Positions 1 through 64,000 of a DNA stretch of 64,000 bases are shown one piece after another; position 1 is the first letter of the stretch; every line of letters begins with the position of its first letter. The position numbers and the translations under genes were made by a program. This DNA comes from Chloroflexota bacterium (GTDB lineage Bacteria > Chloroflexota > Anaerolineae > B4-G1). Location: contig JAAEPW010000986.1 in assembly GCA_024232355.1 (NCBI GenBank), forward strand, positions 12,395-76,394. Direction: 5' to 3'. The notes below the pieces were generated by a model. The model was not told the DNA's origin. It did no database searches and saw only the letters and a program-made list of their open reading frames with translations.

Positions 1-2938
1 CCAGCTGGTCTAGCAACCTCCCGTATGCTCTAAACTCATCGCTTAGTCGAAAGCGATACTTGCCAAAAGGATGTTCGCCCCAAAATACCTTACGGGGATG
101 CACATATTGATCCCCTTCTAGAAGCAAGCAAGCGGCATCCTTCAGAATCGCTATTTCCGGAGCATTAACTCTTTTGTCATCATTTAGAAAAGTATATACT
201 TGCTTATTCAGTCCAAAATCGCTGTTCTTGACAGCTTGCAGGAGGTGACGAACAACCTGTGTCGTCTCGGGTTCGCCGGGGATCTCCAGGAACTTCATAA
301 ACGCTGTGGTTCTCCCTTGTTGAGGAACGTCCAGAAAGCGAGCTTGTGTAGCAAACAAGTGTCGGCGGAAAACATCGTAGACTTTGACAGGTTCATACCA
401 CTGTTGAGCATCGCCTTCTGCTGGTAGCCAAGCCATCTGTCTCAGTCGTGCAAACCTGTGCTGTTGATGTTCGAAAGCTCGACTCCACTCGATACCTATC
501 TTAGTAAAGATCTGCTGGATTACTTTACTCCGGTATTCATCGGGTGGTTGCACAACAATTCCAGCGATTCGTGCAATGATCATCTCCGGCCGTGGCACAT
601 CGGTGACCCCCAGCCATTTGAACAATTCCTTGACGGCCTCTTGGTTGTGTTCGGGGATGGAAGCTATGGAAACATGATCATCTCCAAGGATATCGGCAAC
701 AAGCTCGCAATCGAAATAAACAGCCCCAGGTGTTCGGAAGCGACCATCGGTGCACTCAACAATGGGGCAGAAAGAAAGCACCTCCCGAGCCGTATAGTTA
801 TCTCGTATCTTGCCCAGGTTTTCTGCCAGGATCATGGTCAACTCTCTGCAGGCTCGCTCACTCACACCTTTGTCAGATTCGAAAGCTCGTGGGACGTGCT
901 CGATGACATAGGTCTCAAGTGTCAGCACACTTGCATCTAATTCCTTTGTTAGAAAATCCCCGCACCTTTCAACCACTCGTGGATCGACCACATTCGTCAA
1001 CTGAAGTCGATCTTGAAAACCTCCAGGAATCACCAGATGGCCAGATGAGTAAAGTTCATCGCCTGACGGCCAGACACTCAGGTGCTGGAGTCTCTTCACG
1101 TTCTGCGGGTCTGAGCGGACTTGTGCGGGTCGCTCCGCGAACCAATAGAGTAAATCAACAAACTGTTTTGGCGAGCCTTTCCAGATCGATTGCAAATCGT
1201 CCGGGCTCGATGTCTCGAGGATATCAAGGGCATCTGTCACGCCGAACTCGGGCACCAAACCCAATATGGCTTTTGGATTGTCGTCTGCTGCAAAGATCGC
1301 ACTAGGCTCCAGGAGATCGAACGCGATACGAATGTCTGATCCTGCTTTCCTCAAATCATCTGGAGAACACAACCAACCGTCAACAGAGCAGGCAATAGCG
1401 CAGGTTCCTAACCCTTCCTGTGTGGGTGAACGAGAGAGGAGAAGGTCAATTTCATTTGAGAGGATTTCTCGGTTGTCGATTGACTGAATCCAGTTAGGGG
1501 CATCCTCTAGGCGCATAGTCCTGTCTAATCCTGCACCTTTCAGGCCCTGGGCCAGATCCTCAGCACTGAGGTACTTGACACCCACCTCCCGGTCTCTTAG
1601 GACGTTTGAATATGGTGTGAGGTCAGGATGGACGATATCCAAATTGAGTTTTTCCAGAACTGGAAGACAGGGTTCCTCCTTGTCTCTGCTTTGGAGCAAA
1701 CACACCTGAGCAGATTGCTGCCAACGCTCTCGGGAAGTATAGACCAGCGGTAATCGACCTACCAGACGTTTCATTTCGTGCCAAAATGATTGAAGGACAC
1801 TTTCCTTGCTTCCGTTTTCCGCATCCCTCGCCAGTTCTCTGACGTCATCCAGCAACTGCCACAGGCCTTTATGTTCCAGAATCTCTGGAAGATCAGGCAA
1901 GGCCCGCGCCACTGCACGAGCGGCGGCCTGAACGGCTGATGCGTTCCACTCGCCTTGATAATCCTGCTCAAAAAGGATCCGTTTGCGGTCGGAGGATGGA
2001 TAAAAGTCAGCGTTGATGTGCAAAGGCAGTCCAATCGGATGTTGGGTAGGCAGATAGGCATGGAAAAAGCCTTGGATATTGCCACTTTCAACGTCGACTT
2101 TAGGAATGGCAACGATGACCTTTGAGCTTCGTTTCTCTTCAATTTGGCCGCCAACCCTGGAACGGATATCTTTTGCCTTTTCATCAAAGTCACTATGAAA
2201 CAGATGCCAGTGACTGACACTGGTGTCATCTTTGCTCTTCTCTTCAATGAGAATCTCGTCTTTTTCCTGGATCCGTTCGATCTCCTTGACCGTGTGGCCG
2301 TTATGCTTGAGCTTGACCTGCGACAGGTTACGAAGAAAAAGCAGTGAACTCGGTAGTGCACGCTCAAGTTCGTTCAATAGGGTCGTTACCTGCTTGGAGT
2401 TCATTGGTTCGACTCCAAGCTCCTTCCGAATTCCTGTATCTGCGTCCATCGCCCACGGAAATCGAAAACGTGTGCCGACCATGTTACCTATGGGTTGTTG
2501 CACCTTGATACGGCGCTCGGTCACTTGCTCTGGGCAGATAATCCAATGCCGACCCTTTGACATGACCTCTGGCTGATCTGTGATCTGATACACGGCGATG
2601 AACCCAATGCCAAACGCCCCAGTTGTATTACTCTGCCGTCGCTTGTCGCCGCTCGCAGTCAACCGAAAGCGATGGAAATCACAACGATATCCCTTGTCTG
2701 GTTCACGTAACCAAGGGCAATCCGAGTGCTGCATATGTTCGCAGTCTGAAAAGACTCCGTCGTTCTCGACAACGAGCGCGTCATCACATACGTCGAAGAT
2801 GATCTCTGTAGCGCCAGGGACATCATCCGCATTCTGGATCAGTTCGTTCGCTAATGTTATGTAGCCCCGAAGATCTCGAAGTTGTCCATTCAAGAAGCCA
2901 AGATATTCGACTCCTAATGAAAGATAACCTTCTTCCAT
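1..2938 (-). CDS. Sacsin/HSP90-like ATPase domain protein, C-terminus cut by window edge
   Basis: A reading frame of 979 codons stays open from an ATG at 2938 to the left edge, so the stop codon lies outside. The start follows a GGAGAG ribosome site at 2945-2950. The N-terminal ~330 residues look like a GHKL/HSP90-type ATP-binding domain of the sacsin kind: 'ANELIQNADD' (N-box, Glu and Asn), 'VVENDG' (D-x-G box), 'TGAFGIGF' (glycine-rich lid) and 'NADFYPSSDRKRI'. The remaining ~650 residues resemble no domain I can name. The gene is last in the minus-strand operon, 17 bp after the Cas4-like nuclease gene. Sacsin-like ATPases occur in several bacterial defence loci, so a role as ATP-driven chaperone or sensor of this system is inferred. 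Fold assignment is fairly sure; function is not known. Confidence 0.8.
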   Translation of the reverse strand, partial: MEEGYLSLGVEYLGFLNGQLRDLRGYITLANELIQNADDVPGATEIIFDVCDDALVVENDGVFSDCEHMQHSDCPWLREPDKGYRCDFHRFRLTASGDKRRQSNTTGAFGIGFIAVYQITDQPEVMSKGRHWIICPEQVTERRIKVQQPIGNMVGTRFRFPWAMDADTGIRKELGVEPMNSKQVTTLLNELERALPSSLLFLRNLSQVKLKHNGHTVKEIERIQEKDEILIEEKSKDDTSVSHWHLFHSDFDEKAKDIRSRVGGQIEEKRSSKVIVAIPKVDVESGNIQGFFHAYLPTQHPIGLPLHINADFYPSSDRKRILFEQDYQGEWNASAVQAAARAVARALPDLPEILEHKGLWQLLDDVRELARDAENGSKESVLQSFWHEMKRLVGRLPLVYTSRERWQQSAQVCLLQSRDKEEPCLPVLEKLNLDIVHPDLTPYSNVLRDREVGVKYLSAEDLAQGLKGAGLDRTMRLEDAPNWIQSIDNREILSNEIDLLLSRSPTQEGLGTCAIACSVDGWLCSPDDLRKAGSDIRIAFDLLEPSAIFAADDNPKAILGLVPEFGVTDALDILETSSPDDLQSIWKGSPKQFVDLLYWFAERPAQVRSDPQNVKRLQHLSVWPSGDELYSSGHLVIPGGFQDRLQLTNVVDPRVVERCGDFLTKELDASVLTLETYVIEHVPRAFESDKGVSERACRELTMILAENLGKIRDNYTAREVLSFCPIVECTDGRFRTPGAVYFDCELVADILGDDHVSIASIPEHNQEAVKELFKWLGVTDVPRPEMIIARIAGIVVQPPDEYRSKVIQQIFTKIGIEWSRAFEHQQHRFARLRQMAWLPAEGDAQQWYEPVKVYDVFRRHLFATQARFLDVPQQGRTTAFMKFLEIPGEPETTQVVRHLLQAVKNSDFGLNKQVYTFLNDDKRVNAPEIAILKDAACLLLEGDQYVHPRKVFWGEHPFGKYRFRLSDEFRAYGRLLDQL

Positions 2939-2955
2939 TACGCACTCTCCATACA

Positions 2956-4128
2956 CTATGCTCGGACTCTAGGCAAGCGTGGTATTCGTTCCTGCGTATA
3001 ACTGGGACAAAACGTACGGGAATCGCATCTAGTGCAAGTGTTTTCGTCCGTGGCATTTTTCTCCCAGGTGGATAGCACCCGACCAACTTGTAACTCTTTT
3101 CCTCTACAGGTCTCAATTCGGGCGACGACCTCGTCGAAGGAGTGAAGGGCAGTTTGGACTGTGCTGGGATCAATCTCTACGATGCGCAGTGCACGTCGCA
3201 AGCGGAAATCAAGAGGGAGTGGGGGAGGGTCTTCGCCCCTGCGCCAGGCACTGATCAACTCTGCCGTCTCGCTACCAATCTCTGGAATGATGTCTGTTCC
3301 CCCAGCCTGGATCTCTCGACGAAGCTCTATCAAATCGTCTTGGGTAGGCAAAAGCTCGTTGAGGTAGATGATCGCACCAGCGACAATGGGCAAGCTATCT
3401 TGGTGACGATTCCGCAGATGGGCGTAGGTTTGCACTTGCCAGGCGTAGATGTCCCAGTAATTTGGTCCCTCTGCTCCCTCCACGTGCACGGGAGGTCGGC
3501 GCATACCTTTGTAGTCGATGATGATCTCAAATTGGCCAGGTGGGTCTTGCGGAACCGCATCGAGGATGATCTGCACCAACAAATTGTCTTGCAATGCAGG
3601 TTCCGCAAGCTCAACGTGGGTGATGACGTCGATCACGCCGACCATCTCGTAGCGATCGGCCTCTCGGAAGCGATAGCGTTCCGCGATCAGGTCCAAAGGC
3701 AGTGATCGTGCGCCTGTCAGACGTACCTCAGCTCGATGAATCAACGGAAAGAGAAATGGCCCCAGGTCGTTGATCGCGGCTGTGGCACGGGCATCGCCCA
3801 AGCGCTCCAGACGTTCGTCCCAGGGAAAAAGACGCTGCGCGGCCAACCTTCGTTTGACCAGTTCGCAGATTTCGTCTATACGCTCCTGTGGCCAGGGAGG
3901 GAGATCGTTCTGTTCAGCTTCTCGCGCAACGTGATACTGGCGATAGGCTTCTTCCAACACGCTATGGATGAATTGACCGAACCACATCTGGACCGGGCGA
4001 GAGGCAGGCAAGTTACCAATCCGTGTGTACCGGTATTGGAGACCGCAGCGTAAGAACCCCAACAAATCGCCTGTGAGACTGTAAGAAGGCAGAGCATAAA
4101 CAGAAGGTCGTTTGGACAGTTGCATCAC
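2956..4128 (-). CDS. PD-(D/E)XK nuclease, Cas4/RecB/AddB-like with Fe-S cysteines
   Basis: The 390-residue protein has 'FGQFIHSVLEEAYRQYH' near residue 50, the family's N-terminal histidine helix. 'IIIDYKG' near residue 203 is the D-x-K part of the catalytic site. An early Cys ('LRCGLQYRY', about residue 29) and a C-terminal C-x2-C-x5-C set ('CTRCDSRTFC') give the four cysteines expected of a Cas4/AddB-type 4Fe-4S nuclease. Such enzymes are single-strand exonucleases, commonly paired with UvrD-type helicases. Here the helicase gene ends 6 bp upstream, so a joint helicase-nuclease is likely. No CRISPR array is nearby, so this is not called cas4. Confidence 0.85.
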   Translation of the reverse strand: MMQLSKRPSVYALPSYSLTGDLLGFLRCGLQYRYTRIGNLPASRPVQMWFGQFIHSVLEEAYRQYHVAREAEQNDLPPWPQERIDEICELVKRRLAAQRLFPWDERLERLGDARATAAINDLGPFLFPLIHRAEVRLTGARSLPLDLIAERYRFREADRYEMVGVIDVITHVELAEPALQDNLLVQIILDAVPQDPPGQFEIIIDYKGMRRPPVHVEGAEGPNYWDIYAWQVQTYAHLRNRHQDSLPIVAGAIIYLNELLPTQDDLIELRREIQAGGTDIIPEIGSETAELISAWRRGEDPPPLPLDFRLRRALRIVEIDPSTVQTALHSFDEVVARIETCRGKELQVGRVLSTWEKNATDENTCTRCDSRTFCPSYTQERIPRLPRVRA

Positions 4129-4134
4129 GTCACC

Positions 4135-6444
4135 TCAGATTTCTATGAACGGAACGGCACCATCCCAATGACAGCATTCGCTTCGATCCCAACCCGTCGC
4201 TACATTGAGTATGTTCCCGCCGGGCATCGTTCTGCGAAGCCCTACCAGTAGCAATACCTCTTGAGGGCGACTGTAGGCCACAAAGAACTGGCGGAAAAGA
4301 TCATCAAACGCGCGATCGACGGCCGTTCTTTGAGGGGCACCCAAGTCAGTATGGGGACGCAACAACTCTTCCAGGGTATGAGATCGGCCACCATTCACAG
4401 GAAAACGCTTGAACCGGTGGGCAGGGTGGTTTGTCTTAAAGTCTGATCCTACATCCACGATCATCAGCGGAAACTCTAATCCCTTGGACTGGTGGATGGA
4501 GAGAATACTTAGACGATCACGCGGGAAAGTCTCCATCAAGTCCTCGTTGACCTTGATAGTGCCCGCGGCAATTGGCCCCAGGAAATCACGCAGCAGTTCC
4601 TTGACCGAGGCGTCGGACAAACCCTGGTTATTTGGATCAGTGACCACACGTCCTGAGAATTTGCCTACCTGCTCACAGGAGGACACCTGCCGAGTGAAAA
4701 CCTCCAGATAGATCTGACCTTCAGGATCATCGTGTAGTTCGGGGAAAAAGTGAACCAATCCGTAGATCAGGTCCAAGATCGGCACGGAACGTGGCCACGT
4801 CCAGCCTTGGCGTTGTGGATCTCGCTCCGCCCAGCCGATGGCAAAGTTGAGCAAACCCTCGGGGGCATCTTCGGACTCGGCGAAACCGATCGCCTGGTCA
4901 CGCCAGGCGTGGAACATGTTCTGGATACTTGTACTCACTCCACTTGTCTGATCCTCAATCACCCCACCCGGATCAAGGCACTCGAGTAGGAACCCACCAA
5001 ACCGGGCCACGATGGGGATGCCCGTCAGGTCCTGTCCGCGAGGATTGAATACCTCAATACCTTCGTGCTCGAGATCCTGGCGCAGAAGTAAGGGCAAGCG
5101 GGGTTTGCCGCTGGAGTTGAACTCTCGTGGACTGCTACACAGCAGGGAACAATCCCCCAGATCGCCACCAGCGGGGTTGCTTTGAACGATGGCACCGTTG
5201 GGGAGTGTGTATCCCTCGCCACGGAAGACCTGATGGATAAAATCGGAGAGGTCGCGAGACAGAGTTTCCACATTGTCGCGGAACATGCCCAGTATCGGCA
5301 CTCCTGTTTCGGCGGAGGGACCGTAGAGCAACTTGGGCTTTTCCGCGACTCGCACAGCTTGATAGCCATCATCTAATCGAGCATAATCGTTCACAAAGTC
5401 GACAATGGCATGGGTCGAACGGTAGTTAATGTTGAGAAAGATCGGCTCGATTTCTCGTTCAAAGGTACGCTGGTAGCGCTGGGCAAAATCTCGGAACAAG
5501 CTCACGGTGGCGCCTCGGAAACGATAGAGGCTTTGGTCATCATCGCCGACCACATTCAATGCCCCGTGGCAAGCTTGCGCCATCTCAAAGTAGATGCTTT
5601 CCTGCAGCAAGTTGGTGTCTTGGTACTCGTCCACCAGGATGACTTGGAGTTGTTCTAAGAACTCGCCTAGCTGATGCACCCACAGACGATTGAGCATTTC
5701 CTGTTCAAGCAGCGCAAAGTCCAGCATTCCTCGCTCCTGGAGACCGGCGTGGTAGTCGTTGAGAGCGGCATCTACGAGTTGGATGGCATTCTGTTGAGCA
5801 GGTTGTGCATCAGCCACAAAGGTTGGCCAATTTACCTGATCTTGAAAGCGACGCTGCCAGATTTCCTGGAGAATATTGTTCTTGGCGCCGATGTTCCAGC
5901 CCCACTTGCCGCCCCCCCTGATTTGGAGCAGAAAGTTGTCCAGGTCATCGTCCCGGTAGCGACCGCCGCCAAACAACCCTTCTCGAAGCAAAAGTGTTTT
6001 GGATACAAAATCATCCACCAACACCGGCGGCTGGTCACCAGGCTCACGGTACTGACGCAGCACCTGCTCGCAGATGCTATCTATGGTGCCGGTGGTGATT
6101 TGGTTGATGTCCACGTTCGCCAGTTGGGCTTGAATTTCCGGAGGGATTTCCGAATCGGCCTGGAGAGTCTCCAGCAGGCGAAAACCCCAGCCGAGGATCC
6201 GGGAACGCAGCTCTGCGGCGGCCTTGACGGTGAAGGTGGTGGCCAGGATACCCTGGGGCGGGACATCATCGACCAGGATGAGCTTGAGAATACGAAGAGA
6301 GAGGCAGGTGGTCTTACCTGTGCCAGGACCGGCGACGATGAAGAGCGGTTCGCCAGGACCAGCTTCGATAGCGTCACGTTGCTCAGAGTTGGGCCTCGGA
6401 CGGAATGTATTATAGGCTTGGTAGAACCTGTCGATGCTGATCAT
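4135..6444 (-). CDS. UvrD/Rep-family (SF1A) DNA helicase
   Basis: The 769-residue protein carries SF1A helicase motifs: Q-motif/motif I 'RPNSEQRDAIEAG...GPGTGKT' (Walker A about residues 37-44), motif II 'VDEYQDTN' near 270, motif III 'GDDDQSLYRFRGA', and motif V 'SIHQSKGLEFPLMIVD' near the C-terminus, followed by the 'VAYSRP' region. It should be an ATP-driven 3'-to-5' DNA translocase. It sits between the nuclease-like gene at 6448 (3 bp away) and the Cas4-like nuclease gene (6 bp), so the three are almost certainly translated from one transcript. The combination resembles an AddAB-type end-processing machine split into separate polypeptides. Confidence 0.9.
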   Translation of the reverse strand: MISIDRFYQAYNTFRPRPNSEQRDAIEAGPGEPLFIVAGPGTGKTTCLSLRILKLILVDDVPPQGILATTFTVKAAAELRSRILGWGFRLLETLQADSEIPPEIQAQLANVDINQITTGTIDSICEQVLRQYREPGDQPPVLVDDFVSKTLLLREGLFGGGRYRDDDLDNFLLQIRGGGKWGWNIGAKNNILQEIWQRRFQDQVNWPTFVADAQPAQQNAIQLVDAALNDYHAGLQERGMLDFALLEQEMLNRLWVHQLGEFLEQLQVILVDEYQDTNLLQESIYFEMAQACHGALNVVGDDDQSLYRFRGATVSLFRDFAQRYQRTFEREIEPIFLNINYRSTHAIVDFVNDYARLDDGYQAVRVAEKPKLLYGPSAETGVPILGMFRDNVETLSRDLSDFIHQVFRGEGYTLPNGAIVQSNPAGGDLGDCSLLCSSPREFNSSGKPRLPLLLRQDLEHEGIEVFNPRGQDLTGIPIVARFGGFLLECLDPGGVIEDQTSGVSTSIQNMFHAWRDQAIGFAESEDAPEGLLNFAIGWAERDPQRQGWTWPRSVPILDLIYGLVHFFPELHDDPEGQIYLEVFTRQVSSCEQVGKFSGRVVTDPNNQGLSDASVKELLRDFLGPIAAGTIKVNEDLMETFPRDRLSILSIHQSKGLEFPLMIVDVGSDFKTNHPAHRFKRFPVNGGRSHTLEELLRPHTDLGAPQRTAVDRAFDDLFRQFFVAYSRPQEVLLLVGLRRTMPGGNILNVATGWDRSECCHWDGAVPFIEI

Positions 6445-6447
6445 AGA

Positions 6448-8367
6448 CTACTCTCCATCTGGCTTATCATATTCTTGATATTCTTCAAGGAGTTGATCAA
6501 TACAAACGATTTCATCATGTCCAATGCCAGTCTTCAATTCTTCAATTTGCTCAGTGCCAATATCCCCATCCAATACGCACACGGTATGATTTTGCCAGCC
6601 AATCTCGCGTGCCCCAGCACGTGTCTCAGCAACACGATCGTAAAGTTCCTTAGACTTGTCACCCCAATGGTTTTGAGTTATAGATTTGACCTCTGCAGCA
6701 CAGAACATCCGCTCCGCTTGGTCGATACCAATGAACTGCCATTGTCGCCGACCCGTAACTGGGCCAACTACTTGGCGCAAAGAACGACTTCTCCGTTTCG
6801 GCCAACCATGCCACTCTAGATCTGGAAACTTAGACCGCAGCCATAAATAGACAACCTCGTTCAACGGATTATGGCTTGAGTTCGTAGCCAAAGTATTGTA
6901 GAAATCAGCTATCCAGGAGCATGGCTCATCAAGAGAAAGCAACAAAGGTCTTTCAACCTTGCAAAGATCAAGCAACTCACCGGCCTGAAGGATTCTGGAG
7001 AATTCAACAAGTCCACGCAACAAGCTGCCGATAGATTCGCTATAGCAGACCTCAAACAATCCTTCTGCCTCTTCAAGCGTTGGTTGCTCTTGGCGACGCG
7101 CATTGAAGGCGCCACGCACCGATCGTCTGTTTCGTTCAATAGCTACAGCACAAACAGCAAATGCCCAGAGTGGAAAATGGTAGGACATGCTATGTCCGGG
7201 ATGCCAGTCTGGTGCCGTGACCGGCTTCTCATTGCATAGCACATGCGCGAAATCCTCCCTCTTGCCATCCTCAAGTGCATTTATGAGGACTGGCATGTCC
7301 GTGGTCAGATGATGACATATTTCCTTCCAGTTGCCAGCGATTTGATCATATGTTCCTCCCCGGAACACGTTGGTGGGATTGTGCGTCCGCAGGCGATGGG
7401 ATTTGAGGATTTTGGAAATCGAATCATAGTCAATCCGAGTCCAGTCGCGAAAATCTGGAAGAGCGGGAGCATAGACTTCCCTATCATTTTCGACTCGCAC
7501 CGGTCGACGCAGTGCGAAATGAGCAAAAGAACCCAGCAGGCTCTTCCTCTCTGCAAAAATCCCCATATCGAGAAAGAAAGCACGCCGAGCAAAGTTCTCA
7601 CAGAGATTGTTTGCAAGCTGCTGCCCACTGCTTAGCCAGGCCTCTATTTCCTCAGGGGCGAACAGCGATAGAACACCTAATCCCTGTCGTAGCCTTGTGT
7701 TAAAGGAGCCATCCGGTACAATGACAGAATCGCTTGACCTACTTGCGTTCTCTAGCATCTTATCCCGAGTTCCTACGGACAGCATACCTTGAATAGCTTC
7801 AAGGAGATCGATCTCGTCCGATGTCAAGTCGGACTCTGCGAAGCGTTTTTCAACCTCTTCTCTAGTATTTGAGCAACCAGACTCCCAAACTTCACGATAC
7901 ACATCAAATGCCCGTTGGACAATATCTCGAGCTCCCCCCCCACCTAGCATTGATGGTAGAAAGATCAAAGGCGCGCATTGGACAGCGAGATCCTCAAGTA
8001 TCTGTTCTTTCCATCCTCCTTCCGAGCCATAGATAAAAGTTATGAGAGCAAAACTGTCCGAAAACCTATCTAAATGCTCCTGGTATGCCCGAACCATCTC
8101 GTTGTACTCAAGACGTGTCCTGTAGAATTTGGCATCAGAGTTATGTGCATTGTCCCAAAAAGCAACAATCAAGACTGCGCGGACCTTTTCCGACTCATCA
8201 AGAAGCACGATATCGGGTTCGACAGGAAAATCGAACGAGAGTCGACGTGTCACTTGATTCTGTGACACGTCAGGAAGATGAGTAAGAATGCCCCCCAGAT
8301 GTCCTTCGCATGCATGGCCTATATGTTTGCCGATAGCTCGTTCGCTAATCTCCCGTCTAGGATTCAT
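6448..8367 (-). CDS. Unknown protein with a probable C-terminal PD-(D/E)XK nuclease domain
   Basis: The protein has 639 residues and matches no family I can name. Near the C-terminus, 'FIGIDQAERMFCAAEVKSI' (about residues 550-570) looks like the D-x(n)-E-x-K active site of restriction-fold nucleases, followed by an alternating beta/alpha pattern ending in 'HTVCVLDGD'. The N-terminal part has a second similar arrangement, 'EPDIVLLDE...VRAVLIVAFWDN', that lacks the E-x-K lysine and may be a degenerate copy. The middle is largely helical. The gene lies between the HerA-like and UvrD-like genes with short gaps (20 and 3 bp). A target-recognition or cleavage role in the modification/restriction operon is an inference. 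Confidence 0.65.
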   Translation of the reverse strand: MNPRREISERAIGKHIGHACEGHLGGILTHLPDVSQNQVTRRLSFDFPVEPDIVLLDESEKVRAVLIVAFWDNAHNSDAKFYRTRLEYNEMVRAYQEHLDRFSDSFALITFIYGSEGGWKEQILEDLAVQCAPLIFLPSMLGGGGARDIVQRAFDVYREVWESGCSNTREEVEKRFAESDLTSDEIDLLEAIQGMLSVGTRDKMLENASRSSDSVIVPDGSFNTRLRQGLGVLSLFAPEEIEAWLSSGQQLANNLCENFARRAFFLDMGIFAERKSLLGSFAHFALRRPVRVENDREVYAPALPDFRDWTRIDYDSISKILKSHRLRTHNPTNVFRGGTYDQIAGNWKEICHHLTTDMPVLINALEDGKREDFAHVLCNEKPVTAPDWHPGHSMSYHFPLWAFAVCAVAIERNRRSVRGAFNARRQEQPTLEEAEGLFEVCYSESIGSLLRGLVEFSRILQAGELLDLCKVERPLLLSLDEPCSWIADFYNTLATNSSHNPLNEVVYLWLRSKFPDLEWHGWPKRRSRSLRQVVGPVTGRRQWQFIGIDQAERMFCAAEVKSITQNHWGDKSKELYDRVAETRAGAREIGWQNHTVCVLDGDIGTEQIEELKTGIGHDEIVCIDQLLEEYQEYDKPDGE

Positions 8368-8387
8368 AAATAGCTCCTTCTGGACGC

Positions 8388-10187
8388 TTAGTTGAGAGTG
8401 TCGAAATCCGGTACTTGCACTGGCAACGGCACATCCTTATACGATGCAGATACAACGACCTGTCCTCGACTCATCACCTGCAGCTCTCGCTCAAAACCCA
8501 TTAGATCAGACGAGGCATTACGGATCGCCTCGCGCCGCTCATTCTCGTTACCCAAGGACATGGTCAACTCGGTATTGATCTGAGTGAGCACTCCCTGATC
8601 GATCTGGCTGACTTGCTGACTCACCACGGTTAAGCCAATGCCGAACTTGCGCCCCTGGCGGCTGATATCGCGAAAGACTGAGCCGAACCTCATCCGCTGA
8701 GGGTTGAGGACAGTGGGGGCCTCCTCGATGACGACGTTGACGTGGGGCAAGTGATCGGGGGATTTGACCTGATCACCCTCAAGATAGGGCAATTCGCCAG
8801 TCTCCAACCGGCGCACGAGTTCGTCAGCCAGACTGCGCATCCCGATCTGCCCTTGGGTATCGTCGTTACCCAAAGCCTGGCGGATCTCGGCGCGCAAATC
8901 GTCGGGGGTCTCGGCAGCGCGCAGCGCCTTGCGGATGGCAAAGAGGACGCGGGCGACTATGGTAGTGAGGATGAACTGCTCCATCTCGTTCATCAGCGTG
9001 GTCTCGACAACGATAACGCGCCCGTGCTCGAGGGCGCAGAGGATATCGGGGAGCGTGGAAACGTAGGGGAAACCCATCTCGGGATCAAAGCGGGTAAAAA
9101 CTCGGGTGTGACCGTGGCGCAGAAAACCCACGCGGCGCTGCACCGCTGCGATGGTACTGGGCAAGTATTCGGCGGCCAGCTCAACCTGGTCATCCAGACC
9201 ACCGGTCTCCCCCAGCAAGAGTCGCCCGATCCACTGCTCGCCGCGAGCGGCGTAAAACTGGTTGGAAAAGGCGATCTGTTGCTCGGTGAACTCGACAGTG
9301 CTGACCAGGTCATCGGGGACAATATCGGCACGGGAGAGAAGGACACGACGTTCCAAACCATCGTCACTCAGATTCCGGGCCGAGAGATAGTAGAAAGGCA
9401 CAATCAGTTCCTGTTGTTCAGCTTTTGCGTAGGAGGTTACAATACCGTGGATACCATCGGCCCCACCGGTGGACGCGTGCCAGTGGCGGAACTCGTCGTG
9501 AGGATCAATGGCAAAGATAGAGGCCGGAGGACCTTGTACTTTTTCCTGGACAACGGCGCGATTGTGCTCTAGGATCGAGCGGAGGAATACCATCATCAGG
9601 TTGCTCTTGCCGCTGCCGGTACGACCAAAGACACCGATGTGATGAGAAAGGGCATACACGGGGAGATAGATGGGCACGCCAGCGAGCGCTTGTTCACCGG
9701 CGAGCAGGTCGCCGACGTAGAGACCAGACTCTCCCAACTGACGGCGCATCAGCGTACGCACGACGGAGGCAATGCCCGGATTGGTGTGATCTACATAGTA
9801 AACGTCAGAGAGATGCTGGGGCAGGCGACGAGGCCGGTGAAAATCCCACTGGTCGGAGGCAGAATCCCACTCGGCGTAGCCCAGGACGATGCCGCGCAGT
9901 TCGATGAGCTGTTCGTCAGTCAGGTCCTGGGCCAGATAGGAATCGGGCATCACAAGCTTGTTGCGGGCGACCTCGCTCATCTCTACCAGAGGGCTGAGAA
10001 TATTGGCGTACTGGGTGGTGCGAAAGATATAGAACCGATCCGGCCCGCGCCGACAGGGAAGGAGGAAGAGATCGCCGACGGCAACATCGGTATTGCGGGC
10101 GATGACGGTCAGTTGATTGGTGTTCCCTTCAGCCAGAACACCAAAACGTTCGCCTAACCCCTTGAGCAGTTCTTCCATATCGGCCAT
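8388..10187 (-). CDS. herA: HerA-like FtsK-superfamily DNA translocase (DUF87)
   Basis: This 599-residue ATPase has Walker A 'GVFGRTGSGKSNLMM' near residue 190 and Walker B 'VNVVIEEAPTVL' with the paired acidic residues of HerA. 'DISRQGRKFGIGLTVVSQQ' is the sensor/arginine-finger region typical of HerA/FtsK proteins. The N-terminus resembles the small beta-barrel HAS domain. HerA forms hexameric DNA translocases that work with NurA nucleases, and the NurA-like gene ends 9 bp upstream on the same transcript. Standalone HerA-nuclease pairs are known defence effectors, so this pair may act on unmodified DNA here. Confidence 0.88.
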   Translation of the reverse strand: MADMEELLKGLGERFGVLAEGNTNQLTVIARNTDVAVGDLFLLPCRRGPDRFYIFRTTQYANILSPLVEMSEVARNKLVMPDSYLAQDLTDEQLIELRGIVLGYAEWDSASDQWDFHRPRRLPQHLSDVYYVDHTNPGIASVVRTLMRRQLGESGLYVGDLLAGEQALAGVPIYLPVYALSHHIGVFGRTGSGKSNLMMVFLRSILEHNRAVVQEKVQGPPASIFAIDPHDEFRHWHASTGGADGIHGIVTSYAKAEQQELIVPFYYLSARNLSDDGLERRVLLSRADIVPDDLVSTVEFTEQQIAFSNQFYAARGEQWIGRLLLGETGGLDDQVELAAEYLPSTIAAVQRRVGFLRHGHTRVFTRFDPEMGFPYVSTLPDILCALEHGRVIVVETTLMNEMEQFILTTIVARVLFAIRKALRAAETPDDLRAEIRQALGNDDTQGQIGMRSLADELVRRLETGELPYLEGDQVKSPDHLPHVNVVIEEAPTVLNPQRMRFGSVFRDISRQGRKFGIGLTVVSQQVSQIDQGVLTQINTELTMSLGNENERREAIRNASSDLMGFERELQVMSRGQVVVSASYKDVPLPVQVPDFDTLN

Positions 10188-10196
10188 AGGTCACCT

Positions 10197-11417
10197 CTAT
10201 GCGTGTCCGGTAGCGCGGGAGGCATCCCGAAACAGAGAGCGCTTCATCCCCGCTTCGACTGCCGCGTTAATGATCTGCTTGCGCAGTGCCACTCGCTCAG
10301 CTTTTGTCAGGGAGGCCCGATCGTGGGCAGCCTTGATGGGATAGGGATAGCCATAGCAACGCTGGTCGTGCCCGGCATAGTCCAAATCCTGCAAGATGCG
10401 ACACTCATTGGCGCGCGTTTCTTCTGCGGTCTCCCCTTGAACCCGTTCGTGCCAAAAAAAGCTATCCATATCCAGACGCATCACGGGCGTAGTACGGTGG
10501 AAGCGAAGCAGGTAAGTGACCGCCCCAGGTGGCGGAAGTCGACGCCCACTAGTGAGTGAGAGACTCCATTCATCTAGATCGGGCAGTGGCAGACGCAGAT
10601 ACCAATGTTCGGCAACCTGCCCTTTCTCCAAATCCCTCTTTTCTTGAGCCAGTTCGTCGACCAATTCAATCTGAGGAAGCCCATGAGACTTGGAGAGGGC
10701 TATGAAGGCTATACCCCGCTGCCGAGCCTCGACACAGCAAAGGCGTTTCAGGTGTTCGTAGAAGAGACTCTCGGCTGGCCTACTAACGAAAGGTAGGGAG
10801 AGAGTACCATCTGTCAAGATGTACGAAAGGGATTCACTCTCTTGAATGACTCGCAACGCCGCACCGAGTTCTGCGGTTGAACGTAACTGAATGCCGATAT
10901 TGCCAGCATCAGCAGCATGAGGATAAATCAGGCCCTCTAGCAATGCTGTGATCGTGTTGGGCTTGTGTGATTCGGATGCTTTGAGGTGCCGATAGTCCGA
11001 TCCCTCGATCACATCGAGAAGCGGCGCGCCAGCGAGGTAGGCGAAGGCACCACCCAAGGCCTGCACACGCATCTCTTTATTCTCAGGTAACCAGGTAAAG
11101 TGGACGAGCGGTTCAGGCAGTGGGCCTATCTCGCGCAACCCGGAGAGGGGTTCGGATTCGTAGGTCGTTCCATGGGCTAACGTGACATAGACGAATGAAT
11201 CGGCATAGCTGACCGAGGGAAAATCACCAGTACCATCGACACCGGCGAACCGAAGATTCTGACACGAGGTCGTATGATCAAACAGCGTCAAGTGATCTCG
11301 GATGCAGTCTTTTTCATCCTCACCGATCCGGGGTTGCTCCTCCCAGGATTTCATCCGAACAGCAACTTGTTCGATCTGCTCGCGAACTGTTGAACGAAGG
11401 TTGAGGTCAAAACGCAT
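10197..11417 (-). CDS. nurA: NurA-domain nuclease
   Basis: The 406-residue protein carries 'LRFAGVDGTGDFPSV' near residue 57, matching the NurA 'aGvDGS' catalytic strand (first metal-binding Asp). A second acidic strand, 'LSYILTDGTLSLPF' (about residue 200), and 'FIALSKSHGLP' follow in the NurA order. NurA is a 5'-to-3' exonuclease and endonuclease driven by HerA, whose gene follows directly. The gene starts 23 bp after dpdA, in the same operon. Family assignment rests on motif order and on the HerA neighbour. Confidence 0.8.
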   Translation of the reverse strand: MRFDLNLRSTVREQIEQVAVRMKSWEEQPRIGEDEKDCIRDHLTLFDHTTSCQNLRFAGVDGTGDFPSVSYADSFVYVTLAHGTTYESEPLSGLREIGPLPEPLVHFTWLPENKEMRVQALGGAFAYLAGAPLLDVIEGSDYRHLKASESHKPNTITALLEGLIYPHAADAGNIGIQLRSTAELGAALRVIQESESLSYILTDGTLSLPFVSRPAESLFYEHLKRLCCVEARQRGIAFIALSKSHGLPQIELVDELAQEKRDLEKGQVAEHWYLRLPLPDLDEWSLSLTSGRRLPPPGAVTYLLRFHRTTPVMRLDMDSFFWHERVQGETAEETRANECRILQDLDYAGHDQRCYGYPYPIKAAHDRASLTKAERVALRKQIINAAVEAGMKRSLFRDASRATGHA

Positions 11418-11439
11418 TACTCATATCCTCTTTATTCCC

Positions 11440-13500
11440 TCAAAACAGTGAAAGTTGCTTATGCCCTTCTGACTTGTGAACAGACATGCTGAGGTTTACG
11501 TTTTCTTCAAGCAAAATCCGCTGGAGCGAACGATAGAAAGCATAAATGTTGTGAAAACCTCTGCGCCGGTTGCGATTATTGCCTCGGAAAATGATGACCT
11601 CGATACCATCACGACGGCAAATGTCACACGGGCACGACTTCCACGGAGCAGATTCTAGTGTCGCTCGAAGCATTGGTCGAATGTCTTTGCGCTTGGGTGT
11701 AATCAAACGATCATACTCATCAATTACATCAAGTGTTTCTTCCACTGACAAAAGGCCTTTGTCAAAATCTCGTACAGCTTTCATACAGAGCTTTTCAAGT
11801 CGTTTCACCTTTTCGGCATCAGCTCGACCCTCTTGTACCATTCGCTTAGCCCGGAAGCTCTTGCCCGCCTCAGGGATACGAATTGCCGTATAGAAACCGT
11901 TTTCCGTCATATAATTCTGCCCGCCACTTCCCATCCAGGCTCGGCGGAGAAAGGATGCACTATCTACTGAACGTACACCTAAACTGGCAAAGTCGGGCAT
12001 CACTTGTAGGCGAGCAATACCAAACAAGTGGATGGCTACAGTTTCCGGCACGACCTCGTGAACGGCCGAGAGTATGCGCATAATTTCTTTTGTGCTAGAC
12101 CGCACTAATCCGCCAAGAGCAATGTACTTGTAGCCCATCGTGACGTATTGACGGGCGGCCTTAGCGTAGCTCTCAGCATCCCAACCCTGCACAGCACCGA
12201 TGGGTTCCCAAGGCAAATCACGCTTTCGGTGCTCTTTGAGAAACTCTGCGGCGTTTTGGATGGTCAGTTCGTAGCGAAAGTGTTTCTGATCCTCAGTGGC
12301 AGCAACAACTAGATGATCGATAGATACACCATAGTCGAACCCCAGGCGTGTGTAGTACTCGAGGATCTCGTCGGTCGTATATGGGGGGTTCTCTTCCTGG
12401 ATGTACCCAAACGCCCCGCAATCGCCCATAATGGGAAACTCGGGTGGTACGCGTAGGTAACGATGCACACCCATCTCGTTGATGCGCTTCTTTTTTTTCT
12501 TGGTCTTTTCAGCCACAACTTTGGAGACAAGGATCCCATCGTAGTTGGGCTCGGGGTACATTTGGTGAGCATAGGTCTCGTTGGACCAATCTCCACGTCC
12601 GCCAGAGTGAGTGTCGGTCAAAAAGTCATAGTCGGGGTCGACAAGGTCGTCCCACTCGGGAATAAAATAGCGCAACCTCTGTTGGTGTGGTTTGTTCCAC
12701 CACGAGTCCGGGATATTGATGACATAGTCCACGTCAGGGTTTGGGCGGGCCTTGCTGCTCTTGGCACTTTTGGGTTTGGCAGGGCTGTCGGGTGGTGAGG
12801 AATCGCCATCGAGCAAGGATAGAACATCAATGGCAGGATCGAGCAATTGAGCCAAGAGAGAGTCACCTTTGTCTGCCAAGTGATGCAAAATGCGTTTGGC
12901 CAACTCTCCTTTGAGGCCGACCAGGCCACACGAGAAGCGTTTCGTCTCAGCGTTGGAGACCGGGACGGCACGCGGCGTTCCTTGCCCCTTTACCCGCTTC
13001 TGCGATGCCTTGCCGGTGAAAAAGAGCGCGGGCGCGGCGAAGCGGACGGTGTCGTCGAGGGCGAGGGCACGGAGGTAGGAATCGCCCAGGAGAACGAGAA
13101 GCAGGTCTGCCGGTTGAGCAAGCAGTTCGCGGGCACCTTGAGACACACGGAGATGCTCGGCCCAAGTATCTATCTCCTTGGCCTTCATCCCTTGGAAGGT
13201 GCACTCGTAGGGCACGATCTCGCGAGCGCCGGGGATGAGCCCATAGCCAGCGGAGAGGATCCAGAGGTCGAGGCTATCGGCGCCATATTTCTCACGAAAT
13301 CGCTGCACGCCATCCATCAGGCGGACGTGCTGTATGCCGGTGTAGAGGTCCTCGGCCGGAGTGCGAAAGTCGGCCAGTCGATCCTCCAGTGCCTGGAACT
13401 GCTCAGAGTCGTGCAATCGCTCGAAATCGCTCTGGGCGAGCTGATTTGCGGGGGAGTGTTGTTTTTCTCCGGTACAGGATGTGATGATGCGGATTTTCAT
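11440..13500 (-). CDS. dpdA: DpdA-type DNA-guanine transglycosylase fused to N-terminal DUF6884-like domain
   Basis: The 686-residue protein has two parts. Residues 1-~200 ('IITSCTGEKQ', 'LYTGIQHVRLMDG', 'ILSAGYGLI', 'YECTF') look like a DUF6884/YaaA-related domain. Residues ~290-660 are a tRNA-guanine-transglycosylase-type barrel. They include 'MGDCGAFGY' with the putative acid/base Asp360, 'SVDSAS' with the putative nucleophile Asp513, and a zinc site of Cys623, Cys625, Cys628 ('CPCDIC') plus a later His. DpdA exchanges guanine in DNA for preQ0, and known DpdA proteins are about 400 residues, so the N-terminal fusion is notable. In Salmonella, DpdC turns DNA preQ0 into an amide. Whether the fused domain replaces a missing Dpd partner is speculation. 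The gene overlaps the MazG-like gene by 4 bp. Confidence 0.85.
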   Translation of the reverse strand: MKIRIITSCTGEKQHSPANQLAQSDFERLHDSEQFQALEDRLADFRTPAEDLYTGIQHVRLMDGVQRFREKYGADSLDLWILSAGYGLIPGAREIVPYECTFQGMKAKEIDTWAEHLRVSQGARELLAQPADLLLVLLGDSYLRALALDDTVRFAAPALFFTGKASQKRVKGQGTPRAVPVSNAETKRFSCGLVGLKGELAKRILHHLADKGDSLLAQLLDPAIDVLSLLDGDSSPPDSPAKPKSAKSSKARPNPDVDYVINIPDSWWNKPHQQRLRYFIPEWDDLVDPDYDFLTDTHSGGRGDWSNETYAHQMYPEPNYDGILVSKVVAEKTKKKKKRINEMGVHRYLRVPPEFPIMGDCGAFGYIQEENPPYTTDEILEYYTRLGFDYGVSIDHLVVAATEDQKHFRYELTIQNAAEFLKEHRKRDLPWEPIGAVQGWDAESYAKAARQYVTMGYKYIALGGLVRSSTKEIMRILSAVHEVVPETVAIHLFGIARLQVMPDFASLGVRSVDSASFLRRAWMGSGGQNYMTENGFYTAIRIPEAGKSFRAKRMVQEGRADAEKVKRLEKLCMKAVRDFDKGLLSVEETLDVIDEYDRLITPKRKDIRPMLRATLESAPWKSCPCDICRRDGIEVIIFRGNNRNRRRGFHNIYAFYRSLQRILLEENVNLSMSVHKSEGHKQLSLF

Positions 13501-13808
13501 TGGCGTGTTGCTTCCTGCCAGGCTTTTGAATCCCGTAGATCGTATTTCTCAAAGGTCTTGGCGATCGAACGGTCCAGGTCAATGCCGGTGACGTTGGCAA
13601 AGGCGGCCAGGGTAAAGAGTAGGTCACCAACCTCGCCCTCTAAGTCTACTTGAGTCTTGCGAGGTCTCAGTCCTTCTTGACGTTGGAGGGCAGCGGCGAT
13701 CTCGCCCAGTTCTTCGGTGAGGCGGGCGAGAATTTGGAACTGGTCCCAGTAGTCGCCATTTTGGCGGATCCACTGGTCAACGGTGGTTTGGAGGTCGGTG
13801 AGGTTCAC
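13497..13808 (-). CDS. MazG-like nucleotide pyrophosphohydrolase
   Basis: This 103-residue protein has the all-alpha NTP pyrophosphohydrolase metal site: 'LTEELGEIAAAL' (E-E-x-x-E) and 'LEGEVGDLLF' (E-x-x-D), as in MazG and the iMazG/dCTPase group. It would hydrolyse nucleoside triphosphates to monophosphates. It overlaps the Xre gene upstream and dpdA downstream by 4 bp each, indicating translational coupling. In a base-modification operon it could clean the nucleotide pool, but that link is inferred. Confidence 0.85.
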   Translation of the reverse strand: MNLTDLQTTVDQWIRQNGDYWDQFQILARLTEELGEIAAALQRQEGLRPRKTQVDLEGEVGDLLFTLAAFANVTGIDLDRSIAKTFEKYDLRDSKAWQEATRQ

Positions 13809-14065
13809 AATGAGTTCTCCTCAAGATGCAAATCCATTTCATCGTCAATCAAGGTCTCGACGGGCACATTCACCAATCGGGCATAAGCTAGTAGTGTGGG
13901 AAGGTCTGGTTGTCTATCACCGTTTTCCCATTCGTAGACACGGGTCCGGCGTGATGAGCTAATCTTGCCCAGTTCTTCGGCCATCTGGTCGAGGGTCCAT
14001 CCTTGGTGCTCTCGGATCATACGGAGTTTCTCACCGAGTCGCTTTGGGATCTGCTTTGGATTCAT
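13805..14065 (-). CDS. Xre-family HTH repressor of the Dpd-like operon
   Basis: From the ATG at 14065 the protein has 86 residues with a clear Xre/Cro helix-turn-helix: 'LGEKLRMIREHQGWTLDQM' and 'RRTRVYEWENGDRQPDLPTLLAYARL'. I chose this start over an in-frame start at 14143 because it has a good GGAG ribosome site 5 bp upstream, and because the longer version would place the palindrome at 14075-14090 and the hairpin at 14105-14132 inside coding sequence. It is the first gene of the modification operon and probably represses its own promoter through the palindrome. A decayed copy lies at 20881-21060. Confidence 0.88.
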   Translation of the reverse strand: MNPKQIPKRLGEKLRMIREHQGWTLDQMAEELGKISSSRRTRVYEWENGDRQPDLPTLLAYARLVNVPVETLIDDEMDLHLEENSL

Positions 14066-14074
14066 TGCGTCTCC

Positions 14075-14090
14075 GTTCTCAATTGAGAAC
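14075..14090. promoter_or_regulatory. Palindromic operator upstream of the Xre gene
   Basis: A perfect 16-bp palindrome, GTTCTCAATTGAGAAC, ends 10 bp before the Xre start codon. The same core occurs inside a perfect 22-bp palindrome at 20859-20880 upstream of the divergent SIR2-Hint operon. Perfect symmetry, location and two-copy conservation make it the likely binding site of the Xre protein. Confidence 0.75.
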
Positions 14091-14104
14091 AGGCATAACG
14101 AAAA

Positions 14105-14132
14105 CCGGCTGCTGTCGATTGGCAGCAGCCGG
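14105..14132 (-). terminator. Hairpin between yhhQ and the Xre operon
   Basis: Perfect 10-bp arms (14105-14114 and 14123-14132, CCGGCTGCTG type) with an 8-nt loop are followed on the minus strand by TTTT. It lies downstream of yhhQ and upstream of the Xre operator, so it could terminate the transporter transcript or attenuate read-through. A matching hairpin occurs at 20817-20847. Confidence 0.6.
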
Positions 14133-14242
14133 TCAGATTCCATACCATATAGGCAACTAGCTTATTCATCGTTGTAAGGTGTACTCTTGAGTTGCTTCAG
14201 CTCGTGCCATTCACTAATCAATGCGACGATCTCTCTCACCCG

Positions 14243-14860
14243 TCAGGTCGTTGCCATCCCCTGACCCTGGCGTACCTTTACAGCGTAGATCAGGGGAATG
14301 CTGATCACTGTCACTACCATCTTTACCACATACTGTCCTACAATCAATGGTAACACGGGCATCACACCGACAAAGGCAATGGTGATAAAGACTACACTAT
14401 CAACAAGCGTGGACACAGCATTGCTGGCCAACACTCGCGCCCAACGATGTCTCCCCACTCGCTCACGCCACCAGGCAAACACTTGGACATCAATCATCGA
14501 ACTGATCAGGTATGCGATGAGGCTGGCAGCTACGATGCGCCAAGTCGAGCCTAGCGTGCTCACAAAGGCAGCTTGCCCCTCCGCACCGAAGAACGGGGCG
14601 GGCGGGAGCCAGATGGCGAATTGGAAATATGCGGCCAGCAGTAGGTTGGCCAGTAAGGCCGCATATACGACTTGGCGCGCGCCTTTTTTGCCGAGCCGGT
14701 CGTTGACGAGATCAATGAGGGTGAATGTGAGGGCATAGATAAAGACGGCTGCCGGTACAACGATATTTCCGGGAAGGATAACCGGCTTGCCTGCGGTGGT
14801 GTTGGCAATGAGCTCGCAGGCGATGTAGAGACTGACGACGAGAATTGTATCAAAGGGCAT
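14243..14860 (-). CDS. yhhQ: Queuosine precursor transporter, YhhQ/VUT family
   Basis: From the ATG at 14860 (AGGAGA ribosome site 7-8 bp upstream) the protein has 205 residues, the usual length for the family. It has about six hydrophobic segments and the family signatures 'SLYIACELIANTTAGK' and 'FTLIDLVNDRLGKKGAR', with 'SMIDVQVFAWWRER' later. An in-frame start at 14992 lacks such a site and would add an unrelated tail. YhhQ proteins import queuosine precursors such as preQ0 and preQ1. Next to a DpdA gene it probably supplies the 7-deazaguanine base put into DNA. An N-terminal fragment of a second copy lies at 20472-20600. Confidence 0.9.
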   Translation of the reverse strand: MPFDTILVVSLYIACELIANTTAGKPVILPGNIVVPAAVFIYALTFTLIDLVNDRLGKKGARQVVYAALLANLLLAAYFQFAIWLPPAPFFGAEGQAAFVSTLGSTWRIVAASLIAYLISSMIDVQVFAWWRERVGRHRWARVLASNAVSTLVDSVVFITIAFVGVMPVLPLIVGQYVVKMVVTVISIPLIYAVKVRQGQGMATT

Positions 14861-14913
14861 TTTATTTTTCTCCTGTGTAGATATTGGTAACTGTGGTTGA
14901 GTTTTGCGAAGTG

Positions 14914-14942
14914 ATTGTAGCATAGCAAGGAAGGAATGACAA
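14914..14942 (-). promoter_or_regulatory. Sigma70-type promoter of yhhQ
   Basis: On the minus strand TTGTCA (14942-14937) and TACAAT (14919-14914) are separated by exactly 17 bp, each one mismatch from consensus, about 55 bp upstream of the yhhQ start codon. Confidence 0.65.
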
Positions 14943-15038
14943 ATAGACACAAGGGGTGTCAAGCGACAACAACAATTACCTATTGATGACAATTAGCAAT
15001 GGTGACAAGGGAACTCTTGGCGGGTGTGGATTGCTTAT

Positions 15039-15079
15039 CATTAGGTTTGAACAGCATCTTAATAACTACACAACTAGAA
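15039..15079 (+). repeat. Left terminal inverted repeat
   Basis: Pairs with 20121-20160 at about 33 of 41 positions with one 1-nt gap. The stop codon of the adjoining transposase-like gene lies immediately inside it. Confidence 0.65.
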
Positions 15080-16940
15080 TCAATCACGTGGTTGGACAGT
15101 GATACGAAGCAATCGGCCATCCCGCCAGCGAAGGTGTGCAGCGTTGAATCGTCGGCAAGTGGCTTCCATCGCAAGTTGCTGGTCGTGGTAGGCGTAAGGG
15201 TCCAGGACAACGTTTATACGATCCTGATACCAAGTGACACGACCTGACTTGCGATAGATCATCTTGGTTGCTTTATCGAGTGTCAATCGCCGCCATTGGG
15301 GAGCAAAATAATGTTGCTTGACCCAATCGTGCAAGTTACCCAAGAGAACCTGAAAGTTCAACATGATCTGGTCTTTCTCCAGATGACGCTCCCGGCACAG
15401 TGTTTCGGTGTCAATCGCGTCACGTGCAGCAATGCGTTCAGCGAGTTGTCGGCGCAAGTGATGGGAGTGGGTTCGATGTCGATGAAGACTCAAGAGAAGA
15501 CGTCGCTGACGTTTCAGAAAACGGGTCTTGCAGTCTACCCGTTCCTTTCTAAGCCGCTGCAAGCAATTGTGACACCGCTTGGTGGGTTGAGCCAGTTGCT
15601 GTCGCTGACGTAGCTCGCGTCGCTGTTCCACGATACGAGGTTTGAGAACAACACATTGTTGGTCATAGTTGCCCTGGAGTTGTTTCAACTGATGACGCAG
15701 GTTATGAATGGCCTCCCGATGTTGGCTCAACTTGCGTTGTGTGACCTCCACTTTTGCCTGTGCTTTCTCCCATTCACGTTGTCGAGTACGGTGCGGAACC
15801 TGGTCGTAGGTATATCCATAGTTCTCGTTGAGGTTGGCGCCGTTTATCAGTTCACGGATGCGCAATTCGTTGTAGGGCCAGCGACGGCGGTGCAGCCAAG
15901 GGACAACAGCCGCGGGCATAGGATCAAAGAGCAAAGCAGTGTAAATGCGTGTGGGTTCTGTTTGACCGATGGGACGTAGCAGGATAAATTGACGCGGATC
16001 TCGACTTGCTTTCTCGGGATCAGCCCAACTCGCGAATACGGCTTCCCGGTTGGGATCATCAACGACCGGTGCCCAGCCTCCGTTCAGAACAAACTCGGCT
16101 AGTCGATGATTGTGCTGACCAGACAAAACACTGATGTAGCTACGGCCTGCTTCAGCATAGCGTTCACCAATTGGTAGACCACCCGCTTCGCCATCTACGA
16201 TGGTGCAAACGATGTGTCGTTGAAGAGTTTGACTCAGTTCCTTCTCCAGATCGACTAGCACATGAGTCAAGTGACTGTCAATGGGATAGTTCCAACCTCC
16301 CACCAAATATCCCTTGGGACCGTTGAGTATGAGTTGCACTGTCCTGGACGGACAGTACAGGGTTTGGTACCAGGCATCGTACGTCCCCACATCGTCACGT
16401 GACCAGCGTGCGTGTATTCCTTCGTCCAGTGGGGTTTGACGTGCCAGTCGGGGAAAAGGTACAACGAACTCTGACTTGGATACCAAGCTTGTGTGTATGT
16501 ACGGGCCAGGTCATTTGCTAGTGGAAAACCGATTCCCAAACGAGTCATTTGTCCCAGAAAGTGTTCCATCGTCAAATACTTGTAGGTGAAGCCATATAAC
16601 ACACCCAAACCTTGTCCTTGGTCGTAGTATAGGTCTCGTGGTCGAGTGAGATTCAGAATTGGTAGATAGAGCAGATGATCCAGTTTGCACCATAGGGTCT
16701 CGATCTCAAGAGGGATGTGTCGTAGTACTGTCCCGGTGTTTTCCTCTCGATACCTGCTATACACTTGAGAGCGTTTCAAGTTTGGGACACAAAGAAATAA
16801 GCCAAGTTGAAGGCAGAGTGTGAAATCGACGATTTTCTTGCCAAAAGTAATTGTTGGCAAGCTGTTCAAATGAAAAGAAAGGCACTTTGAGAGTCCGTGT
16901 GTTCCATGTGGTTCGTTGTTATCTGGGCATGAGGATATGG
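15080..16940 (-). pseudogene. Frameshifted DDE-type transposase-like gene
   Basis: The C-terminal 450 residues read in one frame from about 16,470 down to 15,080. The N-terminal portion ('CLSFHLNSLPTITFGKKIVD' through 'GFPLANDLARTYTQAWYPS') reads in another frame from about 16,940. The frames join near 16,475, where the downstream frame has a stop just before the overlap. Transposase-like acidic strands are visible ('CTIVDGEAGG', 'LLFDPMPAAV') and 'RRWPYNELRIRELI' could hold the catalytic Glu. A long basic coiled coil and 'CHNCLQRL' follow. There is no slippery A-tract at the junction, so decay or an assembly error is likelier than programmed frameshifting. The true start is not clear. Confidence 0.55.
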
Positions 16941-16987
16941 CGATAGGAAAAATGAAGCAAGGAGGATTGAGCAGTAAATTATAATTC

Positions 16988-17044
16988 GGCTCCTGTGCAA
17001 CAATCTGGTAAACTACCAGAAATCTCAACAAACACAAGGAGCCG
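16988..17044. repeat. Inverted repeat ahead of the transposase gene
   Basis: GGCTCCTGTG at the left and CACAAGGAGCC at the right form an imperfect inverted repeat ending just before the transposase start at 17050, overlapping its ribosome site. It could sequester that site or mark a nested element end. Confidence 0.45.
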
Positions 17045-17049
17045 ACACA

Positions 17050-19524
17050 ATGTATTGTACGCCAAGGCACGTTAAAAAGCCAGTGCTGTCTAGCAGCCTT
17101 TGTTTCATTCTGGTCGTTGGACTGCTGTTTCACTCGCTCGCCCCCCTCGAAGGTGCAGAGAGATGGGACGAGACATTGCTGCTGCAACGGAGGGAGCGAC
17201 TCAGGAGGCGTCGTTCGCGTCGTCGTCGTAGCCAGGTGGTTTGGTCTGCCATCGTAACGCGACGGGGATACGCATTGCTCTGTCGCACAGGTCTGATCGC
17301 GATTTTGTTGGTGTGGAGCGGGTGGACTCGACATCATCCGTTGACTTGGGCGGTGTTGGGTTTGCCGGTGGTTGATTTTCTCCTCCCACTGCTGCCACTG
17401 TGGTGGCCAAATGTGGTGAAAACGAGGGGCTATTCCTATGTAGTACAGTGGATACATCATCTCTACTGTCTTACGGTAGTCATCCTGTTCTGCGAAGCAG
17501 TGATGGCTGGTAAAAGAAGCGGCTATCTGTGCTTTGCGGGCGGCTGTGTGCGGACTGCGGATGGTGCGTGGGCAGAGGGGAGAATAGAAGAGGACGGCAC
17601 CTGGTACCTGGAGATGGAAGGACACATCATTTTCGCCTACCAACCCCACAACGAGACGGAGGAACGGACCTTGCTGACCTTGTTCCGCCAGGTTCACACA
17701 CCCCAGAGCAGTCCCAAACGTCCCTTCCTGCGTCAAGAATGGTTGGCCGAGTGGTTCAACACGCATCAGGAATTGATCAGCCGCTGGCAGAGATACGTGC
17801 GCGAAGGTGGGTTGGAAAAGCTCAATGGAGATTACGATGGCTGGGTAGTCACGCCTGAAATCCGGCAGACCATCCTCGACATCTGGGTGCCCAACTTTTG
17901 GCTGGGTGCTGCCGAGGTACGCGAGCGATTGCTGGCCGCAGGCCACATTGCATCCTTGGATGACATCTCGGAGACAAGTGTTTATGGAGTAGCTAAAGAG
18001 ACAGGTTTCGCTGAGGTACGTCGTCTCCTGCGTCAGATGTTCACGTTCACTGCCAACGGACCGGAGTGGCGCAACAACGTGCTGATCAACCGTCTCTTTG
18101 AAACCAACGAGCGTTTGATGACTATGATTCAGACAGGAGAGCCGTTGACACCTCAACTGAAGCTGGAAGTAGCAAGTCTGAAACAGGGAATGGGTGCACC
18201 CATCACGCCTTTGGAGAAACCATTGCCTTATGCTTATCGTCTGCAGCGAGCGATCTTTGGTCAGTGGGAGAAGATAGATGATGACCCGTTGTCTGCAACC
18301 GGCGTCTGCTGTCCCCATTGCGGCTCGAATCAGATCAGGCGCAAGGGAAACAAGCCACGGTGCAAGAAACACCGTGATCCTGAGACGAGAGAATGGTGTG
18401 AGGTAGAAGGGTACCGTTACTTTTGTCTCAATCCAACTTGCGAATGCCAGACCTTCACCAACTATCCCGACGATGTGCGTCTCTACTCGTCTTCGACGGT
18501 AAATGTGATGATCTGGGGTGTGGTCGTCTATATGCGTATGCGCACCACCTATCGTCTGGCTGCCGAGGCGGTGGGGGTTTCTCACGTTACCTTGTGGCGT
18601 TGGGCGATGGCAGTGGGACAGCAAGCACTGCCCATCGCCACCCTGTTTGGAATGGTTCGTTCCAGTGGAGTGGTAGGGATAGATGAAAAGTGGGTGCTGG
18701 TGCCCAAGAACGACAAACCCGAGGGCAAACGGAAGCGCTGGATGTATGTTTATATGGCAGTGGATGTCTTCACTTACGACTTGTTGCATATCGACATCTT
18801 TCCCTGCAACGGCAAGACGGAAGCCCGCACTTTCCTGCAAGCGCTCAAAGCCAAAGGCTACTGCCCACAGATCGTCGTCACCGACATGTGTCAGGATTAC
18901 GATGAACCTATCTGCGTCGTGTTCCCAGGGGCAGTGCATCACGAATGTGTTTTCCACGCCTTGCAGTGCGCACAGCGACTGATCAAAGATATCTACGGCA
19001 ACAACTACGCCGACACTCACCCGGAAGCCGTGTCTCTCAAAGATCAAATCTACAAAGTGTTCAGGGCCAAGAGCAAGAAAACGGTCAATAAACGGTATCA
19101 GCAAGTGATCGCCTTGAAGAAACATTATGTGGCTCTATTCCCTGAATCCCAACGCATCTTTGACTTTTTGGAACGCCACTATCCCAAGTTGGTCAACGCG
19201 ATTGAGAATCCCCTCATTCCGTTGACCAACAACACCGTTGAATTGGTCAATCGTCGTTTTGACCAGCACTACCAGAACATGTGTGGCTTCGACGGCATCG
19301 AGACGGCTCGCAAGTATCTCCATTTGTTTGAGTTGACCTATCGCTTCACTCCTTTTGCCAAAGACAACCGTCCGGTGGAAGGTCGTGAACTAGACATTCG
19401 CGGCAAATGTCCCCTCGAGTTGGCTGGCTATGACATCAGCCACATGCCCATCGCCCGAGTCGCGCACGGCCAACTCCTCGGTTGGCCGCCTGCAATGCTG
19501 CAGGAGCTTGTCCCAAATGCGTAA
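17050..19524 (+). CDS. DDE transposase with zinc ribbon and N-terminal hydrophobic segments
   Basis: The 824-residue protein ends in a DDE transposase domain: 'GVVGIDEKWVLVPKN' (first Asp), 'IVVTDMCQDYDEP' (second Asp) and 'PLTNNTVELVNRRFDQHY' (Glu). Before it come a zinc ribbon ('CCPHCGSNQIRRKG' ... 'CLNPTCECQ') and an HTH ('YRLAAEAVGVSHVTLWRWA'). The first ~170 residues are odd: several hydrophobic stretches ('CFILVVGLLFHSLAP', 'GLIAILLVW', 'HHLYCLTVVILFCEA') around an Arg-rich run ('RRRRSRRRRSQ'), as in a membrane protein. A shorter transposase could start further in, but the start at 17050 has an AAGGAG site upstream. Its last 88 bp overlap the convergent HTH gene. Confidence 0.8.
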   Translation: MYCTPRHVKKPVLSSSLCFILVVGLLFHSLAPLEGAERWDETLLLQRRERLRRRRSRRRRSQVVWSAIVTRRGYALLCRTGLIAILLVWSGWTRHHPLTWAVLGLPVVDFLLPLLPLWWPNVVKTRGYSYVVQWIHHLYCLTVVILFCEAVMAGKRSGYLCFAGGCVRTADGAWAEGRIEEDGTWYLEMEGHIIFAYQPHNETEERTLLTLFRQVHTPQSSPKRPFLRQEWLAEWFNTHQELISRWQRYVREGGLEKLNGDYDGWVVTPEIRQTILDIWVPNFWLGAAEVRERLLAAGHIASLDDISETSVYGVAKETGFAEVRRLLRQMFTFTANGPEWRNNVLINRLFETNERLMTMIQTGEPLTPQLKLEVASLKQGMGAPITPLEKPLPYAYRLQRAIFGQWEKIDDDPLSATGVCCPHCGSNQIRRKGNKPRCKKHRDPETREWCEVEGYRYFCLNPTCECQTFTNYPDDVRLYSSSTVNVMIWGVVVYMRMRTTYRLAAEAVGVSHVTLWRWAMAVGQQALPIATLFGMVRSSGVVGIDEKWVLVPKNDKPEGKRKRWMYVYMAVDVFTYDLLHIDIFPCNGKTEARTFLQALKAKGYCPQIVVTDMCQDYDEPICVVFPGAVHHECVFHALQCAQRLIKDIYGNNYADTHPEAVSLKDQIYKVFRAKSKKTVNKRYQQVIALKKHYVALFPESQRIFDFLERHYPKLVNAIENPLIPLTNNTVELVNRRFDQHYQNMCGFDGIETARKYLHLFELTYRFTPFAKDNRPVEGRELDIRGKCPLELAGYDISHMPIARVAHGQLLGWPPAMLQELVPNA

Positions 19525-20056
19525 CGCTCCCTACACTTCCCCCACACACTTCTCCACCGCCTGCCTTATTCCCATTTCCTCCTTCGCTGCTTCCAGGGAA
19601 AAAAATCCCGGCATTTTCTAGGCTCTCGGTTGTCTCGGAAACCGACTCCTCTGCTTTCTCCTCTTTTCCTTTGCTGGGTCGCCCTGGCGGTGCTGCCAAA
19701 CCTCGCTTTCGCAGCAGGTAGTTGACGTGCCCTGCGCTGACCTTGACACCAAACTTTTTCTCAATCTCTTTGACCAAGGCTCGCGACCGCAGCTCTTCAT
19801 TCTGTTTTTTTCGTTCATACAACCATTCCCGTATCTCCGAATGCATTTTCTGTGAATGACCGTGTCGACCATCCAACAATGCTTGCCACGTTTCTCCCCC
19901 TGCTTTGTACTTGGTCTGCAAAACAGCCAAACGCTCCTCATCAATCTGGATTCCCAAGTCTTCACAGACCTGCTCGCGAGATTCACCACTTTCAATTCGT
20001 TTCACTAATTCTGCATATTGCGTGGCTTTTTTCGTCACTGCCTCTGGATAGTCCAT
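19436..20056 (-). CDS. HTH protein carried by the transposon
   Basis: The protein has 206 residues. The N-terminal 140 are well formed, with helix-turn-helix-like stretches ('RIESGESREQVCEDLGIQID' and 'KFGVKVSAGHVNYLLRKRG'), the second like the winged helix of IS630-type transposases. The C-terminal ~60 residues are Gly/Ala-rich low complexity and run antisense to the end of the DDE transposase, so the functional protein may be shorter. It lies inside the right inverted repeat and is probably an accessory DNA-binding factor. No catalytic residues are visible. Confidence 0.6.
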   Translation of the reverse strand: MDYPEAVTKKATQYAELVKRIESGESREQVCEDLGIQIDEERLAVLQTKYKAGGETWQALLDGRHGHSQKMHSEIREWLYERKKQNEELRSRALVKEIEKKFGVKVSAGHVNYLLRKRGLAAPPGRPSKGKEEKAEESVSETTESLENAGIFFPGSSEGGNGNKAGGGEVCGGSVGSVTHLGQAPAALQAANRGVGRARLGRWACG

Positions 20057-20120
20057 TTGTACTCCTCCGATGCTGGGTTATGAACTGCCCAAGGATATAT
20101 CATCTGACCTAGATGTCAAG

Positions 20121-20160
20121 TTCTAGTTATGTAATTTTTAAAGTGCGTTCAAAGGTAATG
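20121..20160 (-). repeat. Right terminal inverted repeat
   Basis: Partner of 15039-15079, read on the opposite strand, followed at once by TTAT (20161-20164), the same tetranucleotide that precedes the left repeat. Confidence 0.65.
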
Positions 20161-20164
20161 TTAT

Positions 20165-20470
20165 CCTTCTCACACTTTGCAGCAGGGCAGTTTTGCAAAC
20201 TCGGCTGGAAAAGTTTGCACAGAATAGGGAAAAAGGTATACTACGTACAAGAGCCCCGCAGCTCAATACGGAGCCCGAGGCTATGATCAAAGCGGTGGTG
20301 GCCGCCCGATGAAAACATAATAACACCAAGTTTGCAATTAAGCAAACCACTTGTTATCAAACAGACCGTCCGCCTACCGTCAAACCTCTACTTTGAGGCA
20401 AGTCCGAGAAGTTTGTATCCTTGGATAAACGATGGGCGGACTTTGCATTATGCCCACATAGGAGAAAACA
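20165..20470. other. Non-coding stretch right of the transposon
   Basis: About 300 bp with no convincing frame or family match. By position it corresponds to the upstream region of the decayed transporter copy that follows. I see no clear promoter. Confidence 0.5.
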
Positions 20471-20471
20471 A

Positions 20472-20600
20472 CATACCCTTTCACACAATCGTCACTATCA
20501 GCCTCTACATTGCCCATGAGTTAATCGCCAACTTCACCGCCGGTACATCAGTGGCCCTCACTAGAGACATCACTGTACGGCAGGTGCTGACCCTGGCCGG
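20472..20600 (+). pseudogene. Decayed N-terminal fragment of a second yhhQ gene
   Basis: After a GGAGAAAA ribosome-site relic, the translation 'IPFHTIVTISLYIAHELIAN' and 'FTAGTSVALTRDITV' matches the first ~35 residues of the intact transporter ('MPFDTILVVSLYIACELIAN', 'TTAGKPVILPGNIVV'). The start codon is ATA instead of ATG, and similarity stops abruptly near 20,590. The orientation is inverted relative to the intact gene, so this is half of an old inverted duplication. Confidence 0.85.
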
Positions 20601-20624
20601 CGGCATGGGTGGAAGGACGTGACA

Positions 20625-20788
20625 CCCCACACAATTTTCGTGACTGGTACGTGTTTGTGGGCGGAGAAAAGATTAGCACCAAGTGGCTTGTGAGTCTGCT
20701 TTCGGGATTGGACGTTTCCGAGTTCCAGGTATCCGAGGCGCGCTAGATGTTTGGACAATTAGGAGTTGCAGTATACCACGATGAGTAA
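20625..20788 (+). pseudogene. Remnant of an unidentified gene
   Basis: Translation gives 'FRDWYVFVGGEKISTKWLVS' then 'LLSGLDVSEFQVSEAR', an in-frame TAG, and 'MFGQLGVAVYHDE' before TAA. The composition looks like a real protein, possibly a small DNA-binding domain. No start codon is left and I do not recognise the family. No counterpart exists between yhhQ and Xre on the other side. Confidence 0.5.
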
Positions 20789-20816
20789 ACGAGTTACTCC
20801 AGTGATTTGGATTGAG

Positions 20817-20847
20817 CCGGCTGCCGTTGCATAGCAACAGCAGCCGG
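20817..20847 (+). terminator. Hairpin matching the one beside the intact Xre gene
   Basis: CCGGCTGC pairs with GCAGCCGG (20817-20824 with 20840-20847), and an inner GTTGC/GCAAC pair extends the stem. TTTA follows. It has the same outer arms and the same position relative to the palindrome as 14105-14132, but a different loop. Confidence 0.55.
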
Positions 20848-20858
20848 TTTACGTTAGG

Positions 20859-20880
20859 CTTGTTCTCAATTGAGAACAAG
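20859..20880. promoter_or_regulatory. Second palindromic operator
   Basis: A perfect 22-bp palindrome contains the same 16-bp core as 14075-14090, here extended by three symmetric bases on each side. It lies about 190 bp before the SIR2-Hint gene. Since the adjoining Xre copy is dead, the intact Xre protein probably acts here in trans. Confidence 0.72.
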
Positions 20881-21060
20881 AGGGGCTGGACGCTGGACCA
20901 AATGGCGGAGACTGTGGGAAGGAACCTTGCGGCGGACGCGCGTTTACGAGCGGGAGATGGGTATGCGACAGCCTGACTTACCTACACTGTTGGCTTGTGC
21001 ATAGTTGGTAAAGGTTTCGACGGATATATTGATTGATGATATGCTTGATTTGGATCTGGA
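20881..21060 (+). pseudogene. Decayed second copy of the Xre repressor
   Basis: The DNA aligns with the intact repressor gene from 'GWTLDQMAEELG' onward: GGCTGGACGCTGGACCAAATGG against GGATGGACCCTCGACCAGATGG, then the 'TRVYEWENGDRQPDLPTLLA' region and the 'IDDEMDL' tail. About 24 N-terminal codons including the start are deleted, and the frame is broken several times. The orientation is opposite to the intact copy. Confidence 0.85.
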
Positions 21061-21072
21061 GAGTAGGGGAAC

Positions 21073-24000
21073 ATGATGATAAACATTCCGACCGAGTTAG
21101 TTGAGCAGTTCGCCCGTGGCAACGGAGTGATTTTTGTTGGTGGAGGATTGTCACAGGGAGCCGGGTTACCCAGTTGGGCCGACCTGGTGCGCGATCTTGC
21201 CACTGAACTCGACGGCTGCCCACCCGATACCGACCCCCGCGACATTGCCCAGTACTATGACAACGAGCATAACCGCAACCGACTGGTGCAAAGGTTGCGC
21301 GATCAACTCGATACAACAGCTGTGCAACCCACACCAGTCCACGAAGCGCTGGCGAGATTGCCTGTGTCAGCGATTTTCACGACCAACTACGATGACTTGC
21401 TTGAAAAAGCGCTCAGGACAACCAAACGTCCCTTCACACCTGTCATTGGCAACGTAGACACAAGCTTCTGGTCCGCTGACCGGCTGCAATTAGTCAAGCT
21501 ACACGGTGACTTGAACCAGCCCAAGTCCATCGTCATCACCGCTGAGGATTACGAGCGATTTGCGACACAACACCCCGCACTGGCCCGCCTGTTGGCAGCG
21601 ACTTTACAGACACGAACGGTGCTCTTCTTGGGCTACAGTGCCACGGACCCTGATTTGCGGTTGATTCTCACACAGGTACGTGATGAAAGCGGCCGGTTTG
21701 CCCGCAATCTGTACACAGTGCAGTTTAGTGCGCCCCAGTTGACGACCAAGGATCTGGAACGGCGTGGGTTGAAGGTGATAGATTTGGGGCCGCAGCCCGA
21801 TGGCACAGCAAGAAATATAGCACTGCACGAGTGGCTACAAGCTCTGAAGCACCAGGTGACAGTTGAGAGCCAAAAGCTCAAGCCCGTTGCTCCCCAGGAA
21901 CCTCAAACTGCTGCCGAGATGCTTGCAAGTGAAATAAAGATTTGGCTGAACGCGATGGGCTACACCGTGATCAGCCAGCCAGGCAGTGACAGCTATATAG
22001 ACCTGGACGCCACGCTTCAACGAGGGCTAGAGGAACAACATGTCCTAGTGCGTTGCATTGCAGGTGAGATCACGGTTCGACATCTGGAAACACTTGAGCA
22101 AAACATTGCTGAACGCAGCATTCCCAAGGGTTGGGCAGTGAGCGACCGGTGTGTCCCCCCCAGCGTCCTTGCCTACGCCGACACTCATTCAACAATTCGC
22201 CCCTTCAGTTTGACTAGCCTGGTCTCCAAAATCTTCGGGCCCTACTTTGAAAACCTGCGCAAGTTGGTCGAGGAGAGCGATATTCATCGCTACTATGTGG
22301 ATCTGGCCTGCCATCGTCTAGTTTTTGACCAAGATGGCAACCAGGCTGAGGAAGATTCTTATGAGGTAGTTGATACCTATGTGGATGATTGGCTCAAGGC
22401 ACGCGATGCCAGTCACCTTTCTATTCTTGGAGAATCAGGGGCCGGCAAGACCTGGTTCTGCCGCCATTATGCTTATCGTCAGTTGATACGCTACTTGAAC
22501 GACCCGGTCCATGAGCGACTGCCTATTCTTATCACATTACGTGACTATGCTAAACAGATTGATGTCGGTTCGTTAATCCGCAAATTGTTAGACGAGCAAG
22601 GTGTATACTTGAGCGGTGGGTTTGAAGCATTCCAGGCATTGAACAAACAGGGTAAATTGCTATTGATTTTTGATGGTTTTGACGAGATGGCCCTCAAGGT
22701 GGACTATCAGACAGTCGTAGATTATTTTTGGGAATTGGCCAAAGTTGTCGTACCTGGTAGTAGAGCACTGCTGACCTGTCGCACCGGATATTTTCGTCAT
22801 GCTACTGAGGCAGGAAAAATTATGCATGGTGAAGAACTGGGACGTGAAATGATCATTGTTCAACCGCCTAAATTTGAAGTGGTGTACATTGATCCATTCA
22901 GTGACCAACAGATTCAGGAGATTGTTACCTTACAACGTGATGCTCACACGGCGCAACTTATTTTGAGTAACCCTAACTTGAAAGATTTAGCACAACAACC
23001 GGTTCTGGTTGAAATTTTATTGCATGCGTTGCCAGATATTGGTGCCGACATATCATCAATCGATATGAATGAGGTTTATCGTCTGGCAGTAGAACGCTGG
23101 TTGGAACGTGACATCCGAACAGGACGCACCTTTATGAGCAAGTGGGATAAATTGTTCTTTATGTCAGAATTGGCCTGGCAGATGATTTCAACAAGTAATC
23201 TCAAGATTCATTACAAGGAGCTAGCGAATCATATTAACCACCATTTCGGGTTAGAAAAACGTGATGAATTAGATCATTACGATTATGACATTCGGACCAA
23301 ATCCTTTTTGCGACGAGATGTATCTGGCAATTACGAGTTTATGCACAAGAGTTTTGCCGAGTATTTTACAGCTTTTAAATTTGCTCTTGAATCAAAAAGT
23401 GTTGCGACTGAGTACATTGTTGATATCCCTCAGCAATTGAAATCCTTGGATATAGCAGTGTTAAAAAGCAACCTGGGTGCATTGCCCTTGACAAAAATGC
23501 CCGAAGTTGCGGATTTTTGGACGCAGATGGTTGGCCATCCTGACTGTTTGGTGGAACTTGTAAAAGAGACACAGCACAAAAAGTTTGAAGAGGTCGGGTA
23601 TATAGGAAGCAACGCGGTAAGTGTTCTCTCGCGGGTCGAAGGATATTCATTACAAGGATTAGACTTGAGCAATACTGTTCTTGTACAAGTTGATCTTACC
23701 GGCATAGATCTCAGCGGTGTTGATTTTCGAAATGCAGATATGCGGCGAGCCGAGATGCGGTTCACAGTTTATGATGGGAAGAGACTTGATGGAGAGCCTC
23801 TACATAAATATGTATATTCTTGCTCACTTTTCAAAGGGGCTGACCTCGATGGCATAGATTGGCATTTAACTCATTCATACCGCTTTGGAGGAAGCGGGTG
23901 CTTTCCTGCTGGGATGTTGGTTAAAATGTTCAATGGCAAAGAAAAACCTATTGAAAAAGTTCAGATTGGTGATCAATTGCTATCTTACTGTGTGGAAACT

Positions 24001-24303
24001 GGCTCTTTTGCACCAGGTTCAGTTGTGGAAACATTTGAAGGGGAAGCCTTTTCATACATAGTTGTCAACGAACAATTAATGATAACCCCATCCGAAAGTG
24101 CATTTACAGGTGAGAAATGGGCACGAGCCACCCTGTTGCAAGAAGGTGACCATCTGTTTACTTTGGAAGGTGCAACTTTAATACAAACAATAGAACAAGT
24201 ACAACAGAGGGTAAATATTTTCAATTTGACAGTACATCCACATCACAATTTCTTTGCAAACAGCACTTTGGTGCATAATTGGACGCGCGTAAAATATGGT
24301 TAA
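21073..24303 (+). CDS. SIR2-NACHT-pentapeptide protein with C-terminal Hint domain
   Basis: The 1076-residue protein has four parts. Residues 1-~240 are SIR2-like ('VIFVGGGLSQGAGLPSWADL', 'FTTNYDDLLEKAL', 'KLHGD', 'LFLGYSATDPDL') with the NAD-site Asn and His present. A STAND/NACHT NTPase follows, with Walker A 'GESGAGKTW' near 453 and 'LLLIFDGFDEMA'. Pentapeptide-type repeats ('LQGLDLSNTVL', 'GIDLSGVDFRNADMRRAEM') occupy about 860-930. Residues 943-1069 are a Hedgehog/intein (Hint) domain: Cys943 in 'CFPAGMLVKM', 'KPIEKVQIGDQLLS', and 'HNFFANSTLVHN' ending at Asn1069, then only WTRVKYG. The block-B T-x-x-H histidine is Glu ('ITPSE'). SIR2-STAND proteins kill infected cells by NAD depletion, so an effector or sensor role is likely. 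The stop overlaps the helicase start. Confidence 0.9.
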   Translation: MMINIPTELVEQFARGNGVIFVGGGLSQGAGLPSWADLVRDLATELDGCPPDTDPRDIAQYYDNEHNRNRLVQRLRDQLDTTAVQPTPVHEALARLPVSAIFTTNYDDLLEKALRTTKRPFTPVIGNVDTSFWSADRLQLVKLHGDLNQPKSIVITAEDYERFATQHPALARLLAATLQTRTVLFLGYSATDPDLRLILTQVRDESGRFARNLYTVQFSAPQLTTKDLERRGLKVIDLGPQPDGTARNIALHEWLQALKHQVTVESQKLKPVAPQEPQTAAEMLASEIKIWLNAMGYTVISQPGSDSYIDLDATLQRGLEEQHVLVRCIAGEITVRHLETLEQNIAERSIPKGWAVSDRCVPPSVLAYADTHSTIRPFSLTSLVSKIFGPYFENLRKLVEESDIHRYYVDLACHRLVFDQDGNQAEEDSYEVVDTYVDDWLKARDASHLSILGESGAGKTWFCRHYAYRQLIRYLNDPVHERLPILITLRDYAKQIDVGSLIRKLLDEQGVYLSGGFEAFQALNKQGKLLLIFDGFDEMALKVDYQTVVDYFWELAKVVVPGSRALLTCRTGYFRHATEAGKIMHGEELGREMIIVQPPKFEVVYIDPFSDQQIQEIVTLQRDAHTAQLILSNPNLKDLAQQPVLVEILLHALPDIGADISSIDMNEVYRLAVERWLERDIRTGRTFMSKWDKLFFMSELAWQMISTSNLKIHYKELANHINHHFGLEKRDELDHYDYDIRTKSFLRRDVSGNYEFMHKSFAEYFTAFKFALESKSVATEYIVDIPQQLKSLDIAVLKSNLGALPLTKMPEVADFWTQMVGHPDCLVELVKETQHKKFEEVGYIGSNAVSVLSRVEGYSLQGLDLSNTVLVQVDLTGIDLSGVDFRNADMRRAEMRFTVYDGKRLDGEPLHKYVYSCSLFKGADLDGIDWHLTHSYRFGGSGCFPAGMLVKMFNGKEKPIEKVQIGDQLLSYCVETGSFAPGSVVETFEGEAFSYIVVNEQLMITPSESAFTGEKWARATLLQEGDHLFTLEGATLIQTIEQVQQRVNIFNLTVHPHHNFFANSTLVHNWTRVKYG

Positions 24304-27300
24304 TGCTACACAAAGTCTTGGGCCAAAACGGGCTACTCTTCTTGACTCTCTCCTTACCCACATCGAACGCCGAGAGGCCGAACAAATCCAATACGGCCTC
24401 TACGATGTGCTGCTGACCGGCGACGAGGTGCTGACCACTTTCTCCTCAGTGCCAGAATCAGACATCCGCGCCGCACTGACTCAACTTTGGCAGCGAGGCC
24501 TCATCATTCGCTTTGAGGATAACGCCGACCATCGCGAGTGGTTGTTCCGCAGCCGCTCGTCCGAGACCGTCCGGCTGGTGAGCAAACTGCGCCAGCGCAA
24601 GGTAGACTATGTTGGCGAGATGCGCACTCACCGAAACGAGAACTCCCCGCGTTTGGTCTACGACCTCAAGCTCGAGGTGCGCCAGCGACACGTACCCAAC
24701 CGCAACCTCCCAATGGTAGATATCATCACGCCGTTACAATCTCGTTTTACTAAACCTGCCCATATCCTGGAATCGTTGTTCCCTGCCTCCGAATTCAAGT
24801 TCTCCGGTTTCCAGCAGCGTGCATTCCAGGCCATCGCCAAGCACATTCTGCTCAAGCCGCGCCGGGGTAACGTGCGTGGGCTGGTGGTCACGGCCAGCAC
24901 TGGCTCGGGCAAGACCTATGCCTTCTTCTTGCCGGTACTGGCTTATTGCATCCAAGAAAAGGGCTTGCGCGGACAAAGCGGGGTCAAAGCGATCTGCCTT
25001 TACCCTCGCGTGGCGCTCTCAGAGAACCAGTTGGAGGACTTTGTTCGTCTGCTCTACCAGGCAAATCAGCATCTGCCGGCGGAGCGGGCTATCACGGTGG
25101 GCATCGACAGTGGCGCCTCTCCCTACACATGTTACGATTTTACCCAGGCCGACTACTTTCCCCTCAAGAAACGGGGCTGGCGTTGGGATGCAGATGCATC
25201 TCGATACATCTGTCCTTTTGCCCGCTGTCCGATCTGTGATGGGGAATTGGCTGTCCAGCAAACCCAGCCCGACGTGATCTTTTGTACAACGTGTGCAGCG
25301 CGCCACCCCTTCATTCTGTACGCCAAGGAACAATTCCGCAGCACGCCGCCGGACGTGCTGGTGGCGACCACCGAATCCCTCAACGCCCGGTTGATGGACA
25401 GCAAATATCAGATGCTATTTGGCAACGCTGATTTCCCGCCGCCCGCCGTGGTGATGCTTGACGAGATTCACCTCCAATCCTCCACCAAGGGTATGCAGAT
25501 CGGCTTTTTGCTGCGCCGGCTGGCGGCACGGATTAGGCAAGGAGGTAAGGGGCATACCCATTCACCGAATCTGATGCTGGTGGGCCTCAGTGCCACCATT
25601 GCCCAACCTAGAGCCTTCTTTTCCGATCTGACCGGCTTATCCCCCTTTGCCATCGCTCAAGTGTCACCGGACGAGGAATCGGAGATGGTCACTGCGGGTA
25701 CCGAGCGCTACTTGTTCGTCCGTGCGGGGCGGGAAGAGGATACGGCCGTCATCTCTACACTGCTGCAGACGGCGATGGTTATTGTCCACACGATGCCCCC
25801 ACCGTCGCCGGAGGAGCAGGCTGATGGAGTTACCAAATACAAGACCTTTGGCTTTGCCCAGTCCCTCGACATCGTCGGGCGCTGGTATTACCAATTGTCT
25901 GATGCTGAAAAGATAAACTGGGAGAATCGTGAGAGACGTGAAGGTTCTACCCCAGAGCACTGGCCTATCGAGCATACCCCCCTCTACTGGTATCGAATGC
26001 CGGGGTACAATCGTCAACTCTTTCCAGACTTTTTTGGGCGTGGGTTGGGATCGACACCATGCCCCTGTCCACAGCATGGCTACCCCGATCCAGGCTGTGT
26101 GTACTTTCAGGAGGGTGAGTGCTGGTGGACGTCCCTTGGAGGGTTGGAGGACCCTATGCGCATCAAGCGCAAGACGGCCAGCGACCGGCAGACACGCATC
26201 ACGATGGACGACGATCTTATCATCACCACCACGGCTCTCGAGGTGGGATACGACGATGCTTCGTTGATGGGTGTGATCCAGTACCAGGCCCCGTCCAACG
26301 TTGCCAGTTTTGTTCAGCGCAAGGGGCGGGGCGGGCGCAAGGTCGGCACGCGGCCCATCGTTACCACTGTTCTCAGCCCGTACAAGACCAGTGATGTTTT
26401 CCTGTATCAGAACCACCACCTGCTGGTGGAACCCCGATTCAAGAAACTGCCATTAAATCCATCCAATCCCTTTTTGCAACGCATCCACGGATTTTACACG
26501 CTGTTTGATTGGTTGGCCTACTTGGCCGAGCGGCAGGGATTACACCTGACGTTGGGTGACCATATGGAGGCCCAAGATTACGCCACGCTCAAGCGGCTTA
26601 CCGGACGTGCCGAGGTGCTGGATGCCTTCCGAGAGTACCTCACCGATGCCTTTCACCTGAGCGATCCCGCCCGCTTGCAAGAACTGTTGGTGGACCCCAC
26701 TGCCCATTCCTGGAACGATAACGGCATCCTCACCCGTGGCCTAACTGTGTTGATGGACAAGTTACACGAGGCATTCCAAGATGGACGAGCCAGGCAAGTC
26801 AAAGCCCGCAGTGAGGTGCTGCGCGATTATCTACCCCAAAACCTCTTTTCCGACATCAACCTGCCCGAGCTCGACGTCTGGTACGAACAACACCGGCAGA
26901 CTGAGGACGTTTCTCTGGGGTTGTCAGAGACTATCCCTGGCAACGTCACGTTCCGGGGAGGACGTGGTTCATGCTGGGTCGCGCCATCGCTAAAGGTCGA
27001 CCAGGTCTTTGTTCTGGAAAACGCCTATACCCTCTCCGATGAACGCCGCCACGAGGTACTTATTGAGGCACGGGAGTTGCCGATGCGCATTGCACACCAT
27101 ATCGAGCGTTTGCCCCAAACACAGGGGCATCTGCCGCGTGCTTTCCGTATGCTGCGTCCAACCGTTGTGCGTATGCAACGTTTCGGAACTCGTGATCGAT
27201 CACTCTGGTGGATGGATAGATCCCAATCGCCGGGACATCTGATCTACAAAGGGAAGGGTGCGAAACCTCCCAAAGGACCGAATATCCGTCAGGTACGTCA

Positions 27301-29185
27301 CGCATCCAGCGCCTACCCGGTGGGCTTTATCAAAGTGGATGCGCCACAGCCAGGACGCAGTTTCTCTTTTGTGCCTCGCAACGACGTTTCTCTCTTTAAC
27401 GACTTGGGGCGGGCGCTGTTCAGACGCATCGATTTCGCCAGCGATGCTGACAATGGACGTCTGATGAAAGTGCAGCGGGTGATTATCGGCAGTCAATACA
27501 GCCTGAAACTGGTTAATGAGAATGATCCACAGGAAGGTGTCGTGACCTTTGCCCGTCGTGATGCGCCGTCCGAGATCACCGCCATCGGCTACGAGATGGT
27601 GACCGAGGGCATCACCTTTGAGCTGTCTGACCTGCCGGCTGACCTAGGGACGGAGCGTCTGCCAGTTTCCGAGACGACGGCCGCGCGGTTGAGGCGTAAC
27701 TTTGTCAAACACGCCGTAATCACCAAACTTTCTACATACCCCGACGCTAACTATTTTTCCGCCGAGCGGTTTTCTGAAGTAATGCTGACAGCGGCTGATC
27801 TGCTCGTTCATCAGCAAGGGTGGCCCCTCGATACCTTCACGTCCGCTTGCTGCGCCGGCGATGCTGAGGTGCGTGGGGCCTTTAGTGGGTCGGTCAATCA
27901 AGTTCATCATCTCTCACGTAAGAATACCAAGGTCGTGATGCAGCTGTTCAACCGGGCGGACGTACGTACTCTCTTTGCCGACCGTTATGTAGAGATCCAT
28001 ACCGGTGGAACGCTATACCGACGCTACCTAGAGGATACTTTTGTTCATACCCTCAAGCACGCACTCAAGCAGACGGCGCAGAACCTGGCTGGAGTCGAGG
28101 CGATGCAGTACGTCACGGCGTACACCAAACTAAATATGGACTTTGGCGAGTTGAGCAAACGCCTGATTTGGCTCTACGAGCTGGGGATGGGCGGTGTGGG
28201 TGTAATGCGCACCGTGCAGGACGTGTTGCGGGATGCCCCAGCCCGTTTTTGGCAGATTCTTGAGGCATCGTTGGCGACGTGTGAGACAGAGACCGAAGAC
28301 CGTTTCCTGTTTGACGTCCTGGCACAACCCGAGGTGGTCCTCGACACGCTGCACGCTTTGGTAAACCGGGTACACATTGCAACTTTGTCTGCCGAGCGTC
28401 AGGATGCGCTGCGCGCCTTGCGCGACGGTCTGCGCCAGCAATGTGGCATGTTCCCCGCTCGTGCACAGACCCGGCTATTGGTCAAGCTCTTCTCCGATGA
28501 TTATGCCCAGCAGTCCATCGGGTTGCGAAACTGGCGTTTGTATCGCGAGTTGAACGTGAATTGGATTTCTGACCTGACGATACGCCTGGGACGATTGCCA
28601 ACCCCCACCGAAGCGCGCGGGTTGTTGCACTATGAGTTGACCCACTCGGATGGCGAGCGGCGCGTTGCGGCGCGCCAAGCATATCCCGAACTGACCCGTT
28701 TGTTGGACCTTTACCAGCGCGAGTACCACGGTGGCAATGCCCGTGAAGTACGCCGTATCTTTGAGAACGCCGTCGGGCGCAGGCTACTACTCAACTGCCG
28801 GGATGCCTGTCCCACCTGCCTGGACGAGGGGCCTGCTTGTCAGGTCGACCCGCCGGGATTGAGCTCACTAACGCTCAGTCGTGCCTTGGTGAATGAGGTA
28901 TTTCATAATCAGCGTCGAGAGCGGACCGTCACCTGCGTCACCGGTGTACCCCCCACCACGCTGGCCGAGTACATCGAGACCCTTTTCCAGCAAGACCCCG
29001 CTAGCCCAGTCTTTGTCACTGTGCCATCCGATCAGCCTGATGCATTGGCAGCGCTATTGAGTCACCTGACTGACTATGGCATAGTAGATCATCTAGAACG
29101 ACGTTATCCCCGGGTGACGCAGGTGCGCTCGCTGGACAGTATGTTGGTCGTTGGATTGTCTTTGGAGATGGAAAAGGACAGATGA
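24296..29185 (+). CDS. dpdJ: DpdJ-like large SF2 helicase
   Basis: The 1629-residue protein has superfamily 2 motifs: 'FQQRAF' Q-motif, 'TASTGSGKT' near 203, 'VMLDEIHLQSS' (DEIH) near 388, 'GLSATI', and 'QRKGRGGRKVGTRPI' near 675. Zn-binding cysteine pairs occur at 'CPFARCPICDGE' and 'FCTTCAARH', and a C-terminal set at 'CRDACPTCLDEGPACQ' near 1500. This layout fits the DpdJ helicases of 7-deazaguanine DNA systems and also resembles the DUF1998-linked helicases of DISARM. The next gene is a short PLD protein, as with dpdJ-dpdK. With dpdA present in the window, DpdJ is the better label. In Salmonella, dpdK and possibly dpdJ belong to the restriction-like part. Confidence 0.7.
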   Translation: MVNATQSLGPKRATLLDSLLTHIERREAEQIQYGLYDVLLTGDEVLTTFSSVPESDIRAALTQLWQRGLIIRFEDNADHREWLFRSRSSETVRLVSKLRQRKVDYVGEMRTHRNENSPRLVYDLKLEVRQRHVPNRNLPMVDIITPLQSRFTKPAHILESLFPASEFKFSGFQQRAFQAIAKHILLKPRRGNVRGLVVTASTGSGKTYAFFLPVLAYCIQEKGLRGQSGVKAICLYPRVALSENQLEDFVRLLYQANQHLPAERAITVGIDSGASPYTCYDFTQADYFPLKKRGWRWDADASRYICPFARCPICDGELAVQQTQPDVIFCTTCAARHPFILYAKEQFRSTPPDVLVATTESLNARLMDSKYQMLFGNADFPPPAVVMLDEIHLQSSTKGMQIGFLLRRLAARIRQGGKGHTHSPNLMLVGLSATIAQPRAFFSDLTGLSPFAIAQVSPDEESEMVTAGTERYLFVRAGREEDTAVISTLLQTAMVIVHTMPPPSPEEQADGVTKYKTFGFAQSLDIVGRWYYQLSDAEKINWENRERREGSTPEHWPIEHTPLYWYRMPGYNRQLFPDFFGRGLGSTPCPCPQHGYPDPGCVYFQEGECWWTSLGGLEDPMRIKRKTASDRQTRITMDDDLIITTTALEVGYDDASLMGVIQYQAPSNVASFVQRKGRGGRKVGTRPIVTTVLSPYKTSDVFLYQNHHLLVEPRFKKLPLNPSNPFLQRIHGFYTLFDWLAYLAERQGLHLTLGDHMEAQDYATLKRLTGRAEVLDAFREYLTDAFHLSDPARLQELLVDPTAHSWNDNGILTRGLTVLMDKLHEAFQDGRARQVKARSEVLRDYLPQNLFSDINLPELDVWYEQHRQTEDVSLGLSETIPGNVTFRGGRGSCWVAPSLKVDQVFVLENAYTLSDERRHEVLIEARELPMRIAHHIERLPQTQGHLPRAFRMLRPTVVRMQRFGTRDRSLWWMDRSQSPGHLIYKGKGAKPPKGPNIRQVRHASSAYPVGFIKVDAPQPGRSFSFVPRNDVSLFNDLGRALFRRIDFASDADNGRLMKVQRVIIGSQYSLKLVNENDPQEGVVTFARRDAPSEITAIGYEMVTEGITFELSDLPADLGTERLPVSETTAARLRRNFVKHAVITKLSTYPDANYFSAERFSEVMLTAADLLVHQQGWPLDTFTSACCAGDAEVRGAFSGSVNQVHHLSRKNTKVVMQLFNRADVRTLFADRYVEIHTGGTLYRRYLEDTFVHTLKHALKQTAQNLAGVEAMQYVTAYTKLNMDFGELSKRLIWLYELGMGGVGVMRTVQDVLRDAPARFWQILEASLATCETETEDRFLFDVLAQPEVVLDTLHALVNRVHIATLSAERQDALRALRDGLRQQCGMFPARAQTRLLVKLFSDDYAQQSIGLRNWRLYRELNVNWISDLTIRLGRLPTPTEARGLLHYELTHSDGERRVAARQAYPELTRLLDLYQREYHGGNAREVRRIFENAVGRRLLLNCRDACPTCLDEGPACQVDPPGLSSLTLSRALVNEVFHNQRRERTVTCVTGVPPTTLAEYIETLFQQDPASPVFVTVPSDQPDALAALLSHLTDYGIVDHLERRYPRVTQVRSLDSMLVVGLSLEMEKDR

Positions 29186-29715
29186 GCTATATTCCCTCTC
29201 AAGATTCCGCTCTGCGCGCGGCCCTTATCAGCAATTTTCTGGTGGCTGAATTGCTCTCCAGCCGCGCTGCCCCCGACTATACTTTGTGGGTAGTCGCGCC
29301 CTGGGTGACGAACTTTGCACTGGGCCTGCCCTCATCAGCCGACCTAACAACGTTGGTGGACAGTGCCGAGCCGCGGCCATATCTGTTTGAAGTGTTACGC
29401 CAGGTCGCATCCAACGGAGGGCGTGTAGCGATGGTGGTGCGCACCGAGGTCGTCCCAAACCGGGTTGAACGGTTCATCCGGCCCCTGATGGACCTGGTGG
29501 CCGAACCTGGGATCACTGTGCGTCAATTGAGGAATTTGCACGCCAAGATCTATGTTGGACAGTATGGGGCGTTGTACGGTTCGCCCAACTTGACGGCCAG
29601 TGGAGCCGAGTACAATATCGAGTTCAGCCGGTATGTATCGGATGTACGCTCTGTGTCTCAACTGCGAGCAGAGTCGCAGGCTATCTTTGAGTGTGCCGAG
29701 GAGTTGGCGGGATGA
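29182..29715 (+). CDS. dpdK: DpdK-like phospholipase-D-fold nuclease
   Basis: The 177-residue protein has a single HKD motif, 'NLHAKIYVGQYGALYGSPNL' (His, Lys and the downstream Gly-Ser and Asn). One motif implies action as a dimer, as in small PLD nucleases such as Nuc/BfiI and the DpdK/DrmC class. It overlaps the helicase gene by 4 bp (ATGA), so the two are translationally coupled. DpdK is linked to restriction of unmodified DNA. DISARM DrmC is the alternative, but no adenine/cytosine methylase or separate DrmB was found. Confidence 0.75.
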   Translation: MSYIPSQDSALRAALISNFLVAELLSSRAAPDYTLWVVAPWVTNFALGLPSSADLTTLVDSAEPRPYLFEVLRQVASNGGRVAMVVRTEVVPNRVERFIRPLMDLVAEPGITVRQLRNLHAKIYVGQYGALYGSPNLTASGAEYNIEFSRYVSDVRSVSQLRAESQAIFECAEELAG

Positions 29716-32006
29716 TCGAGTCCTACCACATTGATCCGGGCCGGGGTTATGATGGCCAGGTAGGTCTGTACGTCCAAGCCGATGTTCAGATAACACGCCA
29801 GTTCTATTGGGTGCTGCGGAAGGCCGGTTTCAATTGCATCCCTTGTGCGCGATCCAACCGGCCCGAGTTCAACCACTTTGCCTTTATCGCTCTGCCCGAT
29901 AGCGGTTTGGACAAGGCCGGCATTGCCCAGCGGTTACGCCCGTTGTGTGAGACGCACACTGTGCAATCCTCCGCTGAATCTATCGCACCTGACCACGAGA
30001 CCTGGCGTATATCTTTGAATACCTATATCCAGACATATCGCGCCCAACGGTTTGACCGGACCTATGAACGTCCCGCCGACGCTTTCGACAAGGTCAGAAC
30101 CTACAATTTGATTCAAAATGGCCGGTACGACAAGGCGGAGCAATATTTGAATACCTTTGCCACCGATGCCCCGCCTTCCTTGGTACCCGCTTACTTGATC
30201 TACCTATACCACGTGCAGGGCCGTTTCAACGACGTTGTGGTTGTCTACACCCGTTACGCCGATCATCTGCAAGCCGGCGACGTGAATCACCGGGTTATCG
30301 AGTGGATTGTAGGGACGTTTTTGCGATTGGATCCCCCTAGGCCAGAACAGGCCCTCGTCGTGTTGGATACCTTCTTGCCCGAATTCCAGCGTCAGGGTGT
30401 GTCCGAGCTGCTCTTGGCTCTGCGCGCTCAGGCTCGTGCTTTGCAGGGACAACTCCCCCAGACCGCGCCCGATCTGCGCGCTTATCTTGCTTCTGCCTCC
30501 ACCCTCGTCGACCACCTCGAAGACTTGTTGGAACTCATTGCTGGGCTGCCTGTGCCTGCCGTGGAGGTCGAAGCGCTGCTGGACGAACTGACTGCACGTA
30601 TCGAACCTGCACACCACTGGCACATTGCCTTGGAACGGAGTGCATTGGCCCGCCGTGACAATCGTCCAGCGGAAGCACTAGTCCATTTGCGGGCTGTGCT
30701 TGCTGCGCTACCGTCTGGCTTATCTTCTGACGATTTGGATGCTCTGCGCCTGGACGCCGCTAACCTGTACCTGATCCTTGAGCAACCCCAAGATGTGATC
30801 GAAACGTTGACTTTGGTTACACCTGAAGACTTGTCGCCAGAAGAACAACGTGTCTACTGGGAATTGCTGGGCCATGCACGACTGATCATCGGGCAGTCCG
30901 AGTCGGCGCTGGATGCCTTGATTCAAGCCTATCAGTTGGGCGCACATGCTCCTGACGTGCTCCAACCATTGGCCCGGCTGGCCTACCAAGATGGGAATTG
31001 GGAATTAGCCCAACGTGCCTATGCCGATTTACTCCAGAGTGGCTTTGAGCCGAACCTACAAGATTGTCTCTACGCCGGCGTTTTGGCTTGGCTGCAGGAC
31101 GATCCACTCCAGACTGTCGAGTTGTTGCGTGACACAATCTCTTCACTGCTGCACAGATTAGGTCCATCTGGCGAGTTACCGATAGCTCACGAGGCGTTAG
31201 TCGAGAGCCTGCGCGCCGTGGATGCTCCAGCGGATGATGTCGTCAGCGCCATCGGGGAGTGGACGGACACTCTGGTAGCCCTGAATGACCTGAACGGGCT
31301 GGAACGCCTGGTAGGTTACATCGCTGACGCTGGCCTGGATCGCGCCACGACTTTTGCTTTGCTGGAAGCTATTGAACCCTCGCTTGTCGATCATCCTGAT
31401 GGCAAGGATTGTCTGGCGCAGATCTACGTCCGGCTGCTTTGCGCAGAGGTAGATGCCTCGCTGCGCCAGGGGCAGGCGCTGCCTGCCTACACACTTGACC
31501 TACAGCGCGATCTGTTTGGGTTAAATCGAGGACAATTCGACTTTACCCAGGAATACTTGCAAGGGGAACTAGCCCGCGCCCGCGCAGCAGAGTTGGTGGA
31601 AGCTGATTTTAACTTGGAGCCGGCTGAGGAGGAGGTGCTCGACTTGAGCGAGCGTTGGGTGGCGTTGGTGGGCGGCTATGCGCCAGTGCGCTGGCGCGTG
31701 CGTGAGATCCTGACCCGCGACTACAACCTTGGTCGCTTTACGGAGGTTCCACCCTCGTGGGAAGCGCGAGTGGATCAGTCCCGCGTGGCCGAGGCCGTGC
31801 GTGGGGCAGATTTGATTGTGGTGGTGCATCGCTGCATCAAGCACGATGGGACGGATGTGCTGAAGGTTGTGGTGGAAGGGGCGGAGTTGGAAGAGCGTGT
31901 TCGGTATACAGTAGGGAAGGGGCAAAGCAGTGCTATTCAAACAGTGCAGGGATACTTTGGGCCAAGATGTAATCAAGTCGCTTGGGTTTCCACCGAGTTG
32001 AACTAA
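29712..32006 (+). CDS. TPR-type protein with a C-terminal DUF2325-like domain, possibly DpdD-like
   Basis: I start the gene at the ATG at 29712, which overlaps the dpdK stop (ATGA). A start 21 bp earlier lies deeper in dpdK. The 764-residue protein begins with a small mixed domain ('GQVGLYVQADVQITRQFYWV'). A long alpha-helical TPR-like array follows ('GRYDKAEQYLNTFA', 'NRPAEALVHLRAVLAAL', 'GQSESALDALIQAYQLGAH', 'GNWELAQRAYADLL'). The last ~110 residues ('WVALVGGYAPVRWRVREIL', 'ADLIVVVHRCIKHDG') resemble DUF2325. In Salmonella, dpdD is another restriction-side gene of large size, but I cannot verify homology by eye. It is probably a scaffold or sensor subunit of the helicase-nuclease. Confidence 0.65.
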   Translation: MIESYHIDPGRGYDGQVGLYVQADVQITRQFYWVLRKAGFNCIPCARSNRPEFNHFAFIALPDSGLDKAGIAQRLRPLCETHTVQSSAESIAPDHETWRISLNTYIQTYRAQRFDRTYERPADAFDKVRTYNLIQNGRYDKAEQYLNTFATDAPPSLVPAYLIYLYHVQGRFNDVVVVYTRYADHLQAGDVNHRVIEWIVGTFLRLDPPRPEQALVVLDTFLPEFQRQGVSELLLALRAQARALQGQLPQTAPDLRAYLASASTLVDHLEDLLELIAGLPVPAVEVEALLDELTARIEPAHHWHIALERSALARRDNRPAEALVHLRAVLAALPSGLSSDDLDALRLDAANLYLILEQPQDVIETLTLVTPEDLSPEEQRVYWELLGHARLIIGQSESALDALIQAYQLGAHAPDVLQPLARLAYQDGNWELAQRAYADLLQSGFEPNLQDCLYAGVLAWLQDDPLQTVELLRDTISSLLHRLGPSGELPIAHEALVESLRAVDAPADDVVSAIGEWTDTLVALNDLNGLERLVGYIADAGLDRATTFALLEAIEPSLVDHPDGKDCLAQIYVRLLCAEVDASLRQGQALPAYTLDLQRDLFGLNRGQFDFTQEYLQGELARARAAELVEADFNLEPAEEEVLDLSERWVALVGGYAPVRWRVREILTRDYNLGRFTEVPPSWEARVDQSRVAEAVRGADLIVVVHRCIKHDGTDVLKVVVEGAELEERVRYTVGKGQSSAIQTVQGYFGPRCNQVAWVSTELN

Positions 32007-32088
32007 ACCAGCACATTTCTTTGGTAACTTGCACATTCGGCAACGCGAGGAATCCATCCCGGGTTAAGAAAGAACAGAAGGAGGCAGA

Positions 32089-35000
32089 ATGAGTTCTCAA
32101 AGGCCAATAATACATGGGAGAATTGGCGACTATGAACTTTTAAATGTGATTGGACGGGGCGGTATGGGAATAGTCTATGAATCCTTTGACTGGCGAAGAC
32201 ACAGCAAAGTGGCAGTAAAAACACTCTCCCAAGAGATGCAACTAGTATATGGCGCGGAGGACTTGTTCCGGGCGAGTATAGAATTGCAGATGCGTCTACA
32301 GCATCCCAACATAGTTCGTGTCTTTGGAGTATGGAGCACCTTGGGCTTTCCGTATGCAGTGTTTGAGTATTGCTCAAGTGCTACCAAAACTTGGCAGAAC
32401 CTGCAAGAGAGAATTGATACTTTCAAAGATATCTGCGCAGCTATTCAATATACCCACGAACGCGGGATAGTTCACGGTGATATTAAGCCATCGAATATAC
32501 TCATCGCTGTGGACGGGCGAGGTGTCATAACGGATTTTGTAGATACAGACTTTCTTCTGCGGCAAATGACTTCACAGCGGATTTCAATACGAGATTGGGG
32601 AACAGCACTATACATGTCTCCGCAACGGCTCCTTGAAGGCTCCCCCAGCATTAGCGATGACATCTATGCTCTTGGCGCATCGCTTTTAGAATTGGTTGGT
32701 GGGACAATCCCCTACTCTGAGGAAGGCAAAGCTCTGGCACAAGCGAAACTCAAAAATCAATTTGAGATTCCAAATCAATATCATCTTACCGGGATTGATC
32801 GAGTAATCAGGCAGGCAATGTCCGGCGATGAGCACAGGAGGTACCAATCTGTTTCCGAGATTATCACTGAACTCGAATCTGTCTTGATAGCCGACATTAG
32901 CTTATCTCTTCTCCACTGGGAAATGTCGGAAACTCTTCGGCGTCCAGCAAGGCTTATTGATAAGAAGGGAACCGAGTTTCCCATTGTTGGCAAAAAAACC
33001 ACAATTGGACGTCATTCGAAGAATGATATCGTTATTGACGATCCAATGGTATCACGCTTTCACGCCGTGATCCTGAATCACGATGGCTACTTTGTGCAAG
33101 ATACAGGAACTTTGAACGGCACTTGTATCAATGGAGGGATACGAGTCAGTGTATTGAGGAGGTTGGAGCTCGGCGATGAGTTGCAGTTGGGTAGCCAAGT
33201 CCTGCGATTGCAATTCGAAGTCTATACATCGTCTGACACGGAACCCGTACCTGTCAACCTCCCTCCTTATATTATCTACCTTGTAGATACAGAAGAACAG
33301 TTAAACGTTGGTATACCGGAAGGTTTGAGTCAGATAGTTCTTGACCAGACAGGGGCAATCGAGATGTGGATGCACCGCCAATTGCTGACTAGTGTGCAGC
33401 TATTGGTTGAGATAGCTGTAGACGCAAATTCCGTGAACGTTCGTGCCGTTGCCCAGACCGAAAATTTACTGCTCAATGGTCAAAAATTCATAGAAGGAGA
33501 CTTGACTGAGGGAGATAGTTTGTGCATAAATGGACGTAACTACATAGTTCAATCAGCTTTACCCAAGTGGATAAAGAAAGCTGAAGAAACATTGTTTGAA
33601 AGAGGACGCATATCCGCATGCACTCTAGGATCAATAATACCAGCGTCGGGGCACTCCAAGGTGGTAGAGGAATGCTATAAAAGACACACGGATTTGGATC
33701 TCGTGCTTGATTTACAAGACCAGGCGCTAGAATTCAGACAAATCTCGTTGTTCTCCCAATTTCGTCGACTATGGCAAGATTCAAGACAGTTTCTGTTCAA
33801 TGAGATGGGTTTTAAATTGGTGGCCGAGATGGTTTCATTCATAGCTCGAGTACTTGATCTAACAACACTGGAACCCGAGAGAGCCTCCGTCAGCCGATTC
33901 CTTGTGTATTCGCTGGATATATCCCCTATAACTGCAAACCCGCAGCTTGGACCTATGCTACCAATAGTGATATTTGTGTCAAGGCAGTTCACTCGAGACG
34001 ATATTCTTCCTTTACAGACATCGATAGCTCATCTAGAGGGACGAGGGTTTGCGCCACTAATTCTAATCTCTTTGCTATCAGAGCAAGGGGTTGCTCGTGA
34101 TATTCTCGATATAATCAAAACCGTATACGCTATCAATGTATTTCCAGCAACATTCATGGATTTGATTGCCATCTTGTTTGCCAAGAATCCAATAAGTGCA
34201 CTGCGAGAGACAGTACTATCGCATACCGATCTTGAAGATATAATTCCATTCATCATAACTGGTCCTACCAGCAAGGAGATGTTCTTTGGACGCGAAAGCG
34301 ATCTAGAAAGAGTCCGTAAGCAAGCAGTTTACTCGTCCTTTGCAATTATAGGTGGTCGACGTATTGGAAAATCTTCCTTTCTCCTACATTTGCATCGCAT
34401 TCGATTGTCTGCTGCTGGTATCTATACAATCTATCATGACTGTTCTACTACACCTACCTATGAAGATTTTCTATCCGCAAATATCCGAGACTGGCAACCT
34501 GAAGCACCAGTAGATGCCCCTGCAACATTTGCTGACTTTCTTCACTCACCACGATTTGACCGATCTACTGTTTTGTTGTTAGATGAAGCTGATAAACTTG
34601 TTCCTGCCGATCGCGCCAGTGATTGGCCATTGTTCAACGCACTGCGGGCGTTGTCTAACTCGGGCTATGCCCAATTGATTCTCAGTGGCGAACGTGCCCT
34701 GCGAAATGCACTACGTGATCCCAAGAGCCCCCTATTCAATTTCGCCAACGTGATGCTTCTTGGCCCTCTGGATTATCCTGCCGTCGAGGATCTGATTACT
34801 CAGCCAATGAGGCAATTAGCAGTTGAATTGGTCGATGAGAAGGCCATCATAAATTCTATTTGGGAGTTTACCTCGGGTCATCCCAATGTTGTTCAACGTC
34901 TATGTTGCCGCCTTATCCAGCGGTTCGGTAATCAGGGCACGCGCAGTATTACGTTGGATGATGTAAATGCAGTCATCGAAAATCCCAGCTTCCAGCGTGA

Positions 35001-35316
35001 TGACTTTCTCAGCACCTACTGGGAAGCCGCCACCCCATTGGAGAGGATTATCTCATTGCTGATAGCAGACGATGAGAGCGTACGTACTCTACGCACCGTG
35101 CGCCAGGTCCTGGCGGAGCACTGCGACCTGCGGCCCAAAGCCCGTGAGGTGGATGATGCCTTGCAGCGCCTAGTAGACTTGCGATCTATTCTCAAGCACA
35201 CTCCTACCGGCTACGAGTTTGCGGTCAAGGCTTTCCCTCAGGTTGTAGCTGGAACGATGACATTGGACGATATGCTGGAGATACTTACTGAAGAATATCA
35301 GGAGCAGAGCGAATGA
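32089..35316 (+). CDS. Protein-kinase-like, FHA and STAND ATPase fusion
   Basis: The 1075-residue protein begins with a Ser/Thr kinase fold: 'IGRGGMGIVYESFD' (glycine loop), 'VAVKTL' (Lys), 'HGDIKPSNILI' and 'WGTALYMSPQRL'. The HRD arginine is Gly and the DFG glycine is Val ('TDFV'), so catalysis may be weak or absent. An FHA domain follows near 300-385 ('TIGRHSKNDIVIDDPMVSRF'), with a second FHA-like stretch after it. A STAND/AAA module has 'GGRRIGKSSFLLHL' near 755 and 'TVLLLDEADKLV'. An AAGGAGG site precedes the start and the gene is coupled (ATGA) to the next. It probably senses a phosphorylated or ligand signal upstream of the caspase/SIR2 effector. Confidence 0.85.
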   Translation: MSSQRPIIHGRIGDYELLNVIGRGGMGIVYESFDWRRHSKVAVKTLSQEMQLVYGAEDLFRASIELQMRLQHPNIVRVFGVWSTLGFPYAVFEYCSSATKTWQNLQERIDTFKDICAAIQYTHERGIVHGDIKPSNILIAVDGRGVITDFVDTDFLLRQMTSQRISIRDWGTALYMSPQRLLEGSPSISDDIYALGASLLELVGGTIPYSEEGKALAQAKLKNQFEIPNQYHLTGIDRVIRQAMSGDEHRRYQSVSEIITELESVLIADISLSLLHWEMSETLRRPARLIDKKGTEFPIVGKKTTIGRHSKNDIVIDDPMVSRFHAVILNHDGYFVQDTGTLNGTCINGGIRVSVLRRLELGDELQLGSQVLRLQFEVYTSSDTEPVPVNLPPYIIYLVDTEEQLNVGIPEGLSQIVLDQTGAIEMWMHRQLLTSVQLLVEIAVDANSVNVRAVAQTENLLLNGQKFIEGDLTEGDSLCINGRNYIVQSALPKWIKKAEETLFERGRISACTLGSIIPASGHSKVVEECYKRHTDLDLVLDLQDQALEFRQISLFSQFRRLWQDSRQFLFNEMGFKLVAEMVSFIARVLDLTTLEPERASVSRFLVYSLDISPITANPQLGPMLPIVIFVSRQFTRDDILPLQTSIAHLEGRGFAPLILISLLSEQGVARDILDIIKTVYAINVFPATFMDLIAILFAKNPISALRETVLSHTDLEDIIPFIITGPTSKEMFFGRESDLERVRKQAVYSSFAIIGGRRIGKSSFLLHLHRIRLSAAGIYTIYHDCSTTPTYEDFLSANIRDWQPEAPVDAPATFADFLHSPRFDRSTVLLLDEADKLVPADRASDWPLFNALRALSNSGYAQLILSGERALRNALRDPKSPLFNFANVMLLGPLDYPAVEDLITQPMRQLAVELVDEKAIINSIWEFTSGHPNVVQRLCCRLIQRFGNQGTRSITLDDVNAVIENPSFQRDDFLSTYWEAATPLERIISLLIADDESVRTLRTVRQVLAEHCDLRPKAREVDDALQRLVDLRSILKHTPTGYEFAVKAFPQVVAGTMTLDDMLEILTEEYQEQSE

Positions 35317-38300
35317 GTTATGTTTCGTTCAAGGTTGGTGGCGCGCTGACCGACGATCATTGCACAGTCTATGTCGAGCGTATAGCTGACAATCAAGCAC
35401 TGGTTCATCTACGTAGAATGGATTATTTGCTGATTATTGAGCCACGTCAGCAGGGCAAAACCAGTCTGATCAACTATCTGATGCGCCACCCTGGCTTAAT
35501 CAATGTAGATTTCGCTTACGTGGACGTGACTACGCCAGAGCGCTCGTCCGAGGCTTCCTGGTATCAGACACTCTGTCCGCGCATTCTGCGCCAACTGCGA
35601 GACTTGATTCCGTGTGATCAGTGGCCTGTTCTTCCTAAGAACAGCACTGGCTGGCGCGACTTTTTGTGGAACATAGCTGCATCCGCGACCGATGCCCAAC
35701 GGCGCGTTGTTATTGCACTCGACGAGATCGGCGCTGTGACATTCCCTGGTGCGACCGAGTTCTTTAGTGTTCTGCGCGATGTATACAACTCGCGCCAAGC
35801 TGAACCCGAGTTCAAGCAGTTGACTTTCCTACTGACAGGGGCTTTTCACCCCCGCGACCTGATCAAAGACGACAAGGTTTCGCCTTTCAACATCGCCCAG
35901 CGCGTGCGTTTGCCAGATTTCACAATGGAACAGGTGTGCGCACTGGTCAGCAAAGGGAAGTGGACACAAGAGCAGGTCAGCATACTGGCCGAACGTATCC
36001 ACTACTGGACAGACGGACAACCTTATCTGACCCAATTGCTCTGCTCCTATCTGGAGCCGGACGCCGCGCCCGGCGATGTGGATGCTGGTGTTGAGCGACT
36101 GCGCCGTGAGGACGAGAACCATCTCCCGCCATTGCTGGAACGGCTCAATGATGACGAAAAGCTGTGTGAGTACATAAGGCGAATTCAGGTAGGTAAGCGT
36201 ATCAAGTTCTATCCACGCGAGAACCGACGACAGGTGCAGTTGGAACTACTTGGTGTGATCAAAGCCGATGCCGAGGGTTACTGTACTATCCGCAATCGCA
36301 TCTACGAACAGGTGTTGCCTTCCTCCAACAACCCAAGCCCACAGAAACCGATTGAGCGAAAGGACAATAAGAACACTATGAACATCCCCCTCGAACTAAC
36401 AGAACAACTCCAAAAAGGCAACGTCGTCCTCTTTTGCGGCGCAGGCATCTCTGCTTCCAAAGGCGGCTTGCCCAGCGGCACACAGTTAGCCCAAGAACTA
36501 GCCCATCGCGCCAGTCTAGGCGATATGAGCGGCCTCCCCCTGCCCGACGTGGCCCAAGCCTATGAACTCGAAAGAGGCCACCATAGCCTCATCTCTTACC
36601 TGATTGACCGCATTGACAGTCCCGCCTACGTACCATTGCGCAGCCACCACCTGATCGCTGCCTTGCCTTTCAAGCGCATCATCACCACCAACTGGGACAA
36701 CCTGCTGGAAGATGCCTTCAAGCAAGCCCGCCGGCCCTTTGAAAAGATCGTACGGGACGAGAGCGTCGCCTACGCCAGTGAGGAAAAGACGATGCTCATC
36801 AAACTGCACGGCTCCATCGAGCAAAAGGACACGCTCGTGGTCACCGGCGATGATTATTACGACGTGTTCACCCGCCTGCCAGAGATCGCCAACCTGGTAC
36901 GGAGCTACTTTGCCACCAAAACGTTGCTCTTTGTGGGCTTTGGCCTCGCCGATGAGGATTTCAAGCGCCTGTATCACGAGGTCGTGCGCAACTTGGGCAA
37001 GCACAAGCGCCGAGCCTACGCTGTACAACTTGATCCCAATTCTATCACGGTCAAATACTGGCAGCAGAAGAACGTCGAGATTATCAATGCGGACGCTACA
37101 GAATTCTTGGAAGCATTGCATACACAGTTGAGTGAGGCAGACCCCCCTGACCGGCCATCTTTTTCTCCACTTTCACCTTCTCCAGGGCAGTCGCCCGCTT
37201 CTGACGAGATTATCAAGCGATTGCAACGCATCAAGGACAAACTCGACCAAGGGCGTGTGGAAGACCGGCAGGCCGCTGAACAGATGCTAGACGCACTCGC
37301 ACAGAACCAGGTGGCCCAGGTTGAAGCCGCGCAGATGATCAATGATCTGAACACCTGGGCACAGCGCGTTCAGCGATCTGGACTTCCGCTTAATCCAGAA
37401 TTGCGCTACGCACTGGATGCACTCACCGATCATACCGGCAGCGCGTATCAATACCTGCAACTAGCATTCCCCATCATTCCTGGCATCCTGAGCTACAATG
37501 TCGAACTGGGCAGCGAACACCAGGTCGACTTGAAAACCTTATGGGAGCGCATCAAGGCCCGTTTTGGCAAAGGCGCAAAGGGGAATGATACCCCCGCTGA
37601 GACAGAGACAACCTACCACGGCATCGCCAAATCCTGGGCCGTCCTTGTCGGCATCAACCAATACTCGGACCCCTCCATCGCCGCTCTGCAAGTCTGCGTG
37701 GACGACGTGACCGCCATCCACCAATCCATTGCCAGCAATTACCAGGTTGCCAAACTGCTGACTGACGCCACACCGGATCGCTTACCCACGCGGTCCAACA
37801 TCTTGGGGGAACTATCCACTGTCGCCCAGACCGCTAGCAAGGATGATCTGCTGTTGTTCTACTTTAGCGGGCACGGCAAAGCCGAGGGTGGCGAAAGCTA
37901 CCTGTTGGCGCGCGATACACGGCTCTCGGCGCTCAAGCACACAGCCGTATCTATGCGCGATGTGCGCGAATTGATAGACCTATCCCCTGCGCACGCCAAG
38001 GTTATCGTGCTCGATGCCTGTCACTCTGGCGCGTCCATCGGTAAAGCGGAACCAACAATGACGCCGGAATTCATCCGACGGGTGTTTGAGGAAGCTGAAG
38101 GGATGGCGGTGTTGGCCTCGTGCAAGCAGGGGCAGCAATCCTGGGAATGGCGCGAAAAGAACCGCAGTGTGTTCACCTACTATTTACTCGAAGCCTTGAC
38201 CGGACAGGCTGATTGGAACAAGAAAGGGTTTGTCACCGTCTCTGATGCCAGTCAATACGTGACCAACGGCGTGAAAAGCTGGGCAGTGGAAAAGGGTGTT

Positions 38301-38783
38301 CCGCAGACGCCGACATTGCAGTATACTGTCGCTGGGGATATAATCCTACTGCGTTACGCTAAAGGGGCAAGCCTTGATGCTTCACTTCCACACCCCATCT
38401 CAACTAATCATACACCTGATGTGGGCAAGGGCACGCCAAGTGCCAAGGTAGCTTCCGAACTTGAGCGTGCAAAACAGACAGACCAAACACCCCTCCAGAT
38501 GGACCGTACACAGAAACGAGAACTGGTGAACGCTTTGCTTGCGTGCCCTACTATGAGTGACCAGAACACACGCGATGCAGTGATCAATGAATTGCCCGAC
38601 GCCATAAAGGGAGGCATTCAGCGAAATTCCAGTGCTCGCGTTGACGTCAACAATGTTGTCACCAGATGCTTGAATTATGTCAATGGCATTGAAGAGTTGG
38701 TCGAAATTGTGTGTGACTATGAGGGGAGCTCAATACCGATGCAGGGCCTAGATGAGGTTGTACGGCAGATAAGGGCTTTTTGA
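35313..38783 (+). CDS. AAA-SIR2-caspase-EAD effector fusion
   Basis: The 1156-residue protein joins four modules. Residues 1-~340 are an AAA_35-like STAND ATPase ('IIEPRQQGKTSLINYL', 'VVIALDEIGAV', 'FLLTGAFHP'). Residues ~356-620 are SIR2-like ('VVLFCGAGISASKGGLPSGT', 'ITTNWDNLLEDAF', 'KLHGS'). Residues ~770-1020 are a C14 caspase-like peptidase with His854 ('FSGHGKAEGG') and Cys903 ('VLDACHSGAS'). The last ~90 residues ('RELVNALLACPTMSDQNTRD' ... 'YEGSSIPMQGLDEVV') form an effector-associated domain, repeated at the start of the next protein. It carries two candidate toxic activities, NAD destruction and proteolysis. EADs recruit effectors by like-with-like contact, so the next protein is the probable partner. 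Confidence 0.9.
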   Translation: MSYVSFKVGGALTDDHCTVYVERIADNQALVHLRRMDYLLIIEPRQQGKTSLINYLMRHPGLINVDFAYVDVTTPERSSEASWYQTLCPRILRQLRDLIPCDQWPVLPKNSTGWRDFLWNIAASATDAQRRVVIALDEIGAVTFPGATEFFSVLRDVYNSRQAEPEFKQLTFLLTGAFHPRDLIKDDKVSPFNIAQRVRLPDFTMEQVCALVSKGKWTQEQVSILAERIHYWTDGQPYLTQLLCSYLEPDAAPGDVDAGVERLRREDENHLPPLLERLNDDEKLCEYIRRIQVGKRIKFYPRENRRQVQLELLGVIKADAEGYCTIRNRIYEQVLPSSNNPSPQKPIERKDNKNTMNIPLELTEQLQKGNVVLFCGAGISASKGGLPSGTQLAQELAHRASLGDMSGLPLPDVAQAYELERGHHSLISYLIDRIDSPAYVPLRSHHLIAALPFKRIITTNWDNLLEDAFKQARRPFEKIVRDESVAYASEEKTMLIKLHGSIEQKDTLVVTGDDYYDVFTRLPEIANLVRSYFATKTLLFVGFGLADEDFKRLYHEVVRNLGKHKRRAYAVQLDPNSITVKYWQQKNVEIINADATEFLEALHTQLSEADPPDRPSFSPLSPSPGQSPASDEIIKRLQRIKDKLDQGRVEDRQAAEQMLDALAQNQVAQVEAAQMINDLNTWAQRVQRSGLPLNPELRYALDALTDHTGSAYQYLQLAFPIIPGILSYNVELGSEHQVDLKTLWERIKARFGKGAKGNDTPAETETTYHGIAKSWAVLVGINQYSDPSIAALQVCVDDVTAIHQSIASNYQVAKLLTDATPDRLPTRSNILGELSTVAQTASKDDLLLFYFSGHGKAEGGESYLLARDTRLSALKHTAVSMRDVRELIDLSPAHAKVIVLDACHSGASIGKAEPTMTPEFIRRVFEEAEGMAVLASCKQGQQSWEWREKNRSVFTYYLLEALTGQADWNKKGFVTVSDASQYVTNGVKSWAVEKGVPQTPTLQYTVAGDIILLRYAKGASLDASLPHPISTNHTPDVGKGTPSAKVASELERAKQTDQTPLQMDRTQKRELVNALLACPTMSDQNTRDAVINELPDAIKGGIQRNSSARVDVNNVVTRCLNYVNGIEELVEIVCDYEGSSIPMQGLDEVVRQIRAF

Positions 38784-38825
38784 GCGGGTGTTGGACTCGC
38801 GATTAATTTTTCAGGTATGGGATAG

Positions 38826-39911
38826 ATGAATCATTTTTTTCAGTTAAAGGCCAAACTTGTAGATGCATTACTGATATGCACTATTATAGAAGATCGTCAT
38901 ACACGTGATACAGTTGTCCGTGGTCTCCCTGATGTGATCAGGATGAAAATTCATAGAAATTCTGCGAACCGCGTGGATGTGATGAACATTGTGAGCGAGT
39001 GCCTGGGGTATTCCAATGGTTTAGAAGAATTGATCGATGTTGTACGTTTCTACGAAGGTGATTCCATTGGGATGCAAGAGGTGGAAAAGATCGTTCTGCA
39101 CATTGCGTCTGTATTGCAAGAGCATCACCAGTCTCACAGCCAGAAACACAACCAAATCTCCGATTGGCTTGCCCAAGCACGTCAGGGACAATTCAAACTG
39201 CAGTCTGAAACCGCGCAACAACGCCACAAAGTTGACAAGAACATCATCGTCCAATTTGATTTGGAATCGCTGATAGCCGAGTTCCATCGCTGTTCTGGGT
39301 ATGAAGGTTCGTTTTCCTTTGCTGTCGGAGGCCCTTATGTAGTCTTGGAGCATTATATCATCCAAAGAATCCTCCAAGAGCTAAAGAACAAAACGCAAAA
39401 TCCCTATAAACGAATTAACATATCGCTCTACCAGGGCGACGTTTCAATCGGGACCGACGTCATAAACCGCAAACTAACAGTCAGCCAAGATTGCCGGCAA
39501 GTTTGTGATTTGTTGGCGGATGATGCACCTATTGATATCGTGATGGTTGTCTGGAACCACAACATACCATCCAAGGATATGAGCCGTATTGCAACAGCCT
39601 TCTGGAGCAAGGCGAATGCACAAGTAACGCCATTGTTGCGAAAAAAAAGTCGTTGTTTCGTGGTGATATGGGCGAATGTTGGTGTTGCCCCATTGGATGC
39701 CTTTGTCATGCTCCCAGTACCTGATCCACTCGATACCGACAATCTCGCGCAATGGTTCCGAGGCAGGCTTCGGCAACTCGCACTTTCGGATGACGAGATT
39801 AATCGTTATCTTGCTCGGTTGGCAAGTCATCACGGTGATTTGGTGGGTACATATCAAGAAATGAACTATATCGTGCAGGATCTACAAGGAGGTACAACGC
39901 ACCATGAGTGA
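38826..39911 (+). CDS. EAD plus inactive-STAND (iSTAND)-like protein
   Basis: The first ~95 residues ('AKLVDALLICTIIEDRHTRD', 'RVDVMNIVSECLGYSNGLEE', 'YEGDSIGMQEVEKIV') clearly match the C-terminal domain of the preceding effector. The rest ('EGSFSFAVGGPYVVLEHYII', 'DIVMVVWNHNIPSKD', 'MLPVPDPLDTDNLAQWFRGR') has an NTPase-like alpha/beta pattern but no Walker A lysine, as expected for the iSTAND domains described in vWA-MoxR conflict systems. It overlaps the MoxR gene by 8 bp. It probably bridges the MoxR/vWA sensor and the caspase-SIR2 effector through EAD-EAD contact. Confidence 0.75.
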   Translation: MNHFFQLKAKLVDALLICTIIEDRHTRDTVVRGLPDVIRMKIHRNSANRVDVMNIVSECLGYSNGLEELIDVVRFYEGDSIGMQEVEKIVLHIASVLQEHHQSHSQKHNQISDWLAQARQGQFKLQSETAQQRHKVDKNIIVQFDLESLIAEFHRCSGYEGSFSFAVGGPYVVLEHYIIQRILQELKNKTQNPYKRINISLYQGDVSIGTDVINRKLTVSQDCRQVCDLLADDAPIDIVMVVWNHNIPSKDMSRIATAFWSKANAQVTPLLRKKSRCFVVIWANVGVAPLDAFVMLPVPDPLDTDNLAQWFRGRLRQLALSDDEINRYLARLASHHGDLVGTYQEMNYIVQDLQGGTTHHE

Positions 39912-40863
39912 TCTAGCAAAACGTGCTTATATCGGCGATGGGAAGTGCCACTACGACCCTCTGCCAGGTGCCTGGTCAGAGTCAGAACCCTACATTGCTT
40001 CAAGTACGCTGGCAGAGGCAGTTAACGTTGCCCTGCACCTACGCCGCCCTCTATTAGTGGAGGGTGACCCTGGATGTGGGAAAACTCGTTTGGCCTACGC
40101 GACAGCCTACGAACTAGGCTATCCACTCAAAGCGTGTTACATCCGGTCCACCAGCCGTGCCCAGGACCTGCTCTATACTTACGATGCTGTGAAGCGATTG
40201 TATGATATTCAAGAGCGCAAAACCATTGATGATAAGAGACAACCTCCGTCGCGCAAGGAGTACGTCTCGCTGGGTAGATTGGGTGAGGCAATTCAACTTT
40301 CTCAGGAGGACGTTCCCTCGGTGGTCTTGATTGATGAGATTGACAAGGCGGATATAGACTTTCCCAACGACTTGCTCCTGGTCCTGGATCGCTTGCAGTT
40401 TGAGGTAGATGAGGTTGAAGGGGAATACAAGTTTGATGCACTCGAGGGAAAAAGCCGCGACGAGAGAAAAGACGTTCTGCCCTTGATCATTGTGACCAGC
40501 AACCGTGAGAAAGAATTGCCCAAGCCTTTCTTGCGGCGGTGTATCTTTTATTACATTGACTTCCCCGACTATGATACCCTGGTAAAAATTATGGAGAGTC
40601 ATTTTCAAAAGGGTATTACGCCTCTCTTTGAAGAGGCGATCAAACAGTTTTGGCGACTTCGGCAGCAAGAATTTCGTTGGCGCAAGATTCCCAGCACCAG
40701 CGAGTTATTGGATTGGGTACAGATTTTGGAACGAGATGAACAAGACAACAGGCTGCAAGTTCAAGACCTGACTACATCACCAATCAGCAATCTGCCATAT
40801 CTTGAAACTCTGGTCAAAACACAAGGCGATCTCGATGCCTTGAAAAAACTAAAGTCAGAATGA
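39904..40863 (+). CDS. MoxR-family AAA+ ATPase
   Basis: The 319-residue protein has Walker A 'LLVEGDPGCGKTRLAYA', Walker B 'SVVLIDEIDKADIDFPNDLL', sensor 1 'LIIVTSNREKELP' and the arginine-finger segment 'FLRRCIFYYIDFPD'. MoxR ATPases remodel partner proteins with a vWA domain, and that partner is encoded next, overlapping by 4 bp (ATGA). In conflict systems of this kind the pair gates activation of the effector. Confidence 0.92.
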   Translation: MSDLAKRAYIGDGKCHYDPLPGAWSESEPYIASSTLAEAVNVALHLRRPLLVEGDPGCGKTRLAYATAYELGYPLKACYIRSTSRAQDLLYTYDAVKRLYDIQERKTIDDKRQPPSRKEYVSLGRLGEAIQLSQEDVPSVVLIDEIDKADIDFPNDLLLVLDRLQFEVDEVEGEYKFDALEGKSRDERKDVLPLIIVTSNREKELPKPFLRRCIFYYIDFPDYDTLVKIMESHFQKGITPLFEEAIKQFWRLRQQEFRWRKIPSTSELLDWVQILERDEQDNRLQVQDLTTSPISNLPYLETLVKTQGDLDALKKLKSE

Positions 40864-41996
40864 CCAGTTACGACGCGTTGTTATTTCCGGTTTTTGACTA
40901 CTTGCGCCGGCAGGGAGTTCCTTTGGGGATGTCGGAATACATGACAGCCATCAAGACACTGCGCGAGGGTATAGGGTTAGATAGCGCCGATCACTGCAAG
41001 CGCTTATGCCGTCTGCTGTGGGCCAAGTCGCGAGAAGACCAAGAACTCTTTGACGTGGCTTTTGCCGAGTTCGCTGAACCTCGTTTGCAAACCGCCTTGG
41101 AACCTGCGTCTTTTAAGGCTCCACCTGATGATACTCCTTCTGAGTATGTTCCTCCTCCAACCCTGGAGGACACTCATACTCCTGCCGAGAAACAGCCCAA
41201 GACCGAACCCGATATAGAATCAAAAGAAACACCCGATGAATACGAAAAAGAACATACATCTCTTTACTCTGTGCCCCTGGGGCGGCCGCTAACCCTAGAA
41301 GCCAATTTAGCACGTGAGTCGGTTGCATACCATCTCACACCACGCCTCCCGCTTGGACGACGAGAAATGGCTGAAGCCTGGCGGCACCTGCGGAAACTCC
41401 AACGGGTCGGCCCGCCGGAGGAACTGGATGTAGAGAGCACCATCAATGACATTTGTCGAACAGGGATTTTTCTCAACCCCACACTACGCCCACGCCGGCG
41501 CAATCAGGCGAGACTGGTACTGCTCATTGATCAACAAGGCTCAATGAGTCCATTTACATCGTTGGTTAAGATACTGGTGGACAGCATTCTGCGTGGTGGT
41601 TTGTTGGGACGTGTCAGCCTGTACTATTTTCACGATTGCCCCGAGGGGTTCTTGTTTGAGCGCCCTAGTTTGACCGATCTGTTGTCGCTTGAGCAAGTCC
41701 TGTCGAGTCAGGCCAAGGGCAATAGTGTGCTCATCGTGAGTGATGCTGGCGCCGCGCGTGGTTATTATGATAAACAGAGATTGAAAGACACCAAAGCGTT
41801 CCTGAAAACGTTGAACGCTTTTACCTATCTTTATGCCTGGCTCAACCCTATGCCGGCAACTCGATGGAGAGTAACTACAGCCGAAGACATTGCGCGGTTA
41901 GCGCCCATGTTCCACCTGGATAGAGATGGCTTGAATGATACAGTCAATATCTTACGGGGGCATCCTTTCCCACCGGAGGTGAATTTGGATGCCTGA
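40860..41996 (+). CDS. vWA-domain partner of MoxR
   Basis: The 378-residue protein has an N-terminal helical CoxE-like region ('VFDYLRRQGVPLGMSEYMTA'), a Pro/Glu-rich acidic linker near 90-135, and a vWA domain ('LVLLIDQQGSMSPFTSLVKI', 'SVLIVSDAGAARGYYD'). The MIDAS motif normally reads D-x-S-x-S. Here it is D-Q-Q-G-S, so the first serine is missing while a second acidic position ('SDAGA') is present, and metal binding may be altered. It overlaps MoxR upstream (4 bp) and the STAND-TPR gene downstream (8 bp). Confidence 0.88.
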   Translation: MTSYDALLFPVFDYLRRQGVPLGMSEYMTAIKTLREGIGLDSADHCKRLCRLLWAKSREDQELFDVAFAEFAEPRLQTALEPASFKAPPDDTPSEYVPPPTLEDTHTPAEKQPKTEPDIESKETPDEYEKEHTSLYSVPLGRPLTLEANLARESVAYHLTPRLPLGRREMAEAWRHLRKLQRVGPPEELDVESTINDICRTGIFLNPTLRPRRRNQARLVLLIDQQGSMSPFTSLVKILVDSILRGGLLGRVSLYYFHDCPEGFLFERPSLTDLLSLEQVLSSQAKGNSVLIVSDAGAARGYYDKQRLKDTKAFLKTLNAFTYLYAWLNPMPATRWRVTTAEDIARLAPMFHLDRDGLNDTVNILRGHPFPPEVNLDA

Positions 41997-44900
41997 TACG
42001 CTTGAAACGATCCTCTCTGGTCCCAGCATCATCCGTAAACGGTGGCTGCCCACCGAGGCGGCCGTGCAGGAGATCGTTGCGTTTGAACAACGCCTTGGTC
42101 CCAAGCATCTGTGGCTGGCGTGTCATGCGGCCCTACCATTGATCCTGACCCCAGAACTCGTCAATCTGATTCACATCAATTTTTTGGATCGGGAAAGAAT
42201 CCCCTGGATCGCTGAGATAGATTTCCTTCTTTCGCCATTGTGCCGCCCAATAGATGAAGATCAAATCTATTATGAAGTTGAGCCAAGTGTGCGAGAAGTG
42301 CTGTTGGTTGAATTGGAAAACCGATTTGGCTGGCAACGACCACTTGAATTATCCAACTTTTTGCTGACATATCTGGTCAAAAAACCTAATTGGAGACAGC
42401 GCCCTGACGTAACGCGGACTCACAAGTGGATTGCTCAGGCTTACATTAGTCCTGACCAGGTAGTTGAAGAAATGAGTGTTTTCTTGGCAGAGGGTTTATT
42501 TTCAGAGACTACGTCTGTTTCTAACTTGTCTGGTCAAATCCAAATTGCTATGATGGTGGAAGTAGCATCAGGGCCACTTGAGCGAACCAATTTGCAGGAA
42601 GAGTACCAGTATTTGGTTGACAACGCGAGTCTGTTATCAGAAATGCTGTATCGTGATTATAAGGTGCCAGCGGAAGCTATTGAAAAGCGAATAGACGTAA
42701 AGAAAGATGACAAGCACGAGAAACAGTTGATTTCTCCAAATTTGTTGCAGCAAGCGGAGAAACTAAAAGACTCGCCAACAATGCAAGTAGATCAGAAAGA
42801 GAGTTCCTTGACCCCTATCCGGGCTGAAATTCTGGATTATTTAGAGAAAGCGCCTATTGCCCTAGTAGTGGGCCCCCTGGGTGTAGGCAAAACTTGGCTT
42901 GGTCAGCAATTAGTGAAGCGATTGCAATCGCAAAAGCACCACATATTCAGGGTTTCGGGTACATGGGTAGGTGGGGAAGAAGAATATCTACTGTTTTCTC
43001 TAGCCGAGTTTCTTTCAGCTAGGGAACAACCAGCATTACTCCGTGTGTTGCATCGTGAAAGAGAAAATCCTCACAATGTTCGACCGGAAAAATACAAACT
43101 AGCGCTTCTGAGTAAACTTTTTGCTAATTTCCCTGTATTTATTTGGATAGATGATTTGCAAGAAATCCCTGAAGAATCATTCACCTTTCGGCTTATTTAT
43201 CATCTTGTTGAGAACAGGCCGGATCAGTGCTCCATTTTGCTAACTAGTAGAATAGTGCCAGCGAACTGGTTGGATAAATCTGACCGGACTATTATCCGAT
43301 TAACAGGGTTGACTGAAGAAGAAGTAAAATTGTGGATGTCTCAAGGCTTGAACTTGTCAGAAGATCAAATTAGGTTGATCTATGAGTGTACTCGAGGAGT
43401 TCCCCTAATTCTGCACTATTTTCTCACAAATGTGAAAATGAGTGGTCTTGAATCTGCTCTTGATATGTTAGCAGTCGCCTCGCCAATCGATGATTTGTTC
43501 AGGTTTTTTTGCAATCAAATTCTGAATGCTTTATCAACAGATGCTAGGATAATAATCAATTTGCTGTCTCTGTTGCAAAGGAGCGAGGAAACAGATTTTA
43601 TCATTCAGTGTAGTAAGGCTGCAAAGGTGCAAGATCCCGGGCAAATCATACGGAATTTGCAAAATCAAGGCATAGCTACTTGCAATCAAGTCAGTTTTTC
43701 TCATCCATTGTTTAAAGACTACGTTCGTAATGCTATGGATATGGAGCAGCACAAATCACTTCACCGTCAAATTGCTTCTGTGTATATGCACCGTGCTATT
43801 GAGAAGAATGCTTCCGATGATTGGTTAGAGGCAAGTTTTCATTTTTGGGAGGCTGGACAATTTGAACGGGCAGCCACTGCTTTGATAGAACTTGCACGTG
43901 AACTGCCGACTTTATCCTCTGTGCGAAGGTTGTTAACAGCACTAGAAAAGTTCAGCAAGTCCCAACTTGAAGACAATATCCTACTAAACGTATTGGAAAT
44001 AAGAAGTCGGATTGCCTTTCAGCTAGGTCAATATGACCGTGCAGTGGAGGATTATGTAATACTACACAATATCACTACTGATCCAAGGTGGTTATTGCAT
44101 CAAGGTAGAATTGAGCACCTGAGAGGTCAATTTAACACAGCCCTGCGACTCCTTGACGATGTTCTAGCAATGACAGAGAATGAGATTTTACAATCGCAAG
44201 CACGGATTGAGAAGGGACGCATCTATTCACTTTTAGGGGAAACACAGAAATCCATCCAGATGTTCAAAGACAGTGTAAGAGTGTTCCATTTGGACTTGGA
44301 GGAAGCCGAAACAGCAAACTTGAGAAGAGCAGAGATAGCTTTAGGGGTGGCTCAAGTTCAAGAGGCTGATCGAGACACCGCTGCGTGGGCGTTGCGTCAT
44401 GCAGGGTTAGCATACATCCAATCGGGGCAAGTAGCAGCTGCAATAGCGTGTTGGGCTAGTGCACAGTACTTGTGGAGACGTTTGGGAGATATGATAAATG
44501 CAGCAGCGATGCAGGTTAACCTGGGTGCAGTGAACTTTGACTTTGGGATTGACATCCGTAAAGCTGAAAAGTACCTTGATGAGGCACGCCAAGTGCTTGA
44601 GGAACAAGAGGCTTTGTATGATTTAACACGGGTCTATAACAATTTGGCGATCGTGTATTATCGGCGATTCAGATTTAATCAGGCGTTGCAAATCTCGAAT
44701 CATCTCCTTGAAATGGCGATGCAGGGATTTCCAGTTCAACGTTCCGATGCTCTGGATGTGCGTGGGGCAATCTATACTGCTATGCAGCGTTGGGAGGAAG
44801 CAGAAGGTGACTTTATGGAAGCTGTTCAGTTAAGTAATGATATAAAGCAGCTTTCAGGTCAGAGGCGGTCGCTCTCTAATCTAGGGTTACTGTATGTAAA

Positions 44901-45447
44901 TTGGGGTCGGACACTGGAAAGCTTGGGCAAGTTAACCCATGCGCAGGAAAAGTATCGACAGGCACGACAACTGTTTGTACAATCTTTAAAATTGATGGAG
45001 ACACCTCAGGCAGAAGCTTTCCCCGTAGAGGTAGCAGAAACCCGCACAAGTTTAGCAGAGGTTCTGATCAGGATGGGACAACCAGATGAAGCAGTGGTTG
45101 AAATAGACCAAGTTGCGAGGTTTGCTAAATCGGGAGCATCGCCGTTCTTCGTACACGGGAAGATATTGCGGGTATGGGGGGAGTTGCTGTGGCAGCGAAG
45201 GGATCTATCTATGGCGGAAGAAAAGCTCTTGGCAGCATGGCACGTTCTGACAGATGAGCCTGAGAGGGTTGGGCGTGATATGGAGGAATCGATTATCCTA
45301 AAAGATTTAGCGATGTTCTACCGAGAGATAGGACAAAATGAGAAAGCATATGAATATGAGAGTAGATCGAGTTTGTTAAATATTCTGCAGCAAAACAAGT
45401 CTGAAGGAGAAATTGCAGGCATAAAACCCCGTGCGTCTTATGGGTGA
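41989..45447 (+). CDS. STAND NTPase with TPR array, sensor of the vWA-MoxR operon
   Basis: The 1152-residue protein starts with a domain of ~200 residues ('LWLACHAALPLILTPELVNL', 'WIAEIDFLLSPLCR') that I associate with vWA-MoxR systems. A STAND ATPase follows, with Walker A 'GPLGVGKTWLGQQL' near 295, Walker B 'FIWIDDLQEI' and 'SILLTSRIV'. From about residue 620 on there are many TPR repeats ('GQYDRAVEDYVILHNI', 'GQFNTALRLLDDVLAM', 'FRFNQALQISNHLLEMAMQG'). STAND-TPR proteins bind a ligand on the repeats and oligomerise, so this is the likely trigger sensor. It is last in the operon. Confidence 0.85.
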   Translation: MPDTLETILSGPSIIRKRWLPTEAAVQEIVAFEQRLGPKHLWLACHAALPLILTPELVNLIHINFLDRERIPWIAEIDFLLSPLCRPIDEDQIYYEVEPSVREVLLVELENRFGWQRPLELSNFLLTYLVKKPNWRQRPDVTRTHKWIAQAYISPDQVVEEMSVFLAEGLFSETTSVSNLSGQIQIAMMVEVASGPLERTNLQEEYQYLVDNASLLSEMLYRDYKVPAEAIEKRIDVKKDDKHEKQLISPNLLQQAEKLKDSPTMQVDQKESSLTPIRAEILDYLEKAPIALVVGPLGVGKTWLGQQLVKRLQSQKHHIFRVSGTWVGGEEEYLLFSLAEFLSAREQPALLRVLHRERENPHNVRPEKYKLALLSKLFANFPVFIWIDDLQEIPEESFTFRLIYHLVENRPDQCSILLTSRIVPANWLDKSDRTIIRLTGLTEEEVKLWMSQGLNLSEDQIRLIYECTRGVPLILHYFLTNVKMSGLESALDMLAVASPIDDLFRFFCNQILNALSTDARIIINLLSLLQRSEETDFIIQCSKAAKVQDPGQIIRNLQNQGIATCNQVSFSHPLFKDYVRNAMDMEQHKSLHRQIASVYMHRAIEKNASDDWLEASFHFWEAGQFERAATALIELARELPTLSSVRRLLTALEKFSKSQLEDNILLNVLEIRSRIAFQLGQYDRAVEDYVILHNITTDPRWLLHQGRIEHLRGQFNTALRLLDDVLAMTENEILQSQARIEKGRIYSLLGETQKSIQMFKDSVRVFHLDLEEAETANLRRAEIALGVAQVQEADRDTAAWALRHAGLAYIQSGQVAAAIACWASAQYLWRRLGDMINAAAMQVNLGAVNFDFGIDIRKAEKYLDEARQVLEEQEALYDLTRVYNNLAIVYYRRFRFNQALQISNHLLEMAMQGFPVQRSDALDVRGAIYTAMQRWEEAEGDFMEAVQLSNDIKQLSGQRRSLSNLGLLYVNWGRTLESLGKLTHAQEKYRQARQLFVQSLKLMETPQAEAFPVEVAETRTSLAEVLIRMGQPDEAVVEIDQVARFAKSGASPFFVHGKILRVWGELLWQRRDLSMAEEKLLAAWHVLTDEPERVGRDMEESIILKDLAMFYREIGQNEKAYEYESRSSLLNILQQNKSEGEIAGIKPRASYG

Positions 45448-45648
45448 TTCTTTATTGTATCTAATGTCGGGCCGTCGTGTGGTCGGCAGGCATAATTACA
45501 TGTGTGTTTGAGGAACGTCCAGTTCACACAAGTTCAACAAGTACATACATGTACTCCCAAGTTTTGGATATATCCCCATAGCGACAGTAAAACAGGCTGC
45601 CATAAAAAAGGAAAACAAAGAAAGCAAAGGTAGGATCAGGAGCAGGTT
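45448..45648. other. Intergenic region after the vWA-MoxR operon
   Basis: About 200 bp without a gene. It contains an inverted repeat at 45540-45555 (AGTACAT, 2-bp gap, ATGTACT), a possible operator for the small zinc protein that follows. Confidence 0.5.
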
Positions 45649-45852
45649 ATGCAAGAAGCAAAAGTAGACGACCAACTTGTCCAGGCCAGCCCAGATTCAC
45701 CAAAAAAAGCCCAATGCCCCTCCTGCGGTGGCACCGTCACCAAACGAAAGCGTCGCCGAATGGACGGAGGCACTACGTTTTTCTATCGCCACGATGCTGG
45801 CGAAGGTGAGGGATGTCCCCAACGATACACGCCGGTCAGTGCAGATCGTTAG
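45649..45852 (+). CDS. Small zinc-ribbon-like protein, copy A
   Basis: The 67-residue protein has 'AQCPSCGGTVTKRKRRRMDG', a knuckle-type Cys pair and a strongly basic run, then 'FYRHDAGEGEGCPQRY', which could complete a zinc site with His and Cys. A GGAGCAGG ribosome site precedes the start. A related but shorter copy lies at 62607-62783. The two sit near the outer edges of the integrase/DGR region in opposite orientation. The function is unknown; nucleic-acid binding is a guess from the basic run. Confidence 0.6.
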   Translation: MQEAKVDDQLVQASPDSPKKAQCPSCGGTVTKRKRRRMDGGTTFFYRHDAGEGEGCPQRYTPVSADR

Positions 45853-45954
45853 TCACTGTGCGCATACTCTGCCCCGTCCATTGTTCCGTTTGCATCTCGA
45901 TCTCGGCGCTGACCACAATTGCTCCCTAATTTTTTCAACAAACCCATATCCAAC

Positions 45955-46896
45955 TCAACGCGCAACGATAGACTCTACCGCTCGCGCCAAGTCTTGCTGG
46001 CCTGGTCGTGTGTAAATGCGGGTCGTGTCGAGGCGGCTGTGTCCCAAGAGGTCTGCCACCTGTTCCAGTCCAGTCTTGGAATTGACCAAGTTCTTGGCAA
46101 AAGAGTGACGCAGCACATGAGGTGTGAGATCCTCCAAGTTGGCATTGTTTCCCAGTTTTGTCACGATCCGTTGCATCATCCTTGTGCCAAGTCGTTTCCC
46201 TCGCCGATTGATAAAGAGCGCCGGTGAATTTGTCTCTGGCCGAACTTTGATCCAGTCTGACAGTGCTGCTCGCACTTTGGTGTTGAGTGGGACCGTGCGT
46301 TGTTTGTTCCCTTTGCCCATAACCGTCACCTTACTGGAACGTTCCCGCAGCAGAATGTGTTCCACGTTCAGCTTTCTAACCTCGTCCACGCGCAGGCCGG
46401 CATTCAGCATCAGATGGACCAGGGCCACATCTCTGCGGGCCCAGATCAACTCGGGTGGAGCGGGGCGCTCCTCCAGTTCTGCCAGACGAGCCTTGAGTTC
46501 GGCATATTCCAGCAAACGCTGAATGGTCCGGTTCAGAGCCGCTTGCTGCCGATTATCCAGCCACCGGGGTGGTTTGCGTTGTTCGTCCACAAGTTTGACG
46601 CCTTCAGTAGGATCGCCGGCGATGAGACCTGTAGAGCGGGCCCATGTCGCATAGGCACGCAAAGATGCGATGCGCCGGTTGATAGTAGCCGGTGCTAAAC
46701 CGCGGACTGCCTGCATCCACTGGCGGTATTCGCGCACGTCGGTAGGGGTGACCATTTCAGGTGTGAGGGGTACGCCGTTGGTTTGTGTGAACCACCGGGC
46801 GAAATGGGCCAGGTCAGCCGTGTAGGCACTGACGGTACGTGGGCTGCTATCCTGCTTTTCGAGCCAATCACGAAAATTTTGCAAAGTTGTCTCCAT
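45955..46896 (-). CDS. Tyrosine recombinase (XerC/D-like integrase)
   Basis: The 313-residue protein has a SAM-like N-terminal core-binding domain ('LQNFRDWLEKQDSSPRTVSA') and the catalytic domain: 'AGLRVDEVRKL' (first Arg), 'VMGKGNKQRTVPL' (Lys), 'HVLRHSFAKNL' (H-x-x-R), 'LLGHSRLDTTRIYT' (His and Tyr nucleophile). A GGAAGGAG site precedes the start. Next to the replication-relaxation gene it marks a mobilisable or integrated element. I could not identify attachment-site repeats. Confidence 0.9.
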   Translation of the reverse strand: METTLQNFRDWLEKQDSSPRTVSAYTADLAHFARWFTQTNGVPLTPEMVTPTDVREYRQWMQAVRGLAPATINRRIASLRAYATWARSTGLIAGDPTEGVKLVDEQRKPPRWLDNRQQAALNRTIQRLLEYAELKARLAELEERPAPPELIWARRDVALVHLMLNAGLRVDEVRKLNVEHILLRERSSKVTVMGKGNKQRTVPLNTKVRAALSDWIKVRPETNSPALFINRRGKRLGTRMMQRIVTKLGNNANLEDLTPHVLRHSFAKNLVNSKTGLEQVADLLGHSRLDTTRIYTRPGQQDLARAVESIVAR

Positions 46897-47163
46897 CTGT
46901 TACTCCTTCCGACTTATACGACGCGAAAATCGATAGATAAATGGGTCAAAAACAACGCTTACGAGTCATATACGCGATCAGCAGTGACAGCCAATATGCA
47001 TTATGTGAAGCCAATGCAAGGTAGATTGTCGCATAATACGCTGTCTGCAAATGACAGGGACTGACAGAGGCTGACAACCACGAGTTTGAGAAACTCCCTT
47101 CAATCGCGCAACTCTTTTTCCCTGAGGAGCTTTTGGGTATAACATAGTGATACTGTATTCCCT
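46897..47163. other. Gap between integrase and hypothetical gene
   Basis: About 270 bp without a convincing gene; candidate location of an attachment site or the integrase promoter. I found no clear direct repeat. Confidence 0.4.
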
Positions 47164-47841
47164 TCAGCTCTCCGGGATGACTTTGAATCCTCTGGGGCTG
47201 GTCCGTCTCACGCGGCGTAGATTGCCCCATTCCACTGCCATATTGCCATCGCGCCCCTTTAGGTCTAGGTCGAGGCGTTTGATGATCTTTGTGGCTGAAA
47301 CTGGATGTACCCCCAAGAAATGAGCGACATGTTGGCGGTACAGCAACAATCGGTCAGCTATATCAGGGCCCAAGGTATGTATAACCTTGCCTAGCCCAAC
47401 CCGATAGTGTCCGAAAGAATTTCTTGTGAATCGTAGGCCCTTTCCCCCCAAATTTTCACGTAGGGCAACAGTTGGGTTCAGGCCCAGGGCTTGGGCTACT
47501 TGGTGAAACGACACATATATGTGCAGCCGTGTGGCATAGGCCCAAAAACTTAGGAACGGGCAATTGGTCAATGCCTGAGCTAGTGCATACGGGTACCTGT
47601 CTGAGTCAGGTTTGATCATGTCTTGTCTCTGTGAGGATGCATATAATCCGCGCTCTGCGATTTGAGCAAACCACATGTCCAGATATCCAGCAGCTTCACC
47701 GTAGAGCGGCCAGGCTTGATCTATGTTTTTTTTGTTGAGCACGTATATACTGCGTGAACCATCTGGCAGCATGGAAAAGACAACAATGTATTTGTGCCCA
47801 CGCCGCACGTGGAAAAGGAACGTGTTTGCGTTATGCATCAC
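47164..47841 (-). CDS. Hypothetical protein next to replication-relaxation gene
   Basis: The 225-residue protein matches no family I recognise. It begins with a beta-rich stretch ('FLFHVRRGHKYIVVFSM', 'GSRSIYVLNKKN') and later has a possible helix-turn-helix ('IYVSFHQVAQALGLNPTVAL' and 'YRQHVAHFLGVHPVSATKII'). The composition is normal for a real gene and the orientation matches the two mobile-element genes around it. A DNA-binding role in element maintenance is inferred from the second HTH-like stretch. Confidence 0.55.
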   Translation of the reverse strand: MMHNANTFLFHVRRGHKYIVVFSMLPDGSRSIYVLNKKNIDQAWPLYGEAAGYLDMWFAQIAERGLYASSQRQDMIKPDSDRYPYALAQALTNCPFLSFWAYATRLHIYVSFHQVAQALGLNPTVALRENLGGKGLRFTRNSFGHYRVGLGKVIHTLGPDIADRLLLYRQHVAHFLGVHPVSATKIIKRLDLDLKGRDGNMAVEWGNLRRVRRTSPRGFKVIPES

Positions 47842-47965
47842 TACCTCTCAATTATTTGTTCGGAGAAATATTTTGCCATTGTCAGTACTGTTAGGGAACA
47901 AACCGTTTCTGCTCATGTGCTCGCAACTGAATACTGAGAACCCTTGTTCACATTCTTCTACTCGA

Positions 47966-48964
47966 TTATGGTTCTTTGTCCTCGGAGAACAAACAAACTT
48001 TATGGATACTCTTATCTTGATCCATTATTCGCCAATAACCTGATCCAGCTTGATCAAGGCGGGCAAAGAACCAGCGTATCGACTTCTCTTTGATTCGATC
48101 CTGTACCCTGTCCATCACCCGACACAATCTGGATTCCGAAATTTGTTGTCGTTGTTCCAGAGTAGCCTTACCCCGAGTAGCTACCCAGACCAGCACAACG
48201 ATGCCCGGAAACAAATGATATTTCGTTGTCCATGCATTGCTACGAAAGTACCACTCGTACTGACGAACCTTGGTGACATAGACGTTGAGTGTGTCTGTGC
48301 CGGTATCCATCTCTGCGAATATTGACCTCTCCCGTCCCGAGGTGATATGATCAAGTACTATCAGACCATCAGGCCGCATCTTTACCGAATGACCCTGATA
48401 CTCAAACTGCGCGTAGGCGCCTCGTTCTCCGTAAAAGCGCACCTGCCAGTCACCCAGAGCGCGTGCGGTTTGGGTTAGATCGACCAATGCCTCACCGAGT
48501 AAGGTGTTGTGAGCCATCAAAGTAGTAGTTCGTTTTTTGTACGCCTTTGCTCCATCTATATTTCGTTCTCCCAGCAGCATGATGCCCGCCCGGCCCAACA
48601 TGTAGACCAATTGAAGGCGTATACCATATCTACTGGGATCATGTCCTGGTGTCCGGTCCAGAATGTGCAATTCCCACAATCGTTTCAACCGTCGGCTGGC
48701 TCGCCGAGGTGGGTCCGTAGACTGGTAAAAAAACAATCGTGCCAACTGTTCTGTCGAGGCATAGCCAATCTCACCCAGGTACATTACAATGTTTCTGTCG
48801 CGATCTGTTAGAGGCAACGAGTGAAGATAAGTCAGCGTGATTTTTGCCGGTTCTCGTTCCATTTTGTATCGCAGCATTCTCCACTCTGGTTCGCTGGGAG
48901 CAGATAGCGTCACACCACCAGGACGGTCGACCAGTGTTTTTTTGCTGAATCTATTCTTGCTCAT
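47966..48964 (-). CDS. Replication-relaxation family protein
   Basis: I start at the ATG at 48964, with GAGGAG 8 bp upstream; a GTG lies nine bases earlier. The ~332-residue protein has an N-terminal winged helix ('LTDRDRNIVMYLGEIGYAST', 'ASRRLKRLWELHILDR') and a nuclease-like alpha/beta core ('MRPDGLIVLDHITSG', 'IFAEMDTGTDTLN'), the Replic_Relax layout. These proteins are carried by plasmids and conjugative or mobilisable elements and probably act at the origin of transfer or replication. Confidence 0.8.
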   Translation of the reverse strand: MSKNRFSKKTLVDRPGGVTLSAPSEPEWRMLRYKMEREPAKITLTYLHSLPLTDRDRNIVMYLGEIGYASTEQLARLFFYQSTDPPRRASRRLKRLWELHILDRTPGHDPSRYGIRLQLVYMLGRAGIMLLGERNIDGAKAYKKRTTTLMAHNTLLGEALVDLTQTARALGDWQVRFYGERGAYAQFEYQGHSVKMRPDGLIVLDHITSGRERSIFAEMDTGTDTLNVYVTKVRQYEWYFRSNAWTTKYHLFPGIVVLVWVATRGKATLEQRQQISESRLCRVMDRVQDRIKEKSIRWFFARLDQAGSGYWRIMDQDKSIHKVCLFSEDKEP

Positions 48965-48979
48965 TGTTGGCACTCCTCA

Positions 48980-49757
48980 TTGTTGAAAAAGACACCTTTC
49001 ATTGACAAACACGACTTTCTCCCGCCATACCGATGAGATCAGTGAAAAGAAGTCATCGAGCTGGAGGGACCTTTTTGCTGCTGTATCACTATTCTGAGAA
49101 GCCTGAGAGCAACAGAGCCGATACGTTTTCAGTGATGCCAAAGATGTCACCAACGGTGATCCCACAAGTGATGTTTCTTGAGACCAAGAACGATCATGTC
49201 TTTTGCTTACCGTCCCTTGTGTCTGAACATCCGAACCTGATAACCAACCTGATTTCACTTTGGCCATCGCGTGATGAGCTTATGCGACGATCTCGTTAGT
49301 GAAAGGTCTGGCTAATGAGATTATGTGACCTTATTATAAAGTAGACGATTGTAAGAGAAAAGCGACAGAGAGGGACAGTGGGTGACAGGGACTGCCGATC
49401 CAGTGTGATTTCTGGGAAAATGATGCGATAATGAGCGAGTATGGCAGTGTGCCGTTATGATGTGGATGAAGAGGTCTCGTTCCGCGATGCACAGATATTC
49501 TTGGGCATGCTCAACTTTTAGGATAAACTGCTTCACTTTGACAAGTTCAGTACGAGGGTTTCGATACGTCGCTTTGCTCCTATTCAACGGCGCTCTTGCT
49601 TGACGACTAACTGGGGATGGATTTACACTCACATGTACTAGTATGTCGTGGAGGGACCTGTTTGGCTCAGCGATGACAACGGGCTAGTTGGGGATGCAGG
49701 ATGGCGTGATTGAGGCTACGGTTGGGCAGCGGTTGGCAAACCCGCAAAAATCGCCGG
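48980..49757. other. Stretch without a convincing gene between mobile-element and DGR regions
   Basis: Two short minus-strand frames (48977-49267, 96 codons; 49321-49632, 103 codons) lack ribosome sites and family features. They could be relics of genes of the integrated element. No RNA structure stood out. Confidence 0.4.
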
Positions 49758-49874
49758 TCGCGGCCGCCCTACGGGCGGATAACTGATGGGGGATTCTCCC
49801 CCTTGCCCCCCGCTTGCAGTAGTCAGTATTCCAGAAACCAGCATCCAGCAATCAGCATCCAGAAATAGAGCCAG
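49758..49874 (-). repeat. Conserved flank downstream of variable repeat 1, with two hairpins
   Basis: About 117 bp shared with the flanks of the other two DGR targets. Hairpin A is CCGCCC-TAC-GGGCGG (49764-49778). Hairpin B is GGGGGA-TTC-TCCCCC (49788-49802). Degenerate 'cagcatccagcaatcagc' repeats lie between hairpin B and the VR. Hairpins just beyond the VR are known to promote DGR retrohoming. Confidence 0.75.
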
Positions 49875-52443
49875 GGGAAACTACTCGAAAACCGATATCG
49901 TCGTTACAGCCGTCGGGCACACCCCTGAATCGGTAGGCGCAGCGCGCGAGCCTCCGATAGTCGAAGAACGAGCCCCCGCGAACTGCGCGGTAGACCTCAC
50001 CCGCGTCGTACCACGAGTTGGTCCATTCCCAGACGTTGCCACTCGTATCCTTCACACCAGCCTCACTATCTCCACTGGAGAATTGGCCGACGGCGGTCGT
50101 CGAAGCTGCCTCACGTGAACTGCTCTCGAGCCACTTTGACCAATCAAGATCATCTTGTTCTCCCCAAAACTCGGCACAGTTCAACAGATTTCTATCAAAA
50201 GTATCTCCCCAGGGATACTCGCGCCCGTCAGTGTGGCGGGCGGCCCGCTCCCACTCTTGTTCTGTGGGCAAGCGCACCGGATGACCCAGATCCTGCGCCA
50301 GCCATTCACAATAGGCTTGGGCCTCGAACCAACTGACGCCCACCACCGGCGCCAGGGGGTTGTTCCAATTGACGTCGCGCCAGTAGAACGGCTCCCCGCG
50401 CTTTTCCGGTGGGCGGCGCTCCAGGTGACGCTTTTCATAGTCCTCCCGCGCTTTGCTGTCGTAAGTGCCGTCGCGCCAGGCCCAGCCGTCGTCGCTCCAG
50501 AACTGGGGCTGCTCGTAGCCCCCGGCCTCTATAAAGCGGTGGTATTGCAGGTTGGTGACCGGGTACTTGGCTATGGCAAAGGGCTGCGCGATGACGATCT
50601 CTTGCTTATCGTCGCCGTACAGGAACGGCCCGGCCGGGATGTCGACGAACGCATCGAGGTCGTCCGGGGCCCAACCGGCGCGGCCTAGGCTAAAGCCGGC
50701 GTCGCGCTGGACGGCGGGAGGCAGGGAGCGGTCTCGCGCCGCGTCCAGGAGCGCGTCGGTGACCTCTCGCGCCACGACGCGGCCCAGGCCCAGGTCTCCC
50801 GCGTCTTCCATGCACGCTCCGGCGAGCAGGACGTTCTTGCAGGCGTCGTCCCCATCGCACGCCGTCTCCAGCATCGCCCGCACCACCTGCCCGGCGGCGC
50901 GCGGCTGTTTGTGCAGCAGCCCCCAGATGCCCACCGCCAGCAGGATCGTCTCGCGCCAGGCGGGGTCGGTGAGGTGCTGCCGGATGACGGCAATGCTCTC
51001 GCCGAGGTCCAACTGTCCCAGCTGCACCACCCCGTAGGCAGCCAGCATCTCTTCGAACGTCAGGTGGATAAAGCCGTACTGCCCCCGGCCGCGCTCCAGG
51101 ACCAGGTTCGAGTAGCGGCGCACGCTGTTCAAAAACTCGCGCGCCCTCTCGGCAGCGGGACCGCGCGGCAGCTCCCACTCTTCGCCCATAAAGTAGTCGG
51201 TCAGCCAGCCCAGCAGCGCCTGTTCTGATACCAGCCCCGCTGTCGGGTTTTCCTCGCGCAGCCAGAGGGCCAGCGGTCCCAGCACCATCAATATCTGCAA
51301 ATAGTCCATCTCTGGCCCCACCTGCCGCTTGTCCAGGGCGCGGGCCTTGCTCCACGCGGTGATGAGCGTCTTGAGGTAGAGTTCGTACAGTTCGACGCGG
51401 CGGTTAGGGAGCGAGACGCCCTGCCGCTTGATGAGGGCCAGGATGGTGAGCAGGAGCGGGTTGCTGGCCAAGCGCGCCACGCCGGGGTTGGCGTCGATGG
51501 CTTGCAGCAGGCTTTTACGTTCGGCCTCGGCGGCGGCGCGGGCCTCGGGGGTGTCACCCAGGGTGCCCGTCTCAAAGGCCGCGCACCAGCGGACGGCAAA
51601 GCGCTCGATGGCGTTCCGGTCGAAATCGAGCAGCGTGTACAAGGCCCACTCTTTAGGGGCCAGCGGCGACTCGCGGTAGCCGACCACGCGACTGGTGACC
51701 ACCACCCGGTTGCCGCGCCCGGACACGTCGCGGGCAAAGGCCTCTACCTTGGCCGCCAGGTGAGAACGTCCGCGCTGCACCTCGTCCAGACCGTCGAGCA
51801 GGATCACGGCCTGGCCCTGGGCGATGGCGCTGTCGAATAGGGGAGCCAGCCCTGCCAATCCCTGGGCCAGCCCGGCAAAGTACTTGGGCAGATACTGCTG
51901 CAAGCTGATATCGGCACGCGAGAGGGCACCGGCATAAGCGTTGAGGGGCACCAGAACCGGCAGCGGGGCCTTTGACTCTGCCGCCAAGCGCAGCGCCAGG
52001 TACTTGAGCAGGGTCGTTTTCCCAGAACCAGGGTCACCGATGACGGCGACACGCTCTTTCTCTGCCAGGGCCTCTTCGATGTGTACGGGCGCGGCGCTGC
52101 CCTTTTCCAGCGCTTGTTCCGGGATCGCCTCTCCTCTCAGAAAGCGACCGGCCAGACGACGGTCCCAGGTCTCGCCGGCGGGCATCTCGGGCCGGGCGAC
52201 CAGGGGCACGTAGACGTCTTCCAGCAGCAATTCGCGGGAAAAGGTCTCCAGTTGGGGAATGCCCTTGAAATCGAGGGCGCGGTAGGTGCGCCGGAGATGG
52301 TCGACGTAGCTGGCGCGCAGCTGCGTCAAGTCTGCCGGCGGCTCGTAGGCCGGCATTTTGAGGACATAGGTGATGTTGACTTGGTCGCGCATGATGACGT
52401 CGCGCTGGGCGTTGACGTCGTTGACGTTCATACCTTCGTTCAT
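49852..52443 (-). CDS. DGR target 1: NACHT NTPase with FGE-type variable domain
   Basis: From the ATG at 52443 (GGAG site 6 bp upstream; an in-frame ATG at 52470 lacks one) the protein has 863 residues. Near the N-terminus is 'NAQRDVIMRDQVNITYV', the motif shared with the other targets. The NACHT domain has 'GDPGSGKTTLLKYLALRLA' near 140 and 'VILLDGLDEV' near 214. The last ~270 residues are a formylglycine-generating-enzyme/C-type-lectin-like fold ('VDIPAGPFLYGDD', 'VVGVSWFEAQAYCEWLAQDL', 'DTSGNVWEWTNSWYD'). The final segment, from 'RGGSFFDYRRLARCAYRFRG' on, is the variable repeat. A sensor that binds a variable ligand and oligomerises is the likely role. Confidence 0.92.
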   Translation of the reverse strand: MNEGMNVNDVNAQRDVIMRDQVNITYVLKMPAYEPPADLTQLRASYVDHLRRTYRALDFKGIPQLETFSRELLLEDVYVPLVARPEMPAGETWDRRLAGRFLRGEAIPEQALEKGSAAPVHIEEALAEKERVAVIGDPGSGKTTLLKYLALRLAAESKAPLPVLVPLNAYAGALSRADISLQQYLPKYFAGLAQGLAGLAPLFDSAIAQGQAVILLDGLDEVQRGRSHLAAKVEAFARDVSGRGNRVVVTSRVVGYRESPLAPKEWALYTLLDFDRNAIERFAVRWCAAFETGTLGDTPEARAAAEAERKSLLQAIDANPGVARLASNPLLLTILALIKRQGVSLPNRRVELYELYLKTLITAWSKARALDKRQVGPEMDYLQILMVLGPLALWLREENPTAGLVSEQALLGWLTDYFMGEEWELPRGPAAERAREFLNSVRRYSNLVLERGRGQYGFIHLTFEEMLAAYGVVQLGQLDLGESIAVIRQHLTDPAWRETILLAVGIWGLLHKQPRAAGQVVRAMLETACDGDDACKNVLLAGACMEDAGDLGLGRVVAREVTDALLDAARDRSLPPAVQRDAGFSLGRAGWAPDDLDAFVDIPAGPFLYGDDKQEIVIAQPFAIAKYPVTNLQYHRFIEAGGYEQPQFWSDDGWAWRDGTYDSKAREDYEKRHLERRPPEKRGEPFYWRDVNWNNPLAPVVGVSWFEAQAYCEWLAQDLGHPVRLPTEQEWERAARHTDGREYPWGDTFDRNLLNCAEFWGEQDDLDWSKWLESSSREAASTTAVGQFSSGDSEAGVKDTSGNVWEWTNSWYDAGEVYRAVRGGSFFDYRRLARCAYRFRGVPDGCNDDIGFRVVSPGSISGC
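49875..49988 (-). repeat. DGR variable repeat 1 (VR1)
   Basis: A 114-bp segment aligned without gaps to the template repeat. It has 18 differences, every one at a template adenine (coding strand). Relative to template Asn codons the residues become F, D, Y, L, Y, F, G, G, N, D, D. Confidence 0.95.
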
Positions 52444-52679
52444 TGATTGCTCCAGGGCCCGCGCCAACATTCGCTTGAACGCGTTCGCCTCGAACGCGCA
52501 GTTACCAGAGGGCGCGGGCAGTTTTTATATTTGGCTGGCCGCCGCTGCAGTGGCGATGGCCTCAGCCGGGGACGGACAACGCTGGCTCTGAACGGACGCG
52601 CCTCCGGGCGCGTCTTGGCTCCGTCCCGCGTCCGACAGATTCGGACTACGGGATTTGCCGGCCGCCGGTCGAGCGTCAT
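52444..52679. other. GC-rich spacer between target 1 and the template repeat
   Basis: No gene. It holds short GC-rich inverted repeats (for example GACGCGCCTCCGGGCGCGTC near 52600), which may protect the end of the template RNA. Confidence 0.45.
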
Positions 52680-52793
52680 GGGAAACTACTCGAAAACCGA
52701 TATTGTTGTTATAGTTGTCGGGTACATTCCTGTTTCGGTTGGCGCAGCGCGCGTTCCTTCGATTGTTGTTGAACGAGCCCCCGCGAACTGCGC
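52680..52793 (-). repeat. DGR template repeat (TR)
   Basis: This 114-bp non-coding copy is homologous to the C-terminal coding ends of the three targets. Read on the minus strand it contains 11 AAC/AAT codons exactly at the positions where the targets differ ('GGSFNNNRRNARCANRNRN' in translation), the usual DGR design that avoids stop codons. It lies 29 bp after the avd stop, on the same strand as avd and the RT. It has 33 adenines on the coding strand; 18, 12 and 14 of them are changed in VR1, VR2 and VR3. Confidence 0.95.
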
Positions 52794-52822
52794 CGCCGTC
52801 CGGCCCCTGTGAATAGTTTACT

Positions 52823-53155
52823 CTACTTGATCGTTTTCTGCCAGCCGCCCAGCAAGCGCCCCATCTCGGCCAGCATGCGGGCCGCGTGCTGGTATTGACC
52901 GGCGCTGACCAGGCCCATATCGCGGGAGAGCCGCAGGTGCGTGCGCAGTTTATCCAGTTCGGCGTCGGCAGCGACCAGGGTGTTTCGTGGTTCGCGGTGG
53001 TGGGCGGCCTCGATGAGCAGTCCCTGAAAGCTCAACGCTTCTTGCTGGAGCGCCGTCGCCATGACAAAGCGCTGTTGGCGCGGAAACTTGATCGTCATTG
53101 GGATGAGCCAGGCGACAAAGTCGTAGGTTTTGCTAAAGATGGGCGATTGTTTCAC
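52823..53155 (-). CDS. avd: Avd-like DGR accessory protein (four-helix bundle)
   Basis: The gene uses a GTG start at 53155 with a strong GGAGG site 5 bp upstream (53161-53165). The 110-residue product is all-helical and basic ('SKTYDFVAWLIPMTIKFPRQ', 'MATALQQEALSFQGLLIEAA', 'LDKLRTHLRLSRDMGLVSAG', 'ARMLAEMGRLLGGWQKTIK'). This is the four-helix bundle of Avd/S23-type proteins, which form a pentamer that binds the DGR reverse transcriptase and template RNA. It lies between the RT gene and the TR. A longer frame reaching to 53713 is open only because it overlaps the RT gene. Confidence 0.88.
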   Translation of the reverse strand: MKQSPIFSKTYDFVAWLIPMTIKFPRQQRFVMATALQQEALSFQGLLIEAAHHREPRNTLVAADAELDKLRTHLRLSRDMGLVSAGQYQHAARMLAEMGRLLGGWQKTIK

Positions 53156-53235
53156 ATGTACCTCCGTGGTTGTCTTGATGAACCAGGCGCGATTTGGAAA
53201 TTGCGGCTGCTGGTCCCGACATATACGGGGATTTG

Positions 53236-54360
53236 TCAATCCCTTCCGAGCGGTGAGCTTGGCGGCTGCGACGGGACGCTGGGCAGGACGACGCTGGACA
53301 GGATCGATTCCCGCAGGCCCCACGTGTCGCCGTGGGAGGCGTGGGCGATCCAACTCTGCACCGAGGCGTTCATCTGCTCCCACGAGATCTGGCCGCCGGC
53401 GTATTCTTGCACCAAACGGGCAAAACGACGCTGGAACGCTACGCCGTTGCGCCGTTTGAGCCGCCGGTGTTCGGGATAGACGCGCCAGCCCAGGAAAGGT
53501 ATGCCCGTATGCACCGGAAAGACCACCGACTCGCGCTCGTGCAGGCGCGCGCGCAGCGTGGCCGCGAACCGGATGACGTCCCGCTTCCAGCGGTGGAGGC
53601 TGGGCTTGTCGTCGGCAAAGAGTAAAAAGTCGTCCACGTAGCGCACATAGCCGCCGCACTTGAGCTCGCGCTTGATGAATTGATCCAGCGGGTTGAGATA
53701 GACGTTGGCCCAAAACTGGGACGTCAGGTTGCCGATGGGGAGGCCGCGTGGCCGCATCGCGGCAAAGAGACCTTGCCCTGAGCCTGTCGAAGGGTCGTCC
53801 TGGGGAAAGTAGTGGGGGGATGAACTACTGGCGTGGACGTCTGTGCCGCTGTCGATGATCTGGTCAACCAACCACATGGTGCATGGGTCGGCGATGACGC
53901 GGGCCAGTTGGGCGCGCAGGATGGCGTGGTCGATGGTGGGAAAAAAGTGGACCAGGTCGCATTTGAGCACATAGCGGTACTTGCGCGCAAAGTGCTGGCA
54001 GCGGTCGAGAGCTTTGTGGGTTCCCTTGCCCTTGCGGCAAGCGTAGGAATCGTGGATGAAACGGCGCTCGAATATGGGCTCAATGTTGCGGACGAGGGCA
54101 TGATGAACGACGCGGTCGCGAAAGGGCGCTGCCGAGATCAGGCGCGGCTTGGGGTCCTGGATGTGAAAGTTATAGTACGAGCCAGGGGTGTAGGTCTGGG
54201 ATTCGAGTTCCTCTTGCAGGGCGAGCAGGTTGGCCTCCAGGTCGTATTCAAAGGCGGCTACGTCCGGGCGGCTGCGCTTGCCGCGGGCGGCTTTTTTGAA
54301 CGCCTGGTAGAGGTTTTCAAAGTTGGTGACCAGTATGTAGAGATTTTTATGTGTTTTCAT
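53236..54360 (-). CDS. DGR reverse transcriptase
   Basis: The 374-residue RT has 'RLISAAPFRDRVVHHALV', motif A 'LKCDLVHFFPTIDHAIL', the DGR-type motif 'GLPIGNLTSQFWANVYL', catalytic 'YVRYVDDFLLFADD' and the thumb-side 'FLGWRVYPEHRRL'. The next genes on the strand are avd, TR and a VR-bearing target, which makes this a DGR rather than a retron or group II intron RT. An unusual 'DPSTGSGQG' stretch (about 53,765-53,800) sits before motif B. It matches a dispersed repeat and is probably an in-frame insertion. Homing copies template cDNA with adenine-directed errors into the targets. Confidence 0.95.
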   Translation of the reverse strand: MKTHKNLYILVTNFENLYQAFKKAARGKRSRPDVAAFEYDLEANLLALQEELESQTYTPGSYYNFHIQDPKPRLISAAPFRDRVVHHALVRNIEPIFERRFIHDSYACRKGKGTHKALDRCQHFARKYRYVLKCDLVHFFPTIDHAILRAQLARVIADPCTMWLVDQIIDSGTDVHASSSSPHYFPQDDPSTGSGQGLFAAMRPRGLPIGNLTSQFWANVYLNPLDQFIKRELKCGGYVRYVDDFLLFADDKPSLHRWKRDVIRFAATLRARLHERESVVFPVHTGIPFLGWRVYPEHRRLKRRNGVAFQRRFARLVQEYAGGQISWEQMNASVQSWIAHASHGDTWGLRESILSSVVLPSVPSQPPSSPLGRD

Positions 54361-54374
54361 AGAGGTTCCTTCGA

Positions 54375-54745
54375 TTCCCTCAGGACAGGCTGCTTTGTTC
54401 AGAATGACGCGCTTTTATCATTTCGAATACTCATTATTCGTCATTCCGAACGGAGTGAGGAATCTCTCCCCGATGCAACCAGAGATTCTTCGCTTCGCTC
54501 AGAATGACGGCACTTTACACAGACTGATGTGCTTTTGTCATTCCGAATACCCATTCGCCATTCCGAGCAGAGCGAGGAATCTTTCCCCCAATGCAACCAG
54601 AGATTCTTCGCTTTGCTCAGAATGACGGTGCTTTTGTCATTCCGAACGCTCATTCGTCATTCCGAGCAGAGCGAGGAATCTCTCTCCCGTTGCAATTAGA
54701 GATTCTTCGCTTCGCTCAGAATGACGCGCTTTGCTCAGAATGACG
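54375..54745. repeat. Cluster of REP-like inverted repeats
   Basis: Several tandem copies of a ~70-bp unit whose halves are near-palindromic ('cattccgaacggagtgagga' and 'tcttcgcttcgctcagaatg'). They can form long hairpins and read as 'HSERSEES' when translated. The same unit occurs at 55060-55340 and 59060-59345. Unit lengths vary and no unique spacers are present, so this is not a CRISPR array. Confidence 0.8.
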
Positions 54746-54757
54746 GTAAAGTACAAC

Positions 54758-55057
54758 CTAGTCAAACCAATCCTCACTCAGGTCATCCCAAAGAGGATTG
54801 TCATCCTCAATCAAATCAATTTTTTTGTCACGCCGCCACCCTTTGAGTTCTTTCTCCCTGGCAATCGCGTCCCGGATATCGTCAAACGTCTCATAGTACG
54901 CCAGTCGAGTGATGTTGTATTTGGCGGCGAATTTGGAGCCAGTTTTCTGTTTGTGTTCCCACATACGGCGTTCGAGATTGTTGGTGACACCGGTGTAGAG
55001 CGTTTTGGACCTGTTCGTGGCAATATAGACATAGCTGCCTTTTTTCTGCATATTCAT
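54758..55057 (-). CDS. GIY-YIG domain nuclease, small YhbQ-like
   Basis: The 99-residue protein has 'SYVYIATNRSKTLYTGVTNN' (the GIY...YIG strands as VYI and YTG), 'LERRMWEHKQKTGSKFAAKY' (catalytic Arg and His) and 'AREKELKGWRRDKKIDLI' (catalytic Glu). Such one-domain proteins are common in environmental bacteria, often near repeats. It lies between two REP clusters, upstream of the RT on the same strand. A role in making the nick for DGR homing is possible but unproven. Confidence 0.85.
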   Translation of the reverse strand: MNMQKKGSYVYIATNRSKTLYTGVTNNLERRMWEHKQKTGSKFAAKYNITRLAYYETFDDIRDAIAREKELKGWRRDKKIDLIEDDNPLWDDLSEDWFD

Positions 55058-55059
55058 CT

Positions 55060-55340
55060 CGTGTGGGATTCTTTCCTTCGATTCCCTCAGGACAGGCTGC
55101 TTCGCTCAGAATGACGGTGCTTTGCTCAGAATCACGCGCTTTGGTTATTCCGAACGCTCATTCGTCATTCCGAGCAGAGCGAGGAATTTCTCCTCCGATG
55201 CAATCAAAGGTTCTTCGTTGTGCTCAGAATGACGCGCTTTTGTCATTTCAAATACTCGTTATTCGTCATTCCGAACGGAGTGAGGAATCTCTACCCCACT
55301 GCAAACAGAGATTCTTCGCTTCGCTCAGAATGACGGCGGT
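55060..55340. repeat. REP-like repeat cluster
   Basis: Copies of the 54375-54745 unit, with the variant 'ttccctcaggacaggctgct' at the left end. Confidence 0.75.
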
Positions 55341-55349
55341 CTGGCGGCG

Positions 55350-55490
55350 GTTGGCGAAACTGCAAAAATCGCCGGCCGCGACGCGCTTCGCGCGATAACT
55401 GATGGGGGATTCTCCCCCTTGCCCCCCGCTTGCAGTAGTCAGTATTCCAGAAATCAGCATCCAGCAATCAGCATTCAGAAATAGAGCCAG
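55350..55490 (-). repeat. Conserved flank downstream of variable repeat 2, with two hairpins
   Basis: Same layout as 49758-49874. Hairpin A has different bases but the same form, CGCGC-TTC-GCGCG (55382-55394). Hairpin B is identical (55404-55418). Confidence 0.75.
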
Positions 55491-58254
55491 GGGAAACTAC
55501 TCGAAAACCGATATCGTAGTTATAGAAGTCGGGTACATACCTGTTTCGGACGGCGCAGCGCGCGTACCACCGATAGCTGTTGAACGAGCCCCCGCGCACT
55601 GCGCGAAACCGCTCGCCAAACTCGTCCCTCGGCTCACCGCCGGGGTACATTTGATACCAGTCCCCCGTCCACTCCCACACATTGCCGGCGGCGTCGAACA
55701 GGCCGTGGGGCGAGACGCCGTCGGGGTAAAGACCTACCGGCGTGGTGGTATAGATGTGGCCCTCCACCGTGTTGCAGCGCGCCGGGTCGAAGGTTTCCCC
55801 CCACGGATATTTGCGCCCATCGCCATCACGGGCAGCCTTTTCCCACTCGGACTCGGCGGGCAGGCGGAACTCGCGCGCGGTGATGGCAGAGAGCCAGGCG
55901 CAATACGCCGGGGCCTCGTACCAGTTGACGCCCACCACCGGGCGGGCCGGGCTGCTCAGATCACGGTCATCCCAGTAGGCGGGCCGGTCGAAAGGCCGCT
56001 CAAAGATCTGTTGAGCACGTTCTTGGGCCTCCTCGTCAGAAAGCGCCACTATCTCCTGCCAAAAGCGCAACTCCTGGGGACGCCAACTGCGTTGCTTGGC
56101 AAGATCGTCCATATCTCGTTTTTGCAGCCACTCCCGGTAGTCCAGCCAGTCCGCCATCGCGCCCGCGTGGGCATCGGGGCCACCGGCCTTCCACAAAAGC
56201 CCCTCCTCACTCCACCAGCGCTCGTCCCGGTAGCCGCCGGCTTCGATAAAGAGGGCGTACTCGGCATTGGTGACCGGGTAGCGGCCAATGCAGTACTCGG
56301 GCAGCGTCACCGTGCGCTCGTCAGTGTATTCGCTAGAGTAGGCATCGGGGTCATCGCGGTTGCTGCCCCGGATAAAGGGGCCGGCGGGCACCGCTTGCAA
56401 CGGAGGCAGGATGGCCCAGACGGTGTGGCCCTCGAACTCAAAGGGTTGGGGGCGCAGATCGGGATGACCGGCCTCGCCCAGGGCCAGCCCAGCGGCGATG
56501 CGGGCGCGCAGGTGGGCGCGCTCGCCGCGCTGGCGGGCCAGCAGGTCGCGGCGGATTTCCCCGGCCAGGGTCTCCAGGTCGGGGCGGACGGCGCCGGCCT
56601 CGGCCAGGCAGCGACCGGCCAGAGGCAGGTTATGCCGGCGCACGGCGGCGATAAAGCGGGCAGCGTCTTTGCCCGCCAGCCCGGCCGTCATGATGACAGT
56701 CTCTTCCCAGCCAGTGACGGGCGGGGGCGGGACGCGCTCGCCGGGGCGCAGCTTTTTGGGCAGCCCCTGCCGCAGCGCGAACTGCCACCGTTGCCACGGC
56801 ACGCGCCAGTGGCGGGCCAGCCGCTGCCCGGCGCGAAAGCGGTAGAGCAGCTCGCGGGCGGCAAAGTACTCTTGCAGCAGGTGGTGGTAAAAGGCATAGA
56901 TGGCCGTCTGCCCCTCGTCCGCGCTCTTTTCCAACACGGTAGCGTCGAGCGCCAGATCGAGCACCTCGTCCAACGCCAGGCGGACTTGCCCGCCGTCGCC
57001 CAACTTGATCTTGGCGGCACCCTCGCGGGTGAGGCTGGTGCCTTCGCCCCGGGCCTGCATGGCAAAAGCAAAGCGGCCCAGGGCCGCCATCGCGGCCTGG
57101 AGGGTGGAGCGGGGGTCGGCAGTGAGGGCGCCGGGCTGGCGGCCCTCGCGCAGCTCGCGGTCTATGAGGCGGTCGGCCAGGTCGTCCATCAACTGGGCGC
57201 GGCTGCCCGTAAAGGCGCGCCCTTCCTCGCAGCGGTCGGCCAGCAGGGAGAGGGTAAAGGGGTTGCGGGCCAGCCGCTCGTCCTCGCCAGCATGGAGCCA
57301 TTTTTCAAAGTCGCGCCACAGCCCGGCGGCGCGCTCCGGCCCAAAGCGCAGCTCAAAGTACTGCTCCATGCGGCCCCGGTCGAGGCTCTGGACGTGTATC
57401 TCTGGCAGGCGCAGGTCGGTGACGTAATCGGCGACGCGGCAGGTAAAGATGGCCCAGTTGCCCGGGGGCAGGTCGTGGTTGGCCCAGTGGGCCCAGCGCT
57501 CGATGCGCGCCGCGCGGCCGGACAGGGGCATCTGGTTGACGCCGTCGAGCAAAAAGCAGACCTGGCCTCCCGCCACCGCCTCGCCGTAGGTCTCTTTGAG
57601 GCCGGTGGTCCGCCACTCGTTGTGGAGAAAGTCGGAGGGGTGGAGGTCGGGGGCGGTGAATTTGAACAGGTCGGCGCGAAAGGGCAGCTTGCCGCGCAAG
57701 GGATCGCGCAGCCGCTCGCGGGCCAGGTCGAGCGCCAGGCGGTGGAGGGTGGTGGTCTTGCCAGCGCCCGGCTCGCCCAGGATGACGAGGCGGGTCTTGG
57801 CGAAACCGGTGAGGGCCTGGCGCACGTCGTCGATCCGGACGCCGGCGGAACTGAGGGCCTGGTCGCCGCGGTCGCTGAGGCGCAGGGGGGTGTCGAGCAG
57901 CCGTCCGGCCAAGGGCAGATAGTCGCGGTCCCAGCGGGCATAGGTCTGGCTGAGGATAAAGCGGGCCAGGTAGATCTCTTCGCGGCGGCGGGGGGCGGCC
58001 TCACGCTGGATCGCGCCCAGCGCGGTCAGGTCGGCGGGCGCAAAGCGGACTGGGGCGTCGGAGCCGGGGTCGACGACGATGATGGGGCGGTTGGCGTCTC
58101 GCTCGACCCGGACGGCGGCCTGGGGCTGGCGCAGCAGGGCCACGATCTGGTCGAGCAGGGTTTCGACGCGGGTCAGGTCGGCGCGGTTGATCTGGTCGCC
58201 CATGATGACGTCGCGGGCGGCGCGGATGTCGCCGGTTTTGGGTTTGTGTGTCAT
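55468..58254 (-). CDS. DGR target 2: NACHT NTPase with FGE-type variable domain
   Basis: I start at the ATG at 58254, giving 928 residues; a GTG at 58353 would add a tail absent from the paralogues. The shared motif appears as 'DIRAARDVIMGDQIN' at about 8-22, followed by a short helix. NACHT signatures are 'LGEPGAGKTTTLHRL' near 160 and 'VCFLLDGVNQMP'. The FGE-like domain spans about 620-928 ('VPAGPFIRGSN', 'IGRYPVTNAEYALFIEAGGY', 'VVGVNWYEAPAYCAWLSA', 'DAAGNVWEWTGDWYQ') and ends in the variable segment 'RGGSFNSYRWYARCAVRNRY'. The neighbouring upstream gene carries the same motif. Confidence 0.92.
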   Translation of the reverse strand: MTHKPKTGDIRAARDVIMGDQINRADLTRVETLLDQIVALLRQPQAAVRVERDANRPIIVVDPGSDAPVRFAPADLTALGAIQREAAPRRREEIYLARFILSQTYARWDRDYLPLAGRLLDTPLRLSDRGDQALSSAGVRIDDVRQALTGFAKTRLVILGEPGAGKTTTLHRLALDLARERLRDPLRGKLPFRADLFKFTAPDLHPSDFLHNEWRTTGLKETYGEAVAGGQVCFLLDGVNQMPLSGRAARIERWAHWANHDLPPGNWAIFTCRVADYVTDLRLPEIHVQSLDRGRMEQYFELRFGPERAAGLWRDFEKWLHAGEDERLARNPFTLSLLADRCEEGRAFTGSRAQLMDDLADRLIDRELREGRQPGALTADPRSTLQAAMAALGRFAFAMQARGEGTSLTREGAAKIKLGDGGQVRLALDEVLDLALDATVLEKSADEGQTAIYAFYHHLLQEYFAARELLYRFRAGQRLARHWRVPWQRWQFALRQGLPKKLRPGERVPPPPVTGWEETVIMTAGLAGKDAARFIAAVRRHNLPLAGRCLAEAGAVRPDLETLAGEIRRDLLARQRGERAHLRARIAAGLALGEAGHPDLRPQPFEFEGHTVWAILPPLQAVPAGPFIRGSNRDDPDAYSSEYTDERTVTLPEYCIGRYPVTNAEYALFIEAGGYRDERWWSEEGLLWKAGGPDAHAGAMADWLDYREWLQKRDMDDLAKQRSWRPQELRFWQEIVALSDEEAQERAQQIFERPFDRPAYWDDRDLSSPARPVVGVNWYEAPAYCAWLSAITAREFRLPAESEWEKAARDGDGRKYPWGETFDPARCNTVEGHIYTTTPVGLYPDGVSPHGLFDAAGNVWEWTGDWYQMYPGGEPRDEFGERFRAVRGGSFNSYRWYARCAVRNRYVPDFYNYDIGFRVVSPGSISEC
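55491..55604 (-). repeat. DGR variable repeat 2 (VR2)
   Basis: 114 bp without gaps against the TR: 12 substitutions at template adenines and one other mismatch in the outermost bases at the 5' coding edge. Confidence 0.95.
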
Positions 58255-58447
58255 TAGTTTATCTCTGTTCAGATATTGGTCAAGGATGGCGGTTAGGCGT
58301 TGTTCAGAAACAACGTCACCGTCCCACAGTTGGTCCGGCCGGGCGTAATGCACCCGATCTACGGAGCAATGCCCCGTGAACGGTGCTGACGATGATTGTT
58401 TGTGCTAGATTTGCCGCCCTCGGGACGAGGGCTGAAAGCCTGACGGG

Positions 58448-58900
58448 TTAGAACAACTGGCTGGCCATCTGGATGAGGGTGGCCAGGACAGCGCCCAGGC
58501 CGACTGCGGCTTGGACACTGCCAGAGATACCCTCCAAGATTCCTTTGGCCCCGGTCAGGGTGGCGGTGATGCGGGCACCCAGGGGTTCTGGTTTCTGGGC
58601 TTCTTTGACCGCTCGCTGGACGTTTTCTTCGACTACTTGTATCTGCTCAACCTGCGCCGGCGGGAGCGACTCTTGTTGTTTGAGCTTGGCGAGTTCGGTT
58701 TGCAGGGTTTGCAGTTGGGTGACAAACTCGGGCCGCGTGGCGATCTGGGCCACTTGCTGCCGAAAATCATTGTATTGGTCACCCATGATGACGTCGCGCC
58801 CGGCGTGGATGCCGCCAGCGACGGCGATGCCATCTTTGGCCTCGGCTGTCTGCTGGGGTTGGTCGGGTTGCTGCTTTTTGGTGGTGCGTTTTTTGGTCAT
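58448..58900 (-). CDS. Small coiled-coil protein with shared RDVIMGDQ motif and hydrophobic C-terminus
   Basis: The 150-residue protein starts at 58900 with AGGAG 8 bp upstream. After a basic Gln/Lys-rich head it has 'AVAGGIHAGRDVIMGDQYN', nearly the motif of the three DGR targets. A coiled coil follows ('QLQTLQTELAKLKQQESL', 'VEQIQVVEENVQRAVKEAQK'), then a C-terminal hydrophobic stretch ('GSVQAAVGLGAVLATLIQMA') long enough to enter a membrane. It lies between targets 2 and 3 on the same strand. By analogy with effector/sensor pairs sharing an N-terminal signalling motif, it may be the membrane-acting effector recruited by the sensors. That is inference. Confidence 0.75.
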   Translation of the reverse strand: MTKKRTTKKQQPDQPQQTAEAKDGIAVAGGIHAGRDVIMGDQYNDFRQQVAQIATRPEFVTQLQTLQTELAKLKQQESLPPAQVEQIQVVEENVQRAVKEAQKPEPLGARITATLTGAKGILEGISGSVQAAVGLGAVLATLIQMASQLF

Positions 58901-59059
58901 TTGATCGTCTCCTATAGTTTTAGTTGGTCCTAATGCTAATACGGTTCAGTTAGTATAGTCTAGCCTCTTGTAGGCGTTCCTAGCGGGCACAAGGCCTTGT
59001 ACTACTCTTTAACTGCACCGTATTGGTCCTAACGCGATATGGCAATCGCGGCTACGACT

Positions 59060-59345
59060 CGCTCGTCATTCCGAACGAAGTGAGGAATCTCTACCCCAAT
59101 GCAATCAGAGATTCTTCGCTTTGCTCAGAATGACGATATCCTCTGTAGAGATTCTTTCTTTCGATTCTCTCAGGACATGTTGCTTTGCTCAGAATGATGC
59201 GCTTTTGTCATTTCGATTACTCATTCGTCATTCCGAACAGAGTGAGGAATCTCTACCCCAATGCAATCAGAGATTCTTCGCTTTGCTCAGAATGACGATA
59301 TCTTCGGTAGAGATTCTTTCCTTCGATTCTCTCAGGACATGCTGC
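59060..59345. repeat. REP-like repeat cluster
   Basis: Further copies of the 54375-54745 unit, lying between the motif protein and target 3. Confidence 0.75.
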
Positions 59346-59351
59346 TTTATA

Positions 59352-59488
59352 ACGGCGTGCAAAAAATCGCCGGCCGCGACGCGCTTCGCGCGATAACTGA
59401 TGGGGGATTCTCCCCCTTACCCCCCGCTTGCAGTAGTCAGTATTCCAGAAGTCAGCATCCAGCAATCAGCATTCAGAAATAGAGCCAG
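59352..59488 (-). repeat. Conserved flank downstream of variable repeat 3, with two hairpins
   Basis: Hairpin A CGCGC-TTC-GCGCG (59380-59392) and hairpin B GGGGGA-TTC-TCCCCC (59402-59416), as at the other two targets. Confidence 0.75.
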
Positions 59489-62225
59489 GGGAAACTACTC
59501 GAAAACCGAGAGCGTTGTGACAGTAGTCGGGGACATCCCTGTCACGGTAGGCGCAGCGCGCGAACCTTCGATCGTTGTTGAACGAGCCCCCGCGAACTGC
59601 ACGCTCGCCCTCGGCGTCCACATCCTCACACTCATCCGGCTGGTACGGGTACGGGCGGAACAGGCTCGCCGTCCAGTTCCACACGTTGCCCGTTTGGTCC
59701 TCGGCCCCAAAAGGCCTCACACCGCCGGCCGCGGCGTAGGCGCCCGCGGGCGAGGGTTTGAGCACACGGCCCTCGATGGTGTTGGCCCGCGTACCGTCCC
59801 ACTCGTCGCCCCAAGAATAGCACCACCCGGCAGGACCGCGAGCGGCGGCCTCCCACTCGACCTCGGTAGGCAGGCGGTAGGTCTGCCCGCCGACGGCGGA
59901 GAGCCAGGCGCAATAAGCGCGAGCCTCGAACCATGTTATCCCGACCACAGGTTGGGAGGGGTTGTTATAGTCGGCGTCGTCCCAATAGTGGGGCTGTTCG
60001 CGGGATTTGTCGCCAAGCTGGCTCGCTAACTCTGACTTGAGATCATCCTCACTCAACCCGGCGATGTAATCCAAGCTTTTCAATTGGTCAGGAGAAAAAT
60101 TACCCTGGCGTTCCAATTGCTCTCGCCAATTGGGGGTAGACTGGGTGAATCGCCATGCATTCATCCAGGCCGTGAGCGGCCCGCCCATCACGTCCTCACC
60201 CTGTAACCACCGATGGGCCAGATCGGTGCCCCACCAGCGCTCATCCTGATAGCCGCCTGCGGTGATGAAACAAGCGTACTCGGCGTTGGTCACGGGCCAC
60301 TTGCCGATGCGGAAGGGGGGCAGTTCGACGGTGTGTGCGGGTTTTTCCCGATCATAAGCGTCAGGATCATTGTCCGCGCTGCCAATGGGGTACGTACCGC
60401 CGGGAACCTCTACCATCTTTGGTATGATAACCTTTACCCCGTCAATTTCTTGTGGCCGGAAGCGGGGGTCGCCCACGCGGCCCAGAGTGAAACCGGCCTG
60501 CAAGCGGGCGCGCAGGTGGACGGCGGGGTCGTAAAGGTCGGCCAGCAGGTCGGCCTGCACGGCGCGGAGGACGGGTTCGGGTTGGGGGATGCCGGCCTCG
60601 ACCAGGCAGCGCCCAGCCAGGACGGGGTTGTGGGGACGCACGGCCTCGATGAGACGGGCGGGATCGGTGCTCAGGCCGCAGGCGAGAATGGTGGTCACTT
60701 CCCAGCCGGTGGGGGACGGCTCGGGCAGGGGGTCCCACTCGCCGACGGTGGCGGGGGGCATATCGCGCTCCAGGCGCACGCAGCGCCACAACTCGCACAG
60801 ATCGTCATCGTGGTCAAAGCGGCGCAGCAGTTCGCGGGCGGCAAAGTACTCTTGCAGCAGGTGGTGGTAAAAGCGCACGTCGGGCTTGATGCCGGGGTCG
60901 AGGATCGTCCCCGCGCGGGCAAAGCGGAACAGGTCGGCAGGGTTGACGTCCACCGTCTCGCCTTCAAATTCGACGGTCTGCGGCAGGGCGTCCCGGGCTG
61001 TCTGGAGGGGGACGGTCAAGCTTTCGCCTTGCTCTTGCATCGTGTAGGCCAGTTGCTCTAGCGCCCGGGACTGGACATCGCGATGCAGCCAGCGGGGGTG
61101 GGCCAGCCGCTCCTCACGGCGGAACAGTTCGTCGGCGAACCACTCGAGCAGGCGTCCGCGGTTGGCCATCGCCTGGTGGTTGGAGCGGTAGGCAAAGACG
61201 AGCAAGCTGAGGTTAAAGGGGTTGCGGGCCATCTCGCGCAGGTGGGTGCTGGGGTCATTGAGCAGTTCTTGCAAGCCCTCAGCGTCGTTGCAGCGCAGGT
61301 ATTCGGTGATGCGGGCGTCGTCCAGCGGCTCTACGCGCACGCGCGGCAGGTCGAGTTGGCGGTCATAGTCCCGCTCGCGCCCGGAAAAGACGATCTGGTT
61401 GGCCTGGCAATAGTCGGTGCTAAAAAGCCGCCAGGCCTTGAGGCGCTGGTCGCGCACGTCGCGGGGCAGTTCGTTGATGCCATCGGCCAGGATGAGTATG
61501 CGCCCGGCGACCAGGGCATCGTCGAAACTGGTGCTGGCGCGCTGTTCCCACTCGGCGCGCAAAAAGCCGGCCGGTGTGCGCTCCCCTTGCTGGCTGAGGC
61601 GGACAAAGAGGGGCACACGGTCCGGCCCGCCAGACAGGATGTGGCGGGCGGCCTCGAAAGCGATCTTTTGCAGGGTGGTGGTCTTTCCCGCACCCGGCTC
61701 GCCCAGGATGACAAAGGCGGGGTGGTTGGCCAGGGCCTCGGTGATGTCCTCCAGGGGCACGGTGGTCACGCGGGCCTCGGCTCCGCTGCCGGGTGGGGGA
61801 ACGCGGAACTCGCTAAAGGCGACGGGCATGTCCAGCCCCTCGACGGCGCACTGGACGTCCATCCGCGCGGCCAGGGGGATGAACTTTGTGGCCCAGACCT
61901 GGTACTCGCGCTGCACGGTGAGGGAGAGCAGGTAGGAGCGTTGGTCGCGGCGGCGGGCCAGTTGTTGGGCCGCGCCGGGGCGAAAGACGAGGGTTTCACC
62001 TTTGACCTCGGCGCGGATGGTGTTGCCGTCGGGGACAAAGGACGCGCCGGCCTGGAGAAAGGCCAGCACTTTGTCGATGAGGCGCTCGACGTCATCGACA
62101 GAGTAGCCGTAGGTGATGTTCTGGTCGCGCCCGATAAAGTCGGCGGCGCAGCTAAGGTCTCCGGCAATGGCGATGCCGTCGCGGGCGGAGGCATGGCGGT
62201 TGGAGGCAGGGTCTTGAGATGGCAT
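59466..62225 (-). CDS. DGR target 3: NACHT NTPase with FGE-type variable domain
   Basis: The 919-residue protein starts at 62225 with GGAG 8 bp upstream. Its motif is a divergent version, 'DLSCAADFIGRDQNITYGYS', followed by a short helix ('VDDVERLIDKVLAFLQAG'). NACHT signatures are 'ILGEPGAGKTTTLQKIAFEA' near 172 and 'ILILADGINELP'. The FGE-like part from about 600 has 'VPGGTYPIGSADNDPDAYD', 'IGKWPVTNAEYACFITAGGY', 'VVGITWFEARAYCAWLSAVG' and 'DQTGNVWNWTASLF'. It ends in the variable segment 'RGGSFNNDRRFARCAYRDRD'. Targets 2 and 3 are closer to each other than to target 1. The leader contains a strong hairpin (62251-62284). Confidence 0.92.
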   Translation of the reverse strand: MPSQDPASNRHASARDGIAIAGDLSCAADFIGRDQNITYGYSVDDVERLIDKVLAFLQAGASFVPDGNTIRAEVKGETLVFRPGAAQQLARRRDQRSYLLSLTVQREYQVWATKFIPLAARMDVQCAVEGLDMPVAFSEFRVPPPGSGAEARVTTVPLEDITEALANHPAFVILGEPGAGKTTTLQKIAFEAARHILSGGPDRVPLFVRLSQQGERTPAGFLRAEWEQRASTSFDDALVAGRILILADGINELPRDVRDQRLKAWRLFSTDYCQANQIVFSGRERDYDRQLDLPRVRVEPLDDARITEYLRCNDAEGLQELLNDPSTHLREMARNPFNLSLLVFAYRSNHQAMANRGRLLEWFADELFRREERLAHPRWLHRDVQSRALEQLAYTMQEQGESLTVPLQTARDALPQTVEFEGETVDVNPADLFRFARAGTILDPGIKPDVRFYHHLLQEYFAARELLRRFDHDDDLCELWRCVRLERDMPPATVGEWDPLPEPSPTGWEVTTILACGLSTDPARLIEAVRPHNPVLAGRCLVEAGIPQPEPVLRAVQADLLADLYDPAVHLRARLQAGFTLGRVGDPRFRPQEIDGVKVIIPKMVEVPGGTYPIGSADNDPDAYDREKPAHTVELPPFRIGKWPVTNAEYACFITAGGYQDERWWGTDLAHRWLQGEDVMGGPLTAWMNAWRFTQSTPNWREQLERQGNFSPDQLKSLDYIAGLSEDDLKSELASQLGDKSREQPHYWDDADYNNPSQPVVGITWFEARAYCAWLSAVGGQTYRLPTEVEWEAAARGPAGWCYSWGDEWDGTRANTIEGRVLKPSPAGAYAAAGGVRPFGAEDQTGNVWNWTASLFRPYPYQPDECEDVDAEGERAVRGGSFNNDRRFARCAYRDRDVPDYCHNALGFRVVSPGSISEC
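59489..59602 (-). repeat. DGR variable repeat 3 (VR3)
   Basis: Gapless alignment to the TR: 14 substitutions, all at template adenines, plus one mismatch in the last two bases at the 5' coding edge. Confidence 0.95.
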
Positions 62226-62250
62226 ACGCAGTGCTCCGTTTCAATGAACA

Positions 62251-62284
62251 AACGCCGCTCTCCTTTTGCTGGGAGAGCGGCGTT
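62251..62284. promoter_or_regulatory. 13-bp perfect hairpin in the target 3 leader
   Basis: AACGCCGCTCTCC (62251-62263) pairs perfectly with GGAGAGCGGCGTT (62272-62284) around an 8-nt loop, about 25 bp upstream of the target 3 start. It could control translation or be a protein-binding site. Confidence 0.6.
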
Positions 62285-62287
62285 GTG

Positions 62288-62362
62288 ATACAATGGATTT
62301 GCCGATCCCCTGGGCGTTGCAGGGGTGAAGCGTGGGGATTGCTGGCAGGCAATCCCTTTTTT
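62288..62362 (+). ncRNA. Candidate small RNA divergent from target 3
   Basis: On the plus strand a TACAAT -10-like box (62288-62293) precedes a hairpin CCCCTG...CAGGGG, then an intrinsic terminator: GGGATTGC (62335-62342), 6-nt loop, GCAATCCC (62349-62356) and six T. No plus-strand gene ends here, so a short RNA of about 65 nt is the simplest reading. The -35 box is poor. Confidence 0.4.
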
Positions 62363-62606
62363 GTTATGAATAGTGTAGCATAGATTGGCGGTTGGTGCAA
62401 TTGGGGAGGGGCAGATGCGTCGGGTTAAGGATAATGTGATACTCGGCAAAGACCGACTGGCGATAAAGTCGCTGGTCTATGAAGAAACACCCGATGAAGC
62501 GGGCTGATAGATTTCCGCGTGGTGTGTTCGGTGTAGGGAGACATGTGTTGTCACGATTCTTTCCTAGCAGAAAGCTCGTGCTCCCTAAAAAATGACTCGG
62601 TGTGTA

Positions 62607-62783
62607 TTAGCGAGAGCCCCCTTCTCCCTCACCTGCATCGTGGCGATAAAAATGTGCATAGCTACCATCCATTCGTCGTCGCTTTCGCTTGCTGGCGGTG
62701 CTGCCGCAGGATGGGCAATGGGCTTTCTCTGGTGAGTCTGGGCCAGTTCTGATAAGCTGGGTATCTACCTTGGCTTTTTGCAT
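62607..62783 (-). CDS. Small zinc-ribbon-like protein, copy B (shortened)
   Basis: From the ATG at 62783 the ~58-residue product 'MQKAKVDTQLIRTGPDSPEK' continues with 'CPSCGSTASKRKRRRMDG' and 'FYRHDAGEGEG', clearly homologous to copy A at 45649-45852. It stops early, losing the last Cys-containing tail ('CPQRY'), so it may be decayed. The divergence is well beyond a recent duplication. It lies outside the DGR region, in opposite orientation to copy A. Confidence 0.55.
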   Translation of the reverse strand: MQKAKVDTQLIRTGPDSPEKAHCPSCGSTASKRKRRRMDGSYAHFYRHDAGEGEGGSR

Positions 62784-63084
62784 AACTCGCTCACAAAAGT
62801 ATTGTACCACGCGAGTGACATAGGGACAAAGCCGGCTGACCTCAATTCAAGCCAGTTACTGAACCACAGGCACTGGATTTGCCCTGCCTGTTCTGTTGGG
62901 TGTTTCCTATCATGACAGGGAAGGGACTACAAGGTGTCTCAATGTTCTACGGCAAGGTAGCACAATCCTCTGGTATGTTGTGAAGGGATACGTTTGGCAT
63001 CGTTTAGGGAGCAATCAATGTTTGCTCTGAATAACCGTAGTGTCCGTATTCTCCATCTTTCTACAATATGCTATAATATCCCCT
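62784..63084. other. Intergenic stretch
   Basis: About 300 bp in which I see no gene. A TATAAT (63072-63077) lies 7 bp before the next start codon, so that gene may be transcribed as a leaderless mRNA, but no good -35 box is present. Confidence 0.4.
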
Positions 63085-63309
63085 ATGAGCGAGCAGACAC
63101 CCGATACAGACAAAGACCGTCTGATTTCCCTAGCCGAAGCTGCCGAGATGTATGGGTTCAGCTATGGTTATTTACGTCAGCTTGCTGGAAGAGGCAGGCT
63201 CAAAGCGGTCAAAATAGCCAATGGTTGGATTACCACCCCAACTGATGTAGAAGCCTTTATTCGCACCCGGCAGAAACGGGGTGTCTATCGCGATGATATT
63301 CAAGTTTGA
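63085..63309 (+). CDS. Excisionase-type HTH protein
   Basis: The 74-residue protein has a MerR/excisionase-like HTH: 'LISLAEAAEMYGFSYGYLRQ', 'LAGRGRLKAVKIANGWITTP', 'TDVEAFIRTR'. I chose the start at 63085 because upstream codons are not family-like and a TATAAT box lies 7 bp before it, suggesting a leaderless message. Such proteins act as recombination directionality factors or small repressors. A promoter begins at its stop codon. Confidence 0.8.
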   Translation: MSEQTPDTDKDRLISLAEAAEMYGFSYGYLRQLAGRGRLKAVKIANGWITTPTDVEAFIRTRQKRGVYRDDIQV

Positions 63310-63334
63310 CAATGCTACACTTTTGTAGTATTAT
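63306..63334 (+). promoter_or_regulatory. Strong sigma70-type promoter with internal inverted repeat
   Basis: TTGACA (63306-63311), 17-bp spacer, TATTAT (63329-63334). Inside the spacer CTACA-CTTT-TGTAG (63315-63328) is a perfect inverted repeat and a possible operator for the preceding HTH protein. Confidence 0.7.
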
Positions 63335-63340
63335 TATAAA

Positions 63341-63488
63341 CATAACCGAATAGCAAGCACCGCCGGAGGGTGCTACAACACCCAACCGGCGGCTAACCCA
63401 AACAACTGGTATGAGCAGTTAATCGGGCTGGTTCGCAGTATACCATCAAGCGGCCATCTCTGCCAGTGCAGGGATGGCCGCTTTTTTT
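63341..63488 (+). ncRNA. Candidate structured leader or small RNA ahead of the HD gene
   Basis: Downstream of the promoter, CCGCCGG (63360-63366) pairs with CCGGCGG (63386-63392), enclosing an inner stem GGGTG (63368-63372)/CACCC (63379-63383). An alternative pairing AGCACC/GGTGCT is also possible. The RNA ends at a strong terminator, giving about 150 nt. It could be a stand-alone sRNA or an attenuator for the gene at 63560. Confidence 0.5.
63449..63488 (+). terminator. Intrinsic terminator
   Basis: Perfect 10-bp stem AGCGGCCATC (63449-63458)/GATGGCCGCT (63473-63482), followed by seven T. Confidence 0.85.
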
Positions 63489-63559
63489 ATCCGGCGGCGC
63501 GCTATTCGGTCATACATCAGCACACATAGTCTTTACTAGATGGTTGAGGAAATCACTCG

Positions 63560-64000
63560 ATGGATCACACAGACCTGCGCGAAAAACTGATCACCTACCT
63601 GCACAAACGCGGTTGGCACCAAAAACTGGCCAAAAAACGGCAGGGCGAGGAAACGCTCTTGGAGCATGCCCTCAAATGCTTCGACACTACCCACACGCTT
63701 GCGCAACTGCTGCCGGACATCTTTTCCTCACCACAGGAAACATCCCTAGCATCCGCCGCACATGACGTAGGCAAAGAAAATGATTCGGCACAGCGCGCAC
63801 TGCGCCAAGGCAAGGCCCTTGGCGATCACGTCGCTCCCCATCTAACGCACAGCATTCTGGCCGACATGTCGCACTATCTGGAATTAGGGAGCAACGTCTG
63901 CCTCCCGGACGCCGCGCTGGGGGTGAACCTGCACCACGACAAAGGCAACCGGACTCGCGTCCGTGAGTCATTGATTGAAACGACCTCTGCCGCGCCAGAG
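63560..64000 (+). CDS. HD-domain protein, C-terminus cut by window edge
   Basis: An ATG at 63560 with GAGGA 9 bp upstream opens a frame that runs off the right edge (147 codons seen). 'LLEHALKCFDTTHTL', 'ASAAHDVGKENDSAQ', 'HLTHSILADM' and 'VNLHHDKGNRTRVRE' give the H...HD...H...HH order of metal-dependent HD hydrolases. The spacing is reminiscent of the N-terminal HD nuclease of CRISPR proteins such as Cas3'' or type I-D Cas10d. No other cas gene or array is visible, so only the HD fold is firm. Confidence 0.7.
   Translation, partial: MDHTDLREKLITYLHKRGWHQKLAKKRQGEETLLEHALKCFDTTHTLAQLLPDIFSSPQETSLASAAHDVGKENDSAQRALRQGKALGDHVAPHLTHSILADMSHYLELGSNVCLPDAALGVNLHHDKGNRTRVRESLIETTSAAPE

Follow-up and report, generated by a model that had tools for sequence, protein, structure and literature searches.

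The locus examined here raises the question of what three receptor genes that share one DGR are for, and through which protein they would pass on a signal. We analysed a stretch of 64,000 nt of a Chloroflexota bacterium (contig JAAEPW010000986.1), called the window below; coordinates are positions within it, and the DGR cassette with all its features lies on the minus strand. One complete DGR, with an RT, an Avd and a single template, serves three NACHT-FGE genes: all parts were located and all three targets end in variable repeats (VRs), as a reading of the sequence alone (the sequence-only reading) had claimed. The reverse transcriptase (RT; 53236..54360, 374 aa) matched PF00078 and contains YVDD together with IGNLTSQ, a motif that is a hallmark of DGRs. 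Its best PDB match was 8ub7, titled a DGR RT (E 6e-52), followed by a group II RT (E 2e-19), so the match and the motif both identify an RT of the DGR type; this closest solved relative also bears on whether the RT might fall outside the DGR clade, an outcome that the sequence-only reading had named as refuting it. The Avd accessory protein (52823..53155; 110 aa with an assumed GTG start) scored 98.9 bits against NCBIfam NF033474 (cutoff 80), as expected in a DGR, and matched PF22296 (bAvd) and Bbp7 (PDB 4dwl, E 0.004). The template repeat (TR; 52675..52793) carries the IMH* CATGAC at 52675-52680; 11 of its 39 codons are AAY, and the majority of the changed codons fall among these.

The three VRs were compared with the TR over 119 nt holding 35 template adenines (117 nt for VR3). 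VR1 (49870..49988, 119 nt) displayed 20 mismatches and VR3 (59484..59602) 16, all at template A, and VR2 (55486..55604) displayed 15, of which 14 were at template A. In total, 50 of 51 mismatches fell at template A, IMH pairs included, as is characteristic of TR/VR pairs in a DGR (hypergeometric p for A-limitation 1e-13, 5e-8 and 2e-10 for VR1, VR2 and VR3). Each VR owes two of its mismatches at A to the fixed change between IMH* and IMH (CATGAC in the TR, CCTGGC in the VRs, at 49870-49875, 55486-55491 and 59484-59489), identical across the VRs; once this pair is set aside from 20, 14 and 16, the previously reported counts of 18, 12 and 14 adenine mismatches are exact. The one other mismatch in VR2 is a silent T>G at its 5' edge, where two non-A mismatches had been reported, and the second, a C>T in VR3, lies just beyond the compared 117-nt segment. 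Most changed codons were non-synonymous (13/15, 11/13 and 12/14 for VR1, VR2 and VR3, IMH pair included).

A hairpin, GGGGGA-GAA-TCCCCC, follows VR1 (49788..49802, 68 nt downstream of IMH1), VR2 (55404..55418) and VR3 (59402..59416). These 6-bp stems were seen by eye, and a scan of the window for stems of at least 7 bp returned none; in a second genome (locus L035), the same scan located a perfect stem of 11 bp behind each of the three VRs. The hairpins lie 60-70 nt downstream of each VR in both loci, and CATGAC was found in 2/2 TRs and CCTGGC in 6/6 VRs of the two. Interspersed imperfect repeats occupy the gaps adjoining VRs at 54396-55400 and 59000-59360 of the window, and a GIY-YIG gene (54758-55057) lies within the first of these gaps.

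The sequence-only reading had expected adenine-limited variation in related genomes as well, and this was observed. The three VRs of L035 differed from their own TR at 19, 18 and 17 positions, of which 18, 18 and 15 (51/54) were at A. Across 50 DGR loci (the window and 49 others) with 51 FGE targets, in which the repeat was picked by E-value and not by A content, 46 targets had a repeat of at least 60 nt outside any target; 729 of the 781 mismatches were at template A (A content 26%), nine ran in the reverse direction, and at least 80% of the mismatches were at A in 44 of these 46 targets. Two DGR targets, at 10169-11767 in L135 and 7208-8722 in L138, combine TIR and FGE domains and gave no NACHT match.

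All three targets carry the Pfam families NACHT (PF05729) and FGE (PF03781), with the VR at the gene end. Target 1 (49852..52470, 872 aa) scored 35.8 bits for NACHT and 168 bits for FGE, both above the cut-off, and target 3 (59466..62225, 919 aa) scored 46 and 178 bits. For target 2 (55468..58254, 928 aa), the predicted model displayed NLR and FGE folds; the coordinates of the sequence-only reading were right apart from the start of this gene, which is better placed at the ATG at 58254, as in the database's own gene model, than at the alternative GTG at 58353. The VRs lie within the FGE domain, which matched structures of the C-type-lectin type, in agreement with the proposal that the variable residues of these NACHT NTPases sit in a lectin-like FGE fold. 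Each target thus joins a NACHT NTPase to a C-terminal sensor-type domain, the combination that marks STAND/NLR proteins, and the receptor tips rewritten by the DGR are predicted to be sensors. A solved variable protein from Treponema denticola (PDB 2y3c, 278 residues) matched target 2 over its FGE part alone, with no NACHT part aligned. We take this chain to be the DGR target TvpA, which fits a 2011 paper cited in PMC7159879.

The three-receptor DGR cassette is real and recurs in a second genome. L035 has the order of the window (target 3, small gene, target 2, RT, Avd, TR, target 1), with identities to the window of 63% for target 3, 35% for the small gene, 57% for target 2, 68% for the RT and 67% for target 1. 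The full order was seen in these two loci only, and partial sets were found in L001, L002, L031, L032, L033 and L034, several of them on short contigs. Among 396 genomes of the class of the Anaerolineae MAG that holds L001, RT matches at E 1e-60 or better occurred in 81, several with three to five copies, so DGRs look common in this class. Target 2 had matches in 49 of the 396 genomes (E 1e-40), and the profile of the small protein in 10 (E 0.001), five of them strong.

The surroundings of the cassette are as follows. A likely vWA-MoxR conflict system lies beside the DGR at 32089-45447, with genes for a kinase-FHA protein, a SIR2-caspase protein with EAD2, a second EAD2 protein, an AAA protein taken as MoxR-like, VWA_CoxE and an NB-ARC/TPR-like protein. 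PADLOC identified defence-type genes at 1-13500 and 21073-24303 (TmtA, UvrD/GajB-like, HerA, DpdA with a DpdC-like part and a ThsA-like SIR2 protein). A tyrosine recombinase and a Replic_Relax protein are encoded at 45955-48973, on the left side of the cassette. The GC content in 2-kb windows is 0.55-0.69 from 50 to 62 kb and 0.50-0.53 just outside, as if the segment had been acquired.

The small gene between targets 3 and 2 (58448..58900) encodes a protein of 150 aa, and an N-terminal motif, xRDVIxGDQ, is common to this protein and to targets 1 and 2, target 3 being marginal. In the small protein, the motif (GIAVAGGIHAGRDVIMGDQYN, 58769..58831) is conserved in the family alignments. An HMM of the motif was built from the small-protein family and set against 1150 shuffles, the highest of which scored 6.7 bits; it gave 18.8 bits for target 1 (NVNDVNAQRDVIMRDQVN, 52375..52428) and 32.4 bits for target 2 (GDIRAARDVIMGDQIN, 58186..58233), and it found nothing at the N-terminus of target 3 (-1.6 bits). 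In profile comparisons of segments picked by pattern, the target 2 family reached 99%, and the divergent motif of target 3 (GIAIAGDLSCAADFIGRDQNI, 62115..62177) matched marginally (13.69 against 13.61 for the best of 60 shuffles), its best local partner still being the small protein. Among 115 NACHT-FGE relatives with a Walker A, the N-termini of 47 scored above all 1150 shuffles; 15 others carry a fused domain where the motif would be (trypsin in nine, DUF4062 in three, Mrr in two and CHAT in one; 4 of the 15 rechecked), and the HMM scored above the shuffles in 0 of these 15. A pattern search recovered the motif in only 18 of 54 receptor rows.

We also compared each receptor N-terminus with the ORFs of its own locus, for 51 receptors and 61 scanned loci. 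Nine loci hold the small-protein module, eight of them with a total of 14 receptors, and the module was the best-matching ORF for 10 of these 14 N-termini: targets 1, 2 and 3 of the window, targets 1 and 3 of L001, target 3 of L033, target 2 of L034, targets 1 and 2 of L035 and the target-3-like receptor of L072. For the remaining four it ranked second (L031, and target 3 of L035, tied), sixth (L032) and eighth (the other receptor of L072). In the window, where the small protein was the best of 39 ORFs for all three targets, the per-ORF p was 0.0065, 0.0004 and 0.0005 for targets 1, 2 and 3; the match of target 1, the weakest, fails correction for 39 ORFs when taken alone. The same test recovered an EAD1-NACHT-FGE/EAD1-trypsin pair (L145) and a receptor/caspase pair (L153). 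When receptors were matched against 10 small proteins, the own partner ranked 3.6 on average (16 rows, one duplicated) and was not consistently the best. In L072 (6154-9878), a receptor and a zinc-ribbon partner share another motif, in tandem (GGGTFIGRDQ / GGGAFVGRDQ), a pattern that would fit a joint change of motif and partner.

In its predicted model, the small protein has 38 disordered residues followed by a four-helix bundle with pLDDT mostly >90, and the motif region has pLDDT <50 both here and in target 2. Its family comprises 52 members including the window copy, all with the motif by pattern (52/52) and 40 of 52 with a hydrophobic 19-mer of at least 1.6. No match to Pfam, NCBIfam or PADLOC was found for the small protein at E 0.001. 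A profile search (72 proteins) revealed fusions of the module of motif and bundle to three kinds of domain: LmuA-like in P0173 (PADLOC E 3e-10, without a Pfam match), caspase in P0208 (22.1 bits against a cut-off of 21.4) and EAD1 in P0207 (36.8 bits). Because of these fusions, the module appears to act like a tail or adaptor that effectors acquire. Because trypsin, CHAT, Mrr and DUF4062 domains replace the motif in receptor relatives, and because the module is fused to LmuA-like, caspase and EAD1 domains, the motif most likely recruits one shared signalling partner for all three sensors. We infer from these sequence relationships that the stand-alone small protein of the window is that common partner. 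The sequence-only reading, that the trio and its candidate effector look like an anticipatory immune receptor array, is supported in part: a single DGR serves three NLR-like targets with shared flanks, a candidate partner gene lies among them, and L035 repeats the array. The immune and anticipatory role is a predicted one, and the gene called an effector is better termed a putative receiver or adaptor module.

We propose, with a probability of roughly 0.55, that the DGR has varied the FGE domain of three NACHT receptors, almost only at template adenines, and that the N-terminal motif, which two of them clearly share with the 150-aa neighbour, recruits this protein to signal for all three in what is predicted to be a cell-suicide or defence response. 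A ligand of foreign or non-kin origin would bind the FGE tip, oligomerisation of the NACHT domain would follow, and the clustered N-terminal motifs of the receptors could nucleate the small protein. The latter might act through its helical module, either directly, by means of its hydrophobic C-terminal helix, or through recruitment of an enzyme like those fused in relatives. An antiviral role is predicted for the receptors and the small protein. We are more doubtful of a further step, that the three hypermutating NLRs feed into one short motif, which would nucleate a polymer and so switch a single small protein, as a prion-like signalosome whose far-end enzyme is swapped freely between genomes.

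A possible, though clearly less probable, alternative is that signalling runs through the NACHT oligomer of the receptors themselves or through some other effector encoded in the island, the small protein being a regulator, an inhibitor or a bystander with an N-terminal motif common in Chloroflexi. The motif type is indeed common among the listed NACHT-FGE proteins, the small protein matches no entry of the three databases at the threshold given above, and for 7 of the 18 receptor rows with the motif the examined stretch holds no partner (one of them, L071, is probably a chance pattern match). Among the 11 best target-2-like genes, six have the module within the examined stretch (G119, G184:C251, G002:C285, G193, G001 and G237) and five have no partner nearby: G184:C149 lacks the motif, and its contig ends 0.25 kb past the gene; G247 has a motif of the target 3 type; G137 has a fused DUF4062; G276 is on a 3.5-kb contig; and G171 (L073) has the motif, along with a target-3 relative that also bears it and an RT of 70% identity. 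However, the partner adjoins a receptor in the window, L001, L002, L031, L032, L033, L034, L035 and L072, its module is fused to LmuA-like, caspase and EAD1 domains in relatives, and effectors take the place of the motif in 15 of the 115 relatives of the receptors.

The array might instead serve kin or self/non-self recognition between the cells of one filament or aggregate and not phage defence, an alternative that passages of Doré 2024 (PMC10907252) propose for such DGR systems; we consider it unlikely here, as the window is rich in defence-type genes, which favours defence without excluding kin recognition. Still less probable is that the DGR is a fossil, whose VRs were diversified in the past and which is now inactive or unselected. 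The template was not found for the VRs of some loci (L001 and L073), whereas in the window the RT, the Avd and the three targets are full-length ORFs and the TR is present, and L035 retains the gene order, its receptors and RT being 57-68% identical.

Hypermutating immune receptors have a bacterial parallel in NLRs diversified by a DGR. The recurring cassette of three receptors, one DGR and one motif-sharing partner is compact enough for sensing, diversification and signalling to be tested one by one. The signalosome reading, if true, would mean many evolvable sensors with one common trigger, and programmed hypermutation wired to prion-like signalling.

Several known systems resemble parts of this cassette. 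In the passages of Kaur 2021 (PMC8195603) and 2020 (PMC7159879) on EADs, one copy of an adaptor lies at the receptor N-terminus and others on neighbouring effectors, and the FGS domain is associated with DGRs; the EAD1 pair of L145 is of this NTPase-FGS-EAD kind. An adaptor common to receptor and neighbour is also present in the window, by HMM for targets 1 and 2 and by the in-locus test for all three, but it consists of a short motif with predicted disorder, neither the three targets nor the small protein matched a Pfam EAD, and the partner has no recognised effector domain. In BASS/BELL systems, as passages of PMC7889193 and PMC8086366 describe them, a short motif at the NLR N-terminus recurs on the product of the neighbouring gene, which has a small helical domain together with a hydrophobic helix. 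The window is similar in its motif at the NLR N-terminus, its adjacent small protein with a predicted helical bundle and the disorder of the motif in monomer models; unlike the BELL-domain proteins in those passages, which carry the motif C-terminally, the small protein carries it N-terminally and so departs from the BASS/BELL arrangement. The likeness is one of predicted architecture, and these passages mention no DGR. PMC12261475 describes a motif of fungi under the provisional name GDQN, and among open-access papers we found no title naming the motif or small protein reported here.

The reading of DGR-hypermutated NACHT-FGE proteins as 'antigen sensors' is already published and is not new. 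Passages of Doré 2024 (PMC10907252) propose DGR-diversified NACHT/lectin antigen sensors as anticipatory immunity, and passages of Kaur 2021 (PMC8195603) propose NTPase-FGS-DGR systems; the sequence-only reading was right that DGR targets with conflict-type NTPase domains are known in multicellular bacteria. According to the passages of PMC10907252 on clade 5, its DGRs have as targets NTPases of the NACHT or nSTAND1 type that carry a lectin-type (also FGE) domain at the C-terminus, clade 5D commonly has two targets per DGR, filamentous Chloroflexi are among the hosts, and many N-terminal extensions of the targets are without characterised domains. The shared motif and its partner offer a candidate answer to the role of such N-termini. 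The receptors of the window are like these sensors in being DGR-served NACHT NTPases with a C-terminal lectin-type or FGE domain, and differ from those described in these passages in having three targets per DGR, an order repeated in a second genome, and a shared N-terminal motif with a partner.
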